Part shown: piece by piece, positions 1-64,000 of the stretch | How positions within the stretch are numbered: the first letter of the stretch is position 1 | Layout: every line of letters starts with the position of its first letter | From: Rheinheimera pacifica | Lineage (GTDB): Bacteria; Pseudomonadota; Gammaproteobacteria; Enterobacterales; Alteromonadaceae | Reading direction: 5' to 3' | Assembly (NCBI RefSeq): GCF_900108485.1 | Contig: NZ_FNXF01000001.1 | Location: forward strand, 62,001 to 126,000 | DNA: 64,000 nt | Made by a program: the position numbers and the translations under genes | The notes under the pieces: model-generated | Told to the model about the DNA's origin: nothing | The model's input: only the letters and a program-made list of their open reading frames with translations | The model's database searches: none

Positions 1-2
1 CG

Positions 3-821
3 CAGTTTATTCATCAGGCTTCAGATCGTGCTGATAAACCTTTTGTTGCCGTTAATTGCGCAGCTATTCCGGAGCATATGCTTGAGGCCATGCTATTTGG
101 CTACAACAAGGGCGCTTTTACCGGCGCGGTCAGCCAGCAAATTGGTAAATTTGAAGCGGCCAATGGCGGCAGTATTTTACTGGATGAAATTTCTGAGTTA
201 CCACTGGCCTTACAAGCCAAACTATTGCGGGTGCTGCAAGAGCGGGAATTGGAACGCCTTGGCAGTAACAACCGCATTAAGCTGGATATCCGCGTTATTG
301 CTGCCAGCAACAAAAATCTGCGTACTCAGGTAGAGCAGGGGCTGTTTCGCGAAGACTTATTCTACCGGCTGGATGTTTTGCCACTAAGCTGGCCGGCGCT
401 GCGCGAGCGCCGTGATGATATTTTGCCACTGGCAGAGTTCTTTATTAACAAGTATGGCAACGGCAAATACCGTTTAAGCCGCGGCGCGGCCGATGTGATG
501 TTGCAATACAACTGGCCGGGCAACGTGCGTGAACTGGAAAACGTGATGCAGCGGGCTTTGGTTATGGCGCGTGGCATCGAATTGCAGGTAGCTGATTTGA
601 ATTTACCGCAATGCCACCCGCAGGCCGCCGCTATTTGTGCCGGTTTACTCAAGCAAAGTAAGAAAAATGCCGAGTTTGATTACATTCTCGATGTACTGAA
701 CAAATGTAACGGCCACCGCACCCGCACGGCACAGGCACTGGGTGTAAGCACCCGCGCCCTGCGCTACAAATTAGCCGCCATGCGTGAGCATGGTGTTGAC
801 ATAGACGCATTAGCTTCTTAA
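3..821 (+). CDS. sigma-54-dependent flagellar regulator (LafK/FlrC-like), 5' truncated by window edge
   Basis: This is the C-terminal 272 residues of an enhancer-binding protein that activates sigma-54 RNA polymerase. The reading frame is open from base 3, so the start lies upstream. Visible are the GAFTGA loop that contacts sigma-54 (residues about 37-42), the Walker B segment GGSILLDEI (about 55-63), the AAA+ sensor region around the [11 protein letters not shown] motif, and a C-terminal Fis-type helix-turn-helix with the pattern [17 protein letters not shown]. Any receiver or other N-terminal domain is outside the window. It stands 7 bp before fliE, the place held by flrC in polar clusters and lafK in lateral clusters. 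Because the block ends at fliJ, LafK is the likelier assignment, but the missing N-terminus would decide it. Confidence 0.9.
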
Positions 822-828
822 GGAATTT

Positions 829-1149
829 ATGATGATTTCACCAATAAACAGCCAGAGCCAGATGCTGGATATGATGACAGCGTTGCAGCAGGTTGCCAGC
901 AATGAGCGCGTGGCACCGGCTAATAACGACAGCGGCATCGGCGCTGATTTTTCGCAGGTGATCCGCTCAATCAATCAGCAACAGAATATCGCTGCTGACA
1001 TGATGACGGCGGTAGACACCGGCCAGTCTGACGATGTGGTGGGCGCTATGATAGCCAGCCAGAAAGCCAGTTTAAGTTTCTCTATGCTGCTGCAGGCGCG
1101 TAATAAGGTACTGAGCGGCATTGATGATGTAATGCGGATGTCACTGTAA
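829..1149 (+). CDS. fliE: flagellar hook-basal body protein FliE
   Basis: FliE is the small protein that joins the MS ring to the proximal rod. The product has 106 residues, the usual length. It ends in the conserved FliE pattern: a central segment with VGAMIASQKASLSFSMLLQARNK-like spacing and the terminus VMRMSL. AAGGA five bases before the ATG at 829 supports this start. It is the first structural gene after the sigma-54 regulator and lies 10 bp before fliF, so it should be the head of a fliEFGHIJ operon. Confidence 0.93.
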   Translation: MMISPINSQSQMLDMMTALQQVASNERVAPANNDSGIGADFSQVIRSINQQQNIAADMMTAVDTGQSDDVVGAMIASQKASLSFSMLLQARNKVLSGIDDVMRMSL

Positions 1150-1159
1150 GGACAATGTA

Positions 1160-2887
1160 ATGAAAGGCGAAGTGATAAAACAAATGCCCGCGGCGCATAT
1201 CGAGGGTAACTTTCGCGAGAAAGTCATTAACTTGTCCAACAGGTTTAACTGGTTACCGGGTGGCGACCGCAGCATAGCGTCTATCGCCTTACTGGCTACG
1301 CTGGTGGCGGCGACGATAGTGCTGATTTTATGGACTTCGGCAAAAAACTATGTGCCCTTGTATGGTAATCAGGAGCATTACGACAAAGCCGGCATCCTGG
1401 AAGTGCTCGACAAAGAAAAAGTCGCCTTTCGGATTGATACCGACACCGGCAATATTATGGTACCGCAGGATCGTCTGGCCGACGCCCGTATAACGCTGGC
1501 CGCACGCGGTATTAAAGCTGCCATGCCAGAGGGGCTGTCTACCATAGGCGAGAAAGTGACTATGGGTACCAGCCAGTTTATGGAGTCTATGCAATACCAG
1601 CATGCGCTGGAAGGTGAACTGGCGCGCACCATTATAACGATGGACGGCGTGCGCAACAGCCGGGTGCATCTGGCCGTGCCAAAACGTAATTTATTTGTTG
1701 GCCGCCAGGAAGAAAAATCTGCCGCTTCAGTAATGGTTGATTTAGCGCCGGGTTACGAGCTGAAACCCAGCCAGGTTGAAGCTATTGTCAGCCTGATCAG
1801 CGGCAGTGTACCGGGGCTGGATCCACGCAACGTATCGGTGGTAGATCAGCGCGGTAAGCTGCTGACCGGCGAGTTGTATGACGACGCTCCGATTGGCAAG
1901 GAAACTGACAAAAAGCTGGCCTTTATTCAGAAGCTCGAACGCAATATTGAACAACGTGCCGCCATTATGTTGTTGCCTATTCTGGGCGATGGCAACTACC
2001 GCATTCAGATATCGTCGGATGTCGATTTTAGTGTGGTAGAAGAAACCCGCGAAGTGGTTGATCCTGCCTCGGTAATGCGGTCTGAATCAATAAAAACCGA
2101 TACTATGCTTGATCAACTGGCAATGGGCATTCCCGGCTCGCTGGCCAATCAACCACCCTTACCGGCTAATCAGCAGGCCGAAGACAATAACCAGCGTACC
2201 TCAGAGCGCAACGAAAGCAGCCGCCAGTTTGACAATGGCCGGGCGGTAACTCACACCCGTTTTGAAGTGGGCAGGTTAAAGTCGATGAGCGTGTCAGTAC
2301 TGGTAAATGAAGCCGCTGCAGGCGATGCCGGCTGGACTCAGGCGCAACTACAGCAACTGGGCGAAATGGTTAAAACGGCAACTGGTTTTCAGGCCGACCG
2401 TGGCGATCAGTTTAATATCACCAGTTTTGGCTTTGTTGCCGCAGAGCTGTCAAGCGAACCGCAGGCAGGTTTACCCTGGTGGCAGCTACCTGAAGTGAAA
2501 GAATATGCCCGCTATGTCTTTGGCAGCTTAATAGCACTGGCATTGATCCTGTTTGGTGTACGACCTTTGGTTAACCACCTGATCACCGGCAAAAAGCAAC
2601 GCGAGCCGGAAACAGACCATGCTTACGCCGCATTGTCGGATGAACCCCTGCCAGCACTGAATGCGCAGTCAAATGCAAAAAATGCCGCAGACAGCAGCGC
2701 CGATGCAGCTCAGGGCGATATACCACAACCTGGCTTTAATGCGCTTAACCTGCCGAAAATTGGTTCTGAATTTGCTGAGCAAATCAGCCATATGCAGCTT
2801 TTGGCCAGTAAAGAATCTGACAGGGTAACCGCAGTGATTAAATATTGGGTAGAGCGAGGAGTCAGCATTGAATCAACTAAGGTCTGA
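1160..2887 (+). CDS. fliF: flagellar MS-ring protein FliF
   Basis: FliF forms the MS ring in the inner membrane on which the basal body and export apparatus are built. The 575-residue length is normal. A first transmembrane segment lies at about residues 40-58 and a second at about 450-470. Between them is the periplasmic ring-building region, with conserved blocks such as ARITLAARGI and the VEAIVSLISGSVPGLDP stretch. The short cytoplasmic tail after the second membrane segment is the FliG-binding part. Its 3' end overlaps fliG by 20 bp, which suggests translational coupling. Confidence 0.96.
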   Translation: MKGEVIKQMPAAHIEGNFREKVINLSNRFNWLPGGDRSIASIALLATLVAATIVLILWTSAKNYVPLYGNQEHYDKAGILEVLDKEKVAFRIDTDTGNIMVPQDRLADARITLAARGIKAAMPEGLSTIGEKVTMGTSQFMESMQYQHALEGELARTIITMDGVRNSRVHLAVPKRNLFVGRQEEKSAASVMVDLAPGYELKPSQVEAIVSLISGSVPGLDPRNVSVVDQRGKLLTGELYDDAPIGKETDKKLAFIQKLERNIEQRAAIMLLPILGDGNYRIQISSDVDFSVVEETREVVDPASVMRSESIKTDTMLDQLAMGIPGSLANQPPLPANQQAEDNNQRTSERNESSRQFDNGRAVTHTRFEVGRLKSMSVSVLVNEAAAGDAGWTQAQLQQLGEMVKTATGFQADRGDQFNITSFGFVAAELSSEPQAGLPWWQLPEVKEYARYVFGSLIALALILFGVRPLVNHLITGKKQREPETDHAYAALSDEPLPALNAQSNAKNAADSSADAAQGDIPQPGFNALNLPKIGSEFAEQISHMQLLASKESDRVTAVIKYWVERGVSIESTKV

Positions 2888-3887
2888 ACATAGCCGCACT
2901 ATTACCGATTTAGATCGGGCGGCAATTTTGCTGCTAAGCATGGGCGAAGAAAATGCCGCCGGTATTATTAAAAAGCTGAGCCGGCATGAGGTTAAAGCCT
3001 TGTCAGAACGTATGGCGAAGATCACCAACGTAACGCAGGACGATGTAGCATTAATTTTAAACGACTTTTTTGACTGTTACCGCAGTGAAAGCGGTGTCAG
3101 CGGTGCTTCAAGGTTGTATCTGGAACGGGCGCTGGATAAAGCCGTTGGCCGTAAGCTGGCGCGCGGCATGCTGGATGATATCTACGGCGGCGCACTGGCG
3201 GATGATTTACGCCGCCTGGAGTGGGTACCCCCTGAGTTGCTGGCACGTTTTTTAGAGCAGGAGCACGTGCAAATGCAGGCACTGTTGCTGGCATTTTTAC
3301 CGCCCGAGCAAGCCTCAGCAGTTATAGCGCTGTTTCCTAAGCAAAAGCATGACGACATCCTGTTTCGTATTGCCAGCCTGCGTGAAGTCAGCGAACACGT
3401 AATGGATGATTTACGCCATACACTGGAAGCCTGTATTGAATATGTTGGCGAACAGGTTGGTGCCCGCGTTAACGGCGTGGAAAAAGTGGCAGAAATAATG
3501 AACCGTTACAATGGCAATAAAGCCGAGGTAATGGAGCTGCTAAAACAACATAACGCCGAAACCGCCGAAGCTGTGCAGGATAAAATGTATGACTTTGGCT
3601 CACTGGCGCGCCAAAGCGAAGATGTGCTGGCTCATCTGCTGAACGAAATACCGGATGAGCTATGGGTAGTGGCACTAAAAGGTTGTGAACCGGCGATGCT
3701 GGACAGCATTATGTCGGCCCTGCCAAAACGGCTGGCACAGGTTTACCGCCAGCAAATTGAAGGCACCAAAGCGCAAACTGTTACCAAAGTAGAAGCGGCC
3801 CGGGCCGAAATAATGCGCATGATCCGCCAGATGATGGCCAAAGGCGAAGTGGATTACCGTTTGTACGAAGAAGCGACACTGGGATAA
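2868..3887 (+). CDS. fliG: flagellar motor switch protein FliG
   Basis: FliG is the rotor protein that binds FliF and takes torque from the stator. The product has 339 residues. I chose the TTG at 2868 because GAGGAG lies just upstream and the N-terminus then begins at the expected place (DLDRAAILLLSMGEENAAGI). It overlaps fliF by 20 bp. Two features differ from classical FliG. The EHPQ motif of the middle domain reads EHVQ. In the C-terminal torque helix the usual acidic pair, the DD of RDDL in E. coli, reads QQ (YRQQIEG). Both suggest a divergent, perhaps lateral-type, rotor. Confidence 0.93.
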   Translation: MNQLRSEHSRTITDLDRAAILLLSMGEENAAGIIKKLSRHEVKALSERMAKITNVTQDDVALILNDFFDCYRSESGVSGASRLYLERALDKAVGRKLARGMLDDIYGGALADDLRRLEWVPPELLARFLEQEHVQMQALLLAFLPPEQASAVIALFPKQKHDDILFRIASLREVSEHVMDDLRHTLEACIEYVGEQVGARVNGVEKVAEIMNRYNGNKAEVMELLKQHNAETAEAVQDKMYDFGSLARQSEDVLAHLLNEIPDELWVVALKGCEPAMLDSIMSALPKRLAQVYRQQIEGTKAQTVTKVEAARAEIMRMIRQMMAKGEVDYRLYEEATLG

Positions 3888-3889
3888 CT

Positions 3890-4525
3890 ATGGCAGATCT
3901 GTATCGTTTTCCCGGTGTACAGCGTGATCTGAGCAAACAAAGCCCGGAGCAGCAACTGCAGCAAGCTTATGAACGCGGCCTGCAGGAAGGCCGGCTGCAG
4001 GGCGCAGAGCAAGGGCGGCTGCAGGCACAACAGCAGGCCGAGCAACAGGCGCTGCAACAGGCTGATGCCCGCCAGCAACAAGCGATACAGCAGCTGCGCC
4101 AGCAGTTTGAGCAACAATTGCAGCAGCTACAACAGCAATTGCAGCAACAACAGCAGCAACAGGAAAAACAACTGGCACAGGCCATATTTGAACTGGTTAG
4201 CCAGCTGGCCACACTGACGCTGGAGGCTGAACTTAGCCTGCAACCGGCGCATTTGCAGCAAGCTATCGCTAACGTATTGGCCTTATTACAGGTAAACGAA
4301 CAGATCCATACTATCCGGCTGGCCCCAACAGACTTTGCGCTGTGGCAGCAACTGGATATTGCCGCCCTTGATAATATTAACCTGCAACCCGACGCCCGGC
4401 TGGCAGCGGGCAGTGCTGAATTTGTCGGTTTATCTCAGTTACATTTACTCGATTTTCGCCAGCGTTTAACCCAGATGCTACCGCAGCTAAAACAGCAGCT
4501 TGAGAGCAGCCATGAGCCTGCTTAA
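3890..4525 (+). CDS. fliH: flagellar export stator protein FliH
   Basis: FliH dimers bind the FliI ATPase and regulate flagellar type III export. The product has 211 residues, at the short end of the family. It shows a run of glycines at residues 30, 34, 38 and 42, the GxxxG repeats typical of FliH and YscL. A long, extremely glutamine-rich helix follows (about residues 44-103), encoded by CAG/CAA-rich DNA. The globular C-terminal domain begins near residue 105 and would bind the export gate and FliI. It starts 2 bp after fliG and overlaps fliI. Confidence 0.9.
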   Translation: MADLYRFPGVQRDLSKQSPEQQLQQAYERGLQEGRLQGAEQGRLQAQQQAEQQALQQADARQQQAIQQLRQQFEQQLQQLQQQLQQQQQQQEKQLAQAIFELVSQLATLTLEAELSLQPAHLQQAIANVLALLQVNEQIHTIRLAPTDFALWQQLDIAALDNINLQPDARLAAGSAEFVGLSQLHLLDFRQRLTQMLPQLKQQLESSHEPA

Positions 4526-5840
4526 CCGCGTGCAACAGGCTGGCGGCCAGTTAGATGCGGGTGCCTTATATCAGAGCTTTGGCACTCTGGTGCGGGTAAA
4601 CGGCATGGTGCTTACCGTAGCCGGTGGCCAGTATACGCTGGGGCAACGCTATCAGGTAGAAATGCAGGACGGCCAGTGGGTTGAAGCTGAAGTAGTAGGC
4701 TTTGACCGTGAACAGGCCTTTTTAATGCCGCTTACCAACGCCAGCGCGCTGACAACAGGTGCCAGAGTGAAGCCACAGTTGAACGCAACGGCATTAACAG
4801 TAAGCCGGGCGTTACTGGGGCGGGTGGTGGATGGCCTGATGCAGCCACTGGACGGTGGCCCGGCTTTAACCAAAGGTGAGCATATCAGCAGCCAGTTGGT
4901 TGCGGTAAATCCGATGCAGAAAAAGGGTGTAACCACGCCGCTGGATGTCGGTATAAAAGCGATTAATGGTTTATTTACTGTGGGGCAGGGCCAGCGGCTG
5001 GGCTTATTTGCCGGCTCTGGCGTGGGTAAAAGTAAATTGCTTGGCATGATGACACGCTTTACCAGTGCTGATGTCGTGATCGTCGGTTTAGTGGGCGAGC
5101 GTGGCTGGGAAGTAAAAGACTTTATTGAACATAGCCTTGGCCCTGATGGTATGAAAAAAGCCATCGTTGTGGCCGCACCGGCCGATCAGTCACCGTTGCT
5201 GCGGATGCGCAGTGCCGAGCTGGCGCACCGTTTGGCAGCCTGGTTTCGCGATCAGGGCCTGCATGTGTTACTGCTGGTTGATTCGTTAACCCGCTATGCT
5301 CAGGCACAGCGCGAAATTGCGCTGTCTGTTGGTGAGCCGCCTGCTACCCGCGGTTATCCGCCGTCGGTATTTAGCAAGCTTACCCAGTTAGTAGAGCGCG
5401 CCGGTAACAGCAGTGACAGTAGCGGTAGTATGACAGCTATTTACACCGTACTGGCCGAAGGCGACGATCAGCAAGACCCGATAGCCGACGCCGCCCGCGC
5501 TATTCTGGATGGCCACGTGGTACTAAGCCGCGAACTGGCCGAGCGCGGCCATTATCCGGCAATAGATATTGGCGCTTCCATCAGCCGGGTTATGCCGAAT
5601 ATTGTTTCTGAGCAGCAGCTGAAAAGCTGTTACAGCTTAAAACGTTTATACAGCCGTTATCAGCAGGTACAGGAGCTGATCCCGCTTGGCGCTTATCAGG
5701 CCGGTAAAGACAGCGAGCTGGATCGCGCCGTGGCGTTGTATCCGAAGATAGAGCAGTTCCTCTGTCAGGGTTTAAATGAACAGGTTGATTTCAGCCAAAC
5801 CGAACAACAACTGGCAACTTTGGTGGCGCAGCATGCTTAA
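4512..5840 (+). CDS. fliI: flagellum-specific ATP synthase FliI
   Basis: FliI is the hexameric ATPase of the flagellar type III export apparatus, homologous to F1-beta. With the ATG at 4512 the product has 442 residues, the normal length. A TTG four codons upstream (4500) is possible but less likely. The Walker A motif AGSGVGKS is at about residues 167-174. The Walker B region LLLVDSLTRYAQAQREIAL and the family signature GEPPATRGYPPSVFS follow. It overlaps fliH by 14 bp and fliJ by 8 bp. Confidence 0.96.
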   Translation: MSLLNRVQQAGGQLDAGALYQSFGTLVRVNGMVLTVAGGQYTLGQRYQVEMQDGQWVEAEVVGFDREQAFLMPLTNASALTTGARVKPQLNATALTVSRALLGRVVDGLMQPLDGGPALTKGEHISSQLVAVNPMQKKGVTTPLDVGIKAINGLFTVGQGQRLGLFAGSGVGKSKLLGMMTRFTSADVVIVGLVGERGWEVKDFIEHSLGPDGMKKAIVVAAPADQSPLLRMRSAELAHRLAAWFRDQGLHVLLLVDSLTRYAQAQREIALSVGEPPATRGYPPSVFSKLTQLVERAGNSSDSSGSMTAIYTVLAEGDDQQDPIADAARAILDGHVVLSRELAERGHYPAIDIGASISRVMPNIVSEQQLKSCYSLKRLYSRYQQVQELIPLGAYQAGKDSELDRAVALYPKIEQFLCQGLNEQVDFSQTEQQLATLVAQHA

Positions 5841-6252
5841 AAAATATCTGCAAACGCAACAGGACAACTTCGATATCATGCGCAGCCGGCACAGCCAGCT
5901 GCAACGTCAGGCCGAGCATGAGCAGCAGCGTAGCAGCCTGCTGACGCAGCATATCAATAGTATGGAAACCAGCCGGCAGATGGTATGCAGCCTTAGCCTG
6001 CAAAATCTGTCGGGCTTAAAGGTGATCATGCATGATATGGCGCAGCAACAACAACACCGTAGCTTACTGGCGCAGCAGGAAGCGGCTATGCAGCAACAGG
6101 CCTGCAGTAAGCAGGCGGCCTACAACCTGGCCATAGAGCAGGTACTGGAAAAACGCCGCCAGCGCCAGATACTGCAACAACAACGGCGCGAGCAAAAGCA
6201 GCAGGACGAACTGGCAATGCAAATGTATCAGCGCCAGCGCGTCTTAGGTTAA
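5833..6252 (+). CDS. fliJ: flagellar export chaperone/stalk protein FliJ
   Basis: FliJ is a small coiled-coil protein that sits in the central pore of the FliI hexamer and helps couple export to proton flow. From the ATG at 5833, which overlaps the end of fliI by 8 bp, the product has 139 residues. It is almost wholly helical and rich in glutamine and arginine, as the family is. Recognition rests on position, length and coiled-coil nature, because FliJ sequences are weakly conserved. It is the last flagellar gene here; the next gene runs towards it 5 bp away. Polar clusters usually continue with fliK at this point. Confidence 0.85.
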   Translation: MLKKYLQTQQDNFDIMRSRHSQLQRQAEHEQQRSSLLTQHINSMETSRQMVCSLSLQNLSGLKVIMHDMAQQQQHRSLLAQQEAAMQQQACSKQAAYNLAIEQVLEKRRQRQILQQQRREQKQQDELAMQMYQRQRVLG

Positions 6253-6257
6253 GGCCG

Positions 6258-6938
6258 TTACTTCACTACAAAATCAAAGTACTGCTCGGTATATACCGGT
6301 GGCTGGTGGGTAAAGTGCCACCATTCCATGCTGTATACCTTAAAACCGGCGTTGTGCATCAGGTTTTCCAGCAACTGCCGGTTGGCTTGTTGTGCGGCTG
6401 TAATGCCGGGTGCACCCACATTGGATATAGGGTCAAACATATCAAAGGGTGAGCCCATATCAATGGGCCGCCAGTTGCCGCTGCTATCTTTCGCCGCCAG
6501 CGTTAAATCTATTGTACTGCCGCGGCTGTGGCCGGACTTTTCGGCAATATATTCGCCCACCAGTTTATCTTTGCCCAGATTCGGATAGTACTGCGCTTTG
6601 GTGCGGGTATCGCTTAAATCGCTGGCCCAGCGCATAAAATGGTTTACCGCCCGTTGTGGCCGGTAGCAATCAAATATCCACAGCGTATAGCCATGGGCTG
6701 CAGCGGCTTGCTGCACCTGCACCAGTGCCCGAGCCGCATTTTGTTGCAAATAGCATTTGTTAGCCTGGTAACCGTCTACTTTACTGCCAACAAAATTCTC
6801 TGTACCAAGGTAGGCCATATGCACCTGCGCCTGTGGTACTAAAGTGGCAATATCAATAAAGTCAGCCGGTACACCGGTTTGTGGCTCTACCGCCGCGCAA
6901 CCGGTTAACAGCAATGCCGTTAGTGTCAGTGGTTTCAT
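6258..6938 (-). CDS. ddpX: D-alanyl-D-alanine dipeptidase lipoprotein (VanX/DdpX family)
   Basis: This zinc enzyme of peptidase family M15D hydrolyses D-Ala-D-Ala. The 226-residue product has a lipobox (LLLTGC, Cys14), so it should be anchored in the periplasm. The family motifs are complete: YRPQRA at 92-97, SGHSRGSTIDL with zinc ligands His137 and Asp144, and EWWH with catalytic Glu205 and ligand His208. Its start overlaps the end of the upstream NhaC-type carrier by four bases (ATGA), so the two are translationally coupled. There is no vanHA-type context. A role in recovering D-alanine from cell-wall peptides is more likely than vancomycin resistance. Confidence 0.9.
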   Translation of the reverse strand: MKPLTLTALLLTGCAAVEPQTGVPADFIDIATLVPQAQVHMAYLGTENFVGSKVDGYQANKCYLQQNAARALVQVQQAAAAHGYTLWIFDCYRPQRAVNHFMRWASDLSDTRTKAQYYPNLGKDKLVGEYIAEKSGHSRGSTIDLTLAAKDSSGNWRPIDMGSPFDMFDPISNVGAPGITAAQQANRQLLENLMHNAGFKVYSMEWWHFTHQPPVYTEQYFDFVVK

Positions 6939-8326
6939 ATCATCATCACTCCGGCCAGTAAGAACGCCAGCAGCGCCAGCACACCGCAGAACAGCGCATA
7001 GGGCAGCTGGGTTTTAACGTGTTCGAGTAAATCACAACCCGAAGCCACCGAACTTACCGCTGTGCTGTCGGATATCGGCGAGCAGTGATCGCCAAACACA
7101 CCACCGCTGAGTATTGCTGCCAGCACCAGCGACGGCGGCAGGCCGAGCAATTCTACCATCGGCATGCCGATGGGGATCAAAATGGCAAAAGTGCCCCAAC
7201 TGGTGCCGGTGGTAAACGAAATTAACCCGCCGGCCAGAAATAGCAGGCATGGGATCAGCACCAGCGGCAGGCTGTCATTAACGATAGAGGCAATAAAAGT
7301 ACCGGTGCCCAGCAGTTTTAAACTGCTGCCCAGTGCCAGCGATAGCAGCACTATCGTTACCAGCGGCAGCAGTTCACTCATGCCTTTAAAGCCGATATCC
7401 ACCAGTTGCTGATGTTTAAAGCGTTTGCTGAATAACATCATGCAATACGCGACTAAACACGCCAGTGTGGTGGCATATAATACCGATTGCGAGCCCGAGC
7501 CTCCCACCAATCTGCCATTGCCGGTCATCAGCATAAAGCCCAGCATTGAGGCCACCAGCGTCAGTAACGGCACCAGCATAAAAGATGGGTGGCTGGGTTT
7601 TACATCAATTTCGGTATGGGCCGACAGTGTATGCAGTTCTTGTTCTGACTTGCGCATCGGGCCATAAACCTTGCCGGTAATAATGGTGTACAGCACTACC
7701 GTTAATGTAAACAGCGCATAAAAATTCAGCGGTATAGTGCCAATCAGCACACTTACCGCGTTATCGCCCAAAGAATAGTTGCTAAGCAGGCCCAGAATAT
7801 AAGCGCCCCAGCCATTAAGCAGAATAATAATGCAAATGGGTGCGCTGGTACTGTCGATAATATAGGCCAGCCGGGCACGGCTCATTTTAAACTTGTCGAA
7901 TAAGCCGCGTGAGCTGATACCGGCGGTAAGTGAGCTAAGGTTAGATTCAATAAACGTAACCGAGCTGATAAAAAAGGTCAGCAGGCCAGCCTGCCGCGGG
8001 GTTTTCGCCACGCCTTTTTCGACCAGCATTTTTACCGTGGCCGACACACCGCCAGAATCACGCATATAGGCCAGCAGGCCGCCTACCAGCAAAGAAAACA
8101 TCAAAATACGGGCGTTATCGCTGTCTTTGGTTACCGCAACAATGCGCTCCAGCGTTTGAATACCGCCATCCAGCAACAGGCCTGGCCCGGCGCCCTGGCC
8201 GGCTTGCAGAAAAATCAGTAACTCAGCGCTGCATAACGATAGCAGCAGGGCCAGTATCACTTCTTTACGCCACAGTACAATGACAATGGCGACCAGCGCC
8301 GGAACTAAGGTTAACCAATCAGCCAA
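6935..8326 (-). CDS. NhaC-family Na+/H+ antiporter-like carrier
   Basis: This is an integral membrane protein of 463 residues with about eleven hydrophobic segments. It belongs to the NhaC superfamily. Typical blocks are visible: FTTGTSWGTFAILIPIGMP in the C-terminal half, and GGVFGDHCSPISDSTAVSS, which is highly characteristic of NhaC proteins. Members exchange sodium and protons, and some move organic acids or amino acids (for example malate-lactate exchangers). The ATGA overlap with the D-Ala-D-Ala dipeptidase suggests, as inference only, that this carrier handles D-alanine or another product of that enzyme. The start at 8326 has AGGAGG-like bases upstream on the minus strand (complement of gcctcct). 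Confidence 0.85.
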   Translation of the reverse strand: MADWLTLVPALVAIVIVLWRKEVILALLLSLCSAELLIFLQAGQGAGPGLLLDGGIQTLERIVAVTKDSDNARILMFSLLVGGLLAYMRDSGGVSATVKMLVEKGVAKTPRQAGLLTFFISSVTFIESNLSSLTAGISSRGLFDKFKMSRARLAYIIDSTSAPICIIILLNGWGAYILGLLSNYSLGDNAVSVLIGTIPLNFYALFTLTVVLYTIITGKVYGPMRKSEQELHTLSAHTEIDVKPSHPSFMLVPLLTLVASMLGFMLMTGNGRLVGGSGSQSVLYATTLACLVAYCMMLFSKRFKHQQLVDIGFKGMSELLPLVTIVLLSLALGSSLKLLGTGTFIASIVNDSLPLVLIPCLLFLAGGLISFTTGTSWGTFAILIPIGMPMVELLGLPPSLVLAAILSGGVFGDHCSPISDSTAVSSVASGCDLLEHVKTQLPYALFCGVLALLAFLLAGVMMI

Positions 8327-8394
8327 AATGGCCTCCTGTTATTATTATTGTATTTTGTTTTGCTGCTGAATAATTTATACCGGTTGTGTCACAG

Positions 8395-8452
8395 TGTCGC
8401 AAGCTTTGCTGTGGCTTTTGCGATAAAGCGGCCATGGTAGCCGATTGCGACA
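8395..8452. promoter_or_regulatory. three TTGCGAYA motifs in the nhaC-type/M14 divergent region
   Basis: The 226-bp region between the divergent genes holds TTGCGACA at 8445-8452, TTGCGATA at 8418-8425, and the inverted copy TGTCGCAA at 8395-8402. The outer pair forms an 8-bp perfect inverted repeat. Such spaced copies are typical of a regulator binding region serving both promoters. The regulator is unknown. Confidence 0.35.
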
Positions 8453-8552
8453 GTAGGGGCTATTCAGCGGTTTGCTGGTTCGCGATTAACTTGCATTTGT
8501 TAACAAAAGTGCGCCATGCTAGCAAGCTCAGGCAGTTAAGCAGAGGTGTAAC

Positions 8553-9989
8553 ATGCAAGGTGCTGTTAGTAGATTTTTGGCAACAGGGCTTCTGGCCGGC
8601 GTATTCAGTTTAACCATGGCGGTACAGGCAATGACAATGAATAGTTTATCCCCAACGCAGTATAACGACATTAAACAAAGCGATCTGGATAAGCCGCAAC
8701 TGGACTATGACGACATTGCACCGCTGCTGTTGCAGCATCAGCAAAACCCGCTATTCCGTTTTACGCAATTGGGGCAATCGGCGCTGGGTACGCCAATCTG
8801 GCAAATAGACATTGGCACTGGCCCGGTAAAAATGCTGGCCTGGTCACAAATGCACGGCAACGAGTCTACCGCTACGGCGGCGCTGATGGATTTACTGAAT
8901 TTTATTGCTGCAGAGCGGCAAAAAAGCTGGCGTGACAACTGGCTGAGTAAAGTCAGTATCCGCTTAATACCGATGGTAAACCCAGACGGTGCCGCTGCCG
9001 GTTCACGCTTTAACAGCATGGGCATCGACATTAACCGCGATGCTAAAGCGTTACAAAGCCCGGAAGGCCGTTTGCTAATGCAGGCTGCCAAAGAATTTAA
9101 ACCGGATTTTGGCCTTAACCTGCATGACCAGAACCGCTTTTATGCCGTAGGCGACAGCAATAAACAAGCGACTATCTCCTTGCTGGCGCCGGCATTTAAT
9201 GAAGCAAAAGACATAGACGAGGCCCGTAAAAGAGCCATGCAGCTGATTGGCGACATGCGCGATCTGCTGGAAACCGAGCTGCCGGGTTATCTGGCCAAAT
9301 ACAACGACACTTTTTCCTGGCGTTCTTTTGGTGACACCTTTGCCGGTATGGGCATCAGCACTGTGCTGATTGAATCGGGCGGCCACCCGCGCGACGACAA
9401 CCGCCAGGTAGCACGTAAACTTAATACCCAGTTGCTGGTAATGAGCGTTGAAAGTATCGGCAGCGGCGCTTATCAGCAACAGCCGCTAAGTGCGTATCAG
9501 GCTATTCCGTTTAACCGCGATGGCGGCATTAAAGATGTGCTGATTAATAATCTGGGTATCAGTGTTAATGGCAATAACGCTCAGGTCGATCTGGCGTTAG
9601 AGCTAGATACCATTGCAGGCGGTCAGGGCCGGGTGCGAGATATCGGTGATTTATCTATTTATGGCGCCTACCAGCAGTTTGACGCCAGCGGCTTGCAGTA
9701 TCAGGCGCCCAAAGCCTATGTGCTTAGTAAAGCTTTAACACTGGATAACGCCGGCTATATCGCGCTGCTGCGCCAGGGCTACAGCCACTTTAGCGGTGAT
9801 GCCAAACTGCTAAGCAATAATTCAGATTTCCCGGTGGTAATAAACCCCAAAGGTTTGGCGACAACAACGCCACAGCGCCACCGTTTGGCCACTTTTTTAC
9901 TGCGCAATGATAAAGGCGTGCAGCTGGCGCTGTTAAACGGCCAGTTGCTGGATCTTAACAACGCTACACTGCTGGATCTTAACAAATAG
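8553..9989 (+). CDS. M14-family zinc carboxypeptidase, exported
   Basis: This metallocarboxypeptidase is likely secreted to the periplasm: residues 1-26 form a signal peptide ending around MAVQA. The product has 478 residues. The zinc site is complete: HGNE gives His101 and Glu104, and the third ligand is His191 in LNLHDQ. The substrate-binding block NPDGAAAG...NRDA is present, and the catalytic glutamate is Glu274 in VLIESGG. A C-terminal region of about 170 residues beyond the peptidase domain resembles a beta-rich accessory part of unknown role. It diverges from the carrier/dipeptidase pair and shares its upstream region, so the three may act together in peptide scavenging. Confidence 0.9.
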   Translation: MQGAVSRFLATGLLAGVFSLTMAVQAMTMNSLSPTQYNDIKQSDLDKPQLDYDDIAPLLLQHQQNPLFRFTQLGQSALGTPIWQIDIGTGPVKMLAWSQMHGNESTATAALMDLLNFIAAERQKSWRDNWLSKVSIRLIPMVNPDGAAAGSRFNSMGIDINRDAKALQSPEGRLLMQAAKEFKPDFGLNLHDQNRFYAVGDSNKQATISLLAPAFNEAKDIDEARKRAMQLIGDMRDLLETELPGYLAKYNDTFSWRSFGDTFAGMGISTVLIESGGHPRDDNRQVARKLNTQLLVMSVESIGSGAYQQQPLSAYQAIPFNRDGGIKDVLINNLGISVNGNNAQVDLALELDTIAGGQGRVRDIGDLSIYGAYQQFDASGLQYQAPKAYVLSKALTLDNAGYIALLRQGYSHFSGDAKLLSNNSDFPVVINPKGLATTTPQRHRLATFLLRNDKGVQLALLNGQLLDLNNATLLDLNK

Positions 9990-10068
9990 TGCTAAGCCGG
10001 CTGGCGCAAACTGGCCGGCCCGCTGTAGCCTTGCCCCGCTGACATCGTTGTCAACATAGTGTCATATC

Positions 10069-10098
10069 TGTGCGTTATTGTGCGTTATTGTGCGATAG
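10069..10098 (+). repeat. three tandem 10-bp repeats upstream of the ECF sigma gene
   Basis: TGTGCGTTAT occurs twice in tandem at 10069-10088 and is followed by the variant TGTGCGATAG at 10089-10098. The array ends 22 bp before the sigma-factor start, so it lies in the leader or promoter. It could be a helically phased binding site (10-bp period) or simple slippage. Confidence 0.6.
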
Positions 10099-10120
10099 GA
10101 CAATAACAGGGCAGGGCATT

Positions 10121-10627
10121 ATGTTTAGTCGATCAGTGTCTAGCGTAAATCAGTCAGAGCCAGAGCTGCATCAGGCGCTGAAAAATGCCGCACCACTGGC
10201 ACGTTACCTGGAAAAAAATGCCAGTAGTGCCGATGCGGCTGATATTTTTCAGGAGTCTATCGCCAGAGTGCTGGAGCAGGCCAGGCAAAAACCTGTGCTT
10301 AATCCGCTGGCTTATGCCTTTACCGTGGCCCGCCATATGCTGATGCGGCTAAAACCGCTACCGGCAGATCAACCAGACGAGCTGGCCTGTCAAAGCGCCA
10401 ACCCGGAAGAAATGGCCAGCATGCAGCAAACGGTTGCTCTGTTTAGTCAGGCGTTGGAAGTTATGCCTGCGTTACGGCGTCAGGTATTTGTGTTGTACCG
10501 CATGGAAGGCAAAAGCCGCAGCTGTATTGCTGCTTTACTGCAAATCAGTGAAGAAGCGGTAGCTAAGCATGTCAGCCGCGCCCTGGCAGATATTCAGCGT
10601 CAAATCGACCGGCAACATACGGTGTAA
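10121..10627 (+). CDS. ECF RNA polymerase sigma factor (FecI-like)
   Basis: This is a small sigma-70-family factor of 168 residues from the ATG at 10121, which has a GGCAGGG ribosome site. Region 2 is around DAADIFQESIARVLE and the following VARHMLMRL. Region 4 is a helix-turn-helix near the C-terminus (SRSCIAALLQISEEAVAKHVS). Region 2 is shorter and less typical than in E. coli FecI. The next genes encode a FecR-type anti-sigma factor and an STN-domain TonB receptor. The sigma factor should therefore be released when the receptor binds its ligand and should transcribe the receptor gene. Confidence 0.9.
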   Translation: MFSRSVSSVNQSEPELHQALKNAAPLARYLEKNASSADAADIFQESIARVLEQARQKPVLNPLAYAFTVARHMLMRLKPLPADQPDELACQSANPEEMASMQQTVALFSQALEVMPALRRQVFVLYRMEGKSRSCIAALLQISEEAVAKHVSRALADIQRQIDRQHTV

Positions 10628-10732
10628 CAATCTCAGCGCTGAGTAAATAAAACCCGTTAAGTGAATACCATCTTTTATTAAAGTACATTTTATTACAGTG
10701 GACATTGATTACAGCATTTTGAGTACAGCACC

Positions 10733-11743
10733 TTGAGTACAGCAGAACAACCAGAACAGGATCGGTATTTACAGGCCGCAGCCTGGGTAGAAAAGCTCGC
10801 CGCCGGTGAGCTGGACAGCCTGAGCAAAAGGCGGTTCAGCCATTGGCTGGATGCCGATCCGCGCCACCGCGAGCTGTTATTGTCGATGCTGCAAACCTGG
10901 CAGGATCCGGCGTTAACCAAAGCATTGGCTGCCTATCAGCCACATCCGTTAAAACGCTGGCAGTTTTCATTATCACGCTCTCATTTAGCCGGCGCAGCTA
11001 TATTTCCCCGGGCGGGGTCTTTAACTGCAGTTGCATGCAGCACTGTGCTGGCAGTGGCGCTGTATCTGGGCTACGGCAGCTTGTCCCGTACTGCTGCGCC
11101 TTATGAATTAAAAACAGCGCAAGCCAGCACCATGTACCAGACGCTGGGCGATGGCTCGGTGGTAGATATGGCCGCCGCCAGCCAGCTAACGGTATTGTTT
11201 AGCGCAGATAAACGTCAGGTAGTGCAGGGGCTGGGTGCAGCCTATTTTGCCGTAGCCAAAGATAAACAACGGCCGTTTGAAGTGCGGCTGGATCAAGCTA
11301 CAGTGGTAGCGGTAGGCACTGAATTTAATATCGACCGCGACCCGGATCTGATAGATATCACGGTGTACGAAGGGGCAGTGCAGGTGCAGGCCACCGCCAC
11401 CGGCCCACGGCAGCTGCTTAAAGCCGGTGAGCGGGTGCGCATCAGGCAGAATAAGTTATCAAAGGTAGAAAAAGTCGACCTGCAGCAATTGGTTGACTGG
11501 CGCTCGGGCTGGATTGAAATTGAAAACGAACCCTTAGCCTATTTGCTGCACCGGTTAAACCGTTCAACTGATGTACCTGTGAGTGCCAGTGCTGAAGTCG
11601 CGGGCTTAAGAGTGGCCGGCCGCTTTGAGCTGGCCAATACGCAGCAGACGTTACAGGCATTAACAGAAGCCTATGGCCTGACGTTGCAACAACACAGCGG
11701 CGGTATCCGGCTTAGCCGGTCGCCGTACCCGCTACAGCAATAG
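10733..11743 (+). CDS. FecR-family anti-sigma regulator
   Basis: FecR proteins span the inner membrane, hold the ECF sigma factor inside, and receive the signal from the receptor's STN domain outside. The 336-residue product has the N-terminal cytoplasmic domain with the FSHWLDADPRHRELL signature, one membrane segment at about 97-115, a periplasmic FecR domain (GDGSVVDMAAASQL to about 225) and a C-terminal STN-contacting part. The TTG at 10733 is the only usual start codon in frame after the upstream stop at 10706, and no clear ribosome site precedes it. The start lies in the second copy of a 12-bp direct repeat (TTGAGTACAGCA at 10719 and 10733); the first copy is out of frame. Confidence 0.9.
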   Translation: MSTAEQPEQDRYLQAAAWVEKLAAGELDSLSKRRFSHWLDADPRHRELLLSMLQTWQDPALTKALAAYQPHPLKRWQFSLSRSHLAGAAIFPRAGSLTAVACSTVLAVALYLGYGSLSRTAAPYELKTAQASTMYQTLGDGSVVDMAAASQLTVLFSADKRQVVQGLGAAYFAVAKDKQRPFEVRLDQATVVAVGTEFNIDRDPDLIDITVYEGAVQVQATATGPRQLLKAGERVRIRQNKLSKVEKVDLQQLVDWRSGWIEIENEPLAYLLHRLNRSTDVPVSASAEVAGLRVAGRFELANTQQTLQALTEAYGLTLQQHSGGIRLSRSPYPLQQ

Positions 11744-11744
11744 T

Positions 11745-14700
11745 ATGGCCGGGCTTGTGCCAGTGCAGCCTGTGTTTTATCTGGTGTTGTTACTGTTATT
11801 TAGCCCTGCTGTGTGGCCCGCAGCGCAGCATAATCCTGAACCGCAGCATAAGGCGGCTGACCGCCAGCGTTATGCTCTGCCGGCGCAACCATTGGCAGCA
11901 GCATTATTACAATTTGCCCGCCAGATAAATAAACCCTTGCTGTTCAACCCTGCCCAACTTGCCGGCTTACAGGCACCTGCCGTGGCGGGGGACTTTACCG
12001 CTGACGAAGTATTACAGCAACTGCTGGCACAACAGCCGCTGGAGGCCATACCCCATGCATCAGGCTGGTTAATTAAAGCTGAAGCTAAAGTGCCAGCTGC
12101 AAACCCTGCTGCCCCTGCGGCCAAACCGGCAGCTAAACCCACAGCTAGCGCACCGGCGATGGAAGTTATCGCCGTGCGGGCTAATGGCGGCGTGCACCGG
12201 CATAACAGCGCTACCACGCTATTGCCCACAGCTGAAACCCTAAAGCGTCAGGCGATGATTGCGCAAGACTCGCTGGTGGCAGAAGATATTACCGACTTCC
12301 CGGCACTAAATGTTGCCAATGCGATATCGCGGGTGCCGGGCATTAGTATTACCCGCGAGTGGGGCGAAGGCCGGCAGATTTCGCTGCGCGGTTTAGGCCC
12401 TGATTTTACCCGGGTGCAGGTAAACGGTATGGAAACACTGGGCACCTCATCGTCACCGATGGATGCGCGCGGCGCTCTGTCGCGTAGCCGCGCCTTTGAC
12501 TTCAACATTTTTGCTGCCGAGCTGTTTAACCAGATTGATGTAAAAAAATCCTACTCTGCTGAGCAGGAAGAAGGCGGCATTGCCGGTACGGTGAATTTGC
12601 GCACCGCCAAACCCTTTGACTATGCCGCCGACAAAGCCAGTATCTCTGCCCAGCTTGGCAGCAACAGCAACGCCAATAGCAATTTAAGCAGTGCTGATCC
12701 GCGCTTTTCTGCGCTGGTATCAAAGCGCTGGTCTGATCTTGGCGCCCTTATTTCGCTCACTTACAGCAGCCGTGCCACTAACGAATACGGCAGCAACACC
12801 ACGCGCTGGCGGCGGGAAAGCGGCAAACAGGCGGCAGACCCGAACAATAGAGCCTTGCAAAGCCTGTTAGATTCCGGCGACTTATGGTTCCCGCGCGGTC
12901 AGCGCTTGTCGGTGTGGGAAAATCAGCAACAGCGCTTCGGCATAACGGCAGCGTTACAATATCAGCCCGTGGCGCAGTTAAATCTATTATTGGATGTAAT
13001 GCACGGCAAGCTGGAAAACCAGCTGTCTGAGCATCACCATGCAGTAAAAGATAATAATCTGGTGCAGGATCTCATCTGGCGCGACAGCAACGGTGATGGC
13101 ACGGGCGATAAAGAAGTGCTGTATGCCCGCTATAAAAATGCCAGCTGGCGCAATGAAAACCGGCAAGACTATAACGAGTCGGTGTTTAGCCAAATCAGCC
13201 TGAGCGCCGACTGGGCGCTTAGCCACAATCTGCAGCTGCGCGCTATGCTGGGCCACAGTTCATCCGACTACCGTCAGCCACTGCTAAGTAAGCTGAATAT
13301 TGAAGCAAAACAACAAGCCGATATCGTTACCGACTTTACCCGGGATGCCTTTTATGGCCGCAGCTATTCCAGCAACTTTGATGTTACGGCGTTACCTGGC
13401 TATAGCGTAAGGGATCTGTTTTTTCAGTCTAACTTTACCTATTCCGACTTTGACAACGCCAGGCTGGATTTTACCTGGCAGCTTAGCAACAACCGCGCAT
13501 TAAGCTTTGGTTTGCACCATAAAACCTTTAACAATTCCGGTTTTCAGCAAGAGGCCAGCGGCTTTCCGCACAGTAGTGCTACGCCGCTAAATCAGGGCAT
13601 GGTTAGCCTGAAGGCCGATCAGGTGCAGTTGTATAGCGGCCACCCGGACCAAAGCTGGTTACAGGGTAATATTGCTGCGCTGCAGGCGTTTTATGGCCTG
13701 AACGGTTTTGCTTTAGCCAATGCCGATACTATTGCCAGTTCGGTGTACCGGTTAACCGAGCAAACCAATGCCGGCTACCTGCAATATCAGCAAGAATTTG
13801 CTGTGGCCGGTGCGCCGCTGCGGGCCAGCCTGGGCCTGCGCTATTTTCATACCCAGCTTGCCAGCCAAACGCCGCCGCAGGTTTTGGCTAACAGCGGCCC
13901 GGCCAGCAACGAGCCAACCAACGTAACGCGCTATTACAGTGGTTACCTGCCGGGGCTGGATATATCCTATGAATTTGCCGACGACATGCTATGGCGCTTA
14001 GGTCTGAGTAAAAATATCACCCGGCCATCGTTAAGTGATTTAGCGCTGTTTACCAATGTCACCAAAACTTCGCTTGGTGAAACCGATATTGGCCAAATCA
14101 ACACCGGCAACCCGCAGCTAAAGCCGTTTAGCGCAAACAACCTGGATACCGCGCTGGAATGGTATTTTGCCGATGGCGGGCTATTTTCTGCTGCGCTGTT
14201 TTATAAAGATATTAAGCACTTTATTGCCATCGAAACCCAGCCGGTTATCTACCGCGAGCTGGGTTTGCCTGCCAGCTTGTTGCCAGAGGGCAAAACGGTA
14301 GATGATGTGTTTAATTTATCTTCACCGCAAAACGGCGGTCCCTCGTCAATTAAAGGCGTTGAACTGGCACTGCAACGTAAGCTGGATTTTCTGCCGGCGC
14401 CGTTTAACCAGTTTGGCATAGCAGCAAACTACACCTGGGCCGACGGTAATACGCTGTATCGCAATGTGCAAAATTCCGGCGAAGATCAGCATAAAGCCTT
14501 TACCGGTTTATCCAGACACAGCTACAACCTGGCGCTGTACTACGACACCCCGCGCTGGGGCGCACGGTTAACGACCGTCTATCGCAGCCGTTATATCGCT
14601 GCGGTAGAAAGTGGTTCTATTGATGATGACGAGCGCGGTTATCACGCCAGCACTAATGTCGATTTCTCAGCGTTTTACCGCTTAAACGACTATATAAAGC

Positions 14701-14825
14701 TGAATATTGAAGCGCTTAACCTGACTAATCTGCGCGAAGAGTTGTATAGCGATTCCAGCGACAGAGCCTATAACAGCACCTATAGCGGCCGCACTTATAT
14801 GTTGGGGGTTACAGCAGAGTTTTAG
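11745..14825 (+). CDS. TonB-dependent receptor with N-terminal STN signalling domain
   Basis: This is an outer-membrane active transporter of 1026 residues that also signals. A signal peptide (about 1-27) is followed by an STN domain (about 43-112), an Ala/Pro-rich linker (about 113-150), a plug domain (about 160-275) with the TIGR01782-type block SLRGLGPDFTRVQVNGMET, and a beta barrel ending in a C-terminal phenylalanine (GVTAEF). The start is 1 bp after the fecR-like stop, so it is coupled to it. The STN domain would contact the FecR-like protein. A close paralogue without STN lies at 20716-23418. The ligand is unknown; this receptor family often takes up oligosaccharides or peptides. Confidence 0.93.
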   Translation: MAGLVPVQPVFYLVLLLLFSPAVWPAAQHNPEPQHKAADRQRYALPAQPLAAALLQFARQINKPLLFNPAQLAGLQAPAVAGDFTADEVLQQLLAQQPLEAIPHASGWLIKAEAKVPAANPAAPAAKPAAKPTASAPAMEVIAVRANGGVHRHNSATTLLPTAETLKRQAMIAQDSLVAEDITDFPALNVANAISRVPGISITREWGEGRQISLRGLGPDFTRVQVNGMETLGTSSSPMDARGALSRSRAFDFNIFAAELFNQIDVKKSYSAEQEEGGIAGTVNLRTAKPFDYAADKASISAQLGSNSNANSNLSSADPRFSALVSKRWSDLGALISLTYSSRATNEYGSNTTRWRRESGKQAADPNNRALQSLLDSGDLWFPRGQRLSVWENQQQRFGITAALQYQPVAQLNLLLDVMHGKLENQLSEHHHAVKDNNLVQDLIWRDSNGDGTGDKEVLYARYKNASWRNENRQDYNESVFSQISLSADWALSHNLQLRAMLGHSSSDYRQPLLSKLNIEAKQQADIVTDFTRDAFYGRSYSSNFDVTALPGYSVRDLFFQSNFTYSDFDNARLDFTWQLSNNRALSFGLHHKTFNNSGFQQEASGFPHSSATPLNQGMVSLKADQVQLYSGHPDQSWLQGNIAALQAFYGLNGFALANADTIASSVYRLTEQTNAGYLQYQQEFAVAGAPLRASLGLRYFHTQLASQTPPQVLANSGPASNEPTNVTRYYSGYLPGLDISYEFADDMLWRLGLSKNITRPSLSDLALFTNVTKTSLGETDIGQINTGNPQLKPFSANNLDTALEWYFADGGLFSAALFYKDIKHFIAIETQPVIYRELGLPASLLPEGKTVDDVFNLSSPQNGGPSSIKGVELALQRKLDFLPAPFNQFGIAANYTWADGNTLYRNVQNSGEDQHKAFTGLSRHSYNLALYYDTPRWGARLTTVYRSRYIAAVESGSIDDDERGYHASTNVDFSAFYRLNDYIKLNIEALNLTNLREELYSDSSDRAYNSTYSGRTYMLGVTAEF

Positions 14826-14934
14826 CGGCTGGCTACGCCAGTGTTGGCTAAGCTAGTGTTAGCAGAGAAAGCCGCTTCGCAGGTAGTTAAGCAAAGCGGC
14901 AAGTAGGCTGTTGGGGCGGGTTTATCGCTATGGC

Positions 14935-15195
14935 TTAACGATAAAACGCTTCAACAGTGCCTTTTAGTGTCATTAACAACGGCTGGCCACGGCGGTCCAG
15001 CGCTTTAGGCGCGGCCGCTTTTACCCAACCTTCGCTGATGCAATATTCTTCCACATCAAAACGTTCTTTGCCGTTTAGTTTAATACCAATGTCATGCTCG
15101 AAAATTGCTGCCACATAATGCTTGCTGCGCGGGTTAACAGAAAGGCGATCCGGTAAATCCGGACGTGCAGTATCGTTTTTTACAGTGTCGTTCAT
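14935..15195 (-). CDS. DUF3297 family protein
   Basis: This small protein of 86 residues matches my memory of the DUF3297 family, which is widespread in proteobacteria. Conserved stretches include LSVNPRSKHY, IGIKLNGKERFDVEEYC and SEGWVKV-like residues followed by R(RG)QPLLMTLKGTVE. The function is unknown, although some databases mislabel it a glutathione peroxidase. It is a single gene read toward the receptor and has its own short upstream region. Its start is 34 bp from the left direct repeat of the islet, so it is probably ordinary backbone sequence. Confidence 0.78.
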   Translation of the reverse strand: MNDTVKNDTARPDLPDRLSVNPRSKHYVAAIFEHDIGIKLNGKERFDVEEYCISEGWVKAAAPKALDRRGQPLLMTLKGTVEAFYR

Positions 15196-15229
15196 GGCTT
15201 AGGCCTATGGTAAATAAAATATGCGCCAT

Positions 15230-15257
15230 TGTAGGCAAAGCAGGCATTGTGCTCAAG
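15230..15257 (+). repeat. left 28-bp direct repeat bounding an AT-richer islet
   Basis: TGTAGGCAAAGCAGGCA, then three bases (TTG), then TGCTCAAG. The same 17-mer and 8-mer, separated by GGC instead, recur at 17911-17938, giving 25 of 28 identical bases. The two copies are 2,681 bp apart in the same orientation and enclose all four unusual ORFs. They could be recombination ends, or a duplicated intergenic sequence left by an insertion. Confidence 0.7.
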
Positions 15258-15314
15258 GCAAAACTACAAGCACCTGTAAGTTATTGTAAGCAGATAAGAA
15301 GCAAGGTAAGGTGA

Positions 15315-15364
15315 ACTTAACTACATATACCTAGGCGCTTTAAGCCATCGAATTAGCGTTATGG
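15315..15364 (+). other. attC-like site A (integron cassette-type)
   Basis: The segment begins with ACTTAAC, which fits the RYYYAAC core of attC sites, and ends with GCGTTATGG, where GTTATGG fits five of the seven positions of GTTRRRY. A short inverted segment (GGC...GCC) lies in the middle. The ATG of the following small ORF lies inside the GTTATGG core, as is common in gene cassettes. The fold is weak, so this is tentative. Confidence 0.3.
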
Positions 15365-15621
15365 AAACTCGATCAATTGCGGATATTGAAGGGCCTTGGG
15401 TTGAGCAGCCATTTAGCTCAGGTTTAATTCTACGTTGTAAGGAAAATTGGCATGTCCCTGTTTCAGAGCTTAGTAATTATGCTTTGGCAACCTTTGTTCG
15501 GCAAAGATTCGGATTAACAATCTGTGTTCCTGAAGCTAATAGGAGAATTGCTATCGGGTATACTGATGACACCGAGATGTATGATGAAGAGCTTGAACAT
15601 GCGGTCAAAGAGTGCCGGTAA
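15361..15621 (+). CDS. small protein resembling a CDI immunity family (CdiI-like), orphan
   Basis: The 86-residue product has the pattern SIxxIEG-PW-xxPFSSxLILRC, then a PVSEL segment, FVRQRFGLTICVPEA and a C-terminal DDTEMYDEELEHAV. This arrangement resembles a family annotated as contact-dependent growth-inhibition immunity proteins (typically SIEELE..W.EP.F.S.LV, then TVEDLR..IGQ.IGL.YLVPLA, then a Y..DLL end). The match is by eye only. No toxin, cdiA or Rhs gene lies nearby, so if correct it is an orphan immunity gene. Two attC-like sites flank it, which suggests arrival as a mobile cassette. The surrounding DNA is AT-richer than the backbone. Confidence 0.5.
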   Translation: METRSIADIEGPWVEQPFSSGLILRCKENWHVPVSELSNYALATFVRQRFGLTICVPEANRRIAIGYTDDTEMYDEELEHAVKECR

Positions 15622-15690
15622 AACTAACAAGTCAGATTTGCGAAAAGGCAATCGCGGTGCTCGCCTTCCCCACTGTCCAAAGCGTTGTGT
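15622..15690 (+). other. attC-like site B (integron cassette-type)
   Basis: This segment follows the stop codon directly. It runs from AACTAAC (six of seven to RYYYAAC) to GCGTTGTGT (GTTGTGT, six of seven to GTTRRRY). In between AAGGC and GCCTT form an inner stem around a 13-base loop, and the flanks are partly complementary, giving the imperfect palindrome expected of attC. The distance between its GTT and that of site A is 326 bp, a normal cassette size. No integrase gene is in the window. Confidence 0.38.
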
Positions 15691-15693
15691 ACA

Positions 15694-16065
15694 ATGAAGC
15701 ATCAAAAATGTCCAATATGCTCCGGCGGTATGGTTCTTAGAGAATGTGCTCCATGCTTTGACTGTGGCCATGAGTTAGTTGAAATTGATCATTTCAAGAA
15801 TAACGAGCATGAATATTATCTTGTGAAAGTATTCGGCTTGGAAATTCAGCTATGCGATTTTTGTGACTCAGATTTTGGCTCCTACAACCCTGACTATTTT
15901 GGCCTGAAACACGGTTCTGTTGAGAATCATATGAGCGCTTCATATTCTGATAAAATCCATAAGCCAGAAATTGAAACGGATTATGTGTGTGAAAAATGCA
16001 GTCATAGGCTTAAGTTTCTTGTTTTTTTAAAACAATCCAGGAATATTAATGGCAAGAATTTATAG
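15694..16065 (+). CDS. hypothetical protein with zinc-ribbon-like cysteine pairs
   Basis: From the ATG at 15694 the product has 123 residues. It has a CPIC near the N-terminus, then CAPCFDCGHE, a middle LCDFCDSDFGSYNP block and a C-terminal YVCEKCSHRL. These cysteine pairs suggest one or two zinc ribbons. I recall similar proteins with the APC-DCGH and FCD-DFGSY motifs scattered in proteobacteria as unnamed proteins, with no established function. It follows the attC-like site B by 3 bp. It lies in the AT-richer islet, with codon use unlike the backbone. A toxin- or phage-defence-linked role is possible but unsupported. Confidence 0.6.
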   Translation: MKHQKCPICSGGMVLRECAPCFDCGHELVEIDHFKNNEHEYYLVKVFGLEIQLCDFCDSDFGSYNPDYFGLKHGSVENHMSASYSDKIHKPEIETDYVCEKCSHRLKFLVFLKQSRNINGKNL

Positions 16066-16178
16066 CAATACCGCACGCCTTAGGGGCGTCAGTCTTGCAA
16101 GTAAATGTCAACGTTCCGGAGTGTTTTTATCGTAATGCCTGATTGCTGGTTTTTTCAAGTAACGAAAATGGATATGAT

Positions 16179-17354
16179 ATGAAATTAGTGGTTTTTGTAC
16201 TATTTTTTAGTTCTATGGTGACAGCTTGTCAAAGTGCGAGTCCCAGGGGGATTGTAAAGAAACAAAGCTATGAACAGGAAATTCATGAAAGAGCAAATGC
16301 CCTAAAGGCAGAAATGTATTCATGGCATGATGATAAGAAATATGAACTGGCGTTGTTGTACTCTTTCAGCTTCTATCAAAGAAGAAGAAAGCTTGCAATA
16401 CCTTTGCTGAAAGAGCTTGCAGACAAGGGCCATATGGAGAGTATTACCGTATTGACGGGTTTAGAGTTTATGGGAGATCTCGGTTATGTTTCAGATGCAT
16501 CATTTGAAAAGTATCAAGCAGACATAAAAGTTAAAGATCCGGAGCATTTTTCAAGTTACAAGAGCGATCAAGATGATTTGATGCATATATCATCTGAGTA
16601 CTTTAATGAGGTAAAGATTATCTATGACAGCACTTATCACCTTTGCGAGCAGTTGATAGACCAACATGTGTCGAGTCTTGAGCGTAGCCCTAAAACCTAT
16701 CTCTTACTAAGCTATTTAAATCGTTGTTTGACAAAATATTCTGTACGTAATAGCAGCTCGCGGCTGATGGCTACAGCTAAGTATCAAGAACTGCTTTGTA
16801 AGGTGGGTAATGTAAAAGAAAACTGTATAAGTGAGGGATACGCGGCATTAAGCTCCGGTAGTTATAATCTTGAAAATGCTTCTGAGACAGCTGCCGCACT
16901 TAGAAAAATATACAGAAACCATAAGCTAAAACTGGCTGAAACAAGTGGTTTAGGTTTTGGGAGCATGACGAAAAGTACAGGTGCAGCACTTACCGCCGCA
17001 TTTAAATCGCATGATGCGGGGGAGTTTTCAGAAGGCGTCGATATATTGCTAAACTATCTGAAAAACAATCCTAAATTGAATCCACATGAAACTGCGTTTG
17101 TACACAGAGGCGTGAGTTTGTTACTGATACGGAGATCTGGCAAAGGAGACCTGGAACTGGCCGCTGAATATGGCAGAAAGGCCCTTGATAGCAATGAGCT
17201 GGAATATGAATCGCACTGGAATACATTCGATTTGGTTGCTGATTTATATTATCAAAATAAAGACTACATAAACTATATAGCATTTATCAGCAACCATATT
17301 ATTGCTAATCAAGGCTCTATGGATATTATCCAGCCAGTCGTTTTGGAAAATTGA
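16179..17354 (+). CDS. predicted lipoprotein with TPR/Sel1-like helical repeats
   Basis: I start this at the ATG at 16179, because it gives a clean lipoprotein signal: MKLVVFVLFFSSMVTAC, lipobox MVTAC with Cys17. An upstream in-frame TTG at 16143 would add 12 residues and spoil it. The mature protein of about 375 residues is helical. One Sel1-like stretch is visible early (AIPLLKELADKGHMESITVL) and another later (GDLELAAEYGRKALDSNELEYES), so it probably forms a repeat solenoid. I do not recognise a specific family. It sits alone between poorly conserved ORFs in the islet, so its partner is unknown. Confidence 0.6.
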   Translation: MKLVVFVLFFSSMVTACQSASPRGIVKKQSYEQEIHERANALKAEMYSWHDDKKYELALLYSFSFYQRRRKLAIPLLKELADKGHMESITVLTGLEFMGDLGYVSDASFEKYQADIKVKDPEHFSSYKSDQDDLMHISSEYFNEVKIIYDSTYHLCEQLIDQHVSSLERSPKTYLLLSYLNRCLTKYSVRNSSSRLMATAKYQELLCKVGNVKENCISEGYAALSSGSYNLENASETAAALRKIYRNHKLKLAETSGLGFGSMTKSTGAALTAAFKSHDAGEFSEGVDILLNYLKNNPKLNPHETAFVHRGVSLLLIRRSGKGDLELAAEYGRKALDSNELEYESHWNTFDLVADLYYQNKDYINYIAFISNHIIANQGSMDIIQPVVLEN

Positions 17355-17413
17355 AACCAGGTAGCATACTTCGTAAAACTCCCGGAGCCTGAGTATGAAG
17401 GTAAACGCAAAAC

Positions 17414-17875
17414 ATGGCGCGTCGTAAAGAACTGAAAAATATCGCACAGGGAATTGTTTGCTCTTTTGTCAGCAGAAACAATGACTACGATGGTTACTGG
17501 GAACTGGCTAAGCTGTATGACCTGGCCAACAAAAATGGTAGGGTAAAAGTAACCATAGACTTAATGCTGCCGGGTATTAATCCTTCCTCAGAAGCATTTG
17601 AACCGTTGGTGCTTATGTGGAGAAACAAACTGTTAAATATGCTCGAATCGCGGTCAATTCCAGTCTCCTGGGTTCAATCAGTAGTTATTCATTCCGTCTT
17701 TAATGTCGCCTATGTAACTGAACTACACAAGTGGGGCACCTACGGCGAGCCATGTACCTGTGAGTGTGAGATTATCACTGACAGGGGAGACAAATATTCG
17801 GAAAGTGCAGGTACAACATGTATGCCTTTCAGCCAAGCTTGGTTCCAACGTAGCACACGAAGGAAAAGCTCTTAG
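17414..17875 (+). CDS. hypothetical protein
   Basis: The 153-residue product begins MARRKELKNIAQGIVCSFVS followed by RNNDYDGYWELAKLY. It seems to match an unnamed family with the start RRKELxxIAxGLxxSFISRNND, known to me only as hypothetical proteins. It has no signal peptide and no membrane segment. A Cys-rich patch (EPCTCECEI) lies near the C-terminus. It is the last ORF of the islet; the right direct repeat follows 36 bp after its stop. A 7-bp hairpin (AGGGTCA...TGACCCT at 17884-17902) lies between them and has no T-run. Confidence 0.55.
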   Translation: MARRKELKNIAQGIVCSFVSRNNDYDGYWELAKLYDLANKNGRVKVTIDLMLPGINPSSEAFEPLVLMWRNKLLNMLESRSIPVSWVQSVVIHSVFNVAYVTELHKWGTYGEPCTCECEIITDRGDKYSESAGTTCMPFSQAWFQRSTRRKSS

Positions 17876-17910
17876 TGGCCTGTAGGGTCAAGGCCTGACC
17901 CTGTGTGCTC

Positions 17911-17938
17911 TGTAGGCAAAGCAGGCAGGCTGCTCAAG
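17911..17938 (+). repeat. right 28-bp direct repeat bounding the islet
   Basis: TGTAGGCAAAGCAGGCA + GGC + TGCTCAAG, same orientation as the copy at 15230-15257 and differing only in the three middle bases. Normal-looking backbone genes resume directly to the right. Confidence 0.7.
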
Positions 17939-18057
17939 TGCGGCGGTAAAAAACAAAGAAAATGGGGCTGGTAGTCTTGTGTCTGCTACCAACCTTTGAC
18001 CAAAACCACTATGCACCATAAGATAGCCGTTACCTAACTCAACTAACAGAGTTCACT

Positions 18058-18528
18058 ATGAAAATTGCTTTGATTATCATTGTTCTTGCTTGCATTGCTT
18101 ATTACTTCTACAACAACGCCAACAACCAAAAAGCCGCCGCGCTGAACCATGAAAAAGGCAGTGCATTTTTAGCTGAAAACAGTAAAAAAGAGGGCATAAA
18201 AACTACTGCTTCAGGCCTGCAATATGAAGTATTACAAAGTGGCGACGGCGAAAGCCAGCCAACGGCCAGCAGCACAGTGCGGGTGCATTACCACGGTACT
18301 CTGATTGACGGCACAGTATTCGATTCTTCAGTTGAGCGCGACGAAACTATTTCTTTCCCGCTAAACCGTGTTATTCCCGGCTGGACCGAAGGTTTACAGC
18401 TGATGAAAGTTGGCGATAAATTTCGCTTTTTTATTCCATCAGGTCTGGGCTACGGCGACCGCAGCACCGGCAAAATTCCGGCAGGTTCTGTACTGATTTT
18501 TGATGTGGAATTATTTGAGATCCAATAA
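18058..18528 (+). CDS. membrane-anchored FKBP-type peptidyl-prolyl isomerase
   Basis: The 156-residue product starts with one hydrophobic segment (about residues 3-18), which is probably an uncleaved anchor. A short charged stalk follows, then an FKBP domain (about 65-156). Family motifs are visible: TASGLQYEVLQSGDG, VRVHYHGTLIDGTVFDSS, the VIPGWTEGLQLM active-site block, and GLGYGDR...IPAGSVLIFDVEL. It would catalyse proline cis-trans isomerisation, with the domain facing the periplasm. It is shorter than Mip/FkpA proteins because it lacks the N-terminal dimerisation helices. It is a single gene, convergent with the TetR gene; a GC-rich hairpin (18542-18567) without a clear T-run separates them. 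Confidence 0.92.
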   Translation: MKIALIIIVLACIAYYFYNNANNQKAAALNHEKGSAFLAENSKKEGIKTTASGLQYEVLQSGDGESQPTASSTVRVHYHGTLIDGTVFDSSVERDETISFPLNRVIPGWTEGLQLMKVGDKFRFFIPSGLGYGDRSTGKIPAGSVLIFDVELFEIQ

Positions 18529-18599
18529 AGAAGCAAGCCTCGGGGGCGGGCCTAATTCATGGCCCCCAAGGCGCAGCTCTCACTCATCAAGCCTTCACA

Positions 18600-19187
18600 T
18601 CAGCCCTTCACAAGAAACCCTGAAGCGAGCAAATTAAATGCCTCCAGCGTTTTTGGCAGCATAGCCTGAGGATTAGCGCTGGACGCTATCCAGAGGGCGG
18701 CATTTAACGCTGCGCCATTTAACAGCATTGCGGCTGCTTCAGGATCTACCGGCTTTAAAGTGCCATCTTTAATCAATTGTTCAATAGTGTTTCTGGTTGA
18801 TTGCAGGCATTTATTCTGGCTTGGCCATTGCGACGGGTCACCCAGTACTGAAGGGCCATCCAGCAACACAATGCGCCGCACTTCCGGGTCTAGTGCCTTT
18901 TCTATATAGGCAGCACCTTCAGCCAGTAAACCTAGCCAGGTATCGCCGGCTCTGGCTCCGACAGACTTGGCATATGCCGCCATTTCAGAATCTATCTGAT
19001 CGACAACAGCAGCTAACAAACCCCGTTTATCGCCAAAGTTATGATACAGCGCGCCCCGGGTTAGCCCGGCTTCCGCAGTTAAACTGTCCATAGAGGCGGC
19101 AGCATAACCCTGCTGAGCAAAGGCGCGCCTTGCAGAGGCAATCAGTTTCTCACGGTTTTCTGCCATCTTTGTTAATCGGGTACTCAT
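18600..19187 (-). CDS. TetR/AcrR-family transcriptional repressor
   Basis: The 195-residue product has the N-terminal TetR helix-turn-helix (about residues 10-57: AFAQQGYAAASMDSLTAEAG followed by LTRGALYHNFGDKRGLL) and a ligand-binding C-terminal half containing LLDGPSVLGDP. AGGAG precedes the ATG. It diverges from a YjgH-type gene, and the 183 bp between them hold three palindromic sites sharing CATACGA/TCGTATG halves. It should therefore repress itself and its neighbour and respond to an unknown small molecule. Confidence 0.92.
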   Translation of the reverse strand: MSTRLTKMAENREKLIASARRAFAQQGYAAASMDSLTAEAGLTRGALYHNFGDKRGLLAAVVDQIDSEMAAYAKSVGARAGDTWLGLLAEGAAYIEKALDPEVRRIVLLDGPSVLGDPSQWPSQNKCLQSTRNTIEQLIKDGTLKPVDPEAAAMLLNGAALNAALWIASSANPQAMLPKTLEAFNLLASGFLVKG

Positions 19188-19202
19188 TCGATACTCCTGT
19201 CA

Positions 19203-19268
19203 CATACGATATGTATGCCACTTGACATACGAGGCGTATGTTATATATTCTATATACGACTCGTATGT
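19203..19268. promoter_or_regulatory. three TetR-type operators overlapping the yjgH promoter
   Basis: Three palindromes occur: CATACGATATGTATG at 19203-19217, ACATACGAGGCGTATGT at 19225-19241 (perfect 7-bp arms), and ATATACGACTCGTATGT at 19252-19268. A good sigma-70 promoter for the rightward gene overlaps the second: TTGACA at 19222-19227, a 16-bp spacer, and TATATT at 19244-19249. Binding would block polymerase. Copies are 22-27 bp apart, centre to centre. Confidence 0.75.
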
Positions 19269-19370
19269 TAAACCAACTCAACATGCAGGAGCAATAAAAC
19301 TATCCAAATTGTGCAGCGCTGCTGATATCAGCAGCGCTGGCAATCGAACCCTCACAAAGAGAGCCATACC

Positions 19371-19763
19371 ATGACGAAAAGAGAAGCCATTTTCCCAGCC
19401 AACAGACATGTACTTTATGAAGAGCATGGTTATTCTGCAGCAATCCGCTCAGGCGATTTGCTGTTTGTTTCCGGCCAGGTTGGCAGTCGGGCAGACGGTA
19501 GCCCTGAAGCAGATTTCGAGCTTCAGGTTGAGTTAGCTTTTGAGAATCTCAAAGCCACTTTAGCTGCAGCAGGTTGCGGCTTTGACGATATCGTCGATGT
19601 CACCACCTTTCATACCGATCCACAACATCAATTCGGCACCATTATGAAAGTGAAACAAAAGATCTTTGGCGCACCGCCTTATCCAAACTGGACAGCAGTG
19701 GGAGTCACCTGGTTATCGGGCTTTGATTTTGAGATTAAGGTGATAGCCCGGATTCCGGGCTGA
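19371..19763 (+). CDS. yjgH: Rid-family protein, YjgH-like
   Basis: The 130-residue product belongs to the YjgF/YER057c/UK114 (Rid) superfamily and closely resembles E. coli YjgH in motifs I remember (YSAAIRSGDLLFVSGQVGSR, APPYPNWTAVGVTWL). RidA itself hydrolyses reactive enamine/imine intermediates using a conserved arginine. Here that position is within NWTAVGV and is not arginine, so imine deaminase activity is not expected. The true substrate of this subgroup is not established. It is divergent from a TetR gene whose operators overlap its promoter. Confidence 0.88.
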   Translation: MTKREAIFPANRHVLYEEHGYSAAIRSGDLLFVSGQVGSRADGSPEADFELQVELAFENLKATLAAAGCGFDDIVDVTTFHTDPQHQFGTIMKVKQKIFGAPPYPNWTAVGVTWLSGFDFEIKVIARIPG

Positions 19764-19780
19764 TAAAACTTATACCCTTA

Positions 19781-19810
19781 AACAGCCAGCAACTAGTTGG
19801 CTGTTTTTTT
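19781..19810 (+). terminator. intrinsic terminator of the yjgH-like gene
   Basis: AACAGCCA at 19781-19788 pairs with TGGCTGTT at 19798-19805, and a run of seven T residues covers 19804-19810. The hairpin overlaps the 3' end of the convergent cytochrome b561 gene. Confidence 0.8.
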
Positions 19811-20386
19811 AGGGCCTAACATTTTTAGTAAGGTGCGATCTTTTAGTTTTAGGTGATGATAAAACGCAGCACCTGCATGGCCGAGTATTAATAGCCATAC
19901 CACATAGGCTCCGCCTTGTTTATGAATAAAATCCATCGGCGCTTCAAACTGCTCAAAGCTCAGGCCCATACTACTGGCTACCACAGTCTGAAATAACCAG
20001 GTGTCTTCAAATTTGGGTATGTCGAACAGGAAAAAATATTCAGTGGCCACGCCGGTACCCAGATAACCGGTTAGCGGCATAACAATTAACACGCCATATA
20101 AAGCAATATGCCCCAGGTGCGCAGCTTTATGCATTAAGGCCGAGCCTGGTTCTGGCTGAGGTTGCGGGTTAGTTAAGCGCCAATACACCCTTAATGCCAC
20201 TAACACCGCAATAGTTACGCCAAAAGACAGATGCAGTTGCAGTGCTGTCCAGTTTTCCGGCGTGCGCGCTTCGGTAAACCATTGCCGGTAGTAAACACTG
20301 ATATAAGCCAGTAAAAACAGCAGGGCAGTTAGCCAGTGCAGTGTTCGGGCGACATAACCATAGTGGGAGGCGGAGTTTCTAAGCAC
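19793..20386 (-). CDS. cytochrome b561 family protein
   Basis: This is a four-helix diheme membrane protein of 197 residues, thought to shuttle electrons from quinol or other donors. It begins RNSASHYGYVARTLHWLTAL, with the first heme-ligand histidine in the LHWL context. Further histidines lie in helix 2 (LQLHLSFGVTIA), helix 3 (HLGHIALYG) and helix 4 (GHAGAAFYHHLKL). The start is GTG with AAGGA upstream. The stop lies inside the neighbouring terminator hairpin. The electron partner is unknown. An 18-bp palindrome lies 54 bp upstream. Confidence 0.9.
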   Translation of the reverse strand: MLRNSASHYGYVARTLHWLTALLFLLAYISVYYRQWFTEARTPENWTALQLHLSFGVTIAVLVALRVYWRLTNPQPQPEPGSALMHKAAHLGHIALYGVLIVMPLTGYLGTGVATEYFFLFDIPKFEDTWLFQTVVASSMGLSFEQFEAPMDFIHKQGGAYVVWLLILGHAGAAFYHHLKLKDRTLLKMLGPKKTAN

Positions 20387-20439
20387 AGGGTGTCCTTTTA
20401 CACAAAAGTAGTATTTAGTGTGTTTAAAAGCACAGGATA

Positions 20440-20457
20440 AATAAAATGCATTTTATT
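20440..20457. promoter_or_regulatory. 18-bp perfect palindrome in the 329-bp cytochrome b561/TonB receptor gap
   Basis: AATAAAATGCATTTTATT is a perfect palindrome 54 bp upstream of the cytochrome b561 start. The intergenic stretch 20387-20715 holds no gene that I can support. It also contains a possible rightward promoter for the receptor (TTGACG at 20525, then TGTATT at 20549) and an A/T-rich tract. The palindrome looks like an operator. I cannot name the regulator, although the ATGCAT core faintly recalls NsrR half-sites. Confidence 0.4.
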
Positions 20458-20715
20458 GAACAGAATGGCTTAAATTATCGAACCAAGTAGCAAAGTGATT
20501 AAGCCTGATCTTAACCTGCCGCTTTTGACGGACGCTCGTTTGGCGTTTTGTATTTGCCCTCAATTTTACGTTAAAAAACCTACTGTCAAAAAAGCTTAAT
20601 ATTTTTTTTTGTCCAAAAATAACTGGTTGTTGCTCTTTAGGGGGACTGCTGCGCAATTACGCCGGCAGATTTACTCCACCAATTAGCTTAACTAATCAGG
20701 ATTAACGGACACATT

Positions 20716-23418
20716 ATGAAGACGAATCTTTGCAAGAGCCATCTGGCCCTGGCGGTACTGGCTGCAATTCCGGCTTTATGCAGCGCCCCCGTGCTGGCCC
20801 AATCTGCCCCGGCAGAAGTGACAACAGAAACCGAAGTGATTGAAGTAAAGGGCTTTCGCAGCGCCATTATCAAAGCAAAAGACTTAAAACGCGAAGCGAT
20901 GATAGCGCAGGATTCGATAGTGGCTGAAGACATTGCCGACTTCCCGGATCTAAACCTGGCCGACTCACTGCAACGGGTGCCTGGCGTAACCATTACCCGT
21001 GAAGGCGGCGAAGGCCGGCAGATTTCTTTGCGCGGCCTGGGCCCGGATTTTACCCGCGTACAGGTAAACGGTATGGAAGCGCTGGGTACGTCGTCATCGC
21101 CAATGGATGCGCGAGGCGGGGTGTCACGTAGCCGGGCCTTTGATTTTAATATTTTCGCCTCTGAGCTGTTTAACCAGATTGATGTGAAAAAATCTTACTC
21201 GGCCGATCAGGAAGAAGGCGGCATTGCCGGTACCGTAAACTTACGTACCGCCAAACCTTTTGACTATGACGGCGCTCAGGCCGCTGTGTCTGGCCAGTTG
21301 GGTACCAACAGTAACACCGACAGCACCGATCCGCGGATTGCGGCGTTATTGTCAAACACCTGGTCTGACTTTGGCGCCCTGGTATCTGTTGCGTACAGCG
21401 ACAGAGACACGATGGAATATGGCAGCAATACCACGCGCTGGCGGCGTGAAGGTGGCAAAACTGCCGCCGATGCCAGCAATACCGCATTACAAGCTGAACT
21501 GGATTCCGGGGAATTATGGTTCCCGCGCGGCCATCGCTATTCAATGTGGGAAAATGAGCAAAAGCGGCTAGGTGTTACGGCGGCGCTGCAATATAAACCC
21601 AGCCAGGATTTCAGCCTGGTGCTGGATTTGATGCATGGCAAGCTGGAAAACACCCTGTCTGAGCATCATCACGCGGTAAAAGATAATAACGTGGTGAATG
21701 AATTAGTGTGGCGCGATAATAACGGCGATAAAGAAGTGATTTACGCCGATTATAAAAACGCCACCTGGCGCAATGAAAACCGCCAGGATTATAACGAATC
21801 GGTGTTTAACCAAATCAGCCTGACAGCCGACTGGACTCTGAGCGATACGCTGAAAATGCGCGCCATGCTGGGGCACAGCTCATCAGATTATGAGCAGCCA
21901 CGGGTAAATAAGCTGAATATTGAAGCGAAAAAAAGCGTCAATATTATTACCGACTTTAGCCAGGATGCGTTCTACGGCCACAGCTATTCACCGGATTTTG
22001 ATGTTAGTACGCTGGAAGGTTACACGGTAAAAGATTTGTACTTTCAGTCGAATTTTATCTACTCCGACTTTGATAACGCCAGGCTGGATTTTGACTACTA
22101 CCTGACAGACAGCTCCAGTTTAAAATTTGGCGCTAACTATAAAAAGTTCAGCAACACCGGCTTTGAACGGGTAGCGCAAAACTTTCCGACTAACCCCGCC
22201 ACACCACAAAATCAGGGCGTGTTCACACTGACAGCCGGGCAAGTGCAGTTATTTAGCGGCCACCCGGATAGAAGCTGGTTAGAGGGGGATATGGCAGCGT
22301 TGCAGGCATTTTACGGCCTGACAGATTTTGCTTTAACCGACGAGTACACGGTAGAAAGCTCGGCTTATGATTTAACCGAAGAAACCCGGGCGGCTTATTT
22401 GGTGTACGACACTGAGTATGACGTGGCCGGTGCGCCACTGCGGTTGAATGTAGGCGTGCGTTATTTTAACACTGAGATCACCTCAGCAGGCTTATCGAAA
22501 GGCGTACCCACGCAGATGGTGCGGGATTACTCAGATTATCTGCCCAGCCTGAATATTGCCTATGAGTTTATCGACGATGTGATCTGGCGTACCGGTATCA
22601 GCAAAAATATGACCCGGCCGTCATTAGGCGCTATGGCGTTTTCGGCCAATGTTAGCCAGACGTCACTGGGCGAAAACGATATCGGCCAGATTTCTGTTGG
22701 TAACCCAAACCTGCAACCTTTTGAATCAGTTAACTTTGATACTGCGCTGGAATGGTACTTTGAAGATGTGGGTCTGGCGTCGGTAGCGTTATTTTACAAA
22801 GATATCGACAACTTTATCGTTACTGAAACCCAGCAAATTGTCTACAGCGAATTAGGCTTACCGGCTGCGCTATTGCCGGTGGGTAAAACGGTAGATGATA
22901 TTTTTAATGTGTCGTCGCCGCAAAACTCAGACTCCTCAACTATTAAGGGCTTTGAGCTGGCCGTACAGCGTGATCTCGACTTTTTGCCGGCACCGTTTAA
23001 TAACCTCGGCGTTATAGCAAACTACACCTGGGCAGATGGTAAAACACTTTATCGTAACGTAGAAAACTCAGGCGAAGATCAATTTAAAGCCTTCCCGGGG
23101 TTATCAAAACAAAGCTACAACCTGACGCTGTATTACGAAACGGAGCAATGGGGCGCCCGTGTTGCTGCTGCTTATCGCAGCAAATACATCACCGGTGTGG
23201 AAAGTGGCTCTATTGACGATGACGAGCGTGGCTACCATGCCACTACCAACGTCGATTTCTCAGCCTTTTATCGCTTAACTGACAACGTAAAGCTAAACCT
23301 GGAAGCGATAAACCTGACCAATGTACGGGATGAGTTGTACAGCGACTCCAGCAACAGAGCGTACAACACCACTTACAGTGGCCGTACCTATATGGCTGGC
23401 ATCACCGTTCAGTTTTAA
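20716..23418 (+). CDS. TonB-dependent receptor (TIGR01782-like), paralogue without STN domain
   Basis: This outer-membrane transporter of 900 residues has a signal peptide ending near APVLAQ (about residue 29), a plug domain (about 45-165) and a beta barrel ending in F. The plug begins in the expected way (VIEVKGFRSAIIKAKDLKRE) and contains SLRGLGPDFTRVQVNGMEA. From the plug onward it follows the 11745-14825 receptor almost block for block, including DARG-VSRSRAFDFNIFASEL and SSDYEQPRVNKLNIEAKK versions. It lacks the STN domain, so it can transport but not signal by that route. It is monocistronic, closed by a terminator at 23572-23602. It may be a target of the sigma factor encoded at 10121. 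Confidence 0.93.
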   Translation: MKTNLCKSHLALAVLAAIPALCSAPVLAQSAPAEVTTETEVIEVKGFRSAIIKAKDLKREAMIAQDSIVAEDIADFPDLNLADSLQRVPGVTITREGGEGRQISLRGLGPDFTRVQVNGMEALGTSSSPMDARGGVSRSRAFDFNIFASELFNQIDVKKSYSADQEEGGIAGTVNLRTAKPFDYDGAQAAVSGQLGTNSNTDSTDPRIAALLSNTWSDFGALVSVAYSDRDTMEYGSNTTRWRREGGKTAADASNTALQAELDSGELWFPRGHRYSMWENEQKRLGVTAALQYKPSQDFSLVLDLMHGKLENTLSEHHHAVKDNNVVNELVWRDNNGDKEVIYADYKNATWRNENRQDYNESVFNQISLTADWTLSDTLKMRAMLGHSSSDYEQPRVNKLNIEAKKSVNIITDFSQDAFYGHSYSPDFDVSTLEGYTVKDLYFQSNFIYSDFDNARLDFDYYLTDSSSLKFGANYKKFSNTGFERVAQNFPTNPATPQNQGVFTLTAGQVQLFSGHPDRSWLEGDMAALQAFYGLTDFALTDEYTVESSAYDLTEETRAAYLVYDTEYDVAGAPLRLNVGVRYFNTEITSAGLSKGVPTQMVRDYSDYLPSLNIAYEFIDDVIWRTGISKNMTRPSLGAMAFSANVSQTSLGENDIGQISVGNPNLQPFESVNFDTALEWYFEDVGLASVALFYKDIDNFIVTETQQIVYSELGLPAALLPVGKTVDDIFNVSSPQNSDSSTIKGFELAVQRDLDFLPAPFNNLGVIANYTWADGKTLYRNVENSGEDQFKAFPGLSKQSYNLTLYYETEQWGARVAAAYRSKYITGVESGSIDDDERGYHATTNVDFSAFYRLTDNVKLNLEAINLTNVRDELYSDSSNRAYNTTYSGRTYMAGITVQF

Positions 23419-23421
23419 GCT

Positions 23422-23548
23422 TATACCCTCGTACTTGAAGCTGCAGCTTTGTTGGCTGCGCACTCTCGCCCCGGTCACATAGGTTAACTATGCTCCCGGG
23501 GCCTCAAGCACTTGCCGCCTCGCTGCAGCACCAATTACTTTGGGTATA
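23422..23548. repeat. 127-bp imperfect palindromic intergenic element (REP/BIME- or MITE-like)
   Basis: The ends are TATACCC (23422) and GGGTATA (23542-23548), and the centre is CATAG-GTTAA-CTATG at 23478-23492. Between these, GCTGCAGC, CCCCGG and other blocks match on the two arms. The whole segment can fold into one long hairpin with bulges. Its right end, reading AATTACTTTGGGTATA, resembles intergenic repeats I remember from marine gammaproteobacteria. It carries no ORF. Confidence 0.55.
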
Positions 23549-23571
23549 GGTACACTGTGTTATTAGGAAAA

Positions 23572-23602
23572 AGCCCTGAATCATTTGAATCAGGGCTGTT
23601 TT
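23572..23602 (+). terminator. intrinsic terminator downstream of the second TonB receptor
   Basis: AGCCCTGA (23572-23579) and TCAGGGCT (23590-23597) form an 8-bp perfect stem with a 10-base loop, followed by GTTTT. It lies 18 bp before the next start codon. Confidence 0.75.
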
Positions 23603-23620
23603 AGTAGGGCGTATTGATCG

Positions 23621-25102
23621 ATGACTTTTGTAGTGAATAAAAAGCAGTTGGGCGTAGCTGCTATTGTGACCTTGCTGGTCGCATCCTGCCAGCAAGTGCA
23701 AACAGACCTGAATACAGAGCAAAGCAAAAGCTGGCTGGCCGGTGATCACCATGTGCACACCCATTACAGCGTAAAGTGGGATAGCTCGGTATTTCCGCCG
23801 GCGCCGATTATTGGCGGTGATGCGAAATACTCTACCGCATTAAATGCCCAGATGGCTGCGCATTATGGCTTAAGCTGGATGGTGGTAACAGACCATGGCG
23901 GCCCCAACCGCGCCAAATTAGCGCTGGAACAAGCGTATCCGGAGTTGCTGGCTTCGCGCAAAGCCTTGCCGCACATTTTGCAATTTTACGGCATGGAGTT
24001 TGATGTACCGGGCAACAGCCCCGGTGGCCGCCATGCCAGTTTTATTATGCCGTACAGCGCAACTGAAGCGCAGCAGCTGTACCAGATAGAACACCGCTAT
24101 AACGGCCGGCAAGGGGTGCCGCCGGGGCCGGAAAAAGCTGAAGATGCTTTTATGCTGCTGGCGCTTAAAGCGATGGATGCGCTGCCGGATAAACCTTTAC
24201 TGCTGGCAAATCATCCTTCGCGTTTAGCCACCGGTTTTCGCCAGTATCATAAAATTACCCCGCAACAATTGCGCGACTGGCAAGATGCCGCACCGGATGT
24301 GGTGATTGGTATGACCGGCGCTGAAGGCCACCAGGCCGCGACCTTAAACGCCGATGGCAGCATTAAACCCAATGCTATTCGCGCAGAGTACCCACATTAC
24401 CCGACTATGGGCGGCTATGATCAAATGACCGCGCGCTTAGGCGGCGTGTGGGACAGCCTGCTTAGCGAAGGCCGGCGTTGGTGGGTAACCGGAGTGTCAG
24501 ACAGCCATGGCCATTACACCGATGGCTGGGCCGATTTCTGGCCTGGCCAGTATGCCAAAACCTATGTTTATGCTGAAAAAGACTACGACAGCATTTTTGC
24601 TGCGCTAAAAGCCGGCAATATATTTGTCACCACCGGCGATTTAATTGATGCCCTCTATGTTGACGTGCTGGTAAAAAATACAGATAAAACGGCCACCTTA
24701 GGCGAGACTCTGCTTGTGTCGGCTGAAGATGAGTTAGTACTGCGTGTACGATTCAGCGATCCTGATGGCCCTAATGGCGGCGGTTTTAAGCCGCAGGTGC
24801 AGCGGGTAGATATCATACAAGGTGTAATTAGCGGGGCGGTGCAAAACCGCAGTAGCGATGAAGCACCCGATACCAAAGTAACAAAACGTTTTTACGCCGG
24901 CGACTGGCAAACTAAACACGGCTACAGCGAATTTGAGCTGGCGCTGGGTAAAGTCAGCCAAAGCGGTTACCTGCGCCTGCGCGGCAGCAATAACAAAGAT
25001 GAACTTGAGCCTCAAGCCGATACCAAAGGCGAAAACCCCTGGCACGACTTATGGTTTTACAGTAATCCGGTGTTTATTCAGTTGCACACGGCAGGGCCTT
25101 AG
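23621..25102 (+). CDS. PHP-domain metallohydrolase, lipoprotein (CehA/McbA-like)
   Basis: The 493-residue product has a lipobox (LLVASC, Cys23), so it is a periplasmic lipoprotein. The N-terminal PHP-type metal site is clear: GDHHVHTHYS at about residues 47-56, then VVTDHGGPN near 90, and later histidines in LLANHPSR and VSDSHGHY. PHP enzymes hydrolyse phosphoesters or other esters using two or three metal ions. CehA-like members hydrolyse carbamates. The natural substrate here is unknown. It follows the receptor terminator and is convergent with an esterase gene 28 bp away. Confidence 0.8.
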   Translation: MTFVVNKKQLGVAAIVTLLVASCQQVQTDLNTEQSKSWLAGDHHVHTHYSVKWDSSVFPPAPIIGGDAKYSTALNAQMAAHYGLSWMVVTDHGGPNRAKLALEQAYPELLASRKALPHILQFYGMEFDVPGNSPGGRHASFIMPYSATEAQQLYQIEHRYNGRQGVPPGPEKAEDAFMLLALKAMDALPDKPLLLANHPSRLATGFRQYHKITPQQLRDWQDAAPDVVIGMTGAEGHQAATLNADGSIKPNAIRAEYPHYPTMGGYDQMTARLGGVWDSLLSEGRRWWVTGVSDSHGHYTDGWADFWPGQYAKTYVYAEKDYDSIFAALKAGNIFVTTGDLIDALYVDVLVKNTDKTATLGETLLVSAEDELVLRVRFSDPDGPNGGGFKPQVQRVDIIQGVISGAVQNRSSDEAPDTKVTKRFYAGDWQTKHGYSEFELALGKVSQSGYLRLRGSNNKDELEPQADTKGENPWHDLWFYSNPVFIQLHTAGP

Positions 25103-25130
25103 GCAGCTTTCGCGGCTAAACCCTGCAGGG

Positions 25131-26060
25131 TTATTTAGCAGCAGTAGTGCTACCCAGCAAAAAGGTCAGTGGCAGGTGTAAACGCTCTGCCCAGGCGTTT
25201 TCACTGTGTTCTGCGCCGTCAAAACGCAGGGTTTGCCAGTTGGTATTGTTGTAGCCTTTGCTGGCAATAATGGCATCGGCCTGAGCCTGCAGCGGCGGGT
25301 ACCATGCATCCAGCGTGGCGGTGCCGTAGTCAAAATACAGTTTGTGCTTACCGGCCTCGGGTAATTTGTTGCGCATATAGGCAAAAAACTGTGCCGGTAC
25401 CGGGTTGTCCTGTTGCTCAAAGCTGCCGGGCCAATGGGTAGATAAACAGGCTGCTGCGCCGAACACCTGTGGGTATTCGCTAATGGCATACAACGAAATT
25501 AACCCGCCCATACTGGAGCCAATAACCACCGTACTGGCAGCATCGGTATGCACGGCATAACGGCTGTCGATATAGGGTTTTAGCTCCTGCACCAAAAACT
25601 TAAGGTAGTTGTCTGAGTACACCGGCTGGCTAAACAGCGAGGCTTGCTGCGCCGGGTTGTTTTGATACAACGCCTGCTGTTGCTCTGCAGTTAAAGCCAT
25701 AAACGGCTGCTGCGGAAAATATTCACTGTGGCGGTGCGGGCCGGCGTTAAAAATACCGACCACAATAAAAGGCCGGGTTTTGCCTGCAGCTATCAGCCTG
25801 GCAGCAACTTCGTCTACCCTCCATTCCTGTTGGTTCCAGCTGGTGCTGCCGTCAAACAGCATCTGGCCGTCGTGCATATACACTACGGCGTGCTTTTTCT
25901 TGCCGTTGTAGCCTTCAGGCAGCCAGATATCAATGTGCCGTGGCGGTACAAACTCAGAGTGAAAATTTTGCAGCCGCTCAATACTGCCAGAGCTGACTTT
26001 GGGCAGTTTGGCAAAGACAGAGCAACTTAAAATAAATAATAACAGCGCAAGAAGTTTCAT
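25131..26060 (-). CDS. exported alpha/beta-hydrolase, esterase D/Fes-like family (PF00756 type)
   Basis: The 309-residue product has a signal peptide (MKLLALLLFILSCSVFA) and an alpha/beta-hydrolase fold of the putative-esterase family. The beta-strand HAVVYMHDGQMLFDG and the nucleophile elbow GSSMGGLIS are clear, and a late histidine lies in FDGAEHSENAW. This last motif is typical of ferric-siderophore and acetyl-xylan-type esterases. It should act in the periplasm on an ester of a carbohydrate or siderophore; which one is unknown. It is convergent with the PHP hydrolase, with a perfect 14-bp palindrome between them at 25119-25132. Confidence 0.87.
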   Translation of the reverse strand: MKLLALLLFILSCSVFAKLPKVSSGSIERLQNFHSEFVPPRHIDIWLPEGYNGKKKHAVVYMHDGQMLFDGSTSWNQQEWRVDEVAARLIAAGKTRPFIVVGIFNAGPHRHSEYFPQQPFMALTAEQQQALYQNNPAQQASLFSQPVYSDNYLKFLVQELKPYIDSRYAVHTDAASTVVIGSSMGGLISLYAISEYPQVFGAAACLSTHWPGSFEQQDNPVPAQFFAYMRNKLPEAGKHKLYFDYGTATLDAWYPPLQAQADAIIASKGYNNTNWQTLRFDGAEHSENAWAERLHLPLTFLLGSTTAAK

Positions 26061-26141
26061 AGCGGCAAAGCGGGCAGTGTTAAAGGTGCCTTATTTTAGC
26101 TCAAAGCCACCAAACAACCTACTGCTGAAGATAAAGCCGGT

Positions 26142-26171
26142 AAGAAAACCGGCCTGGTGGTTGGCCAGGCC
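26142..26171 (-). terminator. terminator of the FMN reductase gene
   Basis: On the minus strand a 7-bp stem, GGCCTGG/CCAGGCC (26151-26171), is followed by GGTTTTCTT. It lies 9 bp after the stop codon of the reductase gene. Confidence 0.6.
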
Positions 26172-26179
26172 TTAGCAGG

Positions 26180-26725
26180 TTAACGCGCCAGTTGTTGCTG
26201 CCATTTGGCCAGTGCATCCAGTTGTTTGCGCACCATGCCCTGTATTTTTTCATCGGTCAGATTGCCATCGTTGTCAAAGCTGCCGGTAAAGGCATTGGCA
26301 AATACCTCGGGTTGGTTTAACGGGTACAAATTCACATACACACATACCTGACGCAGATGGTATTGCGCCCGGCTGGTGCCCATGCCGCCGCCGGCGCCCA
26401 TAATGGCCACAGGTTTGCCAGTTAACAGCTGGTTGTCTGGCTCACGCGAAGCCCAGTCAATGGCGTTTTTCAGCGCCGGGGCCAGTGAGTAGTTGTATTC
26501 GGGGCAGCCAAACAGCAGGGCATCGGCTTCGCCAATTTGCTTTAACAGCTGTTTTACTGCAGCGGGTTTTTCGGCCAGATCAGCATTGTAAAACGGCACG
26601 TCCTGCAGATCGGCCAGATGAATTTTCATGCCATCCGGCGCGTGCGCCTGGGCATAACGCAGTAGCCCGCGGTTAGTGGATTTTGCCCGTAAACTGCCGC
26701 AAATGGCCAGCACATTAATACTCAT
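26180..26725 (-). CDS. NAD(P)H-dependent FMN reductase (ChrR/YieF-like)
   Basis: This flavodoxin-fold oxidoreductase of 181 residues reduces FMN, quinones or chromate in related proteins. The phosphate-binding loop GSLRAKSTNRG (about residues 11-21) and the flavin-contacting CPEYNYSLAPALKNAIDW (about 75-92) are diagnostic. The KPVAIMGAGGGMGTSRAQ segment also matches. It diverges from a pirin gene, a common pairing in oxidative-stress or quinone-response units. No regulator gene is adjacent. Confidence 0.92.
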   Translation of the reverse strand: MSINVLAICGSLRAKSTNRGLLRYAQAHAPDGMKIHLADLQDVPFYNADLAEKPAAVKQLLKQIGEADALLFGCPEYNYSLAPALKNAIDWASREPDNQLLTGKPVAIMGAGGGMGTSRAQYHLRQVCVYVNLYPLNQPEVFANAFTGSFDNDGNLTDEKIQGMVRKQLDALAKWQQQLAR

Positions 26726-26902
26726 AATCAGCTCCGTAAGTAAGTGTTGTAGTGGTGGTGCTCAACATTAGTGTAGCTTATGGTGGCATTGCCGGGCTTT
26801 AGTTCAAAAAAACTGAACATTGAGTCCAAATTATTCCGCTTTTGTCGCATGGGTACCCGCTATAAGCTACACCTAACTAAAGACCTAAGCGGGAGAAAGA
26901 TA

Positions 26903-27592
26903 ATGTTTGACATACGTTACGCAGCAGAGCGCGGTAAAGCCGACTTTGGCTGGTTACAAAGCCAGCATACATTTTCGTTTGGCAGTTACTATGATCCGGC
27001 GCAGATGGGTTTTTCGGCGCTAAGGGTAATTAATGACGACCGGGTGGCGCCCGGTGCAGGGTTTGATACCCACGGCCATAAAGATATGGAAATTCTCAGC
27101 CTGGTGCTGACAGGCCGGATTGCGCATAAAGATTCGGCAGGTAATACCGAAGTATTACCTGCCGGCGAGTTTCAGCTGATGAGCGCCGGTAAAGGTATTT
27201 ACCATAGCGAGTTTAATGCCAGTAAGCACGACGAGCTGACCTTTTTGCAAATATGGTTGCAGCCAAACCAGTTTGGCGGCGAGCCGGGTTATCAGCAAAA
27301 AGACTTTGGCCAAAAGCCGGGCCTAACGCTGATATTGTCACCGGATGGCCGTGAAGGCAGTTTAACCCTGTTACAGGATGCACTGTTGTATCAGCTGATT
27401 TTGCCAACAGCGGCACAACAACAGCTGGATATTGCGCCTGGGCGTAAAGTGTATATTCACCTGATAAGCGGTGAACTGGATATTGCCGGGCATACACTGC
27501 AAAGCGGTGACGGTATAAAGATCAGTGAGCAAACTGCCCTGCAACTTACTGCTAACACCGCCGCCAAGGCGCTGATTTTCGACCTGCCTTAA
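26903..27592 (+). CDS. pirin family protein (YhhW-like)
   Basis: This bicupin protein has 229 residues from the ATG at 26903, which has GGGAG upstream. An in-frame start at 26780 would add 41 residues not found in relatives. The metal-binding cupin motif is visible: HGHKDMEILSLVLTGRIAHK followed by MSAGKGIYHSEFN. Family members such as E. coli YhhW have quercetinase activity in vitro; the physiological role is unclear. It diverges from the FMN reductase. GTTCA-N7-TGAAC (26802-26818) in the shared region may be a weak regulator site. A terminator follows. Confidence 0.9.
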   Translation: MFDIRYAAERGKADFGWLQSQHTFSFGSYYDPAQMGFSALRVINDDRVAPGAGFDTHGHKDMEILSLVLTGRIAHKDSAGNTEVLPAGEFQLMSAGKGIYHSEFNASKHDELTFLQIWLQPNQFGGEPGYQQKDFGQKPGLTLILSPDGREGSLTLLQDALLYQLILPTAAQQQLDIAPGRKVYIHLISGELDIAGHTLQSGDGIKISEQTALQLTANTAAKALIFDLP

Positions 27593-27618
27593 ACCGTTAG
27601 TTATTTAACCACCAGCCT

Positions 27619-27664
27619 GGCTTGCTTATTGTTTATTACGCAGTGAGCAAGCCATTTATTTTTG
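27619..27664 (+). terminator. intrinsic terminator downstream of the pirin gene
   Basis: GGCTTGCT (27619-27626) pairs perfectly with AGCAAGCC (27646-27653). A T-rich tail (ATTTATTTTTG) follows. The loop is long (19 bases). Confidence 0.65.
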
Positions 27665-27681
27665 TTGTTAGCCGCTAACAA
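27665..27681. promoter_or_regulatory. 17-bp palindrome TTGTTAGC-C-GCTAACAA
   Basis: Perfect 8-bp arms around one central base, lying between the pirin terminator and the nlpE-like gene, about 150 bp upstream of the latter. It could be an operator for nlpE or part of a larger hairpin. The 27593-27833 gap holds no ORF. Confidence 0.35.
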
Positions 27682-27833
27682 TAACATGATGATGCATATC
27701 CCTTTTGTGTTGATTATTCAGCCGCTATAAAGCCTGAGCAGTGCAATATCAGGTTTTTGCACTGGTAAAGCGCTGTTGATTAGCTAAGTTATATGCTGGC
27801 GGTCAACATTGCCTGACACATTAGGAAAATATA

Positions 27834-28307
27834 ATGTTAAAGCAGAGTTTGACGAAAAATTTAGCTAAAGGTTTGGCGGTAATGGCCGCAATACTGCTGG
27901 TTGCGGGTTGTGATAAAGCCGCTAAGCAGACCGATAATAGCGAACCTTCGCAAAATGTCACACAACTGGCAGATGCTACACACAATGCGCGTACCAGCCT
28001 GGATTGGGCGGGTACTTACCAGGGCATGTTGCCCTGTGCCGACTGCGAAGCCATTAATACCAAGGTAACGTTAAATACCGATGGCAGCTATCAGTTGGAG
28101 CGGGTGTATGTAGGTAAATCGGCTCAGGTATTTACCGAACAGGGGATATTTAACTGGAGCGACATCGGTAGCACTGTTTTGTTGGAGGCTGAGCAGCCGG
28201 TACAGTTTTTTGTAGCGGAAAATCAGTTGTTTATGCTTGATAAGCAAGGAAAGCGCATTGAGGGTGATTTAGCTGCACGCTATCGCCTGCAGAAATTAAC
28301 GGAGTAA
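27834..28307 (+). CDS. nlpE: NlpE N-terminal-domain lipoprotein
   Basis: The 157-residue lipoprotein has a lipobox (LLVAGC, Cys26) and one NlpE N-terminal domain: GTYQGMLPCADCEAINTKVT carries the CADC cysteine pair of the family. In E. coli, NlpE signals surface adhesion, lipoprotein-trafficking and copper stress to CpxA, and it also has a C-terminal OB domain. That second domain is absent here, as in many relatives. TAGGAAAA precedes the ATG. The next gene starts 3 bp after its stop, so the two are co-transcribed. Confidence 0.85.
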   Translation: MLKQSLTKNLAKGLAVMAAILLVAGCDKAAKQTDNSEPSQNVTQLADATHNARTSLDWAGTYQGMLPCADCEAINTKVTLNTDGSYQLERVYVGKSAQVFTEQGIFNWSDIGSTVLLEAEQPVQFFVAENQLFMLDKQGKRIEGDLAARYRLQKLTE

Positions 28308-28310
28308 AGA

Positions 28311-29048
28311 ATGAAGTTTGGGCTGTTATTACTGTTGGCAGTATTAAGTATTGAAGTGGCAATAGCACAGCCGAAGACAGGAAAACTGATTATTCATCAT
28401 CCTCAGTTTCCACCTTTTATTTATCTGAACGGGCGCTCAGATCAGGTAAGCGGTATTTTGCCTGAATTGTTCGAGCCGTTCTTCCGCCAGCAGAAAATCA
28501 GCAGCCGCTACGTATTTAATAACCCGCTCCGCGCCGAGCAGGCGCTATATCAGGGCGACATTGACGCCATGTTTGTTAACCCGGCCTGGCTAAGCCAGCC
28601 AGACGCTTTGGTATTTTCAGATGCGGTACTCAGTTACGACGATTACCTGTTTAGCTTAAACCCTGAAGATGCGGTAATGGATTTAACCACGGCGCGTCAA
28701 CTGCGGATCTGTACCCGCGAGCATTATATATACCCTGAGCTTGAGCCGTATTTCAGCCAGCAGGGTTTTATCAGGGTAGATGCCTCCAGCCAGGAAGCGC
28801 AGCTAAAGATGTTGCTGAATGAACGTTGTGACTTAGCCTATATGAACGACATTATTGCGCGCTGGCTAATGCAGCAGCAATTGCAGCAAGCCACACTATA
28901 CCCGTTAGAGCAGGCTGTTGCCAAAGCCAGTATCAGTTTGAGCCTGCACCCTAAATGGCGGGCGTTATTACCGGCACTTAACCAGTTTATTTTGCAGCAA
29001 CAGCAAAGTGGCGCGGTGCAACAAGCGATATTGCGCCATCTTCACTAA
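28311..29048 (+). CDS. periplasmic solute-binding-like protein (SBP family 3 fold)
   Basis: The 245-residue product has a signal peptide (about 1-19, ending IAQ). Its fold resembles family 3 solute-binding proteins: PQFPPFIYLNGRSDQVSGIL near the N-terminus, then LFEPFFR and a DIDAMFVNPAW segment. No ABC permease or ATPase genes are near, and it is read with nlpE. In such positions these proteins often act as stand-alone sensors or orphans rather than in transport. The ligand is unknown. It is convergent with namZ, 2 bp away. Confidence 0.75.
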   Translation: MKFGLLLLLAVLSIEVAIAQPKTGKLIIHHPQFPPFIYLNGRSDQVSGILPELFEPFFRQQKISSRYVFNNPLRAEQALYQGDIDAMFVNPAWLSQPDALVFSDAVLSYDDYLFSLNPEDAVMDLTTARQLRICTREHYIYPELEPYFSQQGFIRVDASSQEAQLKMLLNERCDLAYMNDIIARWLMQQQLQQATLYPLEQAVAKASISLSLHPKWRALLPALNQFILQQQQSGAVQQAILRHLH

Positions 29049-29050
29049 GT

Positions 29051-30232
29051 TTACGGATACAGCAGGTAAGGCTGGCGTTGCTGTTTAAACTGCTGCAGGG
29101 CGCTTTGCCAGCTGGCGCGGATTTGCTGTTCGGTTTGTCCCTGTTCAATTTGCTGGCGTAGCTGATCGGTGCCGGCCAGTTTGTCCATAAAGGCAGCTGA
29201 GGTAAAAAACACCTCGTCGTGCTGCTTAAATAACGCATACCAGCGTAACAAGTATTGTAAATTCAGCCCCTGCGCTTTGGCCTGACGTAAATCTTCGCCT
29301 AACAGCACTTTATCCATCAACGGTGGTGTTAACGCAGCCCCCGGGGTAGATACCGGCATAAACTGAAAGCCGGACGGGCCAAATTTGTTATAACCAATTA
29401 CCTGAAACGGAAACTCAGTGCCCCGGCCGATACTCAGTGGCGTGGCTTCAAAAAAGCCCAGTGACGGATACAGTGCTATAGCCTGATCATTGGGTAAATT
29501 CGGGCTGGGTTTTACCGGCAACGAATAAGGCTGGCTGCGCTGGTAACCGCTTAGCGGCACCACATGCAGTTGCAGTTTATCGGCGTTGGCAATCCAGTGC
29601 TCGCCTTTAATCATCTGTGCCAGCTCGGCCACTGTCATACCGTGCAGCAGCGGGATAGGGTGCATACCAACAAAAGACTGGAATGCGCTGTCCAGCACCG
29701 GGCCGTCTACATAGGCGCCGTTCGGGTTGGGCCGGTCCAGCACCAGCATGGCAACGTTATGTTCAGCTGCGGCCTCCATCATATAGTGCATAGAACTGAT
29801 ATAGGTGTAGTAACGCACACCGACATCCTGAATATCAAAAATAACGATATCCAGCTCCTGCATCTGCCGGGCTGACGGCTTTTTGCTGGCGCCGTATAAC
29901 GACAGCAGCGGTAAGCCGGTTTTGCTGTCGGTGCTGTTTTTTACACTGGCGCCGGCGTCATAATCGCCACGAAAGCCATGCTCAGGCGCAAAAATACTGA
30001 CAATATTCACCTTATGTGCCAGCAGTACGTCAACCAGATGTTGCCCGCCAACCAGCGAAGTTTGATTTACCAGCACGCCGACACGTTTACCCTGCAGCAG
30101 CGGCAGATACTGTTGTAGCTGCTCAGCACCGGTTTGCAGCTCAGCTTCGGCCTGCTGCGTGCCAGGGCGTTCTGCATCTGGCTGGCAGGCCAGCAGACAG
30201 CAGCTTAGCAGCAGTAACAGTAACGGTTTCAT
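29051..30232 (-). CDS. namZ: exo-beta-N-acetylmuramidase lipoprotein (NamZ, DUF1343)
   Basis: NamZ (family GH171) releases MurNAc from the non-reducing end of peptidoglycan glycans. The 393-residue product has a lipobox (CCLLAC, Cys16) and family blocks: KRVGVLVNQTSLV, IFAPEHGFRGDYDAGA, FDIQDVGVRYYTY and LDRPNPNGAYVDGP. The ATGA overlap with murQ upstream shows coupling. It is the last gene of a symporter-kinase-murQ-namZ operon, so the enzyme that makes the sugar outside is encoded with those that use it inside. Confidence 0.93.
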   Translation of the reverse strand: MKPLLLLLLSCCLLACQPDAERPGTQQAEAELQTGAEQLQQYLPLLQGKRVGVLVNQTSLVGGQHLVDVLLAHKVNIVSIFAPEHGFRGDYDAGASVKNSTDSKTGLPLLSLYGASKKPSARQMQELDIVIFDIQDVGVRYYTYISSMHYMMEAAAEHNVAMLVLDRPNPNGAYVDGPVLDSAFQSFVGMHPIPLLHGMTVAELAQMIKGEHWIANADKLQLHVVPLSGYQRSQPYSLPVKPSPNLPNDQAIALYPSLGFFEATPLSIGRGTEFPFQVIGYNKFGPSGFQFMPVSTPGAALTPPLMDKVLLGEDLRQAKAQGLNLQYLLRWYALFKQHDEVFFTSAAFMDKLAGTDQLRQQIEQGQTEQQIRASWQSALQQFKQQRQPYLLYP

Positions 30233-31164
30233 TGTGCTGTACCTTGCTGCAATACTTTACGGATAAAGCCATGCTGTTGCTGCAATTGCTGGCGGCAGTC
30301 TTCAATGTTCTGGCCACTGAGAATATGCAAAATAGCCAGTTTGGCGCTCATGTCGGCGGCTTTTAACGCCTGGCGCGCGGTTTCCGGTGTGCAGTCAGTG
30401 GCCTGCATGACTATACGCACCGCACGCGCTACCAGCTTTTCGTTGCTGGCGTGTAAATCGACCATCAGGTTCTGATACACCTTGCCGCTGCGGATCATCG
30501 CCGTGGTGGTTAGCATATTTAAAATCAGTTTTTGTGCTGTACCGGCTTTCATCCGGGTAGAACCGGTCACCACCTCCGGCCCTACCACAGCACCAATGCC
30601 GATATCCGCCGCGCTTAGCACCGGCGCATTGGCGTTACAGCTGATGGCAGCGGTAAAACAGCCGATACTGCGGGCATAGGCCAGGCCGCCCAGTACATAA
30701 GGCGTACGGCCGCTGGCGGCAATGCCAACCAGAATATCGTTGGGCTGCAACTTTATGCCTTGTAAATCTTCCACAGCCAGTTGCGGGTTATCTTCGGCAC
30801 CTTCTACCGCTTTGTATACGGCGCCATTACCACCGGCAATTAACGCCACTACTTGTGATGATGGCACGCTGTAGGTTGGCGGGCATTCTACTGCATCAAG
30901 AATACCCAGCCGGCCACTGGTGCCAGCGCCCAGATACACCAGGCGGCCGCCGGCATCAAAGGCTTCGACAATGCGATCTGCCACTGCTGCAACCTGCTCC
31001 AGGCAACTGGTAATGCTTTGCGCCACGGTTTGATCTTCAGCGTTAATACGTTTTACGATCTCCAGGCTAGACAACAAATCGATATCCCAACTGTCGGGAT
31101 TGCGTGCTTCAGAGCTCATGGCATCCAGTTGTTGTAGTAAAGAGTCCTGTTGGTTATTTGTCAT
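30229..31164 (-). CDS. murQ: N-acetylmuramic acid 6-phosphate etherase MurQ
   Basis: MurQ cleaves the lactyl ether of MurNAc-6-phosphate to give GlcNAc-6-phosphate and D-lactate in the cytoplasm. The 311-residue length is normal. The SIS-domain signature GAGTSGRLGILDAVECPPTY, the IAASGRTPYVLGGL block and GPEVVTGSTRMKAGTAQK are all present. It overlaps the kinase gene by 11 bp and namZ by 4 bp. No PTS gene (murP) is near; the phosphate donor step must be the adjacent kinase. Confidence 0.97.
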   Translation of the reverse strand: MTNNQQDSLLQQLDAMSSEARNPDSWDIDLLSSLEIVKRINAEDQTVAQSITSCLEQVAAVADRIVEAFDAGGRLVYLGAGTSGRLGILDAVECPPTYSVPSSQVVALIAGGNGAVYKAVEGAEDNPQLAVEDLQGIKLQPNDILVGIAASGRTPYVLGGLAYARSIGCFTAAISCNANAPVLSAADIGIGAVVGPEVVTGSTRMKAGTAQKLILNMLTTTAMIRSGKVYQNLMVDLHASNEKLVARAVRIVMQATDCTPETARQALKAADMSAKLAILHILSGQNIEDCRQQLQQQHGFIRKVLQQGTAQ

Positions 31165-32044
31165 CGCCGTTTCCTGAAAGGGGTAAAGAGTTTGTCAGTT
31201 GTGTTGCAAGAATAAAAGCACCATCGAGTGCGCTACCGCGTGGCGGTTGCAGCAAAGTGTGGCATTCGGTATTTAGCAGCGGGGCGGTGGTGTCGGCCAG
31301 GCCGCCTAACAAGACTACCGGCAGCTCAAATTGCTCACGGGCGCTGTATAGCAGTTGGTGCACCGCTGCGCTGTGGCGCAGTAATAGCTTGTCGGCAACT
31401 TCGCAGCGCCCGGCATAGTTAAACACTAACGGCGCCAAAGTGGCGTAATCGTTCGGGCTGGCGGTTTTCAACCAGGGCAGTAACACAGTGGCATCATCGC
31501 CAATTTGTTGTGCCACGGCCTGCAATAACGGGCTTTTAATACCGGCCAGGCTGTCTACCTGCCATAGCAGTTCGCGTACTGCCTGCTTACCTAACCAGGC
31601 GCCACCGCCTTCATCGCCAATATTAAAGCCCCAGCCGCCGACTTGCTGCTCAGCGCCGTCGGCCAACAGGCGCATAGCAACCGAACCGGTGCCCAGCGCA
31701 ACTACCAACACCGGCTGGCCCAGATTAGCGCCATACAGTGAGGTTTTAGCGTCGGTGGTGAGTAAAAAACGCGCATAATGCCGGGCCAGCTGCTGGCAAG
31801 CCTGCTGATGTTGCTGCGGGTTACCGGCGCCGGCCAGCCCCATTACCGCTACCACTTGCCGGCTGTCGATACCGGCTTGCTGGCACAGGCTGGCACTGAG
31901 TAAATTAATATTACTCAGTGCCAGCGAAAAATCATTCGTCAGTGAGGCCGGGCCAGCTTGTTGCTGCCAGTGCTGGCCGGTGCTGGTATTGGTCAGGCGG
32001 GCCAGCGTTTTACTGCCACCACCATCAACCGCCAAAATCCACAT
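31154..32044 (-). CDS. BadF/BadG-type sugar kinase, probable MurNAc/GlcNAc kinase (MurK-like)
   Basis: The 296-residue ASKHA-fold kinase has phosphate-loop residues AVDGGGSKTLARLTN at the N-terminus, a catalytic-loop TTDAKTSLYGA (Asp around 100) and GWGFNIGDEGGGAWLG in the sugar-binding part. The family includes Clostridium MurK, which phosphorylates both MurNAc and GlcNAc. Context (symporter before, murQ and namZ after) supports MurNAc as substrate. The symporter stop and this start share one base (TAATG), and it overlaps murQ by 11 bp. Confidence 0.85.
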   Translation of the reverse strand: MWILAVDGGGSKTLARLTNTSTGQHWQQQAGPASLTNDFSLALSNINLLSASLCQQAGIDSRQVVAVMGLAGAGNPQQHQQACQQLARHYARFLLTTDAKTSLYGANLGQPVLVVALGTGSVAMRLLADGAEQQVGGWGFNIGDEGGGAWLGKQAVRELLWQVDSLAGIKSPLLQAVAQQIGDDATVLLPWLKTASPNDYATLAPLVFNYAGRCEVADKLLLRHSAAVHQLLYSAREQFELPVVLLGGLADTTAPLLNTECHTLLQPPRGSALDGAFILATQLTNSLPLSGNGDDK

Positions 32045-33615
32045 TAGTTAACTCCTTCCATGGCACTGTGCTGCGCCACCGGCTTACCGGCCATACACAC
32101 CAGTGTTGCCACCAGGGTGCCGATACACAGCTGCCAGGTAAAACCTAAATCGAGCGCGGCCAGTTGCGGGCTAAGTTGGTGCAGAATATAAGGTTGCAGC
32201 AGCAGGGTCACGCAAAATCCGCTTAGCAGCGCCGCAGTAACAGAGTAGCGGTTGCCGCGTTGGCTAAACAAGGCCGTAAAAAACACCCCCAGCAAGCCGC
32301 TGTAAGAAAACACCATTACGCTAAGTGCAAACGCCAGCAAAGGCATATCAGAATACTGCTGCCAGTAAAAACACAGAATAGCCATGGCCGACAGGGTGAT
32401 AGCGGTAAACAGCATACCCAGCTGGCCAGCACGGACAAAATGCCGATCTTCGGTAACGGGCTGACGCTTTAACCGCCAGGGTTTATACATATCGGCCACC
32501 AGCACAGATGACATAGAATTTAGCCCCGAGGTAATAGTGGATAACGCTGCTGCTATTACGCCAACCACCACCAGGCCGCGCAGGCCGGACGGCATTTCAT
32601 TTAATACGTAATACATAAATACCGTGACTTTTTCACCGCCGAAACTGTCGGCAAAGCTCTGTGCTGGCTGGTATAAATCTGGCCGTTGATAAAAGATATA
32701 CAACAAAAAGCCAATCAGAATAAATACCAGCATAACGGGGATCACCATTAACGCTGAGCTTAGTAGTGCTCTGGCACCGGCTTTGCTGTCTTTGCAGGTG
32801 AGCACACGTTGTGTCATGTCCTGATCTAAACCAAAAGCGGCAATATTCAGCAAAATAAAACCGGTTAATGCTGACCACATATTAAATACTCCGTTAGAGC
32901 TGACATCAAACCGCCAGTCGAACAGTAATAATTTAGACGGGCCGCCCTCTGCCGGCGAACTAAGCGCCTGTAGCAGTGTGGGTAAATCCAGCCCTATGCT
33001 GTGATACAGGTAACCCAGCACCAGCAACGCTGCCAGCACATAAACGCCGCATTGCAGTGCATCGGTATAAATAACAGAGCGGATACCACCGGCAACAGTA
33101 CAGGCCAGGCCAATTATGGCCAGCAACACCACAGCCGCCAGCACGCTGCTGGCCTGAATATCGTTAAACAACAGCATGGCCACCGCTATAGCTGCCATAT
33201 AAAGCCGTGCACCGCTGGCGAACACCCGGCCAAATAAATACATTTTACCGGCATGATCTTTGGCACTGGCACCAAAGCGTTGTTCCAGCAGTTCATATAC
33301 CGTGGTGACCTTAAGCTGGTAATAGCGCGGCAGTAAAAATTTAATCACGATAAAGGTAGCAATAAGGGCGCCGATATTGGTAGCGATATAACTTAAGTTA
33401 CCGCGAAAGCCCATATCCGGGCCGCCAAGAAAGGTGGCTGCTGATTGCGAAGTAGCCAGCACCGACACCGCCACCACCCATACCGGCATACTGTTAGCCG
33501 CCAAAAAATAATCATTACTGTTACCGGCCTTGCGGCGGTTTACATACCAGCCCGTCAATGCCAGTATGGCGAAGTAACTAAAAAATACCGTCCAGTCCAG
33601 TAATGTCAGTTGCAT
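32044..33615 (-). CDS. sodium:solute symporter (SSS family), probable MurNAc transporter
   Basis: This is an inner-membrane carrier of 523 residues with about 13-14 hydrophobic segments, the normal SSS layout. Typical blocks are LLDWTVFFSYFAILALTGWY at the start, SVLATSQSAATFLGGPDMGF, GLDQDMTQRVLTCKD and ALSTITSGLNSMSSVL. Related SSS carriers move glucose, sialic acid or amino sugars with sodium. Being first in the operon with a MurNAc-type kinase and MurQ, it is the probable MurNAc importer, replacing the PTS route of E. coli. Substrate is inferred from context only. Confidence 0.85.
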   Translation of the reverse strand: MQLTLLDWTVFFSYFAILALTGWYVNRRKAGNSNDYFLAANSMPVWVVAVSVLATSQSAATFLGGPDMGFRGNLSYIATNIGALIATFIVIKFLLPRYYQLKVTTVYELLEQRFGASAKDHAGKMYLFGRVFASGARLYMAAIAVAMLLFNDIQASSVLAAVVLLAIIGLACTVAGGIRSVIYTDALQCGVYVLAALLVLGYLYHSIGLDLPTLLQALSSPAEGGPSKLLLFDWRFDVSSNGVFNMWSALTGFILLNIAAFGLDQDMTQRVLTCKDSKAGARALLSSALMVIPVMLVFILIGFLLYIFYQRPDLYQPAQSFADSFGGEKVTVFMYYVLNEMPSGLRGLVVVGVIAAALSTITSGLNSMSSVLVADMYKPWRLKRQPVTEDRHFVRAGQLGMLFTAITLSAMAILCFYWQQYSDMPLLAFALSVMVFSYSGLLGVFFTALFSQRGNRYSVTAALLSGFCVTLLLQPYILHQLSPQLAALDLGFTWQLCIGTLVATLVCMAGKPVAQHSAMEGVN

Positions 33616-33679
33616 GCGCGGCTCTTAACAGTGAAAAAGTGCTTAACCATACCATAATGTATAGTGGGTGGGTAAAGTA

Positions 33680-33704
33680 TTCATTTAAATTTTACTTGAA
33701 TGAA
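33680..33704. promoter_or_regulatory. inverted repeat in the divergent symporter/GH3 promoter region
   Basis: TTCATTTAA (33680-33688) and TTGAATGAA (33696-33704) match as an inverted repeat at eight of nine positions, with a 7-bp spacer. It is 56 bp before the GH3 start and 65 bp before the symporter start. It is a good candidate operator for both promoters, perhaps for a MurR/NagR-type regulator outside the window. Confidence 0.4.
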
Positions 33705-33759
33705 TAATTTATTTTTGTTGTACTGCCTGCAGCTTTTGCCAAAATAACAGGATACCGCC

Positions 33760-35661
33760 GTGGTTGTTTTATCTGCTTGGAACTCTATGTCATGTTTGAC
33801 CCGCGCTTCGTTACTGCTGCTCAGTGCCTGCAGCTTCACTCTGTCGGCCGCTGCTATGCCGGTTAAATCTGCTGTGCCCAGCGCCAGTGTAAAACAAATG
33901 CTGGGGCAAAAACTGATGCTGGACCTGCGCTACTACTGCGAGCAGCAGCCAGTAAATGGCCAGTGTCGCACACCAATGACAAAACTGCCGCCCGAGCTGG
34001 CCACGTTGGTACGTGATTACGATATTGGCGGTGTTATTCTGTTTGCAGAAAACCTGGCTGACGTTGCCCAAACCGTGCAACTGAACCGCGATTTACAAAG
34101 CGCTGCGGCGGCATCAAAGCTTAAATTGCCGCTGTTTATCAGTATTGATCAGGAAGGTGGCCGGGTAGCCCGCCTGCCACGCAGTCTAGCCACCTCGTTT
34201 GCCGGTAATATGGCTATAGGTGCAACTTATGCGGAGCACGGCACTAAGTTTGCCACAGAAGTAGGCAAAGTGCTGGCAGATGAATTACTGGCACTGGGCA
34301 TTAATGTTAACTTTGCGCCGACAATAGATGTTAACGTTAATCCGCAAAACCCGGTGATTAACGTGCGGGCTTTTGGCGAAAACCCGCAGCAAGTTGCTGA
34401 GCTGGGTAATGCCATGACCAGCGCCATGCAGCAGCGCGGTATGATAGCAGCACTGAAGCATTTTCCCGGCCATGGTGATACCGAAGTAGACAGCCATTTA
34501 GGCCTGCCGCGGGTAGAGCACAGCCGTGAGCAAATCCGGCAGGTAGATTTATATCCGTTTGCGCACATTATTAAGCAGCAAATGCCCGGTATGATCATGA
34601 CAGCGCATATTCAGTTTCCGGCGTTGGACAGCAGCACCTTTGTCTCCAAAAACGGCGAAGAAATGCTGAAACCGGCTACGCTGTCGCGCACCATTTTGCA
34701 TGACGTACTGCGCCAGGAAATGGGCTACAAAGGCGTGATCGTCACTGATGCGCTGGATATGGCCGGTATCAGCAAGTTTTTTACCCACACTGAAGCGGTA
34801 GTGCAAACCTTTGCCGCCGGTGCTGATATCGCCCTGATGCCGGTAAAACTGCAACACCCCGGTGAGCTAAAATCGCTGGCGGCACTGCTTAATGCGCTCG
34901 AAGCGGCAGTAAACAAAGGCGATATTGCCAAAACGGAGCTGGCCGAATCTTATCAGCGCATAGTGGCGTTAAAACAGCAGTATCCTCTATTACCGGCAGT
35001 GAAATCGGCTGCAGAACAAACCAAACTGGCCGGCAAACTGCTTGGCAGTGCCGCGCACCGGCAAAGCGAGCTGGCATTAGCCAAGGCCGCGATAACTCAG
35101 GTAAAACCGGCTTCGTCTTACTGGCCATTTAAACTCAGTGATACAAAAAAACTGTTACTGATCATGCCAGACCAAACCAAAGCCCGAGCCTTAGCCGCCG
35201 CGCTGCAGCATTACAGCAAAGATCATTTTGTTATCGACAGCATTAGCCTGCAACAAACCGATTTAGCCAGAGCCAGCGCACAAATTGGTGCGGCTGATCT
35301 GGTGATCAGCGGTTTTATTGCCCCTATGCAAAGCCTGGCCGATATTGGCGGTATGGACGATTTAACCGGTATTGCCAATATTGCCGCCGCTTATGAGCGC
35401 CAAAGCCTGCAATTTGAGACTTTACTGCCGCAGATTAAAGCGAAGAAAAAACCACATGTGTTTTTAAGTTTGCGTGCGCCTTATGATATCAGCCGTTATG
35501 GCCAGTATGCCGACGTAGTGCTGGCAAGCTATGCCTATAACACCTCAGAGCAGCCAACCGCTATGGGCGCCGGTAATGCGGTATATGAAGCGCTTGCGCA
35601 GGCTTTACTTGGCCAATACCGTTTAACCGGTAAGCTGCCAGTTACTGTTAGCGGGTATTAA
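33760..35661 (+). CDS. GH3 beta-N-acetylhexosaminidase (NagZ-like), exported
   Basis: The product has 633 residues, compared with about 340 in E. coli NagZ; the extra part is a C-terminal alpha/beta domain. It would remove terminal GlcNAc residues from peptidoglycan or chitin fragments. The diagnostic KHFPGHGDTEVDSHLG motif (from residue 233) supplies the His-Asp acid/base typical of NagZ-type GH3. The nucleophile is Asp330 in VTDALDMAG. A signal peptide is present, so it acts in the periplasm. The start could be GTG 33760 (AGGA upstream) or ATG 33787. It diverges from the MurNAc operon, which fits a shared pathway. Confidence 0.9.
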   Translation: MVVLSAWNSMSCLTRASLLLLSACSFTLSAAAMPVKSAVPSASVKQMLGQKLMLDLRYYCEQQPVNGQCRTPMTKLPPELATLVRDYDIGGVILFAENLADVAQTVQLNRDLQSAAAASKLKLPLFISIDQEGGRVARLPRSLATSFAGNMAIGATYAEHGTKFATEVGKVLADELLALGINVNFAPTIDVNVNPQNPVINVRAFGENPQQVAELGNAMTSAMQQRGMIAALKHFPGHGDTEVDSHLGLPRVEHSREQIRQVDLYPFAHIIKQQMPGMIMTAHIQFPALDSSTFVSKNGEEMLKPATLSRTILHDVLRQEMGYKGVIVTDALDMAGISKFFTHTEAVVQTFAAGADIALMPVKLQHPGELKSLAALLNALEAAVNKGDIAKTELAESYQRIVALKQQYPLLPAVKSAAEQTKLAGKLLGSAAHRQSELALAKAAITQVKPASSYWPFKLSDTKKLLLIMPDQTKARALAAALQHYSKDHFVIDSISLQQTDLARASAQIGAADLVISGFIAPMQSLADIGGMDDLTGIANIAAAYERQSLQFETLLPQIKAKKKPHVFLSLRAPYDISRYGQYADVVLASYAYNTSEQPTAMGAGNAVYEALAQALLGQYRLTGKLPVTVSGY

Positions 35662-35665
35662 CATT

Positions 35666-36859
35666 ATGTTTAACTGGTATCAGCGTTACGCCGAAGCAAT
35701 ACTTTCTGTGTTACCGGCTAAGCGCCTGTTGGCGCTGGATGCGCTGCGCGGGCTAACGATTACCGCCATGATACTGGTTAATAACCCCGGCAGCTGGAGC
35801 CATGTTTACAGCCCGTTACTGCATGCGCAGTGGCATGGCTGGACAGTAACTGATCTGATCTTCCCGTTTTTTATTGTAATTGTCGGTATGTCGCTGCAGC
35901 TAAGCCTGCAGCGGCAAAACAACAGCGGCAATATTGCGGTGATAAAATATGCCGCAGTGCGCAGCATAAAGCTGTTTGCTCTGGGGCTGTTTTTAGCGTT
36001 GTTTTATTACAATTTTCGCGACCCGGCGTACAACTATATTGAGCAGAAACTGCTTACGCTGCGCTGGCTGGGGGTATTACAACGTATTGGCCTGGTATAC
36101 TTTTTTACCGTGCTGATTGTGCTGTATTGTGGTACCCGTGGCCGTATCGGCTGGCTAATCGGACTTTGTGCTTTATATCTGGCGGGCATGTTGTATTTGC
36201 CGTATCAGGATGCGCAGGGTAATCAGTTCCGTGGTTTGCTGGAATTTGGCAACAGTTTTGCCGCCTGGCTGGATCATGTCGTGCTGGGTGCCAGCCATGT
36301 GTATTATCGCAGTGCTACGCCGTTTGCCTTTGATCCGGAAGGGCTCTGGTCTACCTTACCGGCGATCAGCAGTTGTTTAGCCGGAGTGTTAATGGCGCAG
36401 TATCTGCAAAGCGAGCGCACGCTGGTGCAAAAAATTCGCGGCTTATTGTTATTTGGTGTGGTGGCAGTATGGCTGGCTGAACTGTGGCATATGGGCCTGC
36501 CGATTAATAAAAGCCTGTGGACCCCCAGTTTTGTGCTGCTAAGCAGTGGTTACTGCGCTATCGCTCTGGCGGTCTGCCTGTGGTTATGTGATGTTAAGCG
36601 CTGGCGGCTGTGGAGCGCACCTTTTGTGGTGTTTGGTGCCAATGCCATTTTGTTTTTTATGTTTGCCGGAGTGGCGGCGCGCATACTGATGATGATATCT
36701 GTCGGCGATACCTCCTTACATGGCTGGTTATTCAGCACTGTGTATCAACCACTGTTTGGCGATTACAACGGCTCACTGGCCTTTGCGCTGAGCTTTTTGT
36801 TGCTTTCCTACCTGTTAATGCACTGGTGTTATAAACGCGGTTATATCTTTAAAGTTTAA
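35666..36859 (+). CDS. NagX-like membrane protein (DUF5009; heparan-glucosaminide acetyltransferase relative)
   Basis: This integral membrane protein of 397 residues has about ten hydrophobic segments. It begins with the family block KRLLALDALRGLTITAMILV followed by NNPGSW. Then come WTVTDLIFPFFIVIVGMS and LGVLQRIGLVYFF, which match the DUF5009/COG4299 family. Proteins of this family (NagX) occur in chitin/GlcNAc utilisation clusters of marine gammaproteobacteria and are related to lysosomal HGSNAT, which acetylates glucosamine across a membrane. The exact role is not settled. The 4-bp gap after the GH3 gene shows co-transcription. Confidence 0.85.
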   Translation: MFNWYQRYAEAILSVLPAKRLLALDALRGLTITAMILVNNPGSWSHVYSPLLHAQWHGWTVTDLIFPFFIVIVGMSLQLSLQRQNNSGNIAVIKYAAVRSIKLFALGLFLALFYYNFRDPAYNYIEQKLLTLRWLGVLQRIGLVYFFTVLIVLYCGTRGRIGWLIGLCALYLAGMLYLPYQDAQGNQFRGLLEFGNSFAAWLDHVVLGASHVYYRSATPFAFDPEGLWSTLPAISSCLAGVLMAQYLQSERTLVQKIRGLLLFGVVAVWLAELWHMGLPINKSLWTPSFVLLSSGYCAIALAVCLWLCDVKRWRLWSAPFVVFGANAILFFMFAGVAARILMMISVGDTSLHGWLFSTVYQPLFGDYNGSLAFALSFLLLSYLLMHWCYKRGYIFKV

Positions 36860-36907
36860 GTAGGTTGCGGTGATTTTTTCTGCCGGGTGCCAGCTTGTAA
36901 TTTTTTG

Positions 36908-36921
36908 TGTAACCGGTTACA
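36908..36921. promoter_or_regulatory. LacI-type operator, copy 1 (MFS transporter gene)
   Basis: TGTAACCGGTTACA, a perfect 14-bp palindrome with the central CG step typical of LacI-family sites, 86 bp upstream of the MFS gene. Copies also occur at 38258, 40626 and 42432. Confidence 0.85.
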
Positions 36922-37007
36922 GTTATTTCTGTTGTGGATAAAAAGTATGCTGGCCAGCAGAGTTAGCAGCCACTAATGACAATAAAATCAACAGGAAAAA
37001 CACCGCC

Positions 37008-38210
37008 ATGCCTATTAGCATCCGACTTAAATTGTCGCTAATGATGTTTCTGCAGTTTTTTATCTGGGGCGCCTGGTTTGTTACCATGGGTACCTATCTG
37101 TCACAGCGTTTTTCTGCCTCCGGTGCACAAATGGGCATGGCGTATGAAACGCAGTCTATCGGCGCCATTATCGCGCCTTTTATTATCGGCCTGATTGCTG
37201 ACCGCTATTTTGCCGCGCAAAAAATTCTAGCGCTGTTGCATCTGGTTGGCGCTGCATTGTTGTTTAGTGCGGCCTACAGTGGCAGTTTTAGCAGCTTTTA
37301 CCCTTACATTTTGTTGTATATGGTGGTGTATATGCCCACGCTGGCGCTGGTTAATGCCATTAGTTTTCGCCAGTTGGCAGAAAAAACCGCGCAGTTTGCC
37401 CATATCCGTGTGTTAGGTACTGTCGGCTGGATCACCGCCGGTTTGTTGATTGGCTGGTTTGGCTGGGAAGGCAGCCAAAACTTACAGTTTACCTTTATGC
37501 TGGCGGCCGGTGCGTCGTTAGCCCTTGGCGTGTTTAGCCTGACTTTGCCTGACACACCGCCGCAGGCCACGCAGCAGCGGCCTACCATACGGCAGCTATT
37601 AGGGCTGGATGCACTGGCCTTGCTGAAAGACCGTGCTTACCTGGTGTTTTTTCTGGCATCGGTACTGATCTGTATTCCGCTGGCATTTTATTATCAGAAT
37701 GCCAATTTGTATCTGAACGATTTGGGCATCAGCGGCGCAGCGGCAAAAATGTCACTGGGGCAGATGTCTGAAATTGCTTTTATGTTATTGCTACCGTTAT
37801 TTTTGCGCCGTTACGGCATTAAAGCCACCTTGCTGGTAGGTATGCTGGCCTGGGTGCTACGTTATGTGCTGTTTGCCTATGGCAACAGCGGCGAGCAGGT
37901 GTGGATGCTGTTTTTTGGTATTTTGCTGCACGGTATTTGTTATGACTTTTTCTTTGTCAGCGGCCAGATTTACACCGAGCAAAAAGCCGGCCGTGAGATA
38001 AAAGCAGCGGCACAGGGCCTGATCACACTGGCAACCTATGGCGTAGGTATGTTGCTGGGGTTCCGCCTGGCCGGTTATATCACCGATTTACATCACCTGG
38101 ACAGCGGTTACCAGTGGTGGCAAATCTGGTTAATTCCGGCTGGCATTGCGGCGCTGGTATTAGTGGTATTTGTATTAAGCTTTCCAAAGCAGCGCCGGTT
38201 ACCGGTTTAA
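37008..38210 (+). CDS. MFS transporter, nucleoside:H+ symporter-like (sugar importer)
   Basis: This inner-membrane transporter of 400 residues has twelve predicted helices. It resembles the Nuc_H_symport/NupG branch: LSLMMFLQFFIWGAWFVTMG at the N-terminus, IAPFIIGLIADRYF after helix 2, and a late HGICYDFFFVSGQIYTEQKA. In glycoside clusters, members of this branch often import modified sugars rather than nucleosides. A perfect LacI-type operator lies upstream and it heads the gene series to 45 kb. I infer that it imports the product of the periplasmic enzymes encoded downstream. Confidence 0.85.
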   Translation: MPISIRLKLSLMMFLQFFIWGAWFVTMGTYLSQRFSASGAQMGMAYETQSIGAIIAPFIIGLIADRYFAAQKILALLHLVGAALLFSAAYSGSFSSFYPYILLYMVVYMPTLALVNAISFRQLAEKTAQFAHIRVLGTVGWITAGLLIGWFGWEGSQNLQFTFMLAAGASLALGVFSLTLPDTPPQATQQRPTIRQLLGLDALALLKDRAYLVFFLASVLICIPLAFYYQNANLYLNDLGISGAAAKMSLGQMSEIAFMLLLPLFLRRYGIKATLLVGMLAWVLRYVLFAYGNSGEQVWMLFFGILLHGICYDFFFVSGQIYTEQKAGREIKAAAQGLITLATYGVGMLLGFRLAGYITDLHHLDSGYQWWQIWLIPAGIAALVLVVFVLSFPKQRRLPV

Positions 38211-38257
38211 CCGCAGCGGTGCGGCTACAGTAAAACAAGGTAACATATTTTCGGTGT

Positions 38258-38271
38258 TGTAACCGGTTTCA
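38258..38271. promoter_or_regulatory. LacI-type operator, copy 2 (Gfo/Idh gene)
   Basis: TGTAACCGGTTTCA differs from the palindromic form at one base. It ends 10 bp before the ATG at 38282, abutting the AAGGGG ribosome site. Bound repressor could block elongation from the MFS promoter as well as local initiation. Confidence 0.8.
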
Positions 38272-38281
38272 AGGGGTGGTA

Positions 38282-39445
38282 ATGGCACAAACAAAAGTCA
38301 GAATGGCGATGGTAGGTGGCGGAGAAGGCGCTTTTATCGGTGCTATACACCGCATCGCTGCCCGGCTGGACAATCAGATCGAGCTGGTAGCGGGCTGCTT
38401 TAGCAGTCAGGCTGAGCGCAGCGCCGCTATGGCGGCACAGTTAGGTATCAGCACAGCGCGTTGCTACGATTCCTATCAGCAGTTGTTTGCTGCAGAAGCC
38501 CAACTGCCGCCAGAGCAACGGATAGAGTTTGTTACTATAGTGACGCCGAATCATCTGCATTTTCCGGTGGCTAAAGCCGCCTTGCTGGCCGGTTTTCATG
38601 TGTTGTCAGATAAACCTGCAACCTTGTCATTAGACGAAGCGCTGCAATTACAGGCGCTGGTGCAGCAAACGGGGTTGCGCTATGGCTTAACGCACACTTA
38701 TGCCGCTTACCCTATGGCACAACAAGCCAGATTACTGGTGCAGCAGGGCCATTTAGGTGCGGTGCGTCGTGTTGCCGTCAGCTATCCGCAGGGCTGGCTG
38801 GCAGACAAAGCCGACAGCGATAGTAGTGCTCAGGCGCAGTGGCGCTTAGATCCGGCCCGCTCCGGCGTCAGTGGTTGCTTTGCTGATATTGGCACCCACG
38901 CTTTTCAGCTGGCGGAGTTTATCAGTGCGCTTCAGGTAACAGAGTTGTGCGCAGATCTGGCCACAGTGATAGATGGCCGGCAACTGGACGATGATGGCAG
39001 CGCCCTGCTGCGCTTTAATAATGGTGCCCGGGGCACGCTGCTGGCCAGCCAGGTGTGTGCTGGTATGGGTAATGGTTTACAAATTAGTGTGTATGGCGAG
39101 CTGGGTTCACTCAGTTGGCTGCAAGAGCAACCGAATCAACTGTTAGTGCAAATGCGTGGGCAGCCGCAACAAACCTGGCAGGCCGGCACTGACAATAGTT
39201 ATCTGGCACCGCAAGTGCGGGCCTGGTGCCGCACTCCGGCGGGGCATCCCGAAGGCTATCTGGAGGCCTTTGCTAATATTTATCGTGACTTTGCACTGGC
39301 ATTACGCCAACCCACAGCCAGCAACCTCGCTGCAGGTATTGAGCAGGCAGTGCGCGGCATGGCCTTTGTACAGGCGGCAGTGGTAAGCAGCAGGCAAAAT
39401 GCGGCCTGGGTAAGCCTAGCCGGGCAATACACTTTTACAGGATAA
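38282..39445 (+). CDS. Gfo/Idh/MocA-family NAD(P)-dependent oxidoreductase
   Basis: The 387-residue cytoplasmic oxidoreductase starts at the ATG at 38282; a GTG two codons earlier is less well placed for AAGGGG. The Rossmann loop is MVGGGEGAFIG, the catalytic lysine lies in the SDKPATLSLDEA motif (about residue 110), and GCFADIGTHAFQLAEF holds the late His. Members oxidise or reduce sugar hydroxyl groups. Here it sits between an importer and an epimerase-family gene. The likeliest role is reduction of an imported 3-keto sugar (or another oxidation step), inferred from context. Confidence 0.88.
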   Translation: MAQTKVRMAMVGGGEGAFIGAIHRIAARLDNQIELVAGCFSSQAERSAAMAAQLGISTARCYDSYQQLFAAEAQLPPEQRIEFVTIVTPNHLHFPVAKAALLAGFHVLSDKPATLSLDEALQLQALVQQTGLRYGLTHTYAAYPMAQQARLLVQQGHLGAVRRVAVSYPQGWLADKADSDSSAQAQWRLDPARSGVSGCFADIGTHAFQLAEFISALQVTELCADLATVIDGRQLDDDGSALLRFNNGARGTLLASQVCAGMGNGLQISVYGELGSLSWLQEQPNQLLVQMRGQPQQTWQAGTDNSYLAPQVRAWCRTPAGHPEGYLEAFANIYRDFALALRQPTASNLAAGIEQAVRGMAFVQAAVVSSRQNAAWVSLAGQYTFTG

Positions 39446-39452
39446 TGAATTT

Positions 39453-40514
39453 ATGCTGACAAGCAAAATTAAAGGGCCAGCGATATTTCTGGCGCAGTAT
39501 CTGCCACCGGCCGGTGAAGCATGTACATTAGAGTCTTTATTACGCTGGGCGGCAGAACTGGGATACAAAGGCGTGCAGTTGCCAACCTGGGATAAGCGCA
39601 TTTTTGATTTAGAACAGGCCGCCCAGAGCCAGCAATATTGCGACCAGCTGCTGGCATTGTGTCAGCGTTATCAGTTGCACATTACCGAACTGTCGACCCA
39701 TTTGCAGGGCCAGTTAATGGCAGTGCATCCGGCATATAATGAGCTGTATCAGGGCTTTGCCCCGGCGCAGGTGCAAACCGAAGCGCAGAAACAACAGTGG
39801 GCCACTGAACAGCTATTACTGGCTGCGCAGGCGTCAAAACGCCTCGGCCTCAGCTGTCACGTTACTTTTTCCGGTGCTTTGCTGTGGCATACCTTTTATC
39901 CGTGGCCACAGCGCCCGGCCGGCCTGGTAGAGCAGGGTTTTGCCGAATTGGCGCGGCGCTGGTTACCGGTGCTGGATGCCTTTGATGCAGCAGGCATTGA
40001 TGTGTGCTTTGAGCTGCATCCAGGTGAAGATTTGCACGATGGTTTATCATTTGAACGTTTTCTTAACGCCACCGGGCAGCATCCGCGCGCTTGTATTTTG
40101 TATGATCCAAGCCACTTTCTGCTACAGCAGATGGATTACCTGCAATTTATTGATTTTTATCATCAGCGCATTCGTGCATTTCATGTTAAAGATGCCGAGT
40201 TTCGCCCTTCCGGTAAAGCCGGTGTGTATGGCGGCTACAGCAGTTGGCTGGAACGGCCGGGCCGGTTTCGTTCGCTTGGTGATGGCCAGATAGATTTTAA
40301 TGCTATTTTCAGCAAGCTAACACAATACGGTTACACCGGCTGGGCAGTGCTGGAGTGGGAATGCTGTTTAAAACACCCACAACAGGGGGCAGCAGAAGGC
40401 GCGCCTTTTATTGCCAAACAGCTGATTTGTGTGGCTGAGCGGCCCTTTGATGATTTTGCCGGTGGTGCCACCGACGCCGGCCGCAACCGGCGTATTCTTG
40501 GTTTAAGCAACTAA
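39453..40514 (+). CDS. sugar phosphate isomerase/epimerase family (TIM-barrel), cytoplasmic
   Basis: This AP-endonuclease-2-type TIM barrel has 353 residues and no signal peptide. Four probable metal-ligand segments are visible in order: CFELHPGEDLHDG, LYDPSHFLLQQMDY, RAFHVKDAEFRPSG and AVLEWECCLKH. These are the Glu-Asp/His-His-Glu set of the family. Enzymes of this family isomerise or epimerise sugars, or act as keto-sugar lyases and C-glycoside deglycosylating enzymes. It follows the Gfo/Idh gene by 7 bp. The substrate is unproven. Confidence 0.87.
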   Translation: MLTSKIKGPAIFLAQYLPPAGEACTLESLLRWAAELGYKGVQLPTWDKRIFDLEQAAQSQQYCDQLLALCQRYQLHITELSTHLQGQLMAVHPAYNELYQGFAPAQVQTEAQKQQWATEQLLLAAQASKRLGLSCHVTFSGALLWHTFYPWPQRPAGLVEQGFAELARRWLPVLDAFDAAGIDVCFELHPGEDLHDGLSFERFLNATGQHPRACILYDPSHFLLQQMDYLQFIDFYHQRIRAFHVKDAEFRPSGKAGVYGGYSSWLERPGRFRSLGDGQIDFNAIFSKLTQYGYTGWAVLEWECCLKHPQQGAAEGAPFIAKQLICVAERPFDDFAGGATDAGRNRRILGLSN

Positions 40515-40539
40515 GGGCTGATAATTTATACCCGTGCTG

Positions 40540-40559
40540 GCGGTGCGTGATAGCACCGC
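40540..40559 (+). other. stable hairpin after the epimerase gene, no T-run
   Basis: GCGGTGC (40540-40546) and GCACCGC (40553-40559) pair perfectly around a 6-base loop. No T-rich tail follows, so it is more likely an mRNA 3'-end stabiliser than a full terminator. Confidence 0.5.
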
Positions 40560-40590
40560 TGCAATAACAGACAAAAAATAACCAATCTGC

Positions 40591-40639
40591 TTGACAAAAT
40601 TCTGAGCTGGATTTAAGTTAAATGATGTAACCGGTTTCA
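40591..40639 (+). promoter_or_regulatory. promoter with LacI-type operator copy 3 (DUF1080 gene)
   Basis: A consensus -35 box TTGACA is at 40591-40596. A weak -10 such as TTAAGT (40613-40618) follows after 16 bp. TGTAACCGGTTTCA occupies 40626-40639, about where transcription would begin, so repressor binding would stop initiation. The gap 40515-40731 holds no ORF. Confidence 0.7.
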
Positions 40640-40731
40640 TTGGCAGTGTTCAAAGAATCACGCCAACAAAATAATTATAACGAGCGGTACCGGCCAGCAA
40701 CAGCGCTGGCTACAACAAGGGGAGCGTCAAC

Positions 40732-41469
40732 GTGATCAGAGTTAACTCGGGTGCGTTTTGTCGTACAGCAGCGATCAGCCTGCTGTTACTGGCGGCTGTT
40801 ACCGGCTGTAAACCTGCACCAACTACCTCCGAAGGCATCTCTGGTGCTGCTAAACCTGATAAAACCACAGCAGAAGTATCCGCTGACTGGCAATGGCTGT
40901 TTAATGGTGAGTCTGTCGAAGCCTGGACTAACAAAAGCGGCAAGCCGATTGGCGAGCAGTGGCAAATTATCGACAACGCTCTGGTGCTTACCGCCGCTGG
41001 TGGCAGTGATATTGTCAGCAAACAAAGCTTTACCGATTTTGAACTGGAGCTGGAGTGGCAAATTGCCGCATCCGGCAACAGTGGTATCTTCTACAAGGTT
41101 AGCAGTGAGGGCTGGTCCGGTGGTTTAGAGTACCAGCTACTCGATGATGATAATTATCCCGGCCATGACAATCCGATCCATTTTACCGCTTCATTATTTG
41201 ATATATACGCACCGCAGGTTGATGCCCATTTACCTGCCGGTAGCTGGAACCATACCCGCATTATAGTACGCCACCCACAGGTTGAGCACTGGCTCAATGG
41301 CAAACTGGTACTGCAGTTTGAGTTGGGCTCCGCCGACTGGCAGCAGCGCGCTGCCAACAGCAAATTTGCCCCTAAGCATGATATTGCTACAGCTGAACCC
41401 GGGCATATTATGCTGCAAGACCATAACGACAAAATAGCTTTTCGTCAGATCCGGGTCCGCGCGTTATAA
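40732..41469 (+). CDS. DUF1080 (3-keto-disaccharide hydrolase domain) lipoprotein
   Basis: The 245-residue product starts with GTG (AGGGGAG upstream) and has a lipobox (LAAVTGC, Cys25). The rest is one DUF1080 domain (PF06439), a concanavalin-like fold: WQWLFNGESVEAWTNKSG, DFELELEWQIAASGNSGIFY and ELIGPGHIMLQDHNDKI-like residues near the end. DUF1080 proteins include enzymes that hydrolyse 3-keto-glucosides and 3-keto-disaccharides. Here it would act in the periplasm on products of the GMC dehydrogenase encoded 1 kb downstream. Its own operator and promoter precede it. Confidence 0.88.
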   Translation: MIRVNSGAFCRTAAISLLLLAAVTGCKPAPTTSEGISGAAKPDKTTAEVSADWQWLFNGESVEAWTNKSGKPIGEQWQIIDNALVLTAAGGSDIVSKQSFTDFELELEWQIAASGNSGIFYKVSSEGWSGGLEYQLLDDDNYPGHDNPIHFTASLFDIYAPQVDAHLPAGSWNHTRIIVRHPQVEHWLNGKLVLQFELGSADWQQRAANSKFAPKHDIATAEPGHIMLQDHNDKIAFRQIRVRAL

Positions 41470-41481
41470 CAGGAGCATGCT

Positions 41482-42396
41482 ATGAAATTCAGTGGGATTA
41501 ACCGCCGCCATTTTTTGCGCCGTACCTTTGCTGGTGCTGCTATTGCAGGCCTGGCCAGCCAGTTACCGCTAAGCTGGTCGGTGCTCGCGGCCAGCCCGGT
41601 GCAGCCAAAAATTTCGCTGGCACAGTGGTCATTGCACCGCCAGCTGCGCTCCGGCCAGTTAAAGGTACTGGATTTTGCTGTAAAAACCCGGCGCGATTTT
41701 CAACTGGGAGCGGTGGAATATGTAAATCAGTTCTTTGCTGACAAGGCGCAGGATCAAGCTTTTTTACGCCAGTTAAAACAGCGCGCCGATGACAGCGGTG
41801 TCAGCAGCTTACTGATTATGGTCGACGCTGAAGGTGACCTGGCGGCAGTGGAGGCAAAGCAGCGCCAGCAGGCAGTAGAAAATCATTATAAGTGGGTTGA
41901 AGCCGCAGCGTTTTTAGGCTGCCATGCTATCCGTGTCAGTATTGCTGACAACGCCGAAACCGACGCTTTAGAGATGCAACAGGCGGCAGTACTGGGCCTG
42001 CAACAATTGGCTGCTTTTGCTGCACCTTTTGGTATCAGCATTATTGTCGAAAACCATATGGGCCACTCTATGGACGCCAACTGGCTGGCCACGGTATTGC
42101 AGCAGGCCGGTAATGTTGGCAGCCTGCCCGATTTCGGTAACTTTAGCGGTGACAAATACCAAGGTACACAATTACTGCTGCCGTTTGCCAAAGGCATCAG
42201 CGCTAAAAGCTATACCTTTGATGAAAACGGCGCTGAGAGCAGTATCGATTATCAGCGCATGTGGCAATTGATCCAAAGCTCGGGCTATCAGGGCTATATC
42301 GGTATTGAGTATGAAGGTGAAAGTGCTGACGAAGATGCCGGTATCCTTGCAACACGCGATTTACTGCTGGCAGTGGCCAATTACACCGGGCGTTGA
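41482..42396 (+). CDS. Tat-exported sugar isomerase/epimerase family protein
   Basis: The 304-residue TIM-barrel protein carries a twin-arginine signal (NRRHFLRRTFAGAAIAGLAS), cleaved around residue 37. Export of a normally cytoplasmic enzyme family by the Tat route suggests that it binds a metal before export. Probable metal segments are IIVENHMGHSMD, PDFGNFSG, AKSYTFDENG and GIEYEGE. Relatives in 3-keto-glycoside clusters cleave or isomerise oxidised glycosides. It follows the DUF1080 gene by 12 bp, so the two probably act on the same periplasmic substrate. A terminator overlaps its stop codon. Confidence 0.88.
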   Translation: MKFSGINRRHFLRRTFAGAAIAGLASQLPLSWSVLAASPVQPKISLAQWSLHRQLRSGQLKVLDFAVKTRRDFQLGAVEYVNQFFADKAQDQAFLRQLKQRADDSGVSSLLIMVDAEGDLAAVEAKQRQQAVENHYKWVEAAAFLGCHAIRVSIADNAETDALEMQQAAVLGLQQLAAFAAPFGISIIVENHMGHSMDANWLATVLQQAGNVGSLPDFGNFSGDKYQGTQLLLPFAKGISAKSYTFDENGAESSIDYQRMWQLIQSSGYQGYIGIEYEGESADEDAGILATRDLLLAVANYTGR

Positions 42397-42422
42397 GGTT
42401 AAATTTAATGCCCGGTTTTTTT
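42385..42422 (+). terminator. intrinsic terminator after the Tat epimerase-family gene
   Basis: ACCGGGCGTT (42385-42394) pairs with AATGCCCGGT (42407-42416), with one G-U pair, and eight T residues follow (42415-42422). The stem includes the stop codon of the gene. Confidence 0.85.
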
Positions 42423-42431
42423 GCCTGATAG

Positions 42432-42445
42432 TGTAACCGGTTACA
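42432..42445. promoter_or_regulatory. LacI-type operator, copy 4 (GMC oxidoreductase operon)
   Basis: TGTAACCGGTTACA, identical to copy 1, lies 10 bp after the terminator and 112 bp before the GMC start. It marks the fourth separately controlled unit of the regulon. Confidence 0.85.
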
Positions 42446-42557
42446 AAGTGGTGTTTAAGTGAATAGTTCCAAGCCAGCAGGCCATTAGCAGCCAGGCCGG
42501 CACAATTATTATAACAAAGCGCACCGTTATAAAGTGTGCAGACGAGGAGAGTGCAAG

Positions 42558-44354
42558 ATGTCAGGAGCATCCGGACAACAGGAATATGATGTAATCGTAG
42601 TTGGCTCTGGCGCCGGCGGCGGTATGTCAGCATTAATATTAAGCATCGCCGGGTTAAAGGTATTAATGCTTGAAGCAGGGCGGCATTATGACCCGGTAAC
42701 AGAAACGCCGATGTTTAATCTGCCCAAAGAGGCGCCGCTACGCGGAGCCAGCACACCGGACAAACCTTTTGGTTTTTATGATGCTACCATCGATGGTGGC
42801 TGGCAGGTACCAGGGGAGCCTTATACCCAGGCCAGCCGTGAACCACAACAACGTTTTGACTGGTGGCGTGCGCGCATGCTCGGCGGGCGTACCAACCACT
42901 GGGGCCGTATTTCACTGCGTAACGGCGAATACGACTTTAAACCCTACAGCCGCGATGGCCTGGGCTTTGACTGGCCAATAAACTATGCCGATTTAGCCCC
43001 TTACTACGATAAAACCGAAATGTTAATTGGCGTGTACGGTGAAACCGGCCATGGCCTGGAAAACACGCCGGATTCGCCTGAAGGCATTTTACAACCGGCT
43101 CCTAAGCCGCGCGCTTATGAGCTGCTGGCAAAAAAATCCTGTGACGAACTGAATATTCCGGTGATCCCGGCACATCTGGCCATTTTAAGCCAGCGTCAGG
43201 ATCATACCCGGCTGCCGGCGAAGTTGTTCCCTAACAGTGAACTGGGGCAAAAAGTGGTGGCCAATTCTATGCAATCCCGCGCTGCCTGCTTCTGGGCTAC
43301 ACCTTGTGGCCGTGGCTGTTCGATTAAAGCCAATTTTCAGTCAACTACGGTGTTAATTCCACCTGCACTGGCCACTGGCAATCTGACCATTATTACCGAT
43401 GCTATGGTGCGCGAAGTGACGCTGAATAAGGCCGGTAAAGCAGACGGCGTGATTTACATTGATAAAAACAGTCGCCAAGAAGTGAAAGTAAAAGGCCGCG
43501 CAGTTGTGGTAGCAGCCAGTGCAGCAGAAACGGCGCGCATTTTCCTTAACTCGCGTAGCCCACTGTTTCCGGACGGCATTGCCAACAGTTCCGGCCTGGT
43601 GGGTAAATACCTGATGGATACTGTCGGTGCCGGCGTCGGCGGGCAAATTCCGGCGCTGGAAAACCTGCCGCCAATGAATGAAGACGGCTCGTCCGGTATG
43701 CACCTGTATCAACCATGGTGGCTGTACAAGCAGCAAAAGGCCGGCAAGCTGAATTTTGCCCGTGGTTATCACATTGAAATGAGCGGTGGTCGTGGCATGC
43801 CGGGGGCCGGTGCTTTTGGCGGCCTGCAAAGTTTTACCGAAGGAGCTTACGGTGCCGATTTTAAACAGGCGTGCCGGCGCTATTACGGCACCTTTGTGCA
43901 CTTTGATGGCCGTGGCGAGATGATCCCGAACGAAAACAGCTATGCCGAACTGGACCCGACAGTGGTGGATCAGTGGGGAATACCAGTGCTGAAGTTTCAC
44001 TGGCAGTGGTCCGAGCATGAGATAAATCAGGCGGCGCATATGCAGAAAACCTTCGCCGACATTATTACCGGTATGGGCGGCAAGGTCACCAGCAACATAG
44101 AAACTGACGGCCGCAAAGCCATCATGAACGGCGGTGCCATTATTCACGAAGTCGGCGGCACCATTATGGGCGCTGATCGCAAAAAATCGGTGTTAAATCA
44201 GCATTGTCAGGCCTGGGATGTACCCAATCTGTTTGTCGCTGATGGCGCGCCTTTTGCGTCCAACGCCGATAAAAACCCCACTCTGACTATTCTGGCGCTG
44301 GCCTGGCGCACCAGTGATTACATTGTTGAGCAGTTCAAGCAAAGGAATATCTGA
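42558..44354 (+). CDS. GMC-family FAD dehydrogenase, large subunit (glucoside 3-dehydrogenase-like)
   Basis: The 598-residue flavoenzyme has the FAD motif VIVVGSGAGGGMSAL at about residues 12-26 and the GMC C-terminal active site, His530 in HEVGGTIMG and Asn573 in DKNPTLT. An internal RAACFWATPCGRGCSIKAN cysteine segment is also present. It has no signal peptide. The next gene encodes a Tat-signal small subunit, so the pair is probably exported together. Relatives oxidise C3 of glucosides or disaccharides, or gluconate and other sugars at C2, passing electrons to the respiratory chain. ATG 42558 is supported by GAGGAGAG. Confidence 0.88.
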   Translation: MSGASGQQEYDVIVVGSGAGGGMSALILSIAGLKVLMLEAGRHYDPVTETPMFNLPKEAPLRGASTPDKPFGFYDATIDGGWQVPGEPYTQASREPQQRFDWWRARMLGGRTNHWGRISLRNGEYDFKPYSRDGLGFDWPINYADLAPYYDKTEMLIGVYGETGHGLENTPDSPEGILQPAPKPRAYELLAKKSCDELNIPVIPAHLAILSQRQDHTRLPAKLFPNSELGQKVVANSMQSRAACFWATPCGRGCSIKANFQSTTVLIPPALATGNLTIITDAMVREVTLNKAGKADGVIYIDKNSRQEVKVKGRAVVVAASAAETARIFLNSRSPLFPDGIANSSGLVGKYLMDTVGAGVGGQIPALENLPPMNEDGSSGMHLYQPWWLYKQQKAGKLNFARGYHIEMSGGRGMPGAGAFGGLQSFTEGAYGADFKQACRRYYGTFVHFDGRGEMIPNENSYAELDPTVVDQWGIPVLKFHWQWSEHEINQAAHMQKTFADIITGMGGKVTSNIETDGRKAIMNGGAIIHEVGGTIMGADRKKSVLNQHCQAWDVPNLFVADGAPFASNADKNPTLTILALAWRTSDYIVEQFKQRNI

Positions 44355-44355
44355 T

Positions 44356-45024
44356 ATGGCAGACGATAACTACAACAGCAGCAACACCAACTTAAAACGT
44401 CGCGATGCATTAAAACTGCTGGCCACGGCGGCCGTATCGATACCGGTACTGGGTATGGCCGGACATGCCGCGGCGGTAACGGCGAAAACCAAGGGCGCCG
44501 AGCTAATTTACCGGCCAACCGATCCGGATATGCTTAAACCGGTAGTACCCTGGTCAATGACGCTGACGCTGACGCAGGCTGAGCTGGATGATCTGGCGGT
44601 ACTGGCTGACATTATTATCCCCGCCGACGCGCAGTCGCCTTCGGCTGCGAGCCTGGGAGCCCAACACTTTATTAATGAATGGGTTAGTGCGCCTTATCCG
44701 CAACAAAAAGCCGATCTTGTACTGGTACGTGGCGGCTTGGTTTGGTTAAACGGCGAAGCCAAAAAACGTTTTGGTAAAGCGTTCGCCAAACTCAGCACTG
44801 CTGAGCAACGGCAAATTTGTGACGATATCTGTTACGAGCCCAAAGCCGCTGCCAACTTAAAGCACGGTGCCCGCTTCTTTGCCAAAGTGCGCGATTTAAC
44901 TGCCACAGCCTTTTACACCACTGAACCCGGTATGGCCGACATCGGCTATATCGGCAACAAACCTATGGCCAATTTTGACGGCCCGTCAGATGAGGTGCTG
45001 CGCAAACTAAAACTAAAAAGTTAA
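44356..45024 (+). CDS. gluconate 2-dehydrogenase subunit 3-like, Tat-exported small subunit
   Basis: The 222-residue product starts one base after the GMC stop (TGATATG), so it is coupled. A twin-arginine signal (LKRRDALKLLATAAVSIPVL) leads to cleavage near AGHAAA. The mature part matches the gluconate 2-dehydrogenase subunit 3 family: LTQAELDDLAVLADIIIPAD followed by SAASLGAQHFINEWV. In such complexes this subunit carries the cofactor-loaded large subunit through the Tat pore. No cytochrome c subunit is adjacent; the electron acceptor must be encoded elsewhere. Confidence 0.87.
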   Translation: MADDNYNSSNTNLKRRDALKLLATAAVSIPVLGMAGHAAAVTAKTKGAELIYRPTDPDMLKPVVPWSMTLTLTQAELDDLAVLADIIIPADAQSPSAASLGAQHFINEWVSAPYPQQKADLVLVRGGLVWLNGEAKKRFGKAFAKLSTAEQRQICDDICYEPKAAANLKHGARFFAKVRDLTATAFYTTEPGMADIGYIGNKPMANFDGPSDEVLRKLKLKS

Positions 45025-45160
45025 ACCAAAGCCCTTTATTAAGTGGGGCCGCTCGAGCATGACACAAGTGAAAAAACAGGGTTCTGACTGCGTTTAGGCG
45101 GTAAGAGAAACTCATTGCTCAGAACAATAGTTAAAACTAAAAAAATGAGAGCAACACACT

Positions 45161-48127
45161 ATGTACAGTAAAAACAGGTACAACAAAACGGGGAATACCA
45201 CGCAGCCTGTAAGTCTGCGTAAACACCGGCTGGCGCAGGCAGTAAGTCTTAGCCTGATATTAACGGCCACCTGCAATACAGCACTGGCGCAGCAAACTGA
45301 GCCGGCGGCAGAAACCAAAGCCGAAGCTGAAGTGGAAGTAGTACAGGTACGCGGTATCCGGGCCAGTATGGCGGAGAACATGGCAATCAAACGCTTATCC
45401 AGTGCCGTGGTGGATGCCATTACCGCCGAGGATATCGGTAAGTTTCCGGATAAAAACGTTGCTGACTCCTTACAACGTGTGCCTGGCGTAGTGATCCAGC
45501 GTGACGGCGGCGAGGGCTCAACCGTGAGTATCCGTGGTTTATCGTCCGATCTGACCTTTACCCAGCTAAACGGCAACTTTATTGCGTCATCCCCCGGCGA
45601 ACCGTCACGTTCATTTGATTACACCTTACTGCCATCGGCGATGATCCAGACTGTAGAGGTATTTAAATCGCCGGAAGCCCGGCTGGATGCCGGCGGTGTG
45701 GGCGGCACAGTGTTGCTGCATACCCGTAAGCCGTTTGATATGGAAGCTAATTCCGGCGTGTTAAATATTGAGTCGACCTATGCTGATGTTACCGATAAAC
45801 ACGAGCCACAGTTCACCGGAGTGTATTCGTGGAAAAACGATGCTGAGAGCCTGGGCCTGCTGGTGGGTTATACCCGGCAAAACCGTACCAGCCGGGTGCT
45901 GTCGGGAGGCACCGATTCCAGTGTCTGGCGCTGGAGCGGCGTGGCTGATACAGCGGTAGATGTTAATGGCAATCCCGTTGATAACAACAACAACTGGGCT
46001 GCACTGACGGATGCACAGGGCAATGTTTATAACGGGGTCTGGTTTCCGCAGGTAGCCCGGGTTGGTGTAACCAAAGAAGAGCGCGATCGCGAAGGCGTGC
46101 AGCTTACCGGGCAATGGCGGCCTACCGACCGGCTGGAGCTGGGGTTTAACTATTTTGGTTTTACATTAGGCCAGGACAGAACCCGCTCGGTGGTGTCTAT
46201 GCCGGAGTGGTCATTAAACCCTAATTTTCTTACCGGCGTAACGCTGGATGCTTCCGGCACCATTATTACCGGCATGGATTATACCGTCGGCGCCGGTGGG
46301 GCCGAGAATGATTTGCAGTTTCCCTGGATGAATGGCAGTTATGTCAGGGAAGAGTCTACCTCAGATACTTTCGATTTTAACTTCAGTTACGAGGGTGACA
46401 GCTACCGGTTGAAACTGGTTGCCGGTAATACCAAAGCTAAAGGCGGGCCAACAGAAAGCTGGGATGTGGCGTATAAAAGTTCAAACTGGGGTGAAAACCA
46501 GCCCTTTATTGAAAATGCTGCACAGTACGCTGGCTGGTCAACGGGTGACCGTATGTCAATGTATATCGACCCTAACACCCTCACCAATCTGCTAAGTGGT
46601 GTCGGTGGCGGCCGTGACCCTGGCTCTTCTAACTCCAGTTTTGTACGCAGCACGCTGGAAGAGCGTTACTATCAGCTGGATCTTGATTTTGATGTCGACT
46701 GGGGCATTTTCACGCTGGTTCGTACCGGATTAAAATTCCGTGATGCCAAATTGCACCGCGAAACCGGGAACAACTTCTTTCTGGCGCCGGATTTTGATAT
46801 TGAAGGCGCGCTGGCCAGCGGCCGCGGTATTGATCAGTTCGACAGCTACCAATGGAACGGTGGCATGCCACTGGCAAAAGACGTACTAAAAACAAATGGT
46901 GAAGGTAATATTGCCGGTGGTTTTAATATTAACCTGATGCCAGTGATCGACTGGGACAAATACCGCGACATTATTTTAAGCAACTACAAACCCTATACCC
47001 GGATTGAAGATAACTTTGTCTACAACATCCGTGAGCAAGGTGAAGCCTTTTATCTGCAGGGCGATTTCAGCTTTGGGGATTTCCGCGGTAACACCGGTGT
47101 ACGGGTAGTAAAAACCAAAACTACCGGCGAATCGACCGATCTATACACCTACTTCCTTGATCATACCGACGATGTAACCGGTTTACCTGTGACCGGCGAC
47201 GCTCGCTTTGTTGAAAACTGGCAGCTGATATCGCAAACCACGGAAGAAACCTATGTGTTACCCAGCCTGAATCTGGTGTGGGACGCTGGCGATAATCTGG
47301 TCGTGCGTGGCGCGCTGGCAAAAGTGATGTCGCCGCCGGGCTACAGTGATTTGGGCAGCCAGGAGCGTATCAGCTTTGTTTCAGATGAGTGGGCTAAAGA
47401 CCGTGAGGCCTTTAACACCCAGCCTGGTTTTAGCGGTAGTGGTGGTAATAAAAACCTGAAGCCGTTTGAATCGATGCAGGCCGATCTATCAATAGAGTAT
47501 TACTACGGCACCGGTTCGGCGGTGGGGATGGCGCTGTTTTATAAAGACGTTGATAACTTCGTGGTGCCGCTGATCATTGATTCGGTACGCGATTTTGCCG
47601 GCGAGCCGGGTGTGGTGGAACCGGGCCAGATCACCATCAGCCCTTACAGCACGGTAGGTAATGGTACTAATGCGAAGTCACAGGGCGTAGAGCTGTTTAT
47701 TCAGCATGCTTTTGCCAACGGCTTTGGTCTTAATGCCAACTATACCTACAACAAAACCAATCAGGCTGACGTTAATATCGATGGTGAAAAATTTGGCGAA
47801 TCGCCTTTAGTGGGCAGTGCCAAGTACCAGTACAACCTGTCGGCGTTTTACGAAACCGACAATTACAGTATCCGTGCGTCTTACAACAAGCGCGGTGAAA
47901 CGGTACTGGGCATTAACAGTGGTTTAAACGTGTATCAGGACCCTTACGATCAAGTGGATGTCAATGCCACCTATGCCCTGACAGAGCGCTGGCTGCTAAG
48001 TGCATCGGTAATCAATCTGACCGAATCTGAATCCACGTCCAGATTAGGCAATGACACCGATGCCCGTTTTTTAAGCAATAGCTACGCTGGCCGGCGTTAT
48101 TACGCCGGTATCACGTTTAATTTCTGA
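45161..48127 (+). CDS. TonB-dependent receptor (TIGR01782-like), third copy
   Basis: This outer-membrane receptor of 988 residues has a signal peptide ending near ALAQQ (about residue 44; the positively charged n-region is long), a plug domain that begins around VVQVRGIRASMAENMAIKR and contains VSIRGLSSDLTFTQLNGNF, and a beta barrel ending in a C-terminal F. It is not a close copy of the other two receptors. No LacI-type operator like those upstream is visible in 45025-45160. The next gene, 30 bp on, encodes a discoidin-repeat lipoprotein, so the two may form a surface binding-and-uptake pair. Confidence 0.93.
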   Translation: MYSKNRYNKTGNTTQPVSLRKHRLAQAVSLSLILTATCNTALAQQTEPAAETKAEAEVEVVQVRGIRASMAENMAIKRLSSAVVDAITAEDIGKFPDKNVADSLQRVPGVVIQRDGGEGSTVSIRGLSSDLTFTQLNGNFIASSPGEPSRSFDYTLLPSAMIQTVEVFKSPEARLDAGGVGGTVLLHTRKPFDMEANSGVLNIESTYADVTDKHEPQFTGVYSWKNDAESLGLLVGYTRQNRTSRVLSGGTDSSVWRWSGVADTAVDVNGNPVDNNNNWAALTDAQGNVYNGVWFPQVARVGVTKEERDREGVQLTGQWRPTDRLELGFNYFGFTLGQDRTRSVVSMPEWSLNPNFLTGVTLDASGTIITGMDYTVGAGGAENDLQFPWMNGSYVREESTSDTFDFNFSYEGDSYRLKLVAGNTKAKGGPTESWDVAYKSSNWGENQPFIENAAQYAGWSTGDRMSMYIDPNTLTNLLSGVGGGRDPGSSNSSFVRSTLEERYYQLDLDFDVDWGIFTLVRTGLKFRDAKLHRETGNNFFLAPDFDIEGALASGRGIDQFDSYQWNGGMPLAKDVLKTNGEGNIAGGFNINLMPVIDWDKYRDIILSNYKPYTRIEDNFVYNIREQGEAFYLQGDFSFGDFRGNTGVRVVKTKTTGESTDLYTYFLDHTDDVTGLPVTGDARFVENWQLISQTTEETYVLPSLNLVWDAGDNLVVRGALAKVMSPPGYSDLGSQERISFVSDEWAKDREAFNTQPGFSGSGGNKNLKPFESMQADLSIEYYYGTGSAVGMALFYKDVDNFVVPLIIDSVRDFAGEPGVVEPGQITISPYSTVGNGTNAKSQGVELFIQHAFANGFGLNANYTYNKTNQADVNIDGEKFGESPLVGSAKYQYNLSAFYETDNYSIRASYNKRGETVLGINSGLNVYQDPYDQVDVNATYALTERWLLSASVINLTESESTSRLGNDTDARFLSNSYAGRRYYAGITFNF

Positions 48128-48156
48128 AGCATGCACACAAAGAGGCAGAATATATA

Positions 48157-50886
48157 ATGAAAACAATACAACAATGTCAGCTACTGTGTGCCATGGCAGT
48201 GGCATTAGGTACAATAACCGGCTGTGGCAGCGGCGAAGACCCGGATGTGAACAATGCACCAACACCGGTATCAACCTCAGCTGAGGTAAGTGCGAGCGCA
48301 GTAAAAGGTATTTTAACGGGCGCCGCTGTCAGTATCAGTGCATTAAACGGCACTACGGTAACCAGTACAGCCGTACAGACCGATAGCAGCGGTATGGCCG
48401 CTACCACGCTAACGTCGGCCCCCGGTTATGCCTTTAGCGCAGTACACAAGCTGGCTGTTACCACTACGGCTGCTAGCAGTATGCTGTGCGACCTTAGCCT
48501 GTGCGGCGAAGCCACATTAGGGGCCGCAGTCGGCGCAGACGCACTGGGAACGGTGACGCTAAGTAACCTGTTCTGGTTAAAAGCGCCGCTTGGTGCTACT
48601 GCCGATGGTACCGCTGATGCCACGGTGCAGGTTAATGCGCTCACTACCTTTGCCAGCCAGTTACTGGAGGCGGCGATAGCTGGCGGGCGCAATGTGTCGG
48701 CACTTGCTACGCTGGAGCCGGCGCAGCTGGAATACTCAGCGCAGCTACTACGCATTCTGGGCGTAGATATGCCGGCAATAAACCTGATGCAGCAAGCGCT
48801 GCAAAGTGCCGATAGCGCGGAAAACTTTGCTCAAAGCAGTAACCAGCTTATTCGATTGTCTTTTGTTAACGCTGCTTTTGCCCACATTAGCCCAGAGGCA
48901 ACCCTGGCCGACACCTTTGCCGCCGCAGCAGCACAGGTTGCTCTGGCAGCACAGGGTGATGAGGCGGCTGCCACAGCACTGCGCCAACAGTTACTCGATG
49001 CGTTGCAGGGCCATCCGGTACTGGCAGAGCTGGGTTTAACCCCGGACAGCATTATTGATATTGAGCTGCCGTTAGTACTGGCAGATAACAGCAGCGGGCC
49101 AATTCGCGAATACACCACTGCGGCCTATTTAGCCGGCGCGCAAATTAGCTACCGCGGCGCTATCAGCGATAGTGAAAGTGGTGAGCAAGCCTTCGATGGC
49201 AGTGTTACCAGCAAATGGTTGGACAATACCGCTGTGCCAAGCGCAGCAGCACCTGCCTGGCTAACGTTGCAATTTGCGCAAGCGCAGGCTATCAGTGTGT
49301 TGTCTATTACCAGCGCCAACGATGCGCCGGATCGCGACCCGGAAAACTTTAACCTGCAGGCTTCCAACGATGGTGAAAGCTGGTTTACGCTGGGGCAATG
49401 GGCCGGTATCAGTTTTGAGCAGCGCTTAAGCGCACAGGATTTTGCTTTTAATAACAGCCTGCCGTACCGCTATTACCGGCTGAACATCACAAAAAATAAA
49501 GGCGATACCAACTTAATGCAGCTGGCTGAAGTGCAGCTGTTTGGCCCGGTTTATCCTGATCAGATCCAGCAAGGTGGCAGCATCAGCGCTCGCGGCGCCA
49601 TTGGCGATGCAGAGCGTGCCGAGATGGCATTTGATGGCCTGTTAACAACAAAATGGCTGGATAACACTGCGGTACCCACGGCAGAGCAGCCAGCCTGGGT
49701 GCAGATGCAGTTTAGCGAAGCAAAAGCTGTTAGCAGCCTTGCTATCAGCAGCGCTAACGATGCGCCTGAACGTGATCCGGAAAACTTTAACCTGCAAGCC
49801 TCAACCGATGGCAGCAACTGGCTGACAGTGGGTGAGTGGGCCGGTGAGAGTTTCGACAGCCGTGGCCTGCGCCGCTTATTCAGCGTTAACAATAGCCTGG
49901 CTTATCCGTATTACCGCTTGAATATCACCAAAAACAAAGGTGATACCAGCTTAATGCAAATTGCTGAAATTGAGCTTATCGGGCCGGCAGTACCTGCACT
50001 GAATCATGCTTTGGCAGCAACAGCGGTAACCTCCAGTGGTGCTATCAGTGATGCCGAAGCGGCCGCCTATGCCTTTGATGGCAACAGCCAAACCAAATGG
50101 CTGGATAACACTGCGGTGCCAACGGTAGCAGCGCCAGCCTGGGCCAGTGTGGCTTTGGCTGAGCCACAAGCAGTGAATATGCTGGCGCTGGTGAGTGCCA
50201 ATGATGCGCCGGACCGTGATCCGGAAAACTTCAGCCTGCTGGCATCTAATGATGGCGAATATTGGGTTAATCTGGGCCAATGGGCCGGTATCAGTTTTAG
50301 CGAGCGCGCCGAGCGGCAAACGTTTGCTGTCGCCAATGCACTGGGCTACAACCATTACCGGCTGAATATCAGCAAAAACAAAGGTGACAGCGCCTTAATG
50401 CAGGTGGCAGAAATTGAGCTGATTGGCCCGCAGGTACAAGCGCAGGATCACAGTGATAATGCTGCTGCACAAATCAGCGCACGTGCGGCTATCAGTGATG
50501 GCGAAGCGGGCACTATGGCGTTTGATAATAACCCGGCAACCAAGTGGCTGGACAACGGTGGCGTACCGTCGGTTGAAGCACCATCCTGGCTGGAAGTCAG
50601 CTTGCCAGAACCGGTGATCGTGAATACCTTTGCTATTACCAGTGCTAACGATGCACCGGACCGCGATCCGGAGAATTTCCGTCTGCTTGGCTCAAATGAT
50701 GGCACAAACTGGCAGCCATTGGGTAACTGGGCGGGTGAGAGTTTCGCAGCACGTGCAGAGCGGCGCAGTTTCAGCCTGTTAAATGGCCGCAGTTTCAGCC
50801 ACTACCGCATTGAGAGCACAAAAAACAAAGGTGATACCAATTTAATGCAGGTAGCGGAATTTGAGCTGATCGGCCCAGTGCTTTAA
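48157..50886 (+). CDS. lipoprotein with four tandem discoidin-like (F5/8 type C) repeats
   Basis: The 909-residue product has a lipobox (GTITGC, Cys23). Residues of about 40-320 form an Ala/Ser/Thr-rich region that begins with a carboxypeptidase-regulatory-like segment (VKGILTGAAVSISALNGTTV). Four repeats of about 146 residues follow, each with AFDG, a TKWLDN segment, SANDAP-RDPENF and KNKGD-LMQ-AE--L-GP, which are hallmarks of F5/8C carbohydrate-binding modules. It is probably surface-exposed and glycan-binding, working with the receptor upstream. No catalytic domain is seen. A terminator follows. Confidence 0.85.
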   Translation: MKTIQQCQLLCAMAVALGTITGCGSGEDPDVNNAPTPVSTSAEVSASAVKGILTGAAVSISALNGTTVTSTAVQTDSSGMAATTLTSAPGYAFSAVHKLAVTTTAASSMLCDLSLCGEATLGAAVGADALGTVTLSNLFWLKAPLGATADGTADATVQVNALTTFASQLLEAAIAGGRNVSALATLEPAQLEYSAQLLRILGVDMPAINLMQQALQSADSAENFAQSSNQLIRLSFVNAAFAHISPEATLADTFAAAAAQVALAAQGDEAAATALRQQLLDALQGHPVLAELGLTPDSIIDIELPLVLADNSSGPIREYTTAAYLAGAQISYRGAISDSESGEQAFDGSVTSKWLDNTAVPSAAAPAWLTLQFAQAQAISVLSITSANDAPDRDPENFNLQASNDGESWFTLGQWAGISFEQRLSAQDFAFNNSLPYRYYRLNITKNKGDTNLMQLAEVQLFGPVYPDQIQQGGSISARGAIGDAERAEMAFDGLLTTKWLDNTAVPTAEQPAWVQMQFSEAKAVSSLAISSANDAPERDPENFNLQASTDGSNWLTVGEWAGESFDSRGLRRLFSVNNSLAYPYYRLNITKNKGDTSLMQIAEIELIGPAVPALNHALAATAVTSSGAISDAEAAAYAFDGNSQTKWLDNTAVPTVAAPAWASVALAEPQAVNMLALVSANDAPDRDPENFSLLASNDGEYWVNLGQWAGISFSERAERQTFAVANALGYNHYRLNISKNKGDSALMQVAEIELIGPQVQAQDHSDNAAAQISARAAISDGEAGTMAFDNNPATKWLDNGGVPSVEAPSWLEVSLPEPVIVNTFAITSANDAPDRDPENFRLLGSNDGTNWQPLGNWAGESFAARAERRSFSLLNGRSFSHYRIESTKNKGDTNLMQVAEFELIGPVL
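49138..50883 (+). repeat. four coding tandem repeats of about 440-447 bp
   Basis: Equivalent points of the repeats lie at 49155, 49594, 50038 and 50485, giving periods of 439, 444 and 447 bp. The nearly invariant protein blocks (SANDAP-RDPENF and the KNKGD end) indicate recent duplication or gene conversion within the gene. Confidence 0.85.
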
Positions 50887-50907
50887 GCTGCAATATTGTT
50901 GGCATAC

Positions 50908-50935
50908 AAAAGGCGCGGCTAAGGCTGCGCCTTTT
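50908..50935 (+). terminator. intrinsic terminator after the discoidin-repeat gene
   Basis: AAAAGGCGC (50908-50916) and GCGCCTTTT (50927-50935) pair perfectly with a 10-base loop. The arms supply the A and T tracts, so it can work in both directions. It separates the receptor/discoidin unit from the kinase operon. Confidence 0.85.
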
Positions 50936-50956
50936 ATCATAAAGGTAATCTGATCG

Positions 50957-51862
50957 ATGTTAACTGTAAGCTCTGCACTGTTTGCCGGTATCGATGCCGG
51001 CGGCAGCCATTGCCGGGTGCGGCTGGAAGATGAAACCGGCACTTTGTTGGGTGAAGGGCGCTCGGGCGCTGCCAATCTGGGGCTGGGTTGGCCACAGGTT
51101 GAAGCCAATATCTGCCAGGCGCTTAATGCTGCTTTACAGCAAGCGGGCCTGAACAGCAGTGCTTATGCCCGTTTGCATGTTGGAGCCGGTTTTGCCGGTG
51201 CCCATCTGGCCGGGTTAAAAGCTACAGCGCTGCAGTGGCAGCACCCTTTTGCCAGCTGGCATGTTACCACCGACTTACATGCTGCCTGTTACGGCGCCCA
51301 TGGCGGCGAGGCTGGCAGTGTGATTATTCTTGGCACCGGCTTTAGTGCGATCGGGCTGACTGAACATGGCGAAACCCTGCTCGGTGGCTACGGCTTTCCC
51401 ATTAATGCGGTTTGCAGTGGTGCCGGTTTGGGTTTACAAGCGGTGCAGGCAGTATTGCTGGCACTGGATGCTCTGGCGCCTGCCACGGTGCTGACTGTCT
51501 TACTACAGCGACACTTTAACGGTGGTGCAGCATTGATGGCAGAGCAACTGCTGCAGGCTACACCGCAGCAATATGCTGAGCTGGCGCCGCTGGTGTTTCA
51601 GGCGGCGGATAGCGGTGATGCGGTTGCGCTGGCTATGCTGCAACAGGCATTCAATTTTATCAGCAGGCTTAACCAGCAACTGCCGCCAGGCCGTTGTTGC
51701 CTGCTGGGCGGCGTGGGGCAGCGCTTACTAACTTACCTGCCGCAAACCCAGCGTAGCCGCTTTAGTGCGCCGCTGGCCCCGGCAACGGTAGGGGCTATTT
51801 ATTATGCCCGCCGCCAACTGGCAGTTGCTGCGCAGGAGGCTGCACAAGATGGCGCAAATTGA
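50957..51862 (+). CDS. BadF/BadG-type kinase, probable N-acetylglucosamine/glucosamine kinase
   Basis: The 301-residue ASKHA kinase has phosphate-loop residues FAGIDAGGSHCRVRLEDETG and a catalytic-loop Asp in TTDLHAACYGAHGG. Its sugar-binding stretch is unusual. Where relatives, and the kinase at 31154, read GDEGxGAWLG, this one reads INAVCSGAGLGLQ, so the acidic pair is lost. It may therefore have altered sugar specificity. It overlaps cutC by 14 bp and is co-transcribed with an aspartylglucosaminidase, so GlcNAc released from GlcNAc-Asn is the natural guess for its substrate. Confidence 0.8.
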   Translation: MLTVSSALFAGIDAGGSHCRVRLEDETGTLLGEGRSGAANLGLGWPQVEANICQALNAALQQAGLNSSAYARLHVGAGFAGAHLAGLKATALQWQHPFASWHVTTDLHAACYGAHGGEAGSVIILGTGFSAIGLTEHGETLLGGYGFPINAVCSGAGLGLQAVQAVLLALDALAPATVLTVLLQRHFNGGAALMAEQLLQATPQQYAELAPLVFQAADSGDAVALAMLQQAFNFISRLNQQLPPGRCCLLGGVGQRLLTYLPQTQRSRFSAPLAPATVGAIYYARRQLAVAAQEAAQDGAN

Positions 51863-52607
51863 AATTTGTCTTGATAGCGACAGCCGTTACCTTACGCAGA
51901 ATATCCGCACCGTTTGCGCCGCCGGTATTGACAGCATTGAGTTGTGTAGCCAAATGGCGCAGCAGGGCTTATCTGTCAGTGCGGACGCTTTGCGTCAGGC
52001 GCGTGCGGCCTGTAATTCGCATACGCAGCTGCGGGTTATGCTCAGGCCCAGAGCCGGCAATTTTGTTTACTCGGTACCAGAGCAGCAGCAAATACAGGCG
52101 CAGTTACTGCAGGCAGCAAAACTGGGTGCTGATGGCATAGTGGTGGGTGCATTAACAACAGATGCGCAGCCGGATCTGCCGTTTTTAACCGGCTTATTGC
52201 AACAGTGCCGCCAACGGGGCCTGGCTTGCACTTTTCACCGTGCTTTTGACGCCTGCACCAGCCCGGCAGAAGCGATAGAGCAACTACTGGCATTAGGCGT
52301 ACAGCGGCTATTAAGCAACGGCACACCCTGGCAGCAACAGCAAAGCATAACGCAGGGCGTACGCCAGTTAGCAACCTTGCAGCAGTATATTGCCGGGCGG
52401 CTGGTGCTGGTGGCCGGTGGCGGCGTTACGTTAGCCAACTTGCCGCAGTTGCAGCAAACGCTTCACGACAATGCGCAGCTGTGCTGGCATTTGCATTCGG
52501 CGGTGCTGACAGAAGATAAGGTAGATGCCGCTAAGCTTGAGCAACTACAACATTGCCTAACTAAACGGGCTAAGCCAAACCGGCAACAAGGAGAGCCACA
52601 TGCTTAA
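51849..52607 (+). CDS. cutC: CutC family protein
   Basis: The 252-residue TIM-barrel protein begins at the ATG at 51849 (IEICLDS) inside the kinase gene's end. Family blocks are complete: GIDSIELCSQMAQQGLSVSA, RVMLRPRAGNFVYSVPE, LGADGIVVGALT, CTFHRAFD and LVAGGGVT. CutC was named for copper tolerance in E. coli, but its biochemical role is unproven. Here it lies between a sugar kinase and an aspartylglucosaminidase, with overlapping frames at both ends. This context fits an amino-sugar or glycan step better than copper homeostasis. Confidence 0.92.
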   Translation: MAQIEICLDSDSRYLTQNIRTVCAAGIDSIELCSQMAQQGLSVSADALRQARAACNSHTQLRVMLRPRAGNFVYSVPEQQQIQAQLLQAAKLGADGIVVGALTTDAQPDLPFLTGLLQQCRQRGLACTFHRAFDACTSPAEAIEQLLALGVQRLLSNGTPWQQQQSITQGVRQLATLQQYIAGRLVLVAGGGVTLANLPQLQQTLHDNAQLCWHLHSAVLTEDKVDAAKLEQLQHCLTKRAKPNRQQGEPHA

Positions 52608-53586
52608 ACGCCGCTACTTTTTAAAACTAAGCGCTATGTTGGGCGCCGGTGCTACAGCATCCGCTTTACTGCCCGGTTGTGCGGCAGTGGTAGCGCCGGT
52701 GCGTAAACCTGTGGTGATCAGCACCTGGGATTTTGGCCTGCAGGCGAATCAGGTGGCATTTAATTTATTGCAGCAGGGGCAGCGCGCCGTCGATGCGGTG
52801 CAACAAGGCGTAATGGTGACCGAAGCCGACCCGACCGAGCGCAGTGTGGGCTATGGCGGCCGGCCGGATAGGGATGGCAAGGTCACACTTGATGCCTGCA
52901 TTATGGACGAATTTGCCAATATTGGTGCGGTTGCTGCATTGCAGCAGATTAAACACCCGGTAGCGGTGGCGCGGGCGGTGATGGAGCAGACACCGCATGT
53001 GATGCTGGTAGGCCAGGGCGCGCTCGATTTTGCGCTGGCGCAGGGCTTTGTCGCTGAGAATTTACTCACCGCAGAGTCAGAGCAGGAATGGCTGCAGTGG
53101 CTAGAAGATGCCAACTACCGGCCAATCGTTAATATTGAAAATCATGACACCATAGGCATGCTTGCGCTGGACAGCCACGGCAATTTAGCCGGTGCCTGTA
53201 CCACCAGTGGCATGGCGTTTAAACTGCACGGCCGGGTCGGTGATTCGCCGATTATCGGTGCCGGGCTCTATGTCGATAACGAAGTGGGGGCCGCTACCGC
53301 CACCGGCCATGGTGAAGAGGTGATCCGGGTAACGGGCTCTTTTCTGGTGGTAGAGCTGATGCGTCAGGGCTACAGCCCGCAGCAGGCGTGTGAGCAGGCG
53401 GTACAGCGGATTTATCACAAGCTGCAACTGCGCAAAGGCAATATTGCCGACACCCAAATAGGTTTTATTGCGCTGAATAAAAACGGTGAATATGGCAGCT
53501 ATTGCCTGCAGCCGGGTTTTAATTATGCCGTGCAGCACCAGGGCGAAAGTAAGCTATATGCCGCAACGGCATTGCTAACGGGCTGA
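52600..53586 (+). CDS. N4-(beta-N-acetylglucosaminyl)-L-asparaginase (aspartylglucosaminidase)
   Basis: This Ntn-hydrolase of 328 residues cleaves the GlcNAc-Asn bond of N-glycopeptides. It should cut itself between Asp183 and Thr184 (context ENHDTIGMLALDSHG), making Thr184 the nucleophile. The N-terminus combines a twin-arginine motif (KRRYFLKLS) with a lipobox (ALLPGC), so it is probably a Tat-exported lipoprotein in the periplasm. It overlaps cutC by 8 bp. GlcNAc freed outside would then be imported and phosphorylated by the operon's kinase. Confidence 0.92.
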   Translation: MLKRRYFLKLSAMLGAGATASALLPGCAAVVAPVRKPVVISTWDFGLQANQVAFNLLQQGQRAVDAVQQGVMVTEADPTERSVGYGGRPDRDGKVTLDACIMDEFANIGAVAALQQIKHPVAVARAVMEQTPHVMLVGQGALDFALAQGFVAENLLTAESEQEWLQWLEDANYRPIVNIENHDTIGMLALDSHGNLAGACTTSGMAFKLHGRVGDSPIIGAGLYVDNEVGAATATGHGEEVIRVTGSFLVVELMRQGYSPQQACEQAVQRIYHKLQLRKGNIADTQIGFIALNKNGEYGSYCLQPGFNYAVQHQGESKLYAATALLTG

Positions 53587-53685
53587 ACACCGCAGCTTTA
53601 TCTAATTCGGCATCAACCTTGGCATTTAACAGACGCTGGCTTAAGCTGATGAGAGAATGCTAAGGCAAAGTTTGCCGGAGATTAG

Positions 53686-56253
53686 ATGATTAGATGTTAC
53701 GCAGCGCTACTTGCCGCTTTGATATGCGGCGAGCTTGCTGCAGCGCAAGGCCGTGAAGTTGTTGTGGGTGTGTATCAGAATACTCCGAAAATTGTGGCTG
53801 CCGCAGATGGCAGCCCATCAGGTATTTTCGGTGATTTACTGCAAGTAATAGCAGCAGAGCAAAACTGGCGGATTAAAGCAGTGCAGTGTGATTGGGCGTA
53901 TTGCCTGCAAATGCTGCAGTCGGGCGAAATTGATCTGTTGCCCGATGTTGCCTTTACTGAACTGCGTAGTTTACAACTGGATTTTCACCAGACTCCGGCG
54001 CTTTACAGCTGGTCACAGCTATATACCGCGCAAGGTGTGCAGCTGCAGTCATTGGCTGCACTGGATGGCAAGCGGGTCATAGTATTGCAGGAATCTGTGC
54101 AGCAGCAATATCTGCAAAATATGATTACGCAGTCGGGTATGGATGTGGTGTTATTGCGTGCCCGTTCAATGGCCGAGGCTTTTGCGATGGCATCAGCCGG
54201 TCAGGCTGACGCGGTAGCGGCGAATCATTATTCCGGCCATTTCCAGCTGGCAAAGTATCAGTTGGAACAAAGTAATGTCATCTTTCAGCCGCTGCAGTTT
54301 TTTTATGCCACCAAAAAGCAGCACAATCAGGATTTGCTGACGGTTATCGAAACCCACCTGGCGCAGTGGCAAACCAATATCAGCTCACCTTATTACCAAA
54401 TTCTGCAGCGTTGGGGTACTGAGGTACCTGAGCCCAAATTACCGGAAAAAGTCTGGTTGTTGTTGGCGATGCTAAGCAGCTTGCTGTTACTGGCGCTATG
54501 CGGTGCCTGGTGGCTGAAACGACAAGTTGCCGATAAAACCCGCCATTTGCGTGCCAGTGAAGAGCGGCTCAGTACGATCTTAAACAGCGTAGATGCGCAT
54601 ATTTATATTAAAGATAATAAACTGCGCTATCAGTATATTAACCGTAAAACCGCAGAGTTGTTTGGTTGTGAACCGTGCAAGGCAATAGGGCGGCGTGATG
54701 ACGCTTTTTTTGACCAGTCAACCAGCGCTAATTTACAACAGAATGACTTAAAAGTGCTGCAACAAGGCATACGGCTGGTAGAGGAAGAAACCAACAGCTC
54801 ACTGGACAGCCAGCAAACACGTACCTACCTGTCAGTGAAGTTACCTTTACGCGATAGCAATGGCAATATTTATGCGTTATGTGGTATCTCCACTGATATT
54901 ACCGAGCATAAACAGCACCAGCAGGAAATTCATCAGCTGGCATTTTATGATGCGCTAACCGGTTTACCCAACCGCCGTATGCTGCTTGACCGGCTGCAAC
55001 AGGCTGTGCAATTAGGCTTGCGGCACAACAATACTGCACAAGGTGCATTGCTGTTTATCGACCTGGATCACTTTAAAGATCTGAACGATACCTTAGGCCA
55101 TGCCATGGGCGATCAGCTACTGCAACAAGTTGCCCAGCGGTTGCAGGCAAGCCTGAGAAAGGTCGATACACTGGCACGGCTGGGAGGCGATGAGTTTGTG
55201 GTGCTGCTGACCGATTTGCATCCAGATCCTGAGCTGTCGAGCCAGAAAGCCGGGCTGATTGCTGAAAAAGTGGTGCAGCTGTTATCTGAGCCATTTATGT
55301 TGCAGCAACGGCCATACTCTATTTCTGCCAGTGTGGGTGTGGCGATGTTTTCGGACGGCTGCAACAGTGACGAATTACTGCAGCATGCTGATCTGGCAAT
55401 GTACGATGCCAAAGAGCGCGGCCGTAATAGCGTGCGGTTTTTTAACCAGCAGATGCAGGCAGATGTCAGTGCCCGCTCGGATATTGCCACCGGTTTACGC
55501 CAGGCACTGTTACAGGATGAATTTGTCTTGTATTTTCAGCCACAGCTGGAGCGAAACCTTGGTGTAGTAGGTGCAGAAGTATTACTACGCTGGCAACATC
55601 CGCAGCACGGCATGATAGTGCCAGCCAGCTTTATACCTGTGGCCGAAAGCAGTGGCCAGATCCTGCAAATAGGCCGCTGGGTGCTGGAAAAAAGTTGCCT
55701 GCAGTTGGCTGAATGGGCCAGACACACCGACACGGCCCACTGGTATCTGGCGGTGAATATCAGTGCCCGGCAGTTACATTCTTCGGCGTTTGTGCAGGAG
55801 GTGGTAAGCGCTCTGGAGCAAAGCGGAGCGGCGCCGGAAAAACTGGTACTGGAGCTGACAGAAAGCCAGTTACTGCAGGATATCGACACCATTATTGATA
55901 AGATGCAGCAACTTAATACTCTGGGGGTACGCTTTTCACTGGATGATTTTGGCACCGGCTACTCATCGCTCAGTTATCTGAAACTATTGCCATTAAAACA
56001 GCTAAAAATTGACCGCTCTTTCGTACGCGATTTACTTACCGATCCTAACGACAAAGCCATTATTAAAACCATACTGGCGCTGGGGCAAAGCCTGGAGCTG
56101 GCCGTTATTGCCGAAGGAGTAGAAACCGAAGCGCAATACAGTAAGTTACTGCACCTGGGCTGCCAGCAGTTTCAGGGGTATTTTTTTGGTGAGCCGATGC
56201 CGCAAACCAGTTTTGTTACCCGCTACCGCCAGCGGCATGAAATGCAAAACTAA
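53686..56253 (+). CDS. periplasmic-sensor PAS-GGDEF-EAL cyclic-di-GMP protein
   Basis: The 855-residue protein has a signal-like start, an SBP family 3 domain in the periplasm (about 22-245), one membrane segment (about 262-281), a PAS domain (about 295-405), a GGDEF domain and an EAL domain. The cyclase site GGDEF is intact at 500-504. The EAL motif reads EVL at 631-633 (EVLLRW), with DDFGTGYSSLSYL and EGVET present, so phosphodiesterase activity remains plausible. It would sense a small extracellular solute and adjust c-di-GMP, linking nutrients to motility or biofilm. It stands alone and its end overlaps the convergent MocR gene. Confidence 0.93.
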   Translation: MIRCYAALLAALICGELAAAQGREVVVGVYQNTPKIVAAADGSPSGIFGDLLQVIAAEQNWRIKAVQCDWAYCLQMLQSGEIDLLPDVAFTELRSLQLDFHQTPALYSWSQLYTAQGVQLQSLAALDGKRVIVLQESVQQQYLQNMITQSGMDVVLLRARSMAEAFAMASAGQADAVAANHYSGHFQLAKYQLEQSNVIFQPLQFFYATKKQHNQDLLTVIETHLAQWQTNISSPYYQILQRWGTEVPEPKLPEKVWLLLAMLSSLLLLALCGAWWLKRQVADKTRHLRASEERLSTILNSVDAHIYIKDNKLRYQYINRKTAELFGCEPCKAIGRRDDAFFDQSTSANLQQNDLKVLQQGIRLVEEETNSSLDSQQTRTYLSVKLPLRDSNGNIYALCGISTDITEHKQHQQEIHQLAFYDALTGLPNRRMLLDRLQQAVQLGLRHNNTAQGALLFIDLDHFKDLNDTLGHAMGDQLLQQVAQRLQASLRKVDTLARLGGDEFVVLLTDLHPDPELSSQKAGLIAEKVVQLLSEPFMLQQRPYSISASVGVAMFSDGCNSDELLQHADLAMYDAKERGRNSVRFFNQQMQADVSARSDIATGLRQALLQDEFVLYFQPQLERNLGVVGAEVLLRWQHPQHGMIVPASFIPVAESSGQILQIGRWVLEKSCLQLAEWARHTDTAHWYLAVNISARQLHSSAFVQEVVSALEQSGAAPEKLVLELTESQLLQDIDTIIDKMQQLNTLGVRFSLDDFGTGYSSLSYLKLLPLKQLKIDRSFVRDLLTDPNDKAIIKTILALGQSLELAVIAEGVETEAQYSKLLHLGCQQFQGYFFGEPMPQTSFVTRYRQRHEMQN

Positions 56254-57689
56254 CCTGTATTACGTTGTAATGCATTACGGCAGAGAGCTATTAACGCAGC
56301 CAAAGCGTTGGTTAACTGCGCCACTGTGTTATGGCCAATGCCCAGCACCAGGCCACTGCGTGGCTCAGCATTAAACAGGTAGCGGCTAAGTGGTTGGGTT
56401 TTAATACCTAGCGCTGTTAGTTGTTGCTGTAAGCAAATATCATCAAGCCGTTCAGGAAATTCCAGCACTAAATGTAAGCCAGCGTCCAGCGCATATAAGC
56501 GGCACTGCGGCAACCCTTGTTGCAGCAGCTGTGCTGCAAACTGCTTTTGCTGCTGATAATAGCGGCGCATTTTGCGCAGGTGGCGGCCAAAATGGCCTTC
56601 ACTGATAAAGTCGGCCAATGCGGCTTGCGGCAGTAGTGGTACATCGCCATGCAAAGCCTGTAAAATGCTGGCGGCCTGAGCGATAACCGCTTTGGGTGCA
56701 ACCAGATAACCGAGGCGCAGCGCCGGAAATAAGGTTTTGCTGCACGAACCGGCAAATAACACACCTTCACCCCCTGCCAGCCCCTGTAAGCTGGCAACAG
56801 GCCGGTGCTGATACTGAAACTCGCTGTCGTAATCATCTTCTACCAGCCAACAATTATGTTGGCGCGCCCATTGCAACACGGCCAGCCGGTTTGCCAGTGG
56901 CATAATACCTCCCAGCGGATACTGATGCCCAGGTGTTAAAAACAATGCTTTTGCCTCAGTTTTGTCGGGCAGTGTTTTGATATCAAGACCACTAGCAGAG
57001 CTAGCATCCAGATGCTGCACCTGCAACTCGCACAGCTGTAACGCCTGCTTCAGGCGCGGGTAGCCGGGAGTTTCCATCAATACCTGCTGGCCTGCCTTTG
57101 CCACCAGTTTGGCTGCAATAAACAGTGCCTGCTGTGCTCCGGCGGTGATCAGTATGCTGTGCTCGTCACATACCACCTGGCGCGACTGACGCAGATAAAC
57201 AGCCAGTGCCTGACGCAACGGCAGGTAACCCAGAGGCTCAGCAAAGCCGCTTAACTGCTCTCGGCTGCTATGGCGCGACAGCAGACGTTGCCATAACGCA
57301 TAAGGAAACTGCTGCAAAGCCGGTACACCGGGCTGCAGCAAGCCAGTTGCCGCTCCCTGTTTTTGCGGTAAATCATAGTGGTTTAGTGTTAGCTGGTTAA
57401 GTGGTAAAGCCCGGGCAGGATCCGGCTGAAAATACTGCTCTGGCACAGCAATAATCTGATAGCCGCGGCCTGGCTGACCTTCGATATAGCCCTCTGCTAC
57501 CAATTGCTGTAGCACCTGATTTACCGTGTTGCGGCTTAGTTTTAAGTCTGCGGCCAACTGACGGCTGAAGGGCAGTAAGGCGCCATTGGGCCAGAGCCCC
57601 TGCAGCATTTGGTGTTGTAACAACTGGTATAGCTGCAGTTGCAGGCTACCCTGGCCGCTAAGCTGCAGGTTGTCGGTTAGTAGGCGCAA
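56250..57689 (-). CDS. MocR-family (GntR + aminotransferase) transcriptional regulator
   Basis: The 479-residue regulator has an N-terminal GntR winged helix (about 10-80: LLPFSRQLAADLKLSRNTVN) and a fold-type I aminotransferase domain. That domain contains YLPLRQALAVYLRQSR, a DDYDSEFQYQ segment for PLP binding, and the lysine motif FAGSCSKTLFPALRLGYLV. PLP or an amino acid would modulate DNA binding. The start is TTG at 57689. It diverges from a GNAT gene, and a 28-bp imperfect inverted repeat lies between. Regulation of the GNAT-paiB unit is expected. Confidence 0.92.
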   Translation of the reverse strand: MRLLTDNLQLSGQGSLQLQLYQLLQHQMLQGLWPNGALLPFSRQLAADLKLSRNTVNQVLQQLVAEGYIEGQPGRGYQIIAVPEQYFQPDPARALPLNQLTLNHYDLPQKQGAATGLLQPGVPALQQFPYALWQRLLSRHSSREQLSGFAEPLGYLPLRQALAVYLRQSRQVVCDEHSILITAGAQQALFIAAKLVAKAGQQVLMETPGYPRLKQALQLCELQVQHLDASSASGLDIKTLPDKTEAKALFLTPGHQYPLGGIMPLANRLAVLQWARQHNCWLVEDDYDSEFQYQHRPVASLQGLAGGEGVLFAGSCSKTLFPALRLGYLVAPKAVIAQAASILQALHGDVPLLPQAALADFISEGHFGRHLRKMRRYYQQQKQFAAQLLQQGLPQCRLYALDAGLHLVLEFPERLDDICLQQQLTALGIKTQPLSRYLFNAEPRSGLVLGIGHNTVAQLTNALAALIALCRNALQRNTG

Positions 57690-57709
57690 CTGGATCTCTC
57701 ACTTTGTTA

Positions 57710-57737
57710 AAACCGGTACTTTTTACGATACCAGTTT
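57710..57737. promoter_or_regulatory. candidate MocR operator between the divergent genes
   Basis: AAACCGGTA (57710-57718) and TACCAGTTT (57729-57737) are inverted copies that match at eight of nine positions with a 10-bp spacer. The repeat starts 21 bp from the mocR-type start and ends 40 bp before the GNAT start. Confidence 0.5.
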
Positions 57738-57776
57738 AGTCGTTATGCTAATGGCAGCACAAGAAGGAGATAGCCA

Positions 57777-58175
57777 ATGACCATCGTATACCAACAGGAA
57801 AGCAGTTTTAATCTGGACGAAATGCTGGCGCTATACCGCGCATCAGGCATTAACCGGCCAACAGACAATAGTGCAAGAATGGCCATTATGCTGGCAAGTA
57901 GCAATTTGCTGCTCACCGCCAGGCAAAATGGCCAGCTACTGGGGCTGGCGCGCTGTTTAACCGATAAAGCTTATGTGGTGTATATCTGTGATCTGCTGGT
58001 AGATCAAGCTTACCAGCAGCAGGGGATAGGTAAAGCGCTGCTGGCTGCGGTACAACAGGCCACCGGGCCGCAGGTGCAACAATTACTGCGCAGCGCGCCT
58101 TCTGCCATGCAGTATTACCCGCAGGTGGGTTTTACCGCGATAGATAATGCCTTTCATATTCAGCGCCAGTACTAA
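57777..58175 (+). CDS. GNAT-family N-acetyltransferase
   Basis: The 132-residue acetyltransferase has the acetyl-CoA loop in LLVDQAYQQQGIGKALLAAV (Q-x-x-G-I-G-K, about residues 73-92) and a late MQYYPQVGFTAIDNAF segment typical of small GNATs. Its substrate is unknown; a polyamine or amino compound is possible given the PaiB partner. It is divergent from a MocR regulator, and the paiB start is 13 bp after its stop. Confidence 0.9.
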   Translation: MTIVYQQESSFNLDEMLALYRASGINRPTDNSARMAIMLASSNLLLTARQNGQLLGLARCLTDKAYVVYICDLLVDQAYQQQGIGKALLAAVQQATGPQVQQLLRSAPSAMQYYPQVGFTAIDNAFHIQRQY

Positions 58176-58188
58176 CCGGGAGCCAGCC

Positions 58189-58770
58189 GTGTATCCACCA
58201 GCTTTTTATTACAGCGATGACCGCATACAACTGCAGACGTTTTTGCAGCAACATTATTTTGGTTTACTGCTTAGTAGTAACACCAGTTTGAGCTACACAC
58301 CACTTCCGTTTTTATTTGACTGGCACAGCACGGGTGATAAAGCGTATTGCCATTTAGCGCGTAATAACCCGCAGCTAAGCCAGTTAGACGGCGCGCCGGT
58401 TACTATTATTATTCAGGGGCCGCATGCTTTTATTGCCGCCAGTTGTTACCAGCAGCAACCGGCGGTATCCACCTGGAATTACGCCCTGGTTGAACTAAAA
58501 GGCACAGCACGGTTGCTAGATGCAGAGCAAACGCTGGCATTGGTCAGAAAACAGGAAGCGCACAGCGCACCGGATATGGCACAAGCCTCTGACTACCAAA
58601 AAAAATTAGTTAATGCCATAGTCGGTGTTGAGATTAACCTGAGCAGTGTAACGGGCCGTTTTAAGTTATCGCAAAACAAAACGCCTGCAGAGCAGCAGGC
58701 GGTTATCCGTTATTTGCAGCAAACTGAACAGCCAGCCACGGTATGGCAAATGATGCTATCGCAGCATTAG
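58189..58770 (+). CDS. paiB: FMN-binding PaiB-family protein
   Basis: From the GTG at 58189 (GGGAG upstream) the product has 193 residues and begins in the family manner (MYPPAFYYSDD). An ATG at 58147 inside the GNAT gene would add a tail not seen in relatives. The split-barrel FMN-binding fold shows FDWHSTGDKAYCHLARNNPQ, VSTWNYALVELKGTARL and a GVEINLSSVTGRFKLSQNK motif. In Bacillus, PaiB is described as a repressor of sporulation and degradative genes, with PaiA an acetyltransferase; the GNAT-PaiB pair here matches that layout. The end is 1 bp from the convergent dat gene. Confidence 0.88.
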   Translation: MYPPAFYYSDDRIQLQTFLQQHYFGLLLSSNTSLSYTPLPFLFDWHSTGDKAYCHLARNNPQLSQLDGAPVTIIIQGPHAFIAASCYQQQPAVSTWNYALVELKGTARLLDAEQTLALVRKQEAHSAPDMAQASDYQKKLVNAIVGVEINLSSVTGRFKLSQNKTPAEQQAVIRYLQQTEQPATVWQMMLSQH

Positions 58771-58771
58771 G

Positions 58772-59638
58772 TTAATAATCGAACTTATGTGCGCTGAAAA
58801 GCTGTTGTACTGTAAGCCAGACATCGCCTACTTTACCGTCAGCTACTGGCTTGTCGTTAACATATAGCACTGGCGCAATTTCTTTGCTGGAACTGGTAAG
58901 CCATATTTCATCGGCGGCCAGTACTTCGGCTTCGCTGATATCGCGCTCTTCTACTTTGATGCTGCTGTGTTTGGCTAAAATCGCCAGCAATAGTTGCCGG
59001 GTAATACCAGGCAGTAATTTATGGCTTAATGGCGGCGTGGCAATAACACCATCTTTTACGATAAACACATTTACTGCTGCGCCTTCGGTTAAGTTACCGT
59101 CTTTATCAAACAACAGTATTTCCTGCGCGCCCTGACTGTAGCTTTGTTGGTAATGCAGCACATTACCCAATAATGATGTCGATTTAATATGGCAGCGCTG
59201 CCAGCGTAAATCCTGGCCGGTAACCACGGCATAGGTGGTGGCTTTGGCTTTATCGGCCACCGGCTCGGACGGAATGGCAAAGGCAAAGCCAAACACCGTT
59301 GGCGCTATATTGGCAGGAAAGGCATGACCGCGCTTGGTATCGGTGCCGCGGCTAACCTGAAAATACACGCCGAGGTTATCGCCCAGTTCTGCACGGTTAT
59401 CTGCCAGTAGTTTATCAGCTATATGTTGCCAGTCAGCCAGGCTTAGCTTGGGGTCAATCGACAGTTGTGCCAGGCCGCTGTGCATGCGGTCAATATGTGG
59501 GCCAAAACCAACAAAGCGGCCACCATAACTTGGGATCACTTCGTAGATGCCGTCGCCAAATAAAAAGCCGCGGTCCATCGGCGATATTTTAGCCTCACTG
59601 GCCGGTACGAAAGCGCCGTTTAAATATACTGTTGTCAT
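58772..59638 (-). CDS. dat: D-amino acid aminotransferase (class IV)
   Basis: This PLP enzyme of 288 residues swaps amino groups between D-amino acids and keto acids, typically D-Ala + 2-oxoglutarate to pyruvate + D-Glu. The PLP lysine is Lys152 in RCHIKSTSLLGNVL, matching the RCDIKSLN pattern of known D-amino acid transaminases. FGDGIYEVIPSYGGRFVGFG is also typical and a TEGAAVNVF block follows. A branched-chain or aminodeoxychorismate specificity is less likely by these motifs. It is the last gene of the pxp operon, coupled by an ATGA overlap. Confidence 0.87.
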   Translation of the reverse strand: MTTVYLNGAFVPASEAKISPMDRGFLFGDGIYEVIPSYGGRFVGFGPHIDRMHSGLAQLSIDPKLSLADWQHIADKLLADNRAELGDNLGVYFQVSRGTDTKRGHAFPANIAPTVFGFAFAIPSEPVADKAKATTYAVVTGQDLRWQRCHIKSTSLLGNVLHYQQSYSQGAQEILLFDKDGNLTEGAAVNVFIVKDGVIATPPLSHKLLPGITRQLLLAILAKHSSIKVEERDISEAEVLAADEIWLTSSSKEIAPVLYVNDKPVADGKVGDVWLTVQQLFSAHKFDY

Positions 59639-60489
59639 TGCGGTTCTCTTAATAAGCTACATAAATCATCAATCAGTTGCAGGCCTTCAGTATGCGGCAG
59701 GCCATCTTCGGTCAGGGTATTTAACCGGGTAACGCCATCCACACTGCCTTTGGCCGATAAATACTGCAAAATCGCCAGCGGATCGGCATCACTTAGCAGG
59801 TTTTCATTGCGCAGCAAGGACACCATTGCCGCCAGGCCCCAGGCTGCCCAGTTTGATACATCGGCCACAATCAGCTCATCGCATTCGGTTACCGCCGGAG
59901 TAATGTTTAGTGCGCTAACAGCCTGCAATAAATTACCCATGCCAATTTCATTGCCGCCATCGCCAATGCCAATAGTCGGGCAGGGCGCCTGGGTTAAAAA
60001 ATAATCAAAGCTGGCGCAGCGGGCGCTGATATCTTCACCACGCATATTGGCGTAGCGCTGCTGTGCATTAAAACCGGGCCGCTCGATGGATATCACCAAC
60101 TGCGGCTGTAATTCTGCCAGCGCAGCACTGGCGATGGCTGGCAACGCTTCATACTGATTTACCGTAATTTGGTAGCACTGGTAATCAGCTTTTAATGCGC
60201 TGTATAGCGGATCGCCACAGACGATAACCGGCTTTGCCCCCAACTGAGTTAGCAACTGATATAAAGCAATAGCGCCGACCGGGCCGTCGGTTTCAAAGGT
60301 ATCCAGCACCGGAAAACCGGTGCCGATCAGCACAGTACCACGGCATTGGTTAATCAACCGCGCCGCGCGCAGAATATAACCGGCGCGCAAATGCGGTTTT
60401 AGTGCCGCCATACCGCGCAGGTTTTGCCGCACTAATAGCTGTTCTATCTGTTGGCTTAACGCCAGATAATCGGGGATCAGTGCTGTCAT
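59635..60489 (-). CDS. D-glutamate cyclase-like protein (DUF4392)
   Basis: The 284-residue product matches the DUF4392 domain found at the C-terminus of mammalian D-glutamate cyclase (DGLUCY), which converts D-Glu to 5-oxo-D-proline. Visible blocks are VLIGTGFPVLDTFETDGPVG, IGIGDGGNEIGMGNLL and CDELIVADVSNWAAWGLAAM. It sits between pxpC and a D-amino acid aminotransferase, with ATGA overlaps on both sides, so the neighbours make its expected substrate and use its expected product. Function is inferred by homology and context, as bacterial members are poorly studied. Confidence 0.85.
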   Translation of the reverse strand: MTALIPDYLALSQQIEQLLVRQNLRGMAALKPHLRAGYILRAARLINQCRGTVLIGTGFPVLDTFETDGPVGAIALYQLLTQLGAKPVIVCGDPLYSALKADYQCYQITVNQYEALPAIASAALAELQPQLVISIERPGFNAQQRYANMRGEDISARCASFDYFLTQAPCPTIGIGDGGNEIGMGNLLQAVSALNITPAVTECDELIVADVSNWAAWGLAAMVSLLRNENLLSDADPLAILQYLSAKGSVDGVTRLNTLTEDGLPHTEGLQLIDDLCSLLREPQ

Positions 60490-61430
60490 TTCAGGCTCAC
60501 CAGTTGGCTTGTTATTGCATCAGTACGTACTTTGGCTAAACAGAGTGCATTATGCGCCTGTTCAGGGCTGATTGGGGTAAAGTAGAGTTCTGTACCCGCC
60601 ACAGCCTGTGCCAGCAGTGCACAATCGAGTGAGAGTACTGAGCCAATTTTCGGATAGCCACCCAGCGTCTGGCGGTCATTTAACAGCACTATCGGTTGGC
60701 CATCGGGCGGTATCTGCACTGCGCCGTAGCAGATGCCTTCTGATAACAACTGGCTTTGCTGACAACTGATGGCTGCGCCTTTGAGTTTGTAACCCATGCG
60801 ATCGGCCTGCGGCGTCACTGTATAGCTGTTAAGGTAAAAACGCTGGCGCTCTGCAACAGAAAAACTTTCTGCCTGATAACCTTCAATCAAACGTAGTGTC
60901 AGGACGCGGTTAAACTGTGGCCGGTAGGCCTGCGGCAGGCTTAGCCTTGGTAGCTGCTTGACCTCCTGTGCTGCAAGCAAATCGCCGGTTTGCAGTTTAT
61001 TGCCATTTAAGCCGCCAATACCTTCGCGTAGCACGGTAGATACGCTGCCAAACTGGGCCGTTATATTAAAACCACCGGCCACCGCCAGATAAGCCCGCAG
61101 GCCTTTGTTTACCATGCCCAGTTCGATGACATCGCCTGGCTGTATTTTATGCACTGCCCAAAGCTCAGCCGCGTTGCCGTTAATGCTAAGTGGCAGTTCT
61201 GCACCGGTAATGGCAATATAACTACTGCAGTCAGCGCGCAGTTGCAGGCCGCCAACACTGCACTCTATCAGGGTGGCGTTACTGTGATTGCCCAGTAACC
61301 GGTTAGCCCAACGGGCAGAAGGGGCATCCATGGCGCCGCCGGTGGTCAGGCCCAGCGTACTCTGGCCAAAACGGCCGTTATCCTGCAACAGGCTTAATAC
61401 ACCGGCAGCTATTACTTCAAAGCTGCTCAT
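60486..61430 (-). CDS. pxpC: 5-oxoprolinase subunit PxpC
   Basis: PxpC works with PxpA and PxpB to hydrolyse 5-oxoproline to glutamate with ATP. The 314-residue length is normal. Family blocks are LLQDNGRFGQSTLGLTTGGA followed by MDAPSARWANRLLGN, LRAYLAVAGG and GAVQIPPDGQPIVLLNDRQT followed by LGGYPKIGSV. Together with PxpB it forms the allophanate-hydrolase-2/1-like pair. ATGA overlaps join it to pxpB before and the cyclase-like gene after. Confidence 0.95.
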   Translation of the reverse strand: MSSFEVIAAGVLSLLQDNGRFGQSTLGLTTGGAMDAPSARWANRLLGNHSNATLIECSVGGLQLRADCSSYIAITGAELPLSINGNAAELWAVHKIQPGDVIELGMVNKGLRAYLAVAGGFNITAQFGSVSTVLREGIGGLNGNKLQTGDLLAAQEVKQLPRLSLPQAYRPQFNRVLTLRLIEGYQAESFSVAERQRFYLNSYTVTPQADRMGYKLKGAAISCQQSQLLSEGICYGAVQIPPDGQPIVLLNDRQTLGGYPKIGSVLSLDCALLAQAVAGTELYFTPISPEQAHNALCLAKVRTDAITSQLVSLK

Positions 61431-62146
61431 AGTTCAGCACCTTGTAGTTCACCGCCCAGGCGTAAAAATTCTGCTTTATCTATCGCGACAAAGCGTACTT
61501 CATCGCCTACCGATACAGGCATCGCCGGCGTTTGCTGGGGGTTAAACATCCGCGTTGGACACAGGCCAATTAAATTCCAGCCGCCCGGTGAAGCTGCCGG
61601 ATATACTGCAGTTTGCCGGTCGGCAATGGCGACGGCACCGCGTGGCACTTTTGCGCGTGGTGTGGCTAAACGTGGCATTTGTAAGAGTGGGTCTACCTCA
61701 CCTAAATAAGCAAAACCGGGTGCAAACCCAATGGCGTAAACACGGTAACTGACAGCCTGATGACGCTGAATAACGTCATCAATGCTGATATTTTTTGTCT
61801 GGGCGATAAGAGCTAAATCCGGCCCGCTCTCTTCGCTGTAATACACCGGCAGCTCTACCCGTTTACAGCTGTGGCTTTCGCTGTTTTGTAATTGCGCCAG
61901 GCAGTGCTGTAACTGCGCCTGTACGCGAAAGTGATCAGTGCAAAGCGGATTAAACATCACCAGCACCGAGGCATAAGAGGGCAGTACGTCGATAAGATCT
62001 GCTGCCAGTTCAGCACGGATCAGCACGCAAGCCTGCTGCACTAAGGCAGATATGGCCGGGTCAATGCGCTGGTCAAAATACAGCATCAAAGCATTTTCAC
62101 CGGCGACAGTCAGCTGATACTGCGGCTTACTTATGCCCATACTCAT
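61427..62146 (-). CDS. pxpB: 5-oxoprolinase subunit PxpB (KipI family)
   Basis: The 239-residue product has the family blocks ENALMLYFDQRIDPAISALV near the N-terminus, ELPVYYSEESGPDLALIAQ, GFAPGFAYLGEVDPLLQMPR and VPRGAVAIADRQTAVYPAAS followed by PGGWNLIG. It is the KipI/allophanate hydrolase subunit 1 fold. With PxpA and PxpC it makes the ATP-dependent 5-oxoprolinase. It starts inside the stop codon of pxpA and ends inside the start of pxpC. Confidence 0.95.
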   Translation of the reverse strand: MSMGISKPQYQLTVAGENALMLYFDQRIDPAISALVQQACVLIRAELAADLIDVLPSYASVLVMFNPLCTDHFRVQAQLQHCLAQLQNSESHSCKRVELPVYYSEESGPDLALIAQTKNISIDDVIQRHQAVSYRVYAIGFAPGFAYLGEVDPLLQMPRLATPRAKVPRGAVAIADRQTAVYPAASPGGWNLIGLCPTRMFNPQQTPAMPVSVGDEVRFVAIDKAEFLRLGGELQGAEL

Positions 62147-62868
62147 TTTAACAGGGCCCTTATTTGCTGCACCTGGGCAATAGCGGCCTGGTTATCACCA
62201 TGTACACACAGTGTATCGGCGTTAAGCGGCAGTTGTTTGCCGGTTGCGGTGGTTACTGTGCCGTGTTTAACCAGCTGGGCAACCTGTGTCAGCATCTCAT
62301 CAGCATGTAATACGGCGCCCGGCTGGCTGCGCGGGGTGAGTTTGCCATCGTCGGTGTAACGCCGGTCGGCGAAGGCTTCAAATAACAGAGTAACGCCTTT
62401 GGCGGCAGCTAAATCGCGGTATTGTTGCTGCTCTGCTGTGGCCAAAATCATCAATTTAAGCGGTTTATAGTAGCGGGCCACGGCGTCCAGTACCGCGTCA
62501 AATACAGCTGGTTTGCCCATCATATCGTTGTATAAAGCACCATGTGGTTTGACATAGCTAAGGCTTAACCCCGCGCTTTGTGCCATACCATCCAGTGCAG
62601 CAATCTGATAATGCAGACAGTTCACTATTTCGCTGTGCGACAAGGCCATACTGCGCCGGCCAAAGCCTTGCAAATCGGGGTAAGAAGGGTGTGCACCTAC
62701 AATAACACTGTGCTGTTTTGCCAGTTGTAAGGTTTTTGCCATTACATCCGCATCACCGGCATGAAAACCACAGGCAATATTGGCCATATCAATATGTGGC
62801 ATCACATCGCTGTCCAGCCCCATTTGCCAGCTGCCAAAGCTTTCACCGAGATCACAGTTCAGTTTCAT
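62143..62868 (-). CDS. pxpA: 5-oxoprolinase subunit PxpA (LamB/YcsF family)
   Basis: The 241-residue product begins at the ATG at 62868, preceded by GGAGGGAAG, and reads KLNCDLGESFGSWQMGLD, the normal N-terminus of the family. An ATG 33 bases further upstream would add an unlikely tail. Other blocks are IDMANIACGFHAGDADVMA, VGAHPSYPDLQGFGRRSMAL and LSYVKPHGALYNDM. It is the first gene of a five-gene operon whose remaining genes are pxpB, pxpC, a D-glutamate cyclase-like gene and dat. Confidence 0.95.
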   Translation of the reverse strand: MKLNCDLGESFGSWQMGLDSDVMPHIDMANIACGFHAGDADVMAKTLQLAKQHSVIVGAHPSYPDLQGFGRRSMALSHSEIVNCLHYQIAALDGMAQSAGLSLSYVKPHGALYNDMMGKPAVFDAVLDAVARYYKPLKLMILATAEQQQYRDLAAAKGVTLLFEAFADRRYTDDGKLTPRSQPGAVLHADEMLTQVAQLVKHGTVTTATGKQLPLNADTLCVHGDNQAAIAQVQQIRALLK

Positions 62869-63016
62869 CTTCCCTCCGCAATGGAAAAATAATTTATTCA
62901 TATTGCGTTCAATTTTAGTAATAGTCTAGTCGGATGCGACCAGTTGCTGCTGTCTGCTGGTCGCATAAGTCTATAAGCAGGGTAGCAAGTATGCCCTGTT
63001 GTTGGCAAAAACTGCT

Positions 63017-64000
63017 TTATGTGATGGCGGTGTTGTGTTTTAACACCCGGTTTTGCATTTCATGCAGCCGCGAGCTGCAACGGGCGAAGGAGAATGCCAG
63101 TTGTCTGGCCTGATATAGTTCGTTAACCGGCACCTGGGCGCTAAGTAGTAGCAAGGTGCCTCTGTCGTAGCATTCATCTACCAGGGCGATAAAGCGGCGC
63201 GCTTCGTTGTCCAGTTTGCTTACGTAGTATTCTTTGTGCTCACGCTGATAACAGTCTTCAACGCCGTGCACTATCGGCTTATCGGCCAGGTAGCTAAATT
63301 GCGGCACGCCATGCACGGCAATGGCAGCGTATTGGCCACACAGCGCCATATAATCCAGCTGGCTGCGCGGCCCGGCGCAAAGGGCGTTAAAGTTAAAACC
63401 AATAAGGCGTTGGTTATGCCACAGTGCCGGTACAGTGCGGCTTAGCAAGTTAATAGCCGGCAAAGCTGTCAGGGGGCCACTGAGCTGTTCTGCTTTTTGC
63501 TGCAAGGTTGTCAGGCTGGCGCCCTGCAGATAATATGGCCAGCTTTGTTGCTGGCGCAGGCGGTAATCTTCGCCACTGTCCAGAGTCACCACTTCGCAGT
63601 GTTGCTGTAGTAAGGCGATAGTGGGTAAAAAACGCTGCCGTTGCAGGCCGTTGGCGTATAGTTGCTCTGGTAAAGCATTTGAGGTGGTAACCAATACCAC
63701 GCCAGCATTAAACAAATGGCGCCACAGCGTACCGAGTAACATGGCATCGCCGATATCGTTGACAAAAAACTCATCAAAACACAATACCCGGTACTGCGCT
63801 GCCCACTGAGCGGCAATATGCTGCAGCGGATCTGGCTGGCCGCTTAGCTGGTGCAGCTCCTGGTGGATACGTGCCATAAAATGATGAAAATGCAGCCGGA
63901 TTTTCTGCGGTGTTTGCAACTGTTGGTAAAACAGATCCATCAGCAGGGTTTTGCCACGGCCAACCGGCCCCTGGATATATAAACCGCGCAGCACAGACTG
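63017..64000 (-). CDS. zapE: cell division ATPase ZapE (AFG1 family), 5' truncated by window edge
   Basis: The visible 327 residues lack only the first part of the protein; the frame is open to the last base of the window. The Walker A loop GPVGRGKTLLMDLF, Walker B-type VLCFDEFFVNDIGDAMLLGT and sensor VLVTTSNALPEQLYANGLQR match E. coli ZapE closely, and the C-terminus (RSQLDY, SKLDNEARRFIALVDECYDR) agrees too. ZapE is a peripheral ATPase that joins the Z-ring late in constriction. It is not operonic with the pxp genes: 148 bp with no ORF lies between its stop and the pxpA start. Confidence 0.96.
   Translation of the reverse strand, partial: QSVLRGLYIQGPVGRGKTLLMDLFYQQLQTPQKIRLHFHHFMARIHQELHQLSGQPDPLQHIAAQWAAQYRVLCFDEFFVNDIGDAMLLGTLWRHLFNAGVVLVTTSNALPEQLYANGLQRQRFLPTIALLQQHCEVVTLDSGEDYRLRQQQSWPYYLQGASLTTLQQKAEQLSGPLTALPAINLLSRTVPALWHNQRLIGFNFNALCAGPRSQLDYMALCGQYAAIAVHGVPQFSYLADKPIVHGVEDCYQREHKEYYVSKLDNEARRFIALVDECYDRGTLLLLSAQVPVNELYQARQLAFSFARCSSRLHEMQNRVLKHNTAIT

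Follow-up and report, generated by a model that had tools for sequence, protein, structure and literature searches.

The vertebrate D-glutamate cyclase DGLUCY (9030617O03Rik / C14orf159) combines a DUF1445 domain in its N-terminal half with a DUF4392 domain in its C-terminal half, the two being fused in vertebrates (PMC5132392, available excerpts). Cyclase activity has been measured on full-length mouse DGLUCY, DUF1445 included, and 5-oxo-D-proline is excreted in man (both from the accessible part of PMC5339696). This excretion suggests that DGLUCY there feeds no 5-oxoprolinase, which counts against the pathway proposed below. The genome of Rheinheimera pacifica, from which a stretch of 64,000 nucleotides (the window) was analysed, also holds both domains. 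Unlike in DGLUCY, they are encoded by two genes about 63 kb apart, and in bacteria they are joined with the 5-oxoprolinase PxpABC and the transaminase Dat.

In Bacillus subtilis, the operon pxpA-ycsG(mntG)-ycsI-pxpB-pxpC-kipR likewise unites PxpABC with YcsI, but is described without dat in the text available (PMC10448178). B. subtilis is the one control genome with a match to PF07286 (DUF1445), whereas a DUF4392 match is absent from its genome. The Mn2+ importer of this operon fits loosely with an Mn2+ enzyme. The stand-alone DUF4392 protein TON_0340 of Thermococcus (4fc5, 5gl2-5gl4, 5gkx) shares family, fold and six acidic metal ligands with the protein studied here. It differs in being archaeal and in showing weak phosphatase activity only: the available excerpts describe a di-manganese, RecJ-like, Mn2+/Mg2+-dependent phosphatase, very low in activity on the 20 compounds tried and inactive once D157 or E59 is changed, and report no DUF1445 in archaea (PMC5132392).

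Two further systems deal with cell-wall residues. Genes like those of MurNAc catabolic clusters (NamZ, MurK, MurQ, transporter) lie at 29051-35661 of the window and, in related genera, next to the operon; the D-Glu branch is added by the present proposal. The MurD2-MurL route handles peptidoglycan D-Glu, and MurL-like genes stand beside DUF4392 in two sampled genomes, whereas a MurL match is absent from the R. pacifica genome. A licence-limited literature search found no study joining DUF4392, Pxp and Dat, and the portions of the literature searched report no D-Glu activity of a stand-alone DUF4392 or DUF1445 protein. The founding study on Pxp, from 2017, may already contain part of this scheme.

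The operon and its flanking enzymes

Five minus-strand genes of the window form an operon in the order pxpA-pxpB-pxpC-DUF4392-dat, with ATGA overlaps at all four junctions. The earlier note had described this order and these overlaps, and both hold in the sequence, with the five families confirmed by Pfam:

58682..58701, minus strand: terminator-like hairpin with T tail just downstream of dat (consensus match only)
58772..59638, minus strand: dat, D-amino-acid transaminase-like (class IV), PF01063 166.4 bits
59635..60489, minus strand: DUF4392 / GLUCM-like_C protein, PF14336 226.9 bits
60486..61430, minus strand: pxpC-like (CT_A_B), 5-oxoprolinase subunit C, PF02626 287.9 bits, TIGR00724 249.9
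61427..62146, minus strand: pxpB (CT_C_D), 5-oxoprolinase subunit B, PF02682 226.2 bits, TIGR00370 155.5
62143..62868, minus strand: pxpA (LamB/YcsF family), 5-oxoprolinase subunit A, PF03746 317.8 bits, NF003816 368.3 bits

A Shine-Dalgarno sequence, GGAGGG, precedes the pxpA start at ATG 62868, the start given in the earlier note; ATG 62901 offers a longer alternative. The consensus scan that gave the hairpin gave no promoter-like match upstream of pxpA.

The three 5-oxoprolinase subunits are thus all present and adjacent. The pxpA product exceeds the cut-off of the subfamily model NF003816 (213) and misses those of the PxpA equivalog models NF003812, NF003813 and NF003815; PF03746 has a single match in the whole genome, where no PF02538 (OPLAH-type) gene was found. 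The products of pxpB and pxpC exceed TIGR00370 (cut-off 145.55) and the broader TIGR00724 (230.2), respectively. Because the pxpC product scores 226.4 against the PxpC equivalog NF045499, below its cut-off of 500, it is named PxpC-like, and its specificity may differ.

The best solved matches of Dat are the D-amino acid aminotransferases 4pbc, 4m0j and 3daa. In the alignment to 3daa, RGH stands against RAH while IKS and TEG are identical, residues that presumably serve as the R-x-H carboxylate motif, PLP lysine and Glu of the Bacillus D-amino acid enzyme. TIGR01121 (218.4, cut-off 277.45) and NF005209 (247, cut-off 320) are still its two best among 22 models, but both cut-offs are missed, and the product is therefore named Dat-like. 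No other D-type class IV transaminase was found in the genome, whose two remaining class IV genes are identified as PabC and IlvE (models above cut-off). Since MurI is present (TIGR00067 205 bits, cut-off 146.65), Dat is not needed to make D-Glu, and the idea that it is required for D-Glu supply was dropped. An Asp/Glu racemase-type gene is also present (TIGR00035 above cut-off).

The DUF4392 protein, a relative of a di-metal phosphatase

PF14336 (226.9 bits against a cut-off of 27.9) is the only Pfam match of the operon protein and occurs once in the whole genome; DUF1445 is absent from this polypeptide and encoded separately. TON_0340 is a homolog (E 1.3e-28), and the structural model (pLDDT 94.3) superimposes on 4fc5 with Z 34.7 and rmsd 2.0 over 254 residues. 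The metal ligands E66, D68, E136, D177, E181 and D251 are invariant in 50 of 50 sequences, so that the protein is predicted to bind two metals through six intact acidic ligands. After TON_0340, the nearest folds belong to RecJ- and NrnA-type phosphoesterases (Z about 9-12).

The name aspartate/glutamate/hydantoin racemase has been given to a DUF4392 relative (PMC5339696, accessible part). This identity was set aside here, as the relatives with known structures are TON_0340 and phosphoesterases of the RecJ type; a racemase fold is missing from the list of fold matches, an absence that excludes nothing. The earlier note had taken DUF4392 for a known D-Glu cyclase, which proved too strong: in the accessible texts the activity belongs to the mouse protein that also has DUF1445 (PMC5339696), while stand-alone TON_0340 is a weak phosphatase (PMC5132392). 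The operon protein is better described as a putative D-glutamate cyclase or partner of the cyclase.

Conservation of the gene set and the displaced DUF1445 gene

Among 80 related loci, which lean to close kin because they are the best of 173 relatives, genes for pxpA, pxpB and pxpC lie near DUF4392 on the same strand in 77, 77 and 78. Two of the pxpA misses (L042, L077) fall at contig ends; L058 is a real exception, without pxp, and speaks against the proposed pathway. The dat gene is present in 71 of the 80 loci, and in 44 it lies downstream at a distance of no more than 400 bp, its overlap with DUF4392 not being conserved across the set. A LysR-type gene, named from sequence without a family search, occurs in 32 of the 80, mostly between DUF4392 and dat.

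In a sample of Alteromonadaceae, DUF4392 was found in 64 of 295 genomes. With the window's own genome left out, 63 loci were counted for neighbors within 6 kb on the same strand: DUF1445 in 51, pxpA in 57, pxpB and pxpC in 56 each, dat in 50 and alr in 7. By genus (18 in all), DUF1445 adjoins DUF4392 in at least one locus of every one, the association that DGLUCY shows as a fusion, followed by pxpA (15), pxpB and pxpC (14 each), dat (12) and alr (1). All seven loci without nearby pxpB have it elsewhere in the genome (nine of nine in a search that included two more). The association of pxpABC with DUF4392 is not chance, and the functional unit of D-amino acid transamination, DGLUCY family and 5-oxoprolinase put forward in the earlier note is supported by the conserved set. 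The order DUF1445-pxpABC-DUF4392 recurs in loci named Marinobacterium, Amphritea, Leucothrix and a Cellvibrionales MAG, mostly with dat, which the Leucothrix loci lack. DUF1445 and DUF4392 also occur together without pxp (L091, L092, L179, L202). In a phylum-wide sample, two of ten DUF4392 genomes (G043, G134) lack DUF1445, pxp and dat in the stretches covered (L084, L085), against the proposed pathway; MurL was not found in either genome.

The counts for alr bear on a route without inversion at glutamate, by which the set would scavenge 5-oxo-D-proline and D-Glu: PxpABC would take 5-oxo-D-proline to D-Glu, pyruvate would receive the amino group through Dat, and L-Ala would then be formed by Alr. 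Such a route would suit the low PxpC equivalog score and the placement of alr after dat in 14 of the 80 related loci (identity confirmed on one locus, L170, TIGR00492 above cut-off). It is nevertheless decidedly unlikely: alr is adjacent in a single one of the 18 Alteromonadaceae genera sampled, the L-form of 5-oxoproline is the substrate described for characterized Pxp enzymes, and a D-Glu cyclase would be left without a forward role. The main text of PMC13274462 contains no mention of 5-oxo-D-proline, D-5-OP or D-glutamate.

The sixth member of the set has been displaced in R. pacifica. Relatives carry DUF1445 upstream of pxpA, whereas here it lies outside the window, about 63 kb from the operon (L003:7622-8422, minus strand), in a recG neighborhood that in sister species is 1-3 kb from pxp. 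Its family, PF07286, carries the Pfam name D-Glu_cyclase. DUF1445 mostly occurs without DUF4392 (47 of 55 genomes), which counts against a joint function. Where DUF4392 is not nearby, it stands beside pxp in 15 loci and beside hydantoinase/oxoprolinase-type genes in 10, together 25 of 51. It also stands by uptake systems in such loci; the labels TRAP (PF03480), amidase, DUF2848 and hydantoinase/oxoprolinase rest on Pfam for one protein each, extended by phmmer, and those of branched-chain-type (Liv) ABC genes on sequence reading without a family search.

This distribution, together with the Pfam name, would suit a division of labor within the same pathway in which D-Glu cyclase activity (or that of a 5-oxoproline enzyme) resides in DUF1445 alone and DUF4392 is an Mn2+-dependent phosphatase removing a phosphorylated side product; the earlier note would then have picked the wrong protein as cyclase. 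The metal-dependent activity of TON_0340, its loss in the two variants and the phosphoesterase-like folds argue in the same direction. Against it stand the very low activity of TON_0340 and the occurrence of DUF4392 without DUF1445 beside MurL-like genes and in archaea (PMC5132392, available excerpts), from which it follows that DUF4392 has its own job. Dihydroorotase offers an analogy for lactam chemistry at a di-metal site, for which the DUF4392 site may also be suited. We regard this division of labor as unlikely.

As the partner gene, DUF1445 may instead show how the mirror-image step is done. The two halves of cofactor-independent two-cysteine racemases each carry an invariant cysteine that follows the end of a strand. 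In DUF1445, C121 and C229 are both cysteine in 167 of 171 matches, both serine in 3 and a gap in 1, never mixed, and in a model of a homolog (L011) strands end at 123 and 231, right ahead of C124 and C232. Alignment and model thus agree on one invariant cysteine per half after a strand end. Aligned as a possible internal two-fold repeat, the halves match cysteine to cysteine, at a score that is not significant (column permutations scored as high in 18 of 200 cases, circular shifts in 31 of 36). The fold has its own structural-genomics structures (2pif, 3db9), beyond which only 3nek stood out (NrpR-like MJ0159; Z 9.5, rmsd 4.5, 167 residues, 13% identity). The action of NrpR depends on 2-oxoglutarate (PMC9765008, accessible part), and the likeness hints at a C5-dicarboxylate pocket in DUF1445, proving nothing.

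Tentatively, and with well under even confidence, DUF1445 may be proposed as the missing 5-oxoproline (pyroglutamate) racemase, its two cysteines serving as acid and base; cyclization of D-Glu would then fall to DUF4392 and ATP-driven ring opening to PxpABC. The earlier note had raised a stereochemical puzzle, PxpABC being known for the L-form and the cyclase yielding 5-oxo-D-proline; the puzzle is real, and DUF1445 would fit its option of a racemase acting elsewhere. If so, D-Glu would be inverted to L-Glu via the lactam, irreversibly and at the cost of ATP; DUF1445 without DUF4392 beside pxp, hydantoinase/oxoprolinase-type genes and uptake systems would be explained; and vertebrate DGLUCY would be a cyclase-racemase fusion, perhaps with the second activity lost. 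"5-oxoproline racemase" was not mentioned in the licence-limited literature searched.

A proposed route from peptidoglycan D-glutamate

With slightly better than even confidence in the explanation as a whole, we favor D-glutamate salvage by Dat, a split DGLUCY and PxpABC, the operon supplying five of the six members of a conserved set and DUF1445 the sixth. Dat would move the amino groups of cell-wall D-Ala and other D-amino acids into D-Glu, or out of it again; DUF4392 and the separately encoded DUF1445 would convert D-Glu, mainly from peptidoglycan, to 5-oxoproline and hand it on; and PxpABC would open it to glutamate with ATP. The gene set thus probably turns peptidoglycan D-glutamate back into L-glutamate. 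Support for this cell-wall route is good at the level of the pathway but not of the chemistry: observed are the conserved gene set, its displaced sixth gene, the intact metal ligands and the linkage with peptidoglycan degradation, whereas we infer the reactions, their direction, the ring-closing partner (DUF1445 or DUF4392) and the site of inversion.

Stem-peptide D-Glu is usually handled by dipeptide epimerases. The genome also carries, by an NlpC/P60-like gene, a gene of dipeptide-epimerase-like type (L210; NF041118 245 bits, below the cut-off of 500), which weighs against the proposal, and the operon as sole salvage route was dropped. The set points to a second way of recovering cell-wall D-Glu. 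It also gives DUF4392 and DUF1445, little-known families found from microbes to man, a pathway context and a gene pair to purify together, and reduces bacterial handling of 5-oxo-D-proline, and which human DGLUCY half makes it, to a small set of assays.

The link to peptidoglycan degradation rests on the following genes of the window:

6258..6938, minus strand: D-Ala-D-Ala dipeptidase (VanX/DdpX-like), possible D-Ala source, PF01427 153.3 bits
29051..30232, minus strand: NamZ exo-beta-N-acetylmuramidase, PF07075 268.2 bits, PF20732 99.5 bits, no NCBIfam match
30229..31164, minus strand: MurQ-type N-acetylmuramic acid 6-phosphate etherase, TIGR00274 399.3 bits (cut-off 302)
31154..32044, minus strand: BadF-type sugar kinase, perhaps MurNAc kinase, PF01869 69.5 bits
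32044..33615, minus strand: SSF sodium:solute symporter of the NamZ cluster, PF00474 115.6 bits
33760..35661, plus strand: GH3 beta-N-acetylhexosaminidase (NagZ type), PF00933 301.9 bits, NF003740 211.6 (cut-off 207)

The only NCBIfam match of the kinase is NagK_SO3507 (126.5, below the cut-off of 370); its homolog is fused to the etherase in L092. The cluster lies about 23-30 kb from the operon, and homologs adjoin the operon in other genera: NamZ or NagZ-type GH3 genes adjoin the set in 15 of 63 loci and 8 of 18 genera, some with MurNAc kinase/etherase. In these loci the labels GH3, NamZ, kinase-etherase and symporter come from phmmer comparison with the L092 proteins (E 1e-10 or better, whole protein), so that part of the GH3 genes may be of another type than NagZ. 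The count fell from 17 loci to 15 when the MurKQ matches on the outermost part of L147 and L163 were left out, because the corresponding position in the window (50957-51862) is taken by a BadF kinase whose neighbors in the same gene run are CutC and a PF01112 gene.

These degradative neighbors also bear on a role in wall synthesis, with Dat making D-Glu, the cyclase removing excess and Pxp recovering carbon, so that D-Glu and 5-oxoproline stay balanced. MurL and MurD are enzymes of wall synthesis, and both DUF4392 genes in phylum-sample genomes without DUF1445 adjoin MurL-like genes, a placement that also speaks for the cell-wall D-Glu route. With MurI and the Asp/Glu racemase-type gene present, however, Dat is unneeded for D-Glu, the neighbors in 8 of 18 genera (NamZ or GH3) are degradative, and we consider this role highly unlikely. 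For the salvage route, the D-Ala-D-Ala dipeptidase that the earlier note had connected with cell-wall D-residues is indeed in the window (VanX equivalog 199.1, below the cut-off of 320), and the connection is stronger through the NamZ cluster.

The operon and its displaced sixth gene

Window 58772-62868, minus strand: pxpA-pxpB-pxpC-DUF4392-dat

ORF, profile and junction checks bear out the earlier note: the genes are the five that it named, at the stated coordinates and on the stated strand, and four ATGA overlaps join them. The host genome (4.46 Mb; window at G000:C45:62001-126000) contains a single pxpA match, one D-type class IV transaminase and, by profile search, no PF02538 gene. The closest named relatives of the DUF4392 gene belong to Rheinheimera species (identity up to 94%). 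Also encoded in this genome are MurI, an Asp/Glu racemase-type protein and a dipeptide-epimerase-like protein (weak model match) with an NlpC/P60-like neighbour, named by sequence reading. A MocR/PdxR-like regulator gene lies near the operon (window 56250-57689; NF052282, 377.5, exceeding the cut-off of 320).

In vertebrates, D-glutamate cyclase (DGLUCY) consists of two domains, DUF1445 and DUF4392, according to two reports (PMC5339696; PMC5132392), the second of which already proposes sequentially linked functions for them. The only DUF1445 match in the window's genome (PF07286, 235 bits) is found on the same contig, about 63 kb from the operon (locus L003:7622-8422). Of 80 related loci (the best of 173 relatives), 63 have DUF1445 on the same strand; at 49 it adjoins pxpA, at most 3.5 kb from DUF4392. 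At loci L016, L018, L025-L027, L040, L043 and L044 the order is spoT-ridA-recG-DUF1445, followed 1-3 kb on by pxpABC-DUF4392-dat, whereas the window's genome keeps spoT-ridA-recG-DUF1445 in one place, far from pxp, and has a further gene (494 aa) after recG. The same DUF1445 gene has therefore been separated from its operon in this lineage.

Conservation of the gene set

DUF4392 is rare in Pseudomonadota (10/299 genomes) and DUF1445 commoner (55/299), counts that come from two draws with the same genomes among the rows listed; 8 of the 10 DUF4392-bearing genomes also have DUF1445. DUF4392 occurs in 64 of 295 Alteromonadaceae genomes. Around 63 of these loci (window's own excluded; partners within 6 kb, same strand), DUF1445 is present at 51, pxpA at 57, pxpB and pxpC at 56 each, dat at 50 and alr at 7. 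Counted over 18 genera, DUF1445 is found in all, pxpA in 15, pxpB and pxpC in 14, dat in 12 and alr in one; by genus, then, the bond of DUF4392 to DUF1445 is tighter than that to pxp. Yet of 17 loci in the window's own genus, only 6 have DUF1445 nearby. All seven loci devoid of a nearby pxpB carry it elsewhere in the genome. Three loci of one genus (L171, L196, L197), with pxpB elsewhere in the genome, retain pxpA between DUF1445 and DUF4392-dat.

Genomes G043 and G134 of the Pseudomonadota sample have DUF4392 with no DUF1445, pxp, dat or MurL partner in the fetched stretch (L084, L085). In G274, of the same sample, DUF1445 and a LysR-type gene adjoin a 3586-residue open frame (L089:5680-16440) that contains DUF4392 twice and also matches DUF4781.

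Candidate chemistry of DUF1445

The proposed route from D-amino acids through D-Glu and 5-oxoproline to Glu is strengthened as an idea; the assignment of its enzymes is uncertain, and its stereochemical gap now has a candidate gene in DUF1445. The window's DUF4392 shares the fold of the archaeal stand-alone protein TON_0340 (Z 34.7) and retains all six of its metal ligands. Cys121 and Cys229 of DUF1445 are conserved in 167 of 171 matches, a set that includes near-duplicates, and His190, Thr232 and Gln234 are likewise nearly invariant. Serine occupies both cysteine positions in three matches; given the near-duplicates and the single genus involved, this replacement may be one event. These three (L140-L142) form a divergent subfamily that has also lost His248.

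Two-base racemases possess two co-conserved cysteines, and by this analogy DUF1445 is a candidate 5-oxoproline racemase of that type. Against this reading count an internal sequence repeat test of DUF1445, which was not significant, and the excretion of 5-oxo-D-proline by man (PMC5339696).

Neighbours within 6.5 kb were examined for 56 DUF1445 loci of the Pseudomonadota sample (57 matches, window's own excluded). Seventeen have pxp, 10 further loci a hydantoinase/oxoprolinase-type gene, and 33 a TRAP or branched-chain-type ABC uptake gene; a hydantoinase-type query (L114) scored best with caprolactamase models, below cut-off. None of these neighbours occurs at L140-L142 or at L102, where DUF1445 retains its cysteines. 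Bacillus subtilis has YcsI (DUF1445) with pxpABC (PMC10448178), so this pairing is already known; no description of the full set including DUF4392, Dat and cell-wall genes was found in the literature searched.

Cell-wall gene contexts

Window 29051-35661: NamZ, MurQ-type etherase, BadF kinase, symporter and GH3 cluster
L086:8517-10944 (G057): DUF4392 adjoining a MurL-like gene; second cell-wall context, without DUF1445
L087:8754-13717 (G108): DUF4392 and, two genes away, a MurL-like gene, with MurD and a 429-aa protein between; likewise without DUF1445

Locus L092 lacks pxp; its gene order is NamZ, kinase-etherase fusion, symporter, GH3, RpiR regulator, DUF1445, DUF4392, FAD dehydrogenase. GH3 or NamZ lies within the fetched stretch at 15 of the 63 Alteromonadaceae loci (8 of 18 genera) and is absent from it at 48. 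G057 and G108 are the two sampled Pseudomonadota genomes with DUF4392 but not DUF1445, and both of their MurL-like matches fall below the cut-off of the UDP-MurNAc-L-Ala-L-Glu epimerase model. MurL is found in 15 of 299 Pseudomonadota genomes, 13 of them without DUF4392. Elsewhere in the window (45161-53586), a TonB receptor, an F5/8-type C protein, a BadF kinase, CutC and a PF01112 protein (asparaginase/glycosylasparaginase family) are encoded in a row, perhaps for the use of asparagine-linked GlcNAc.
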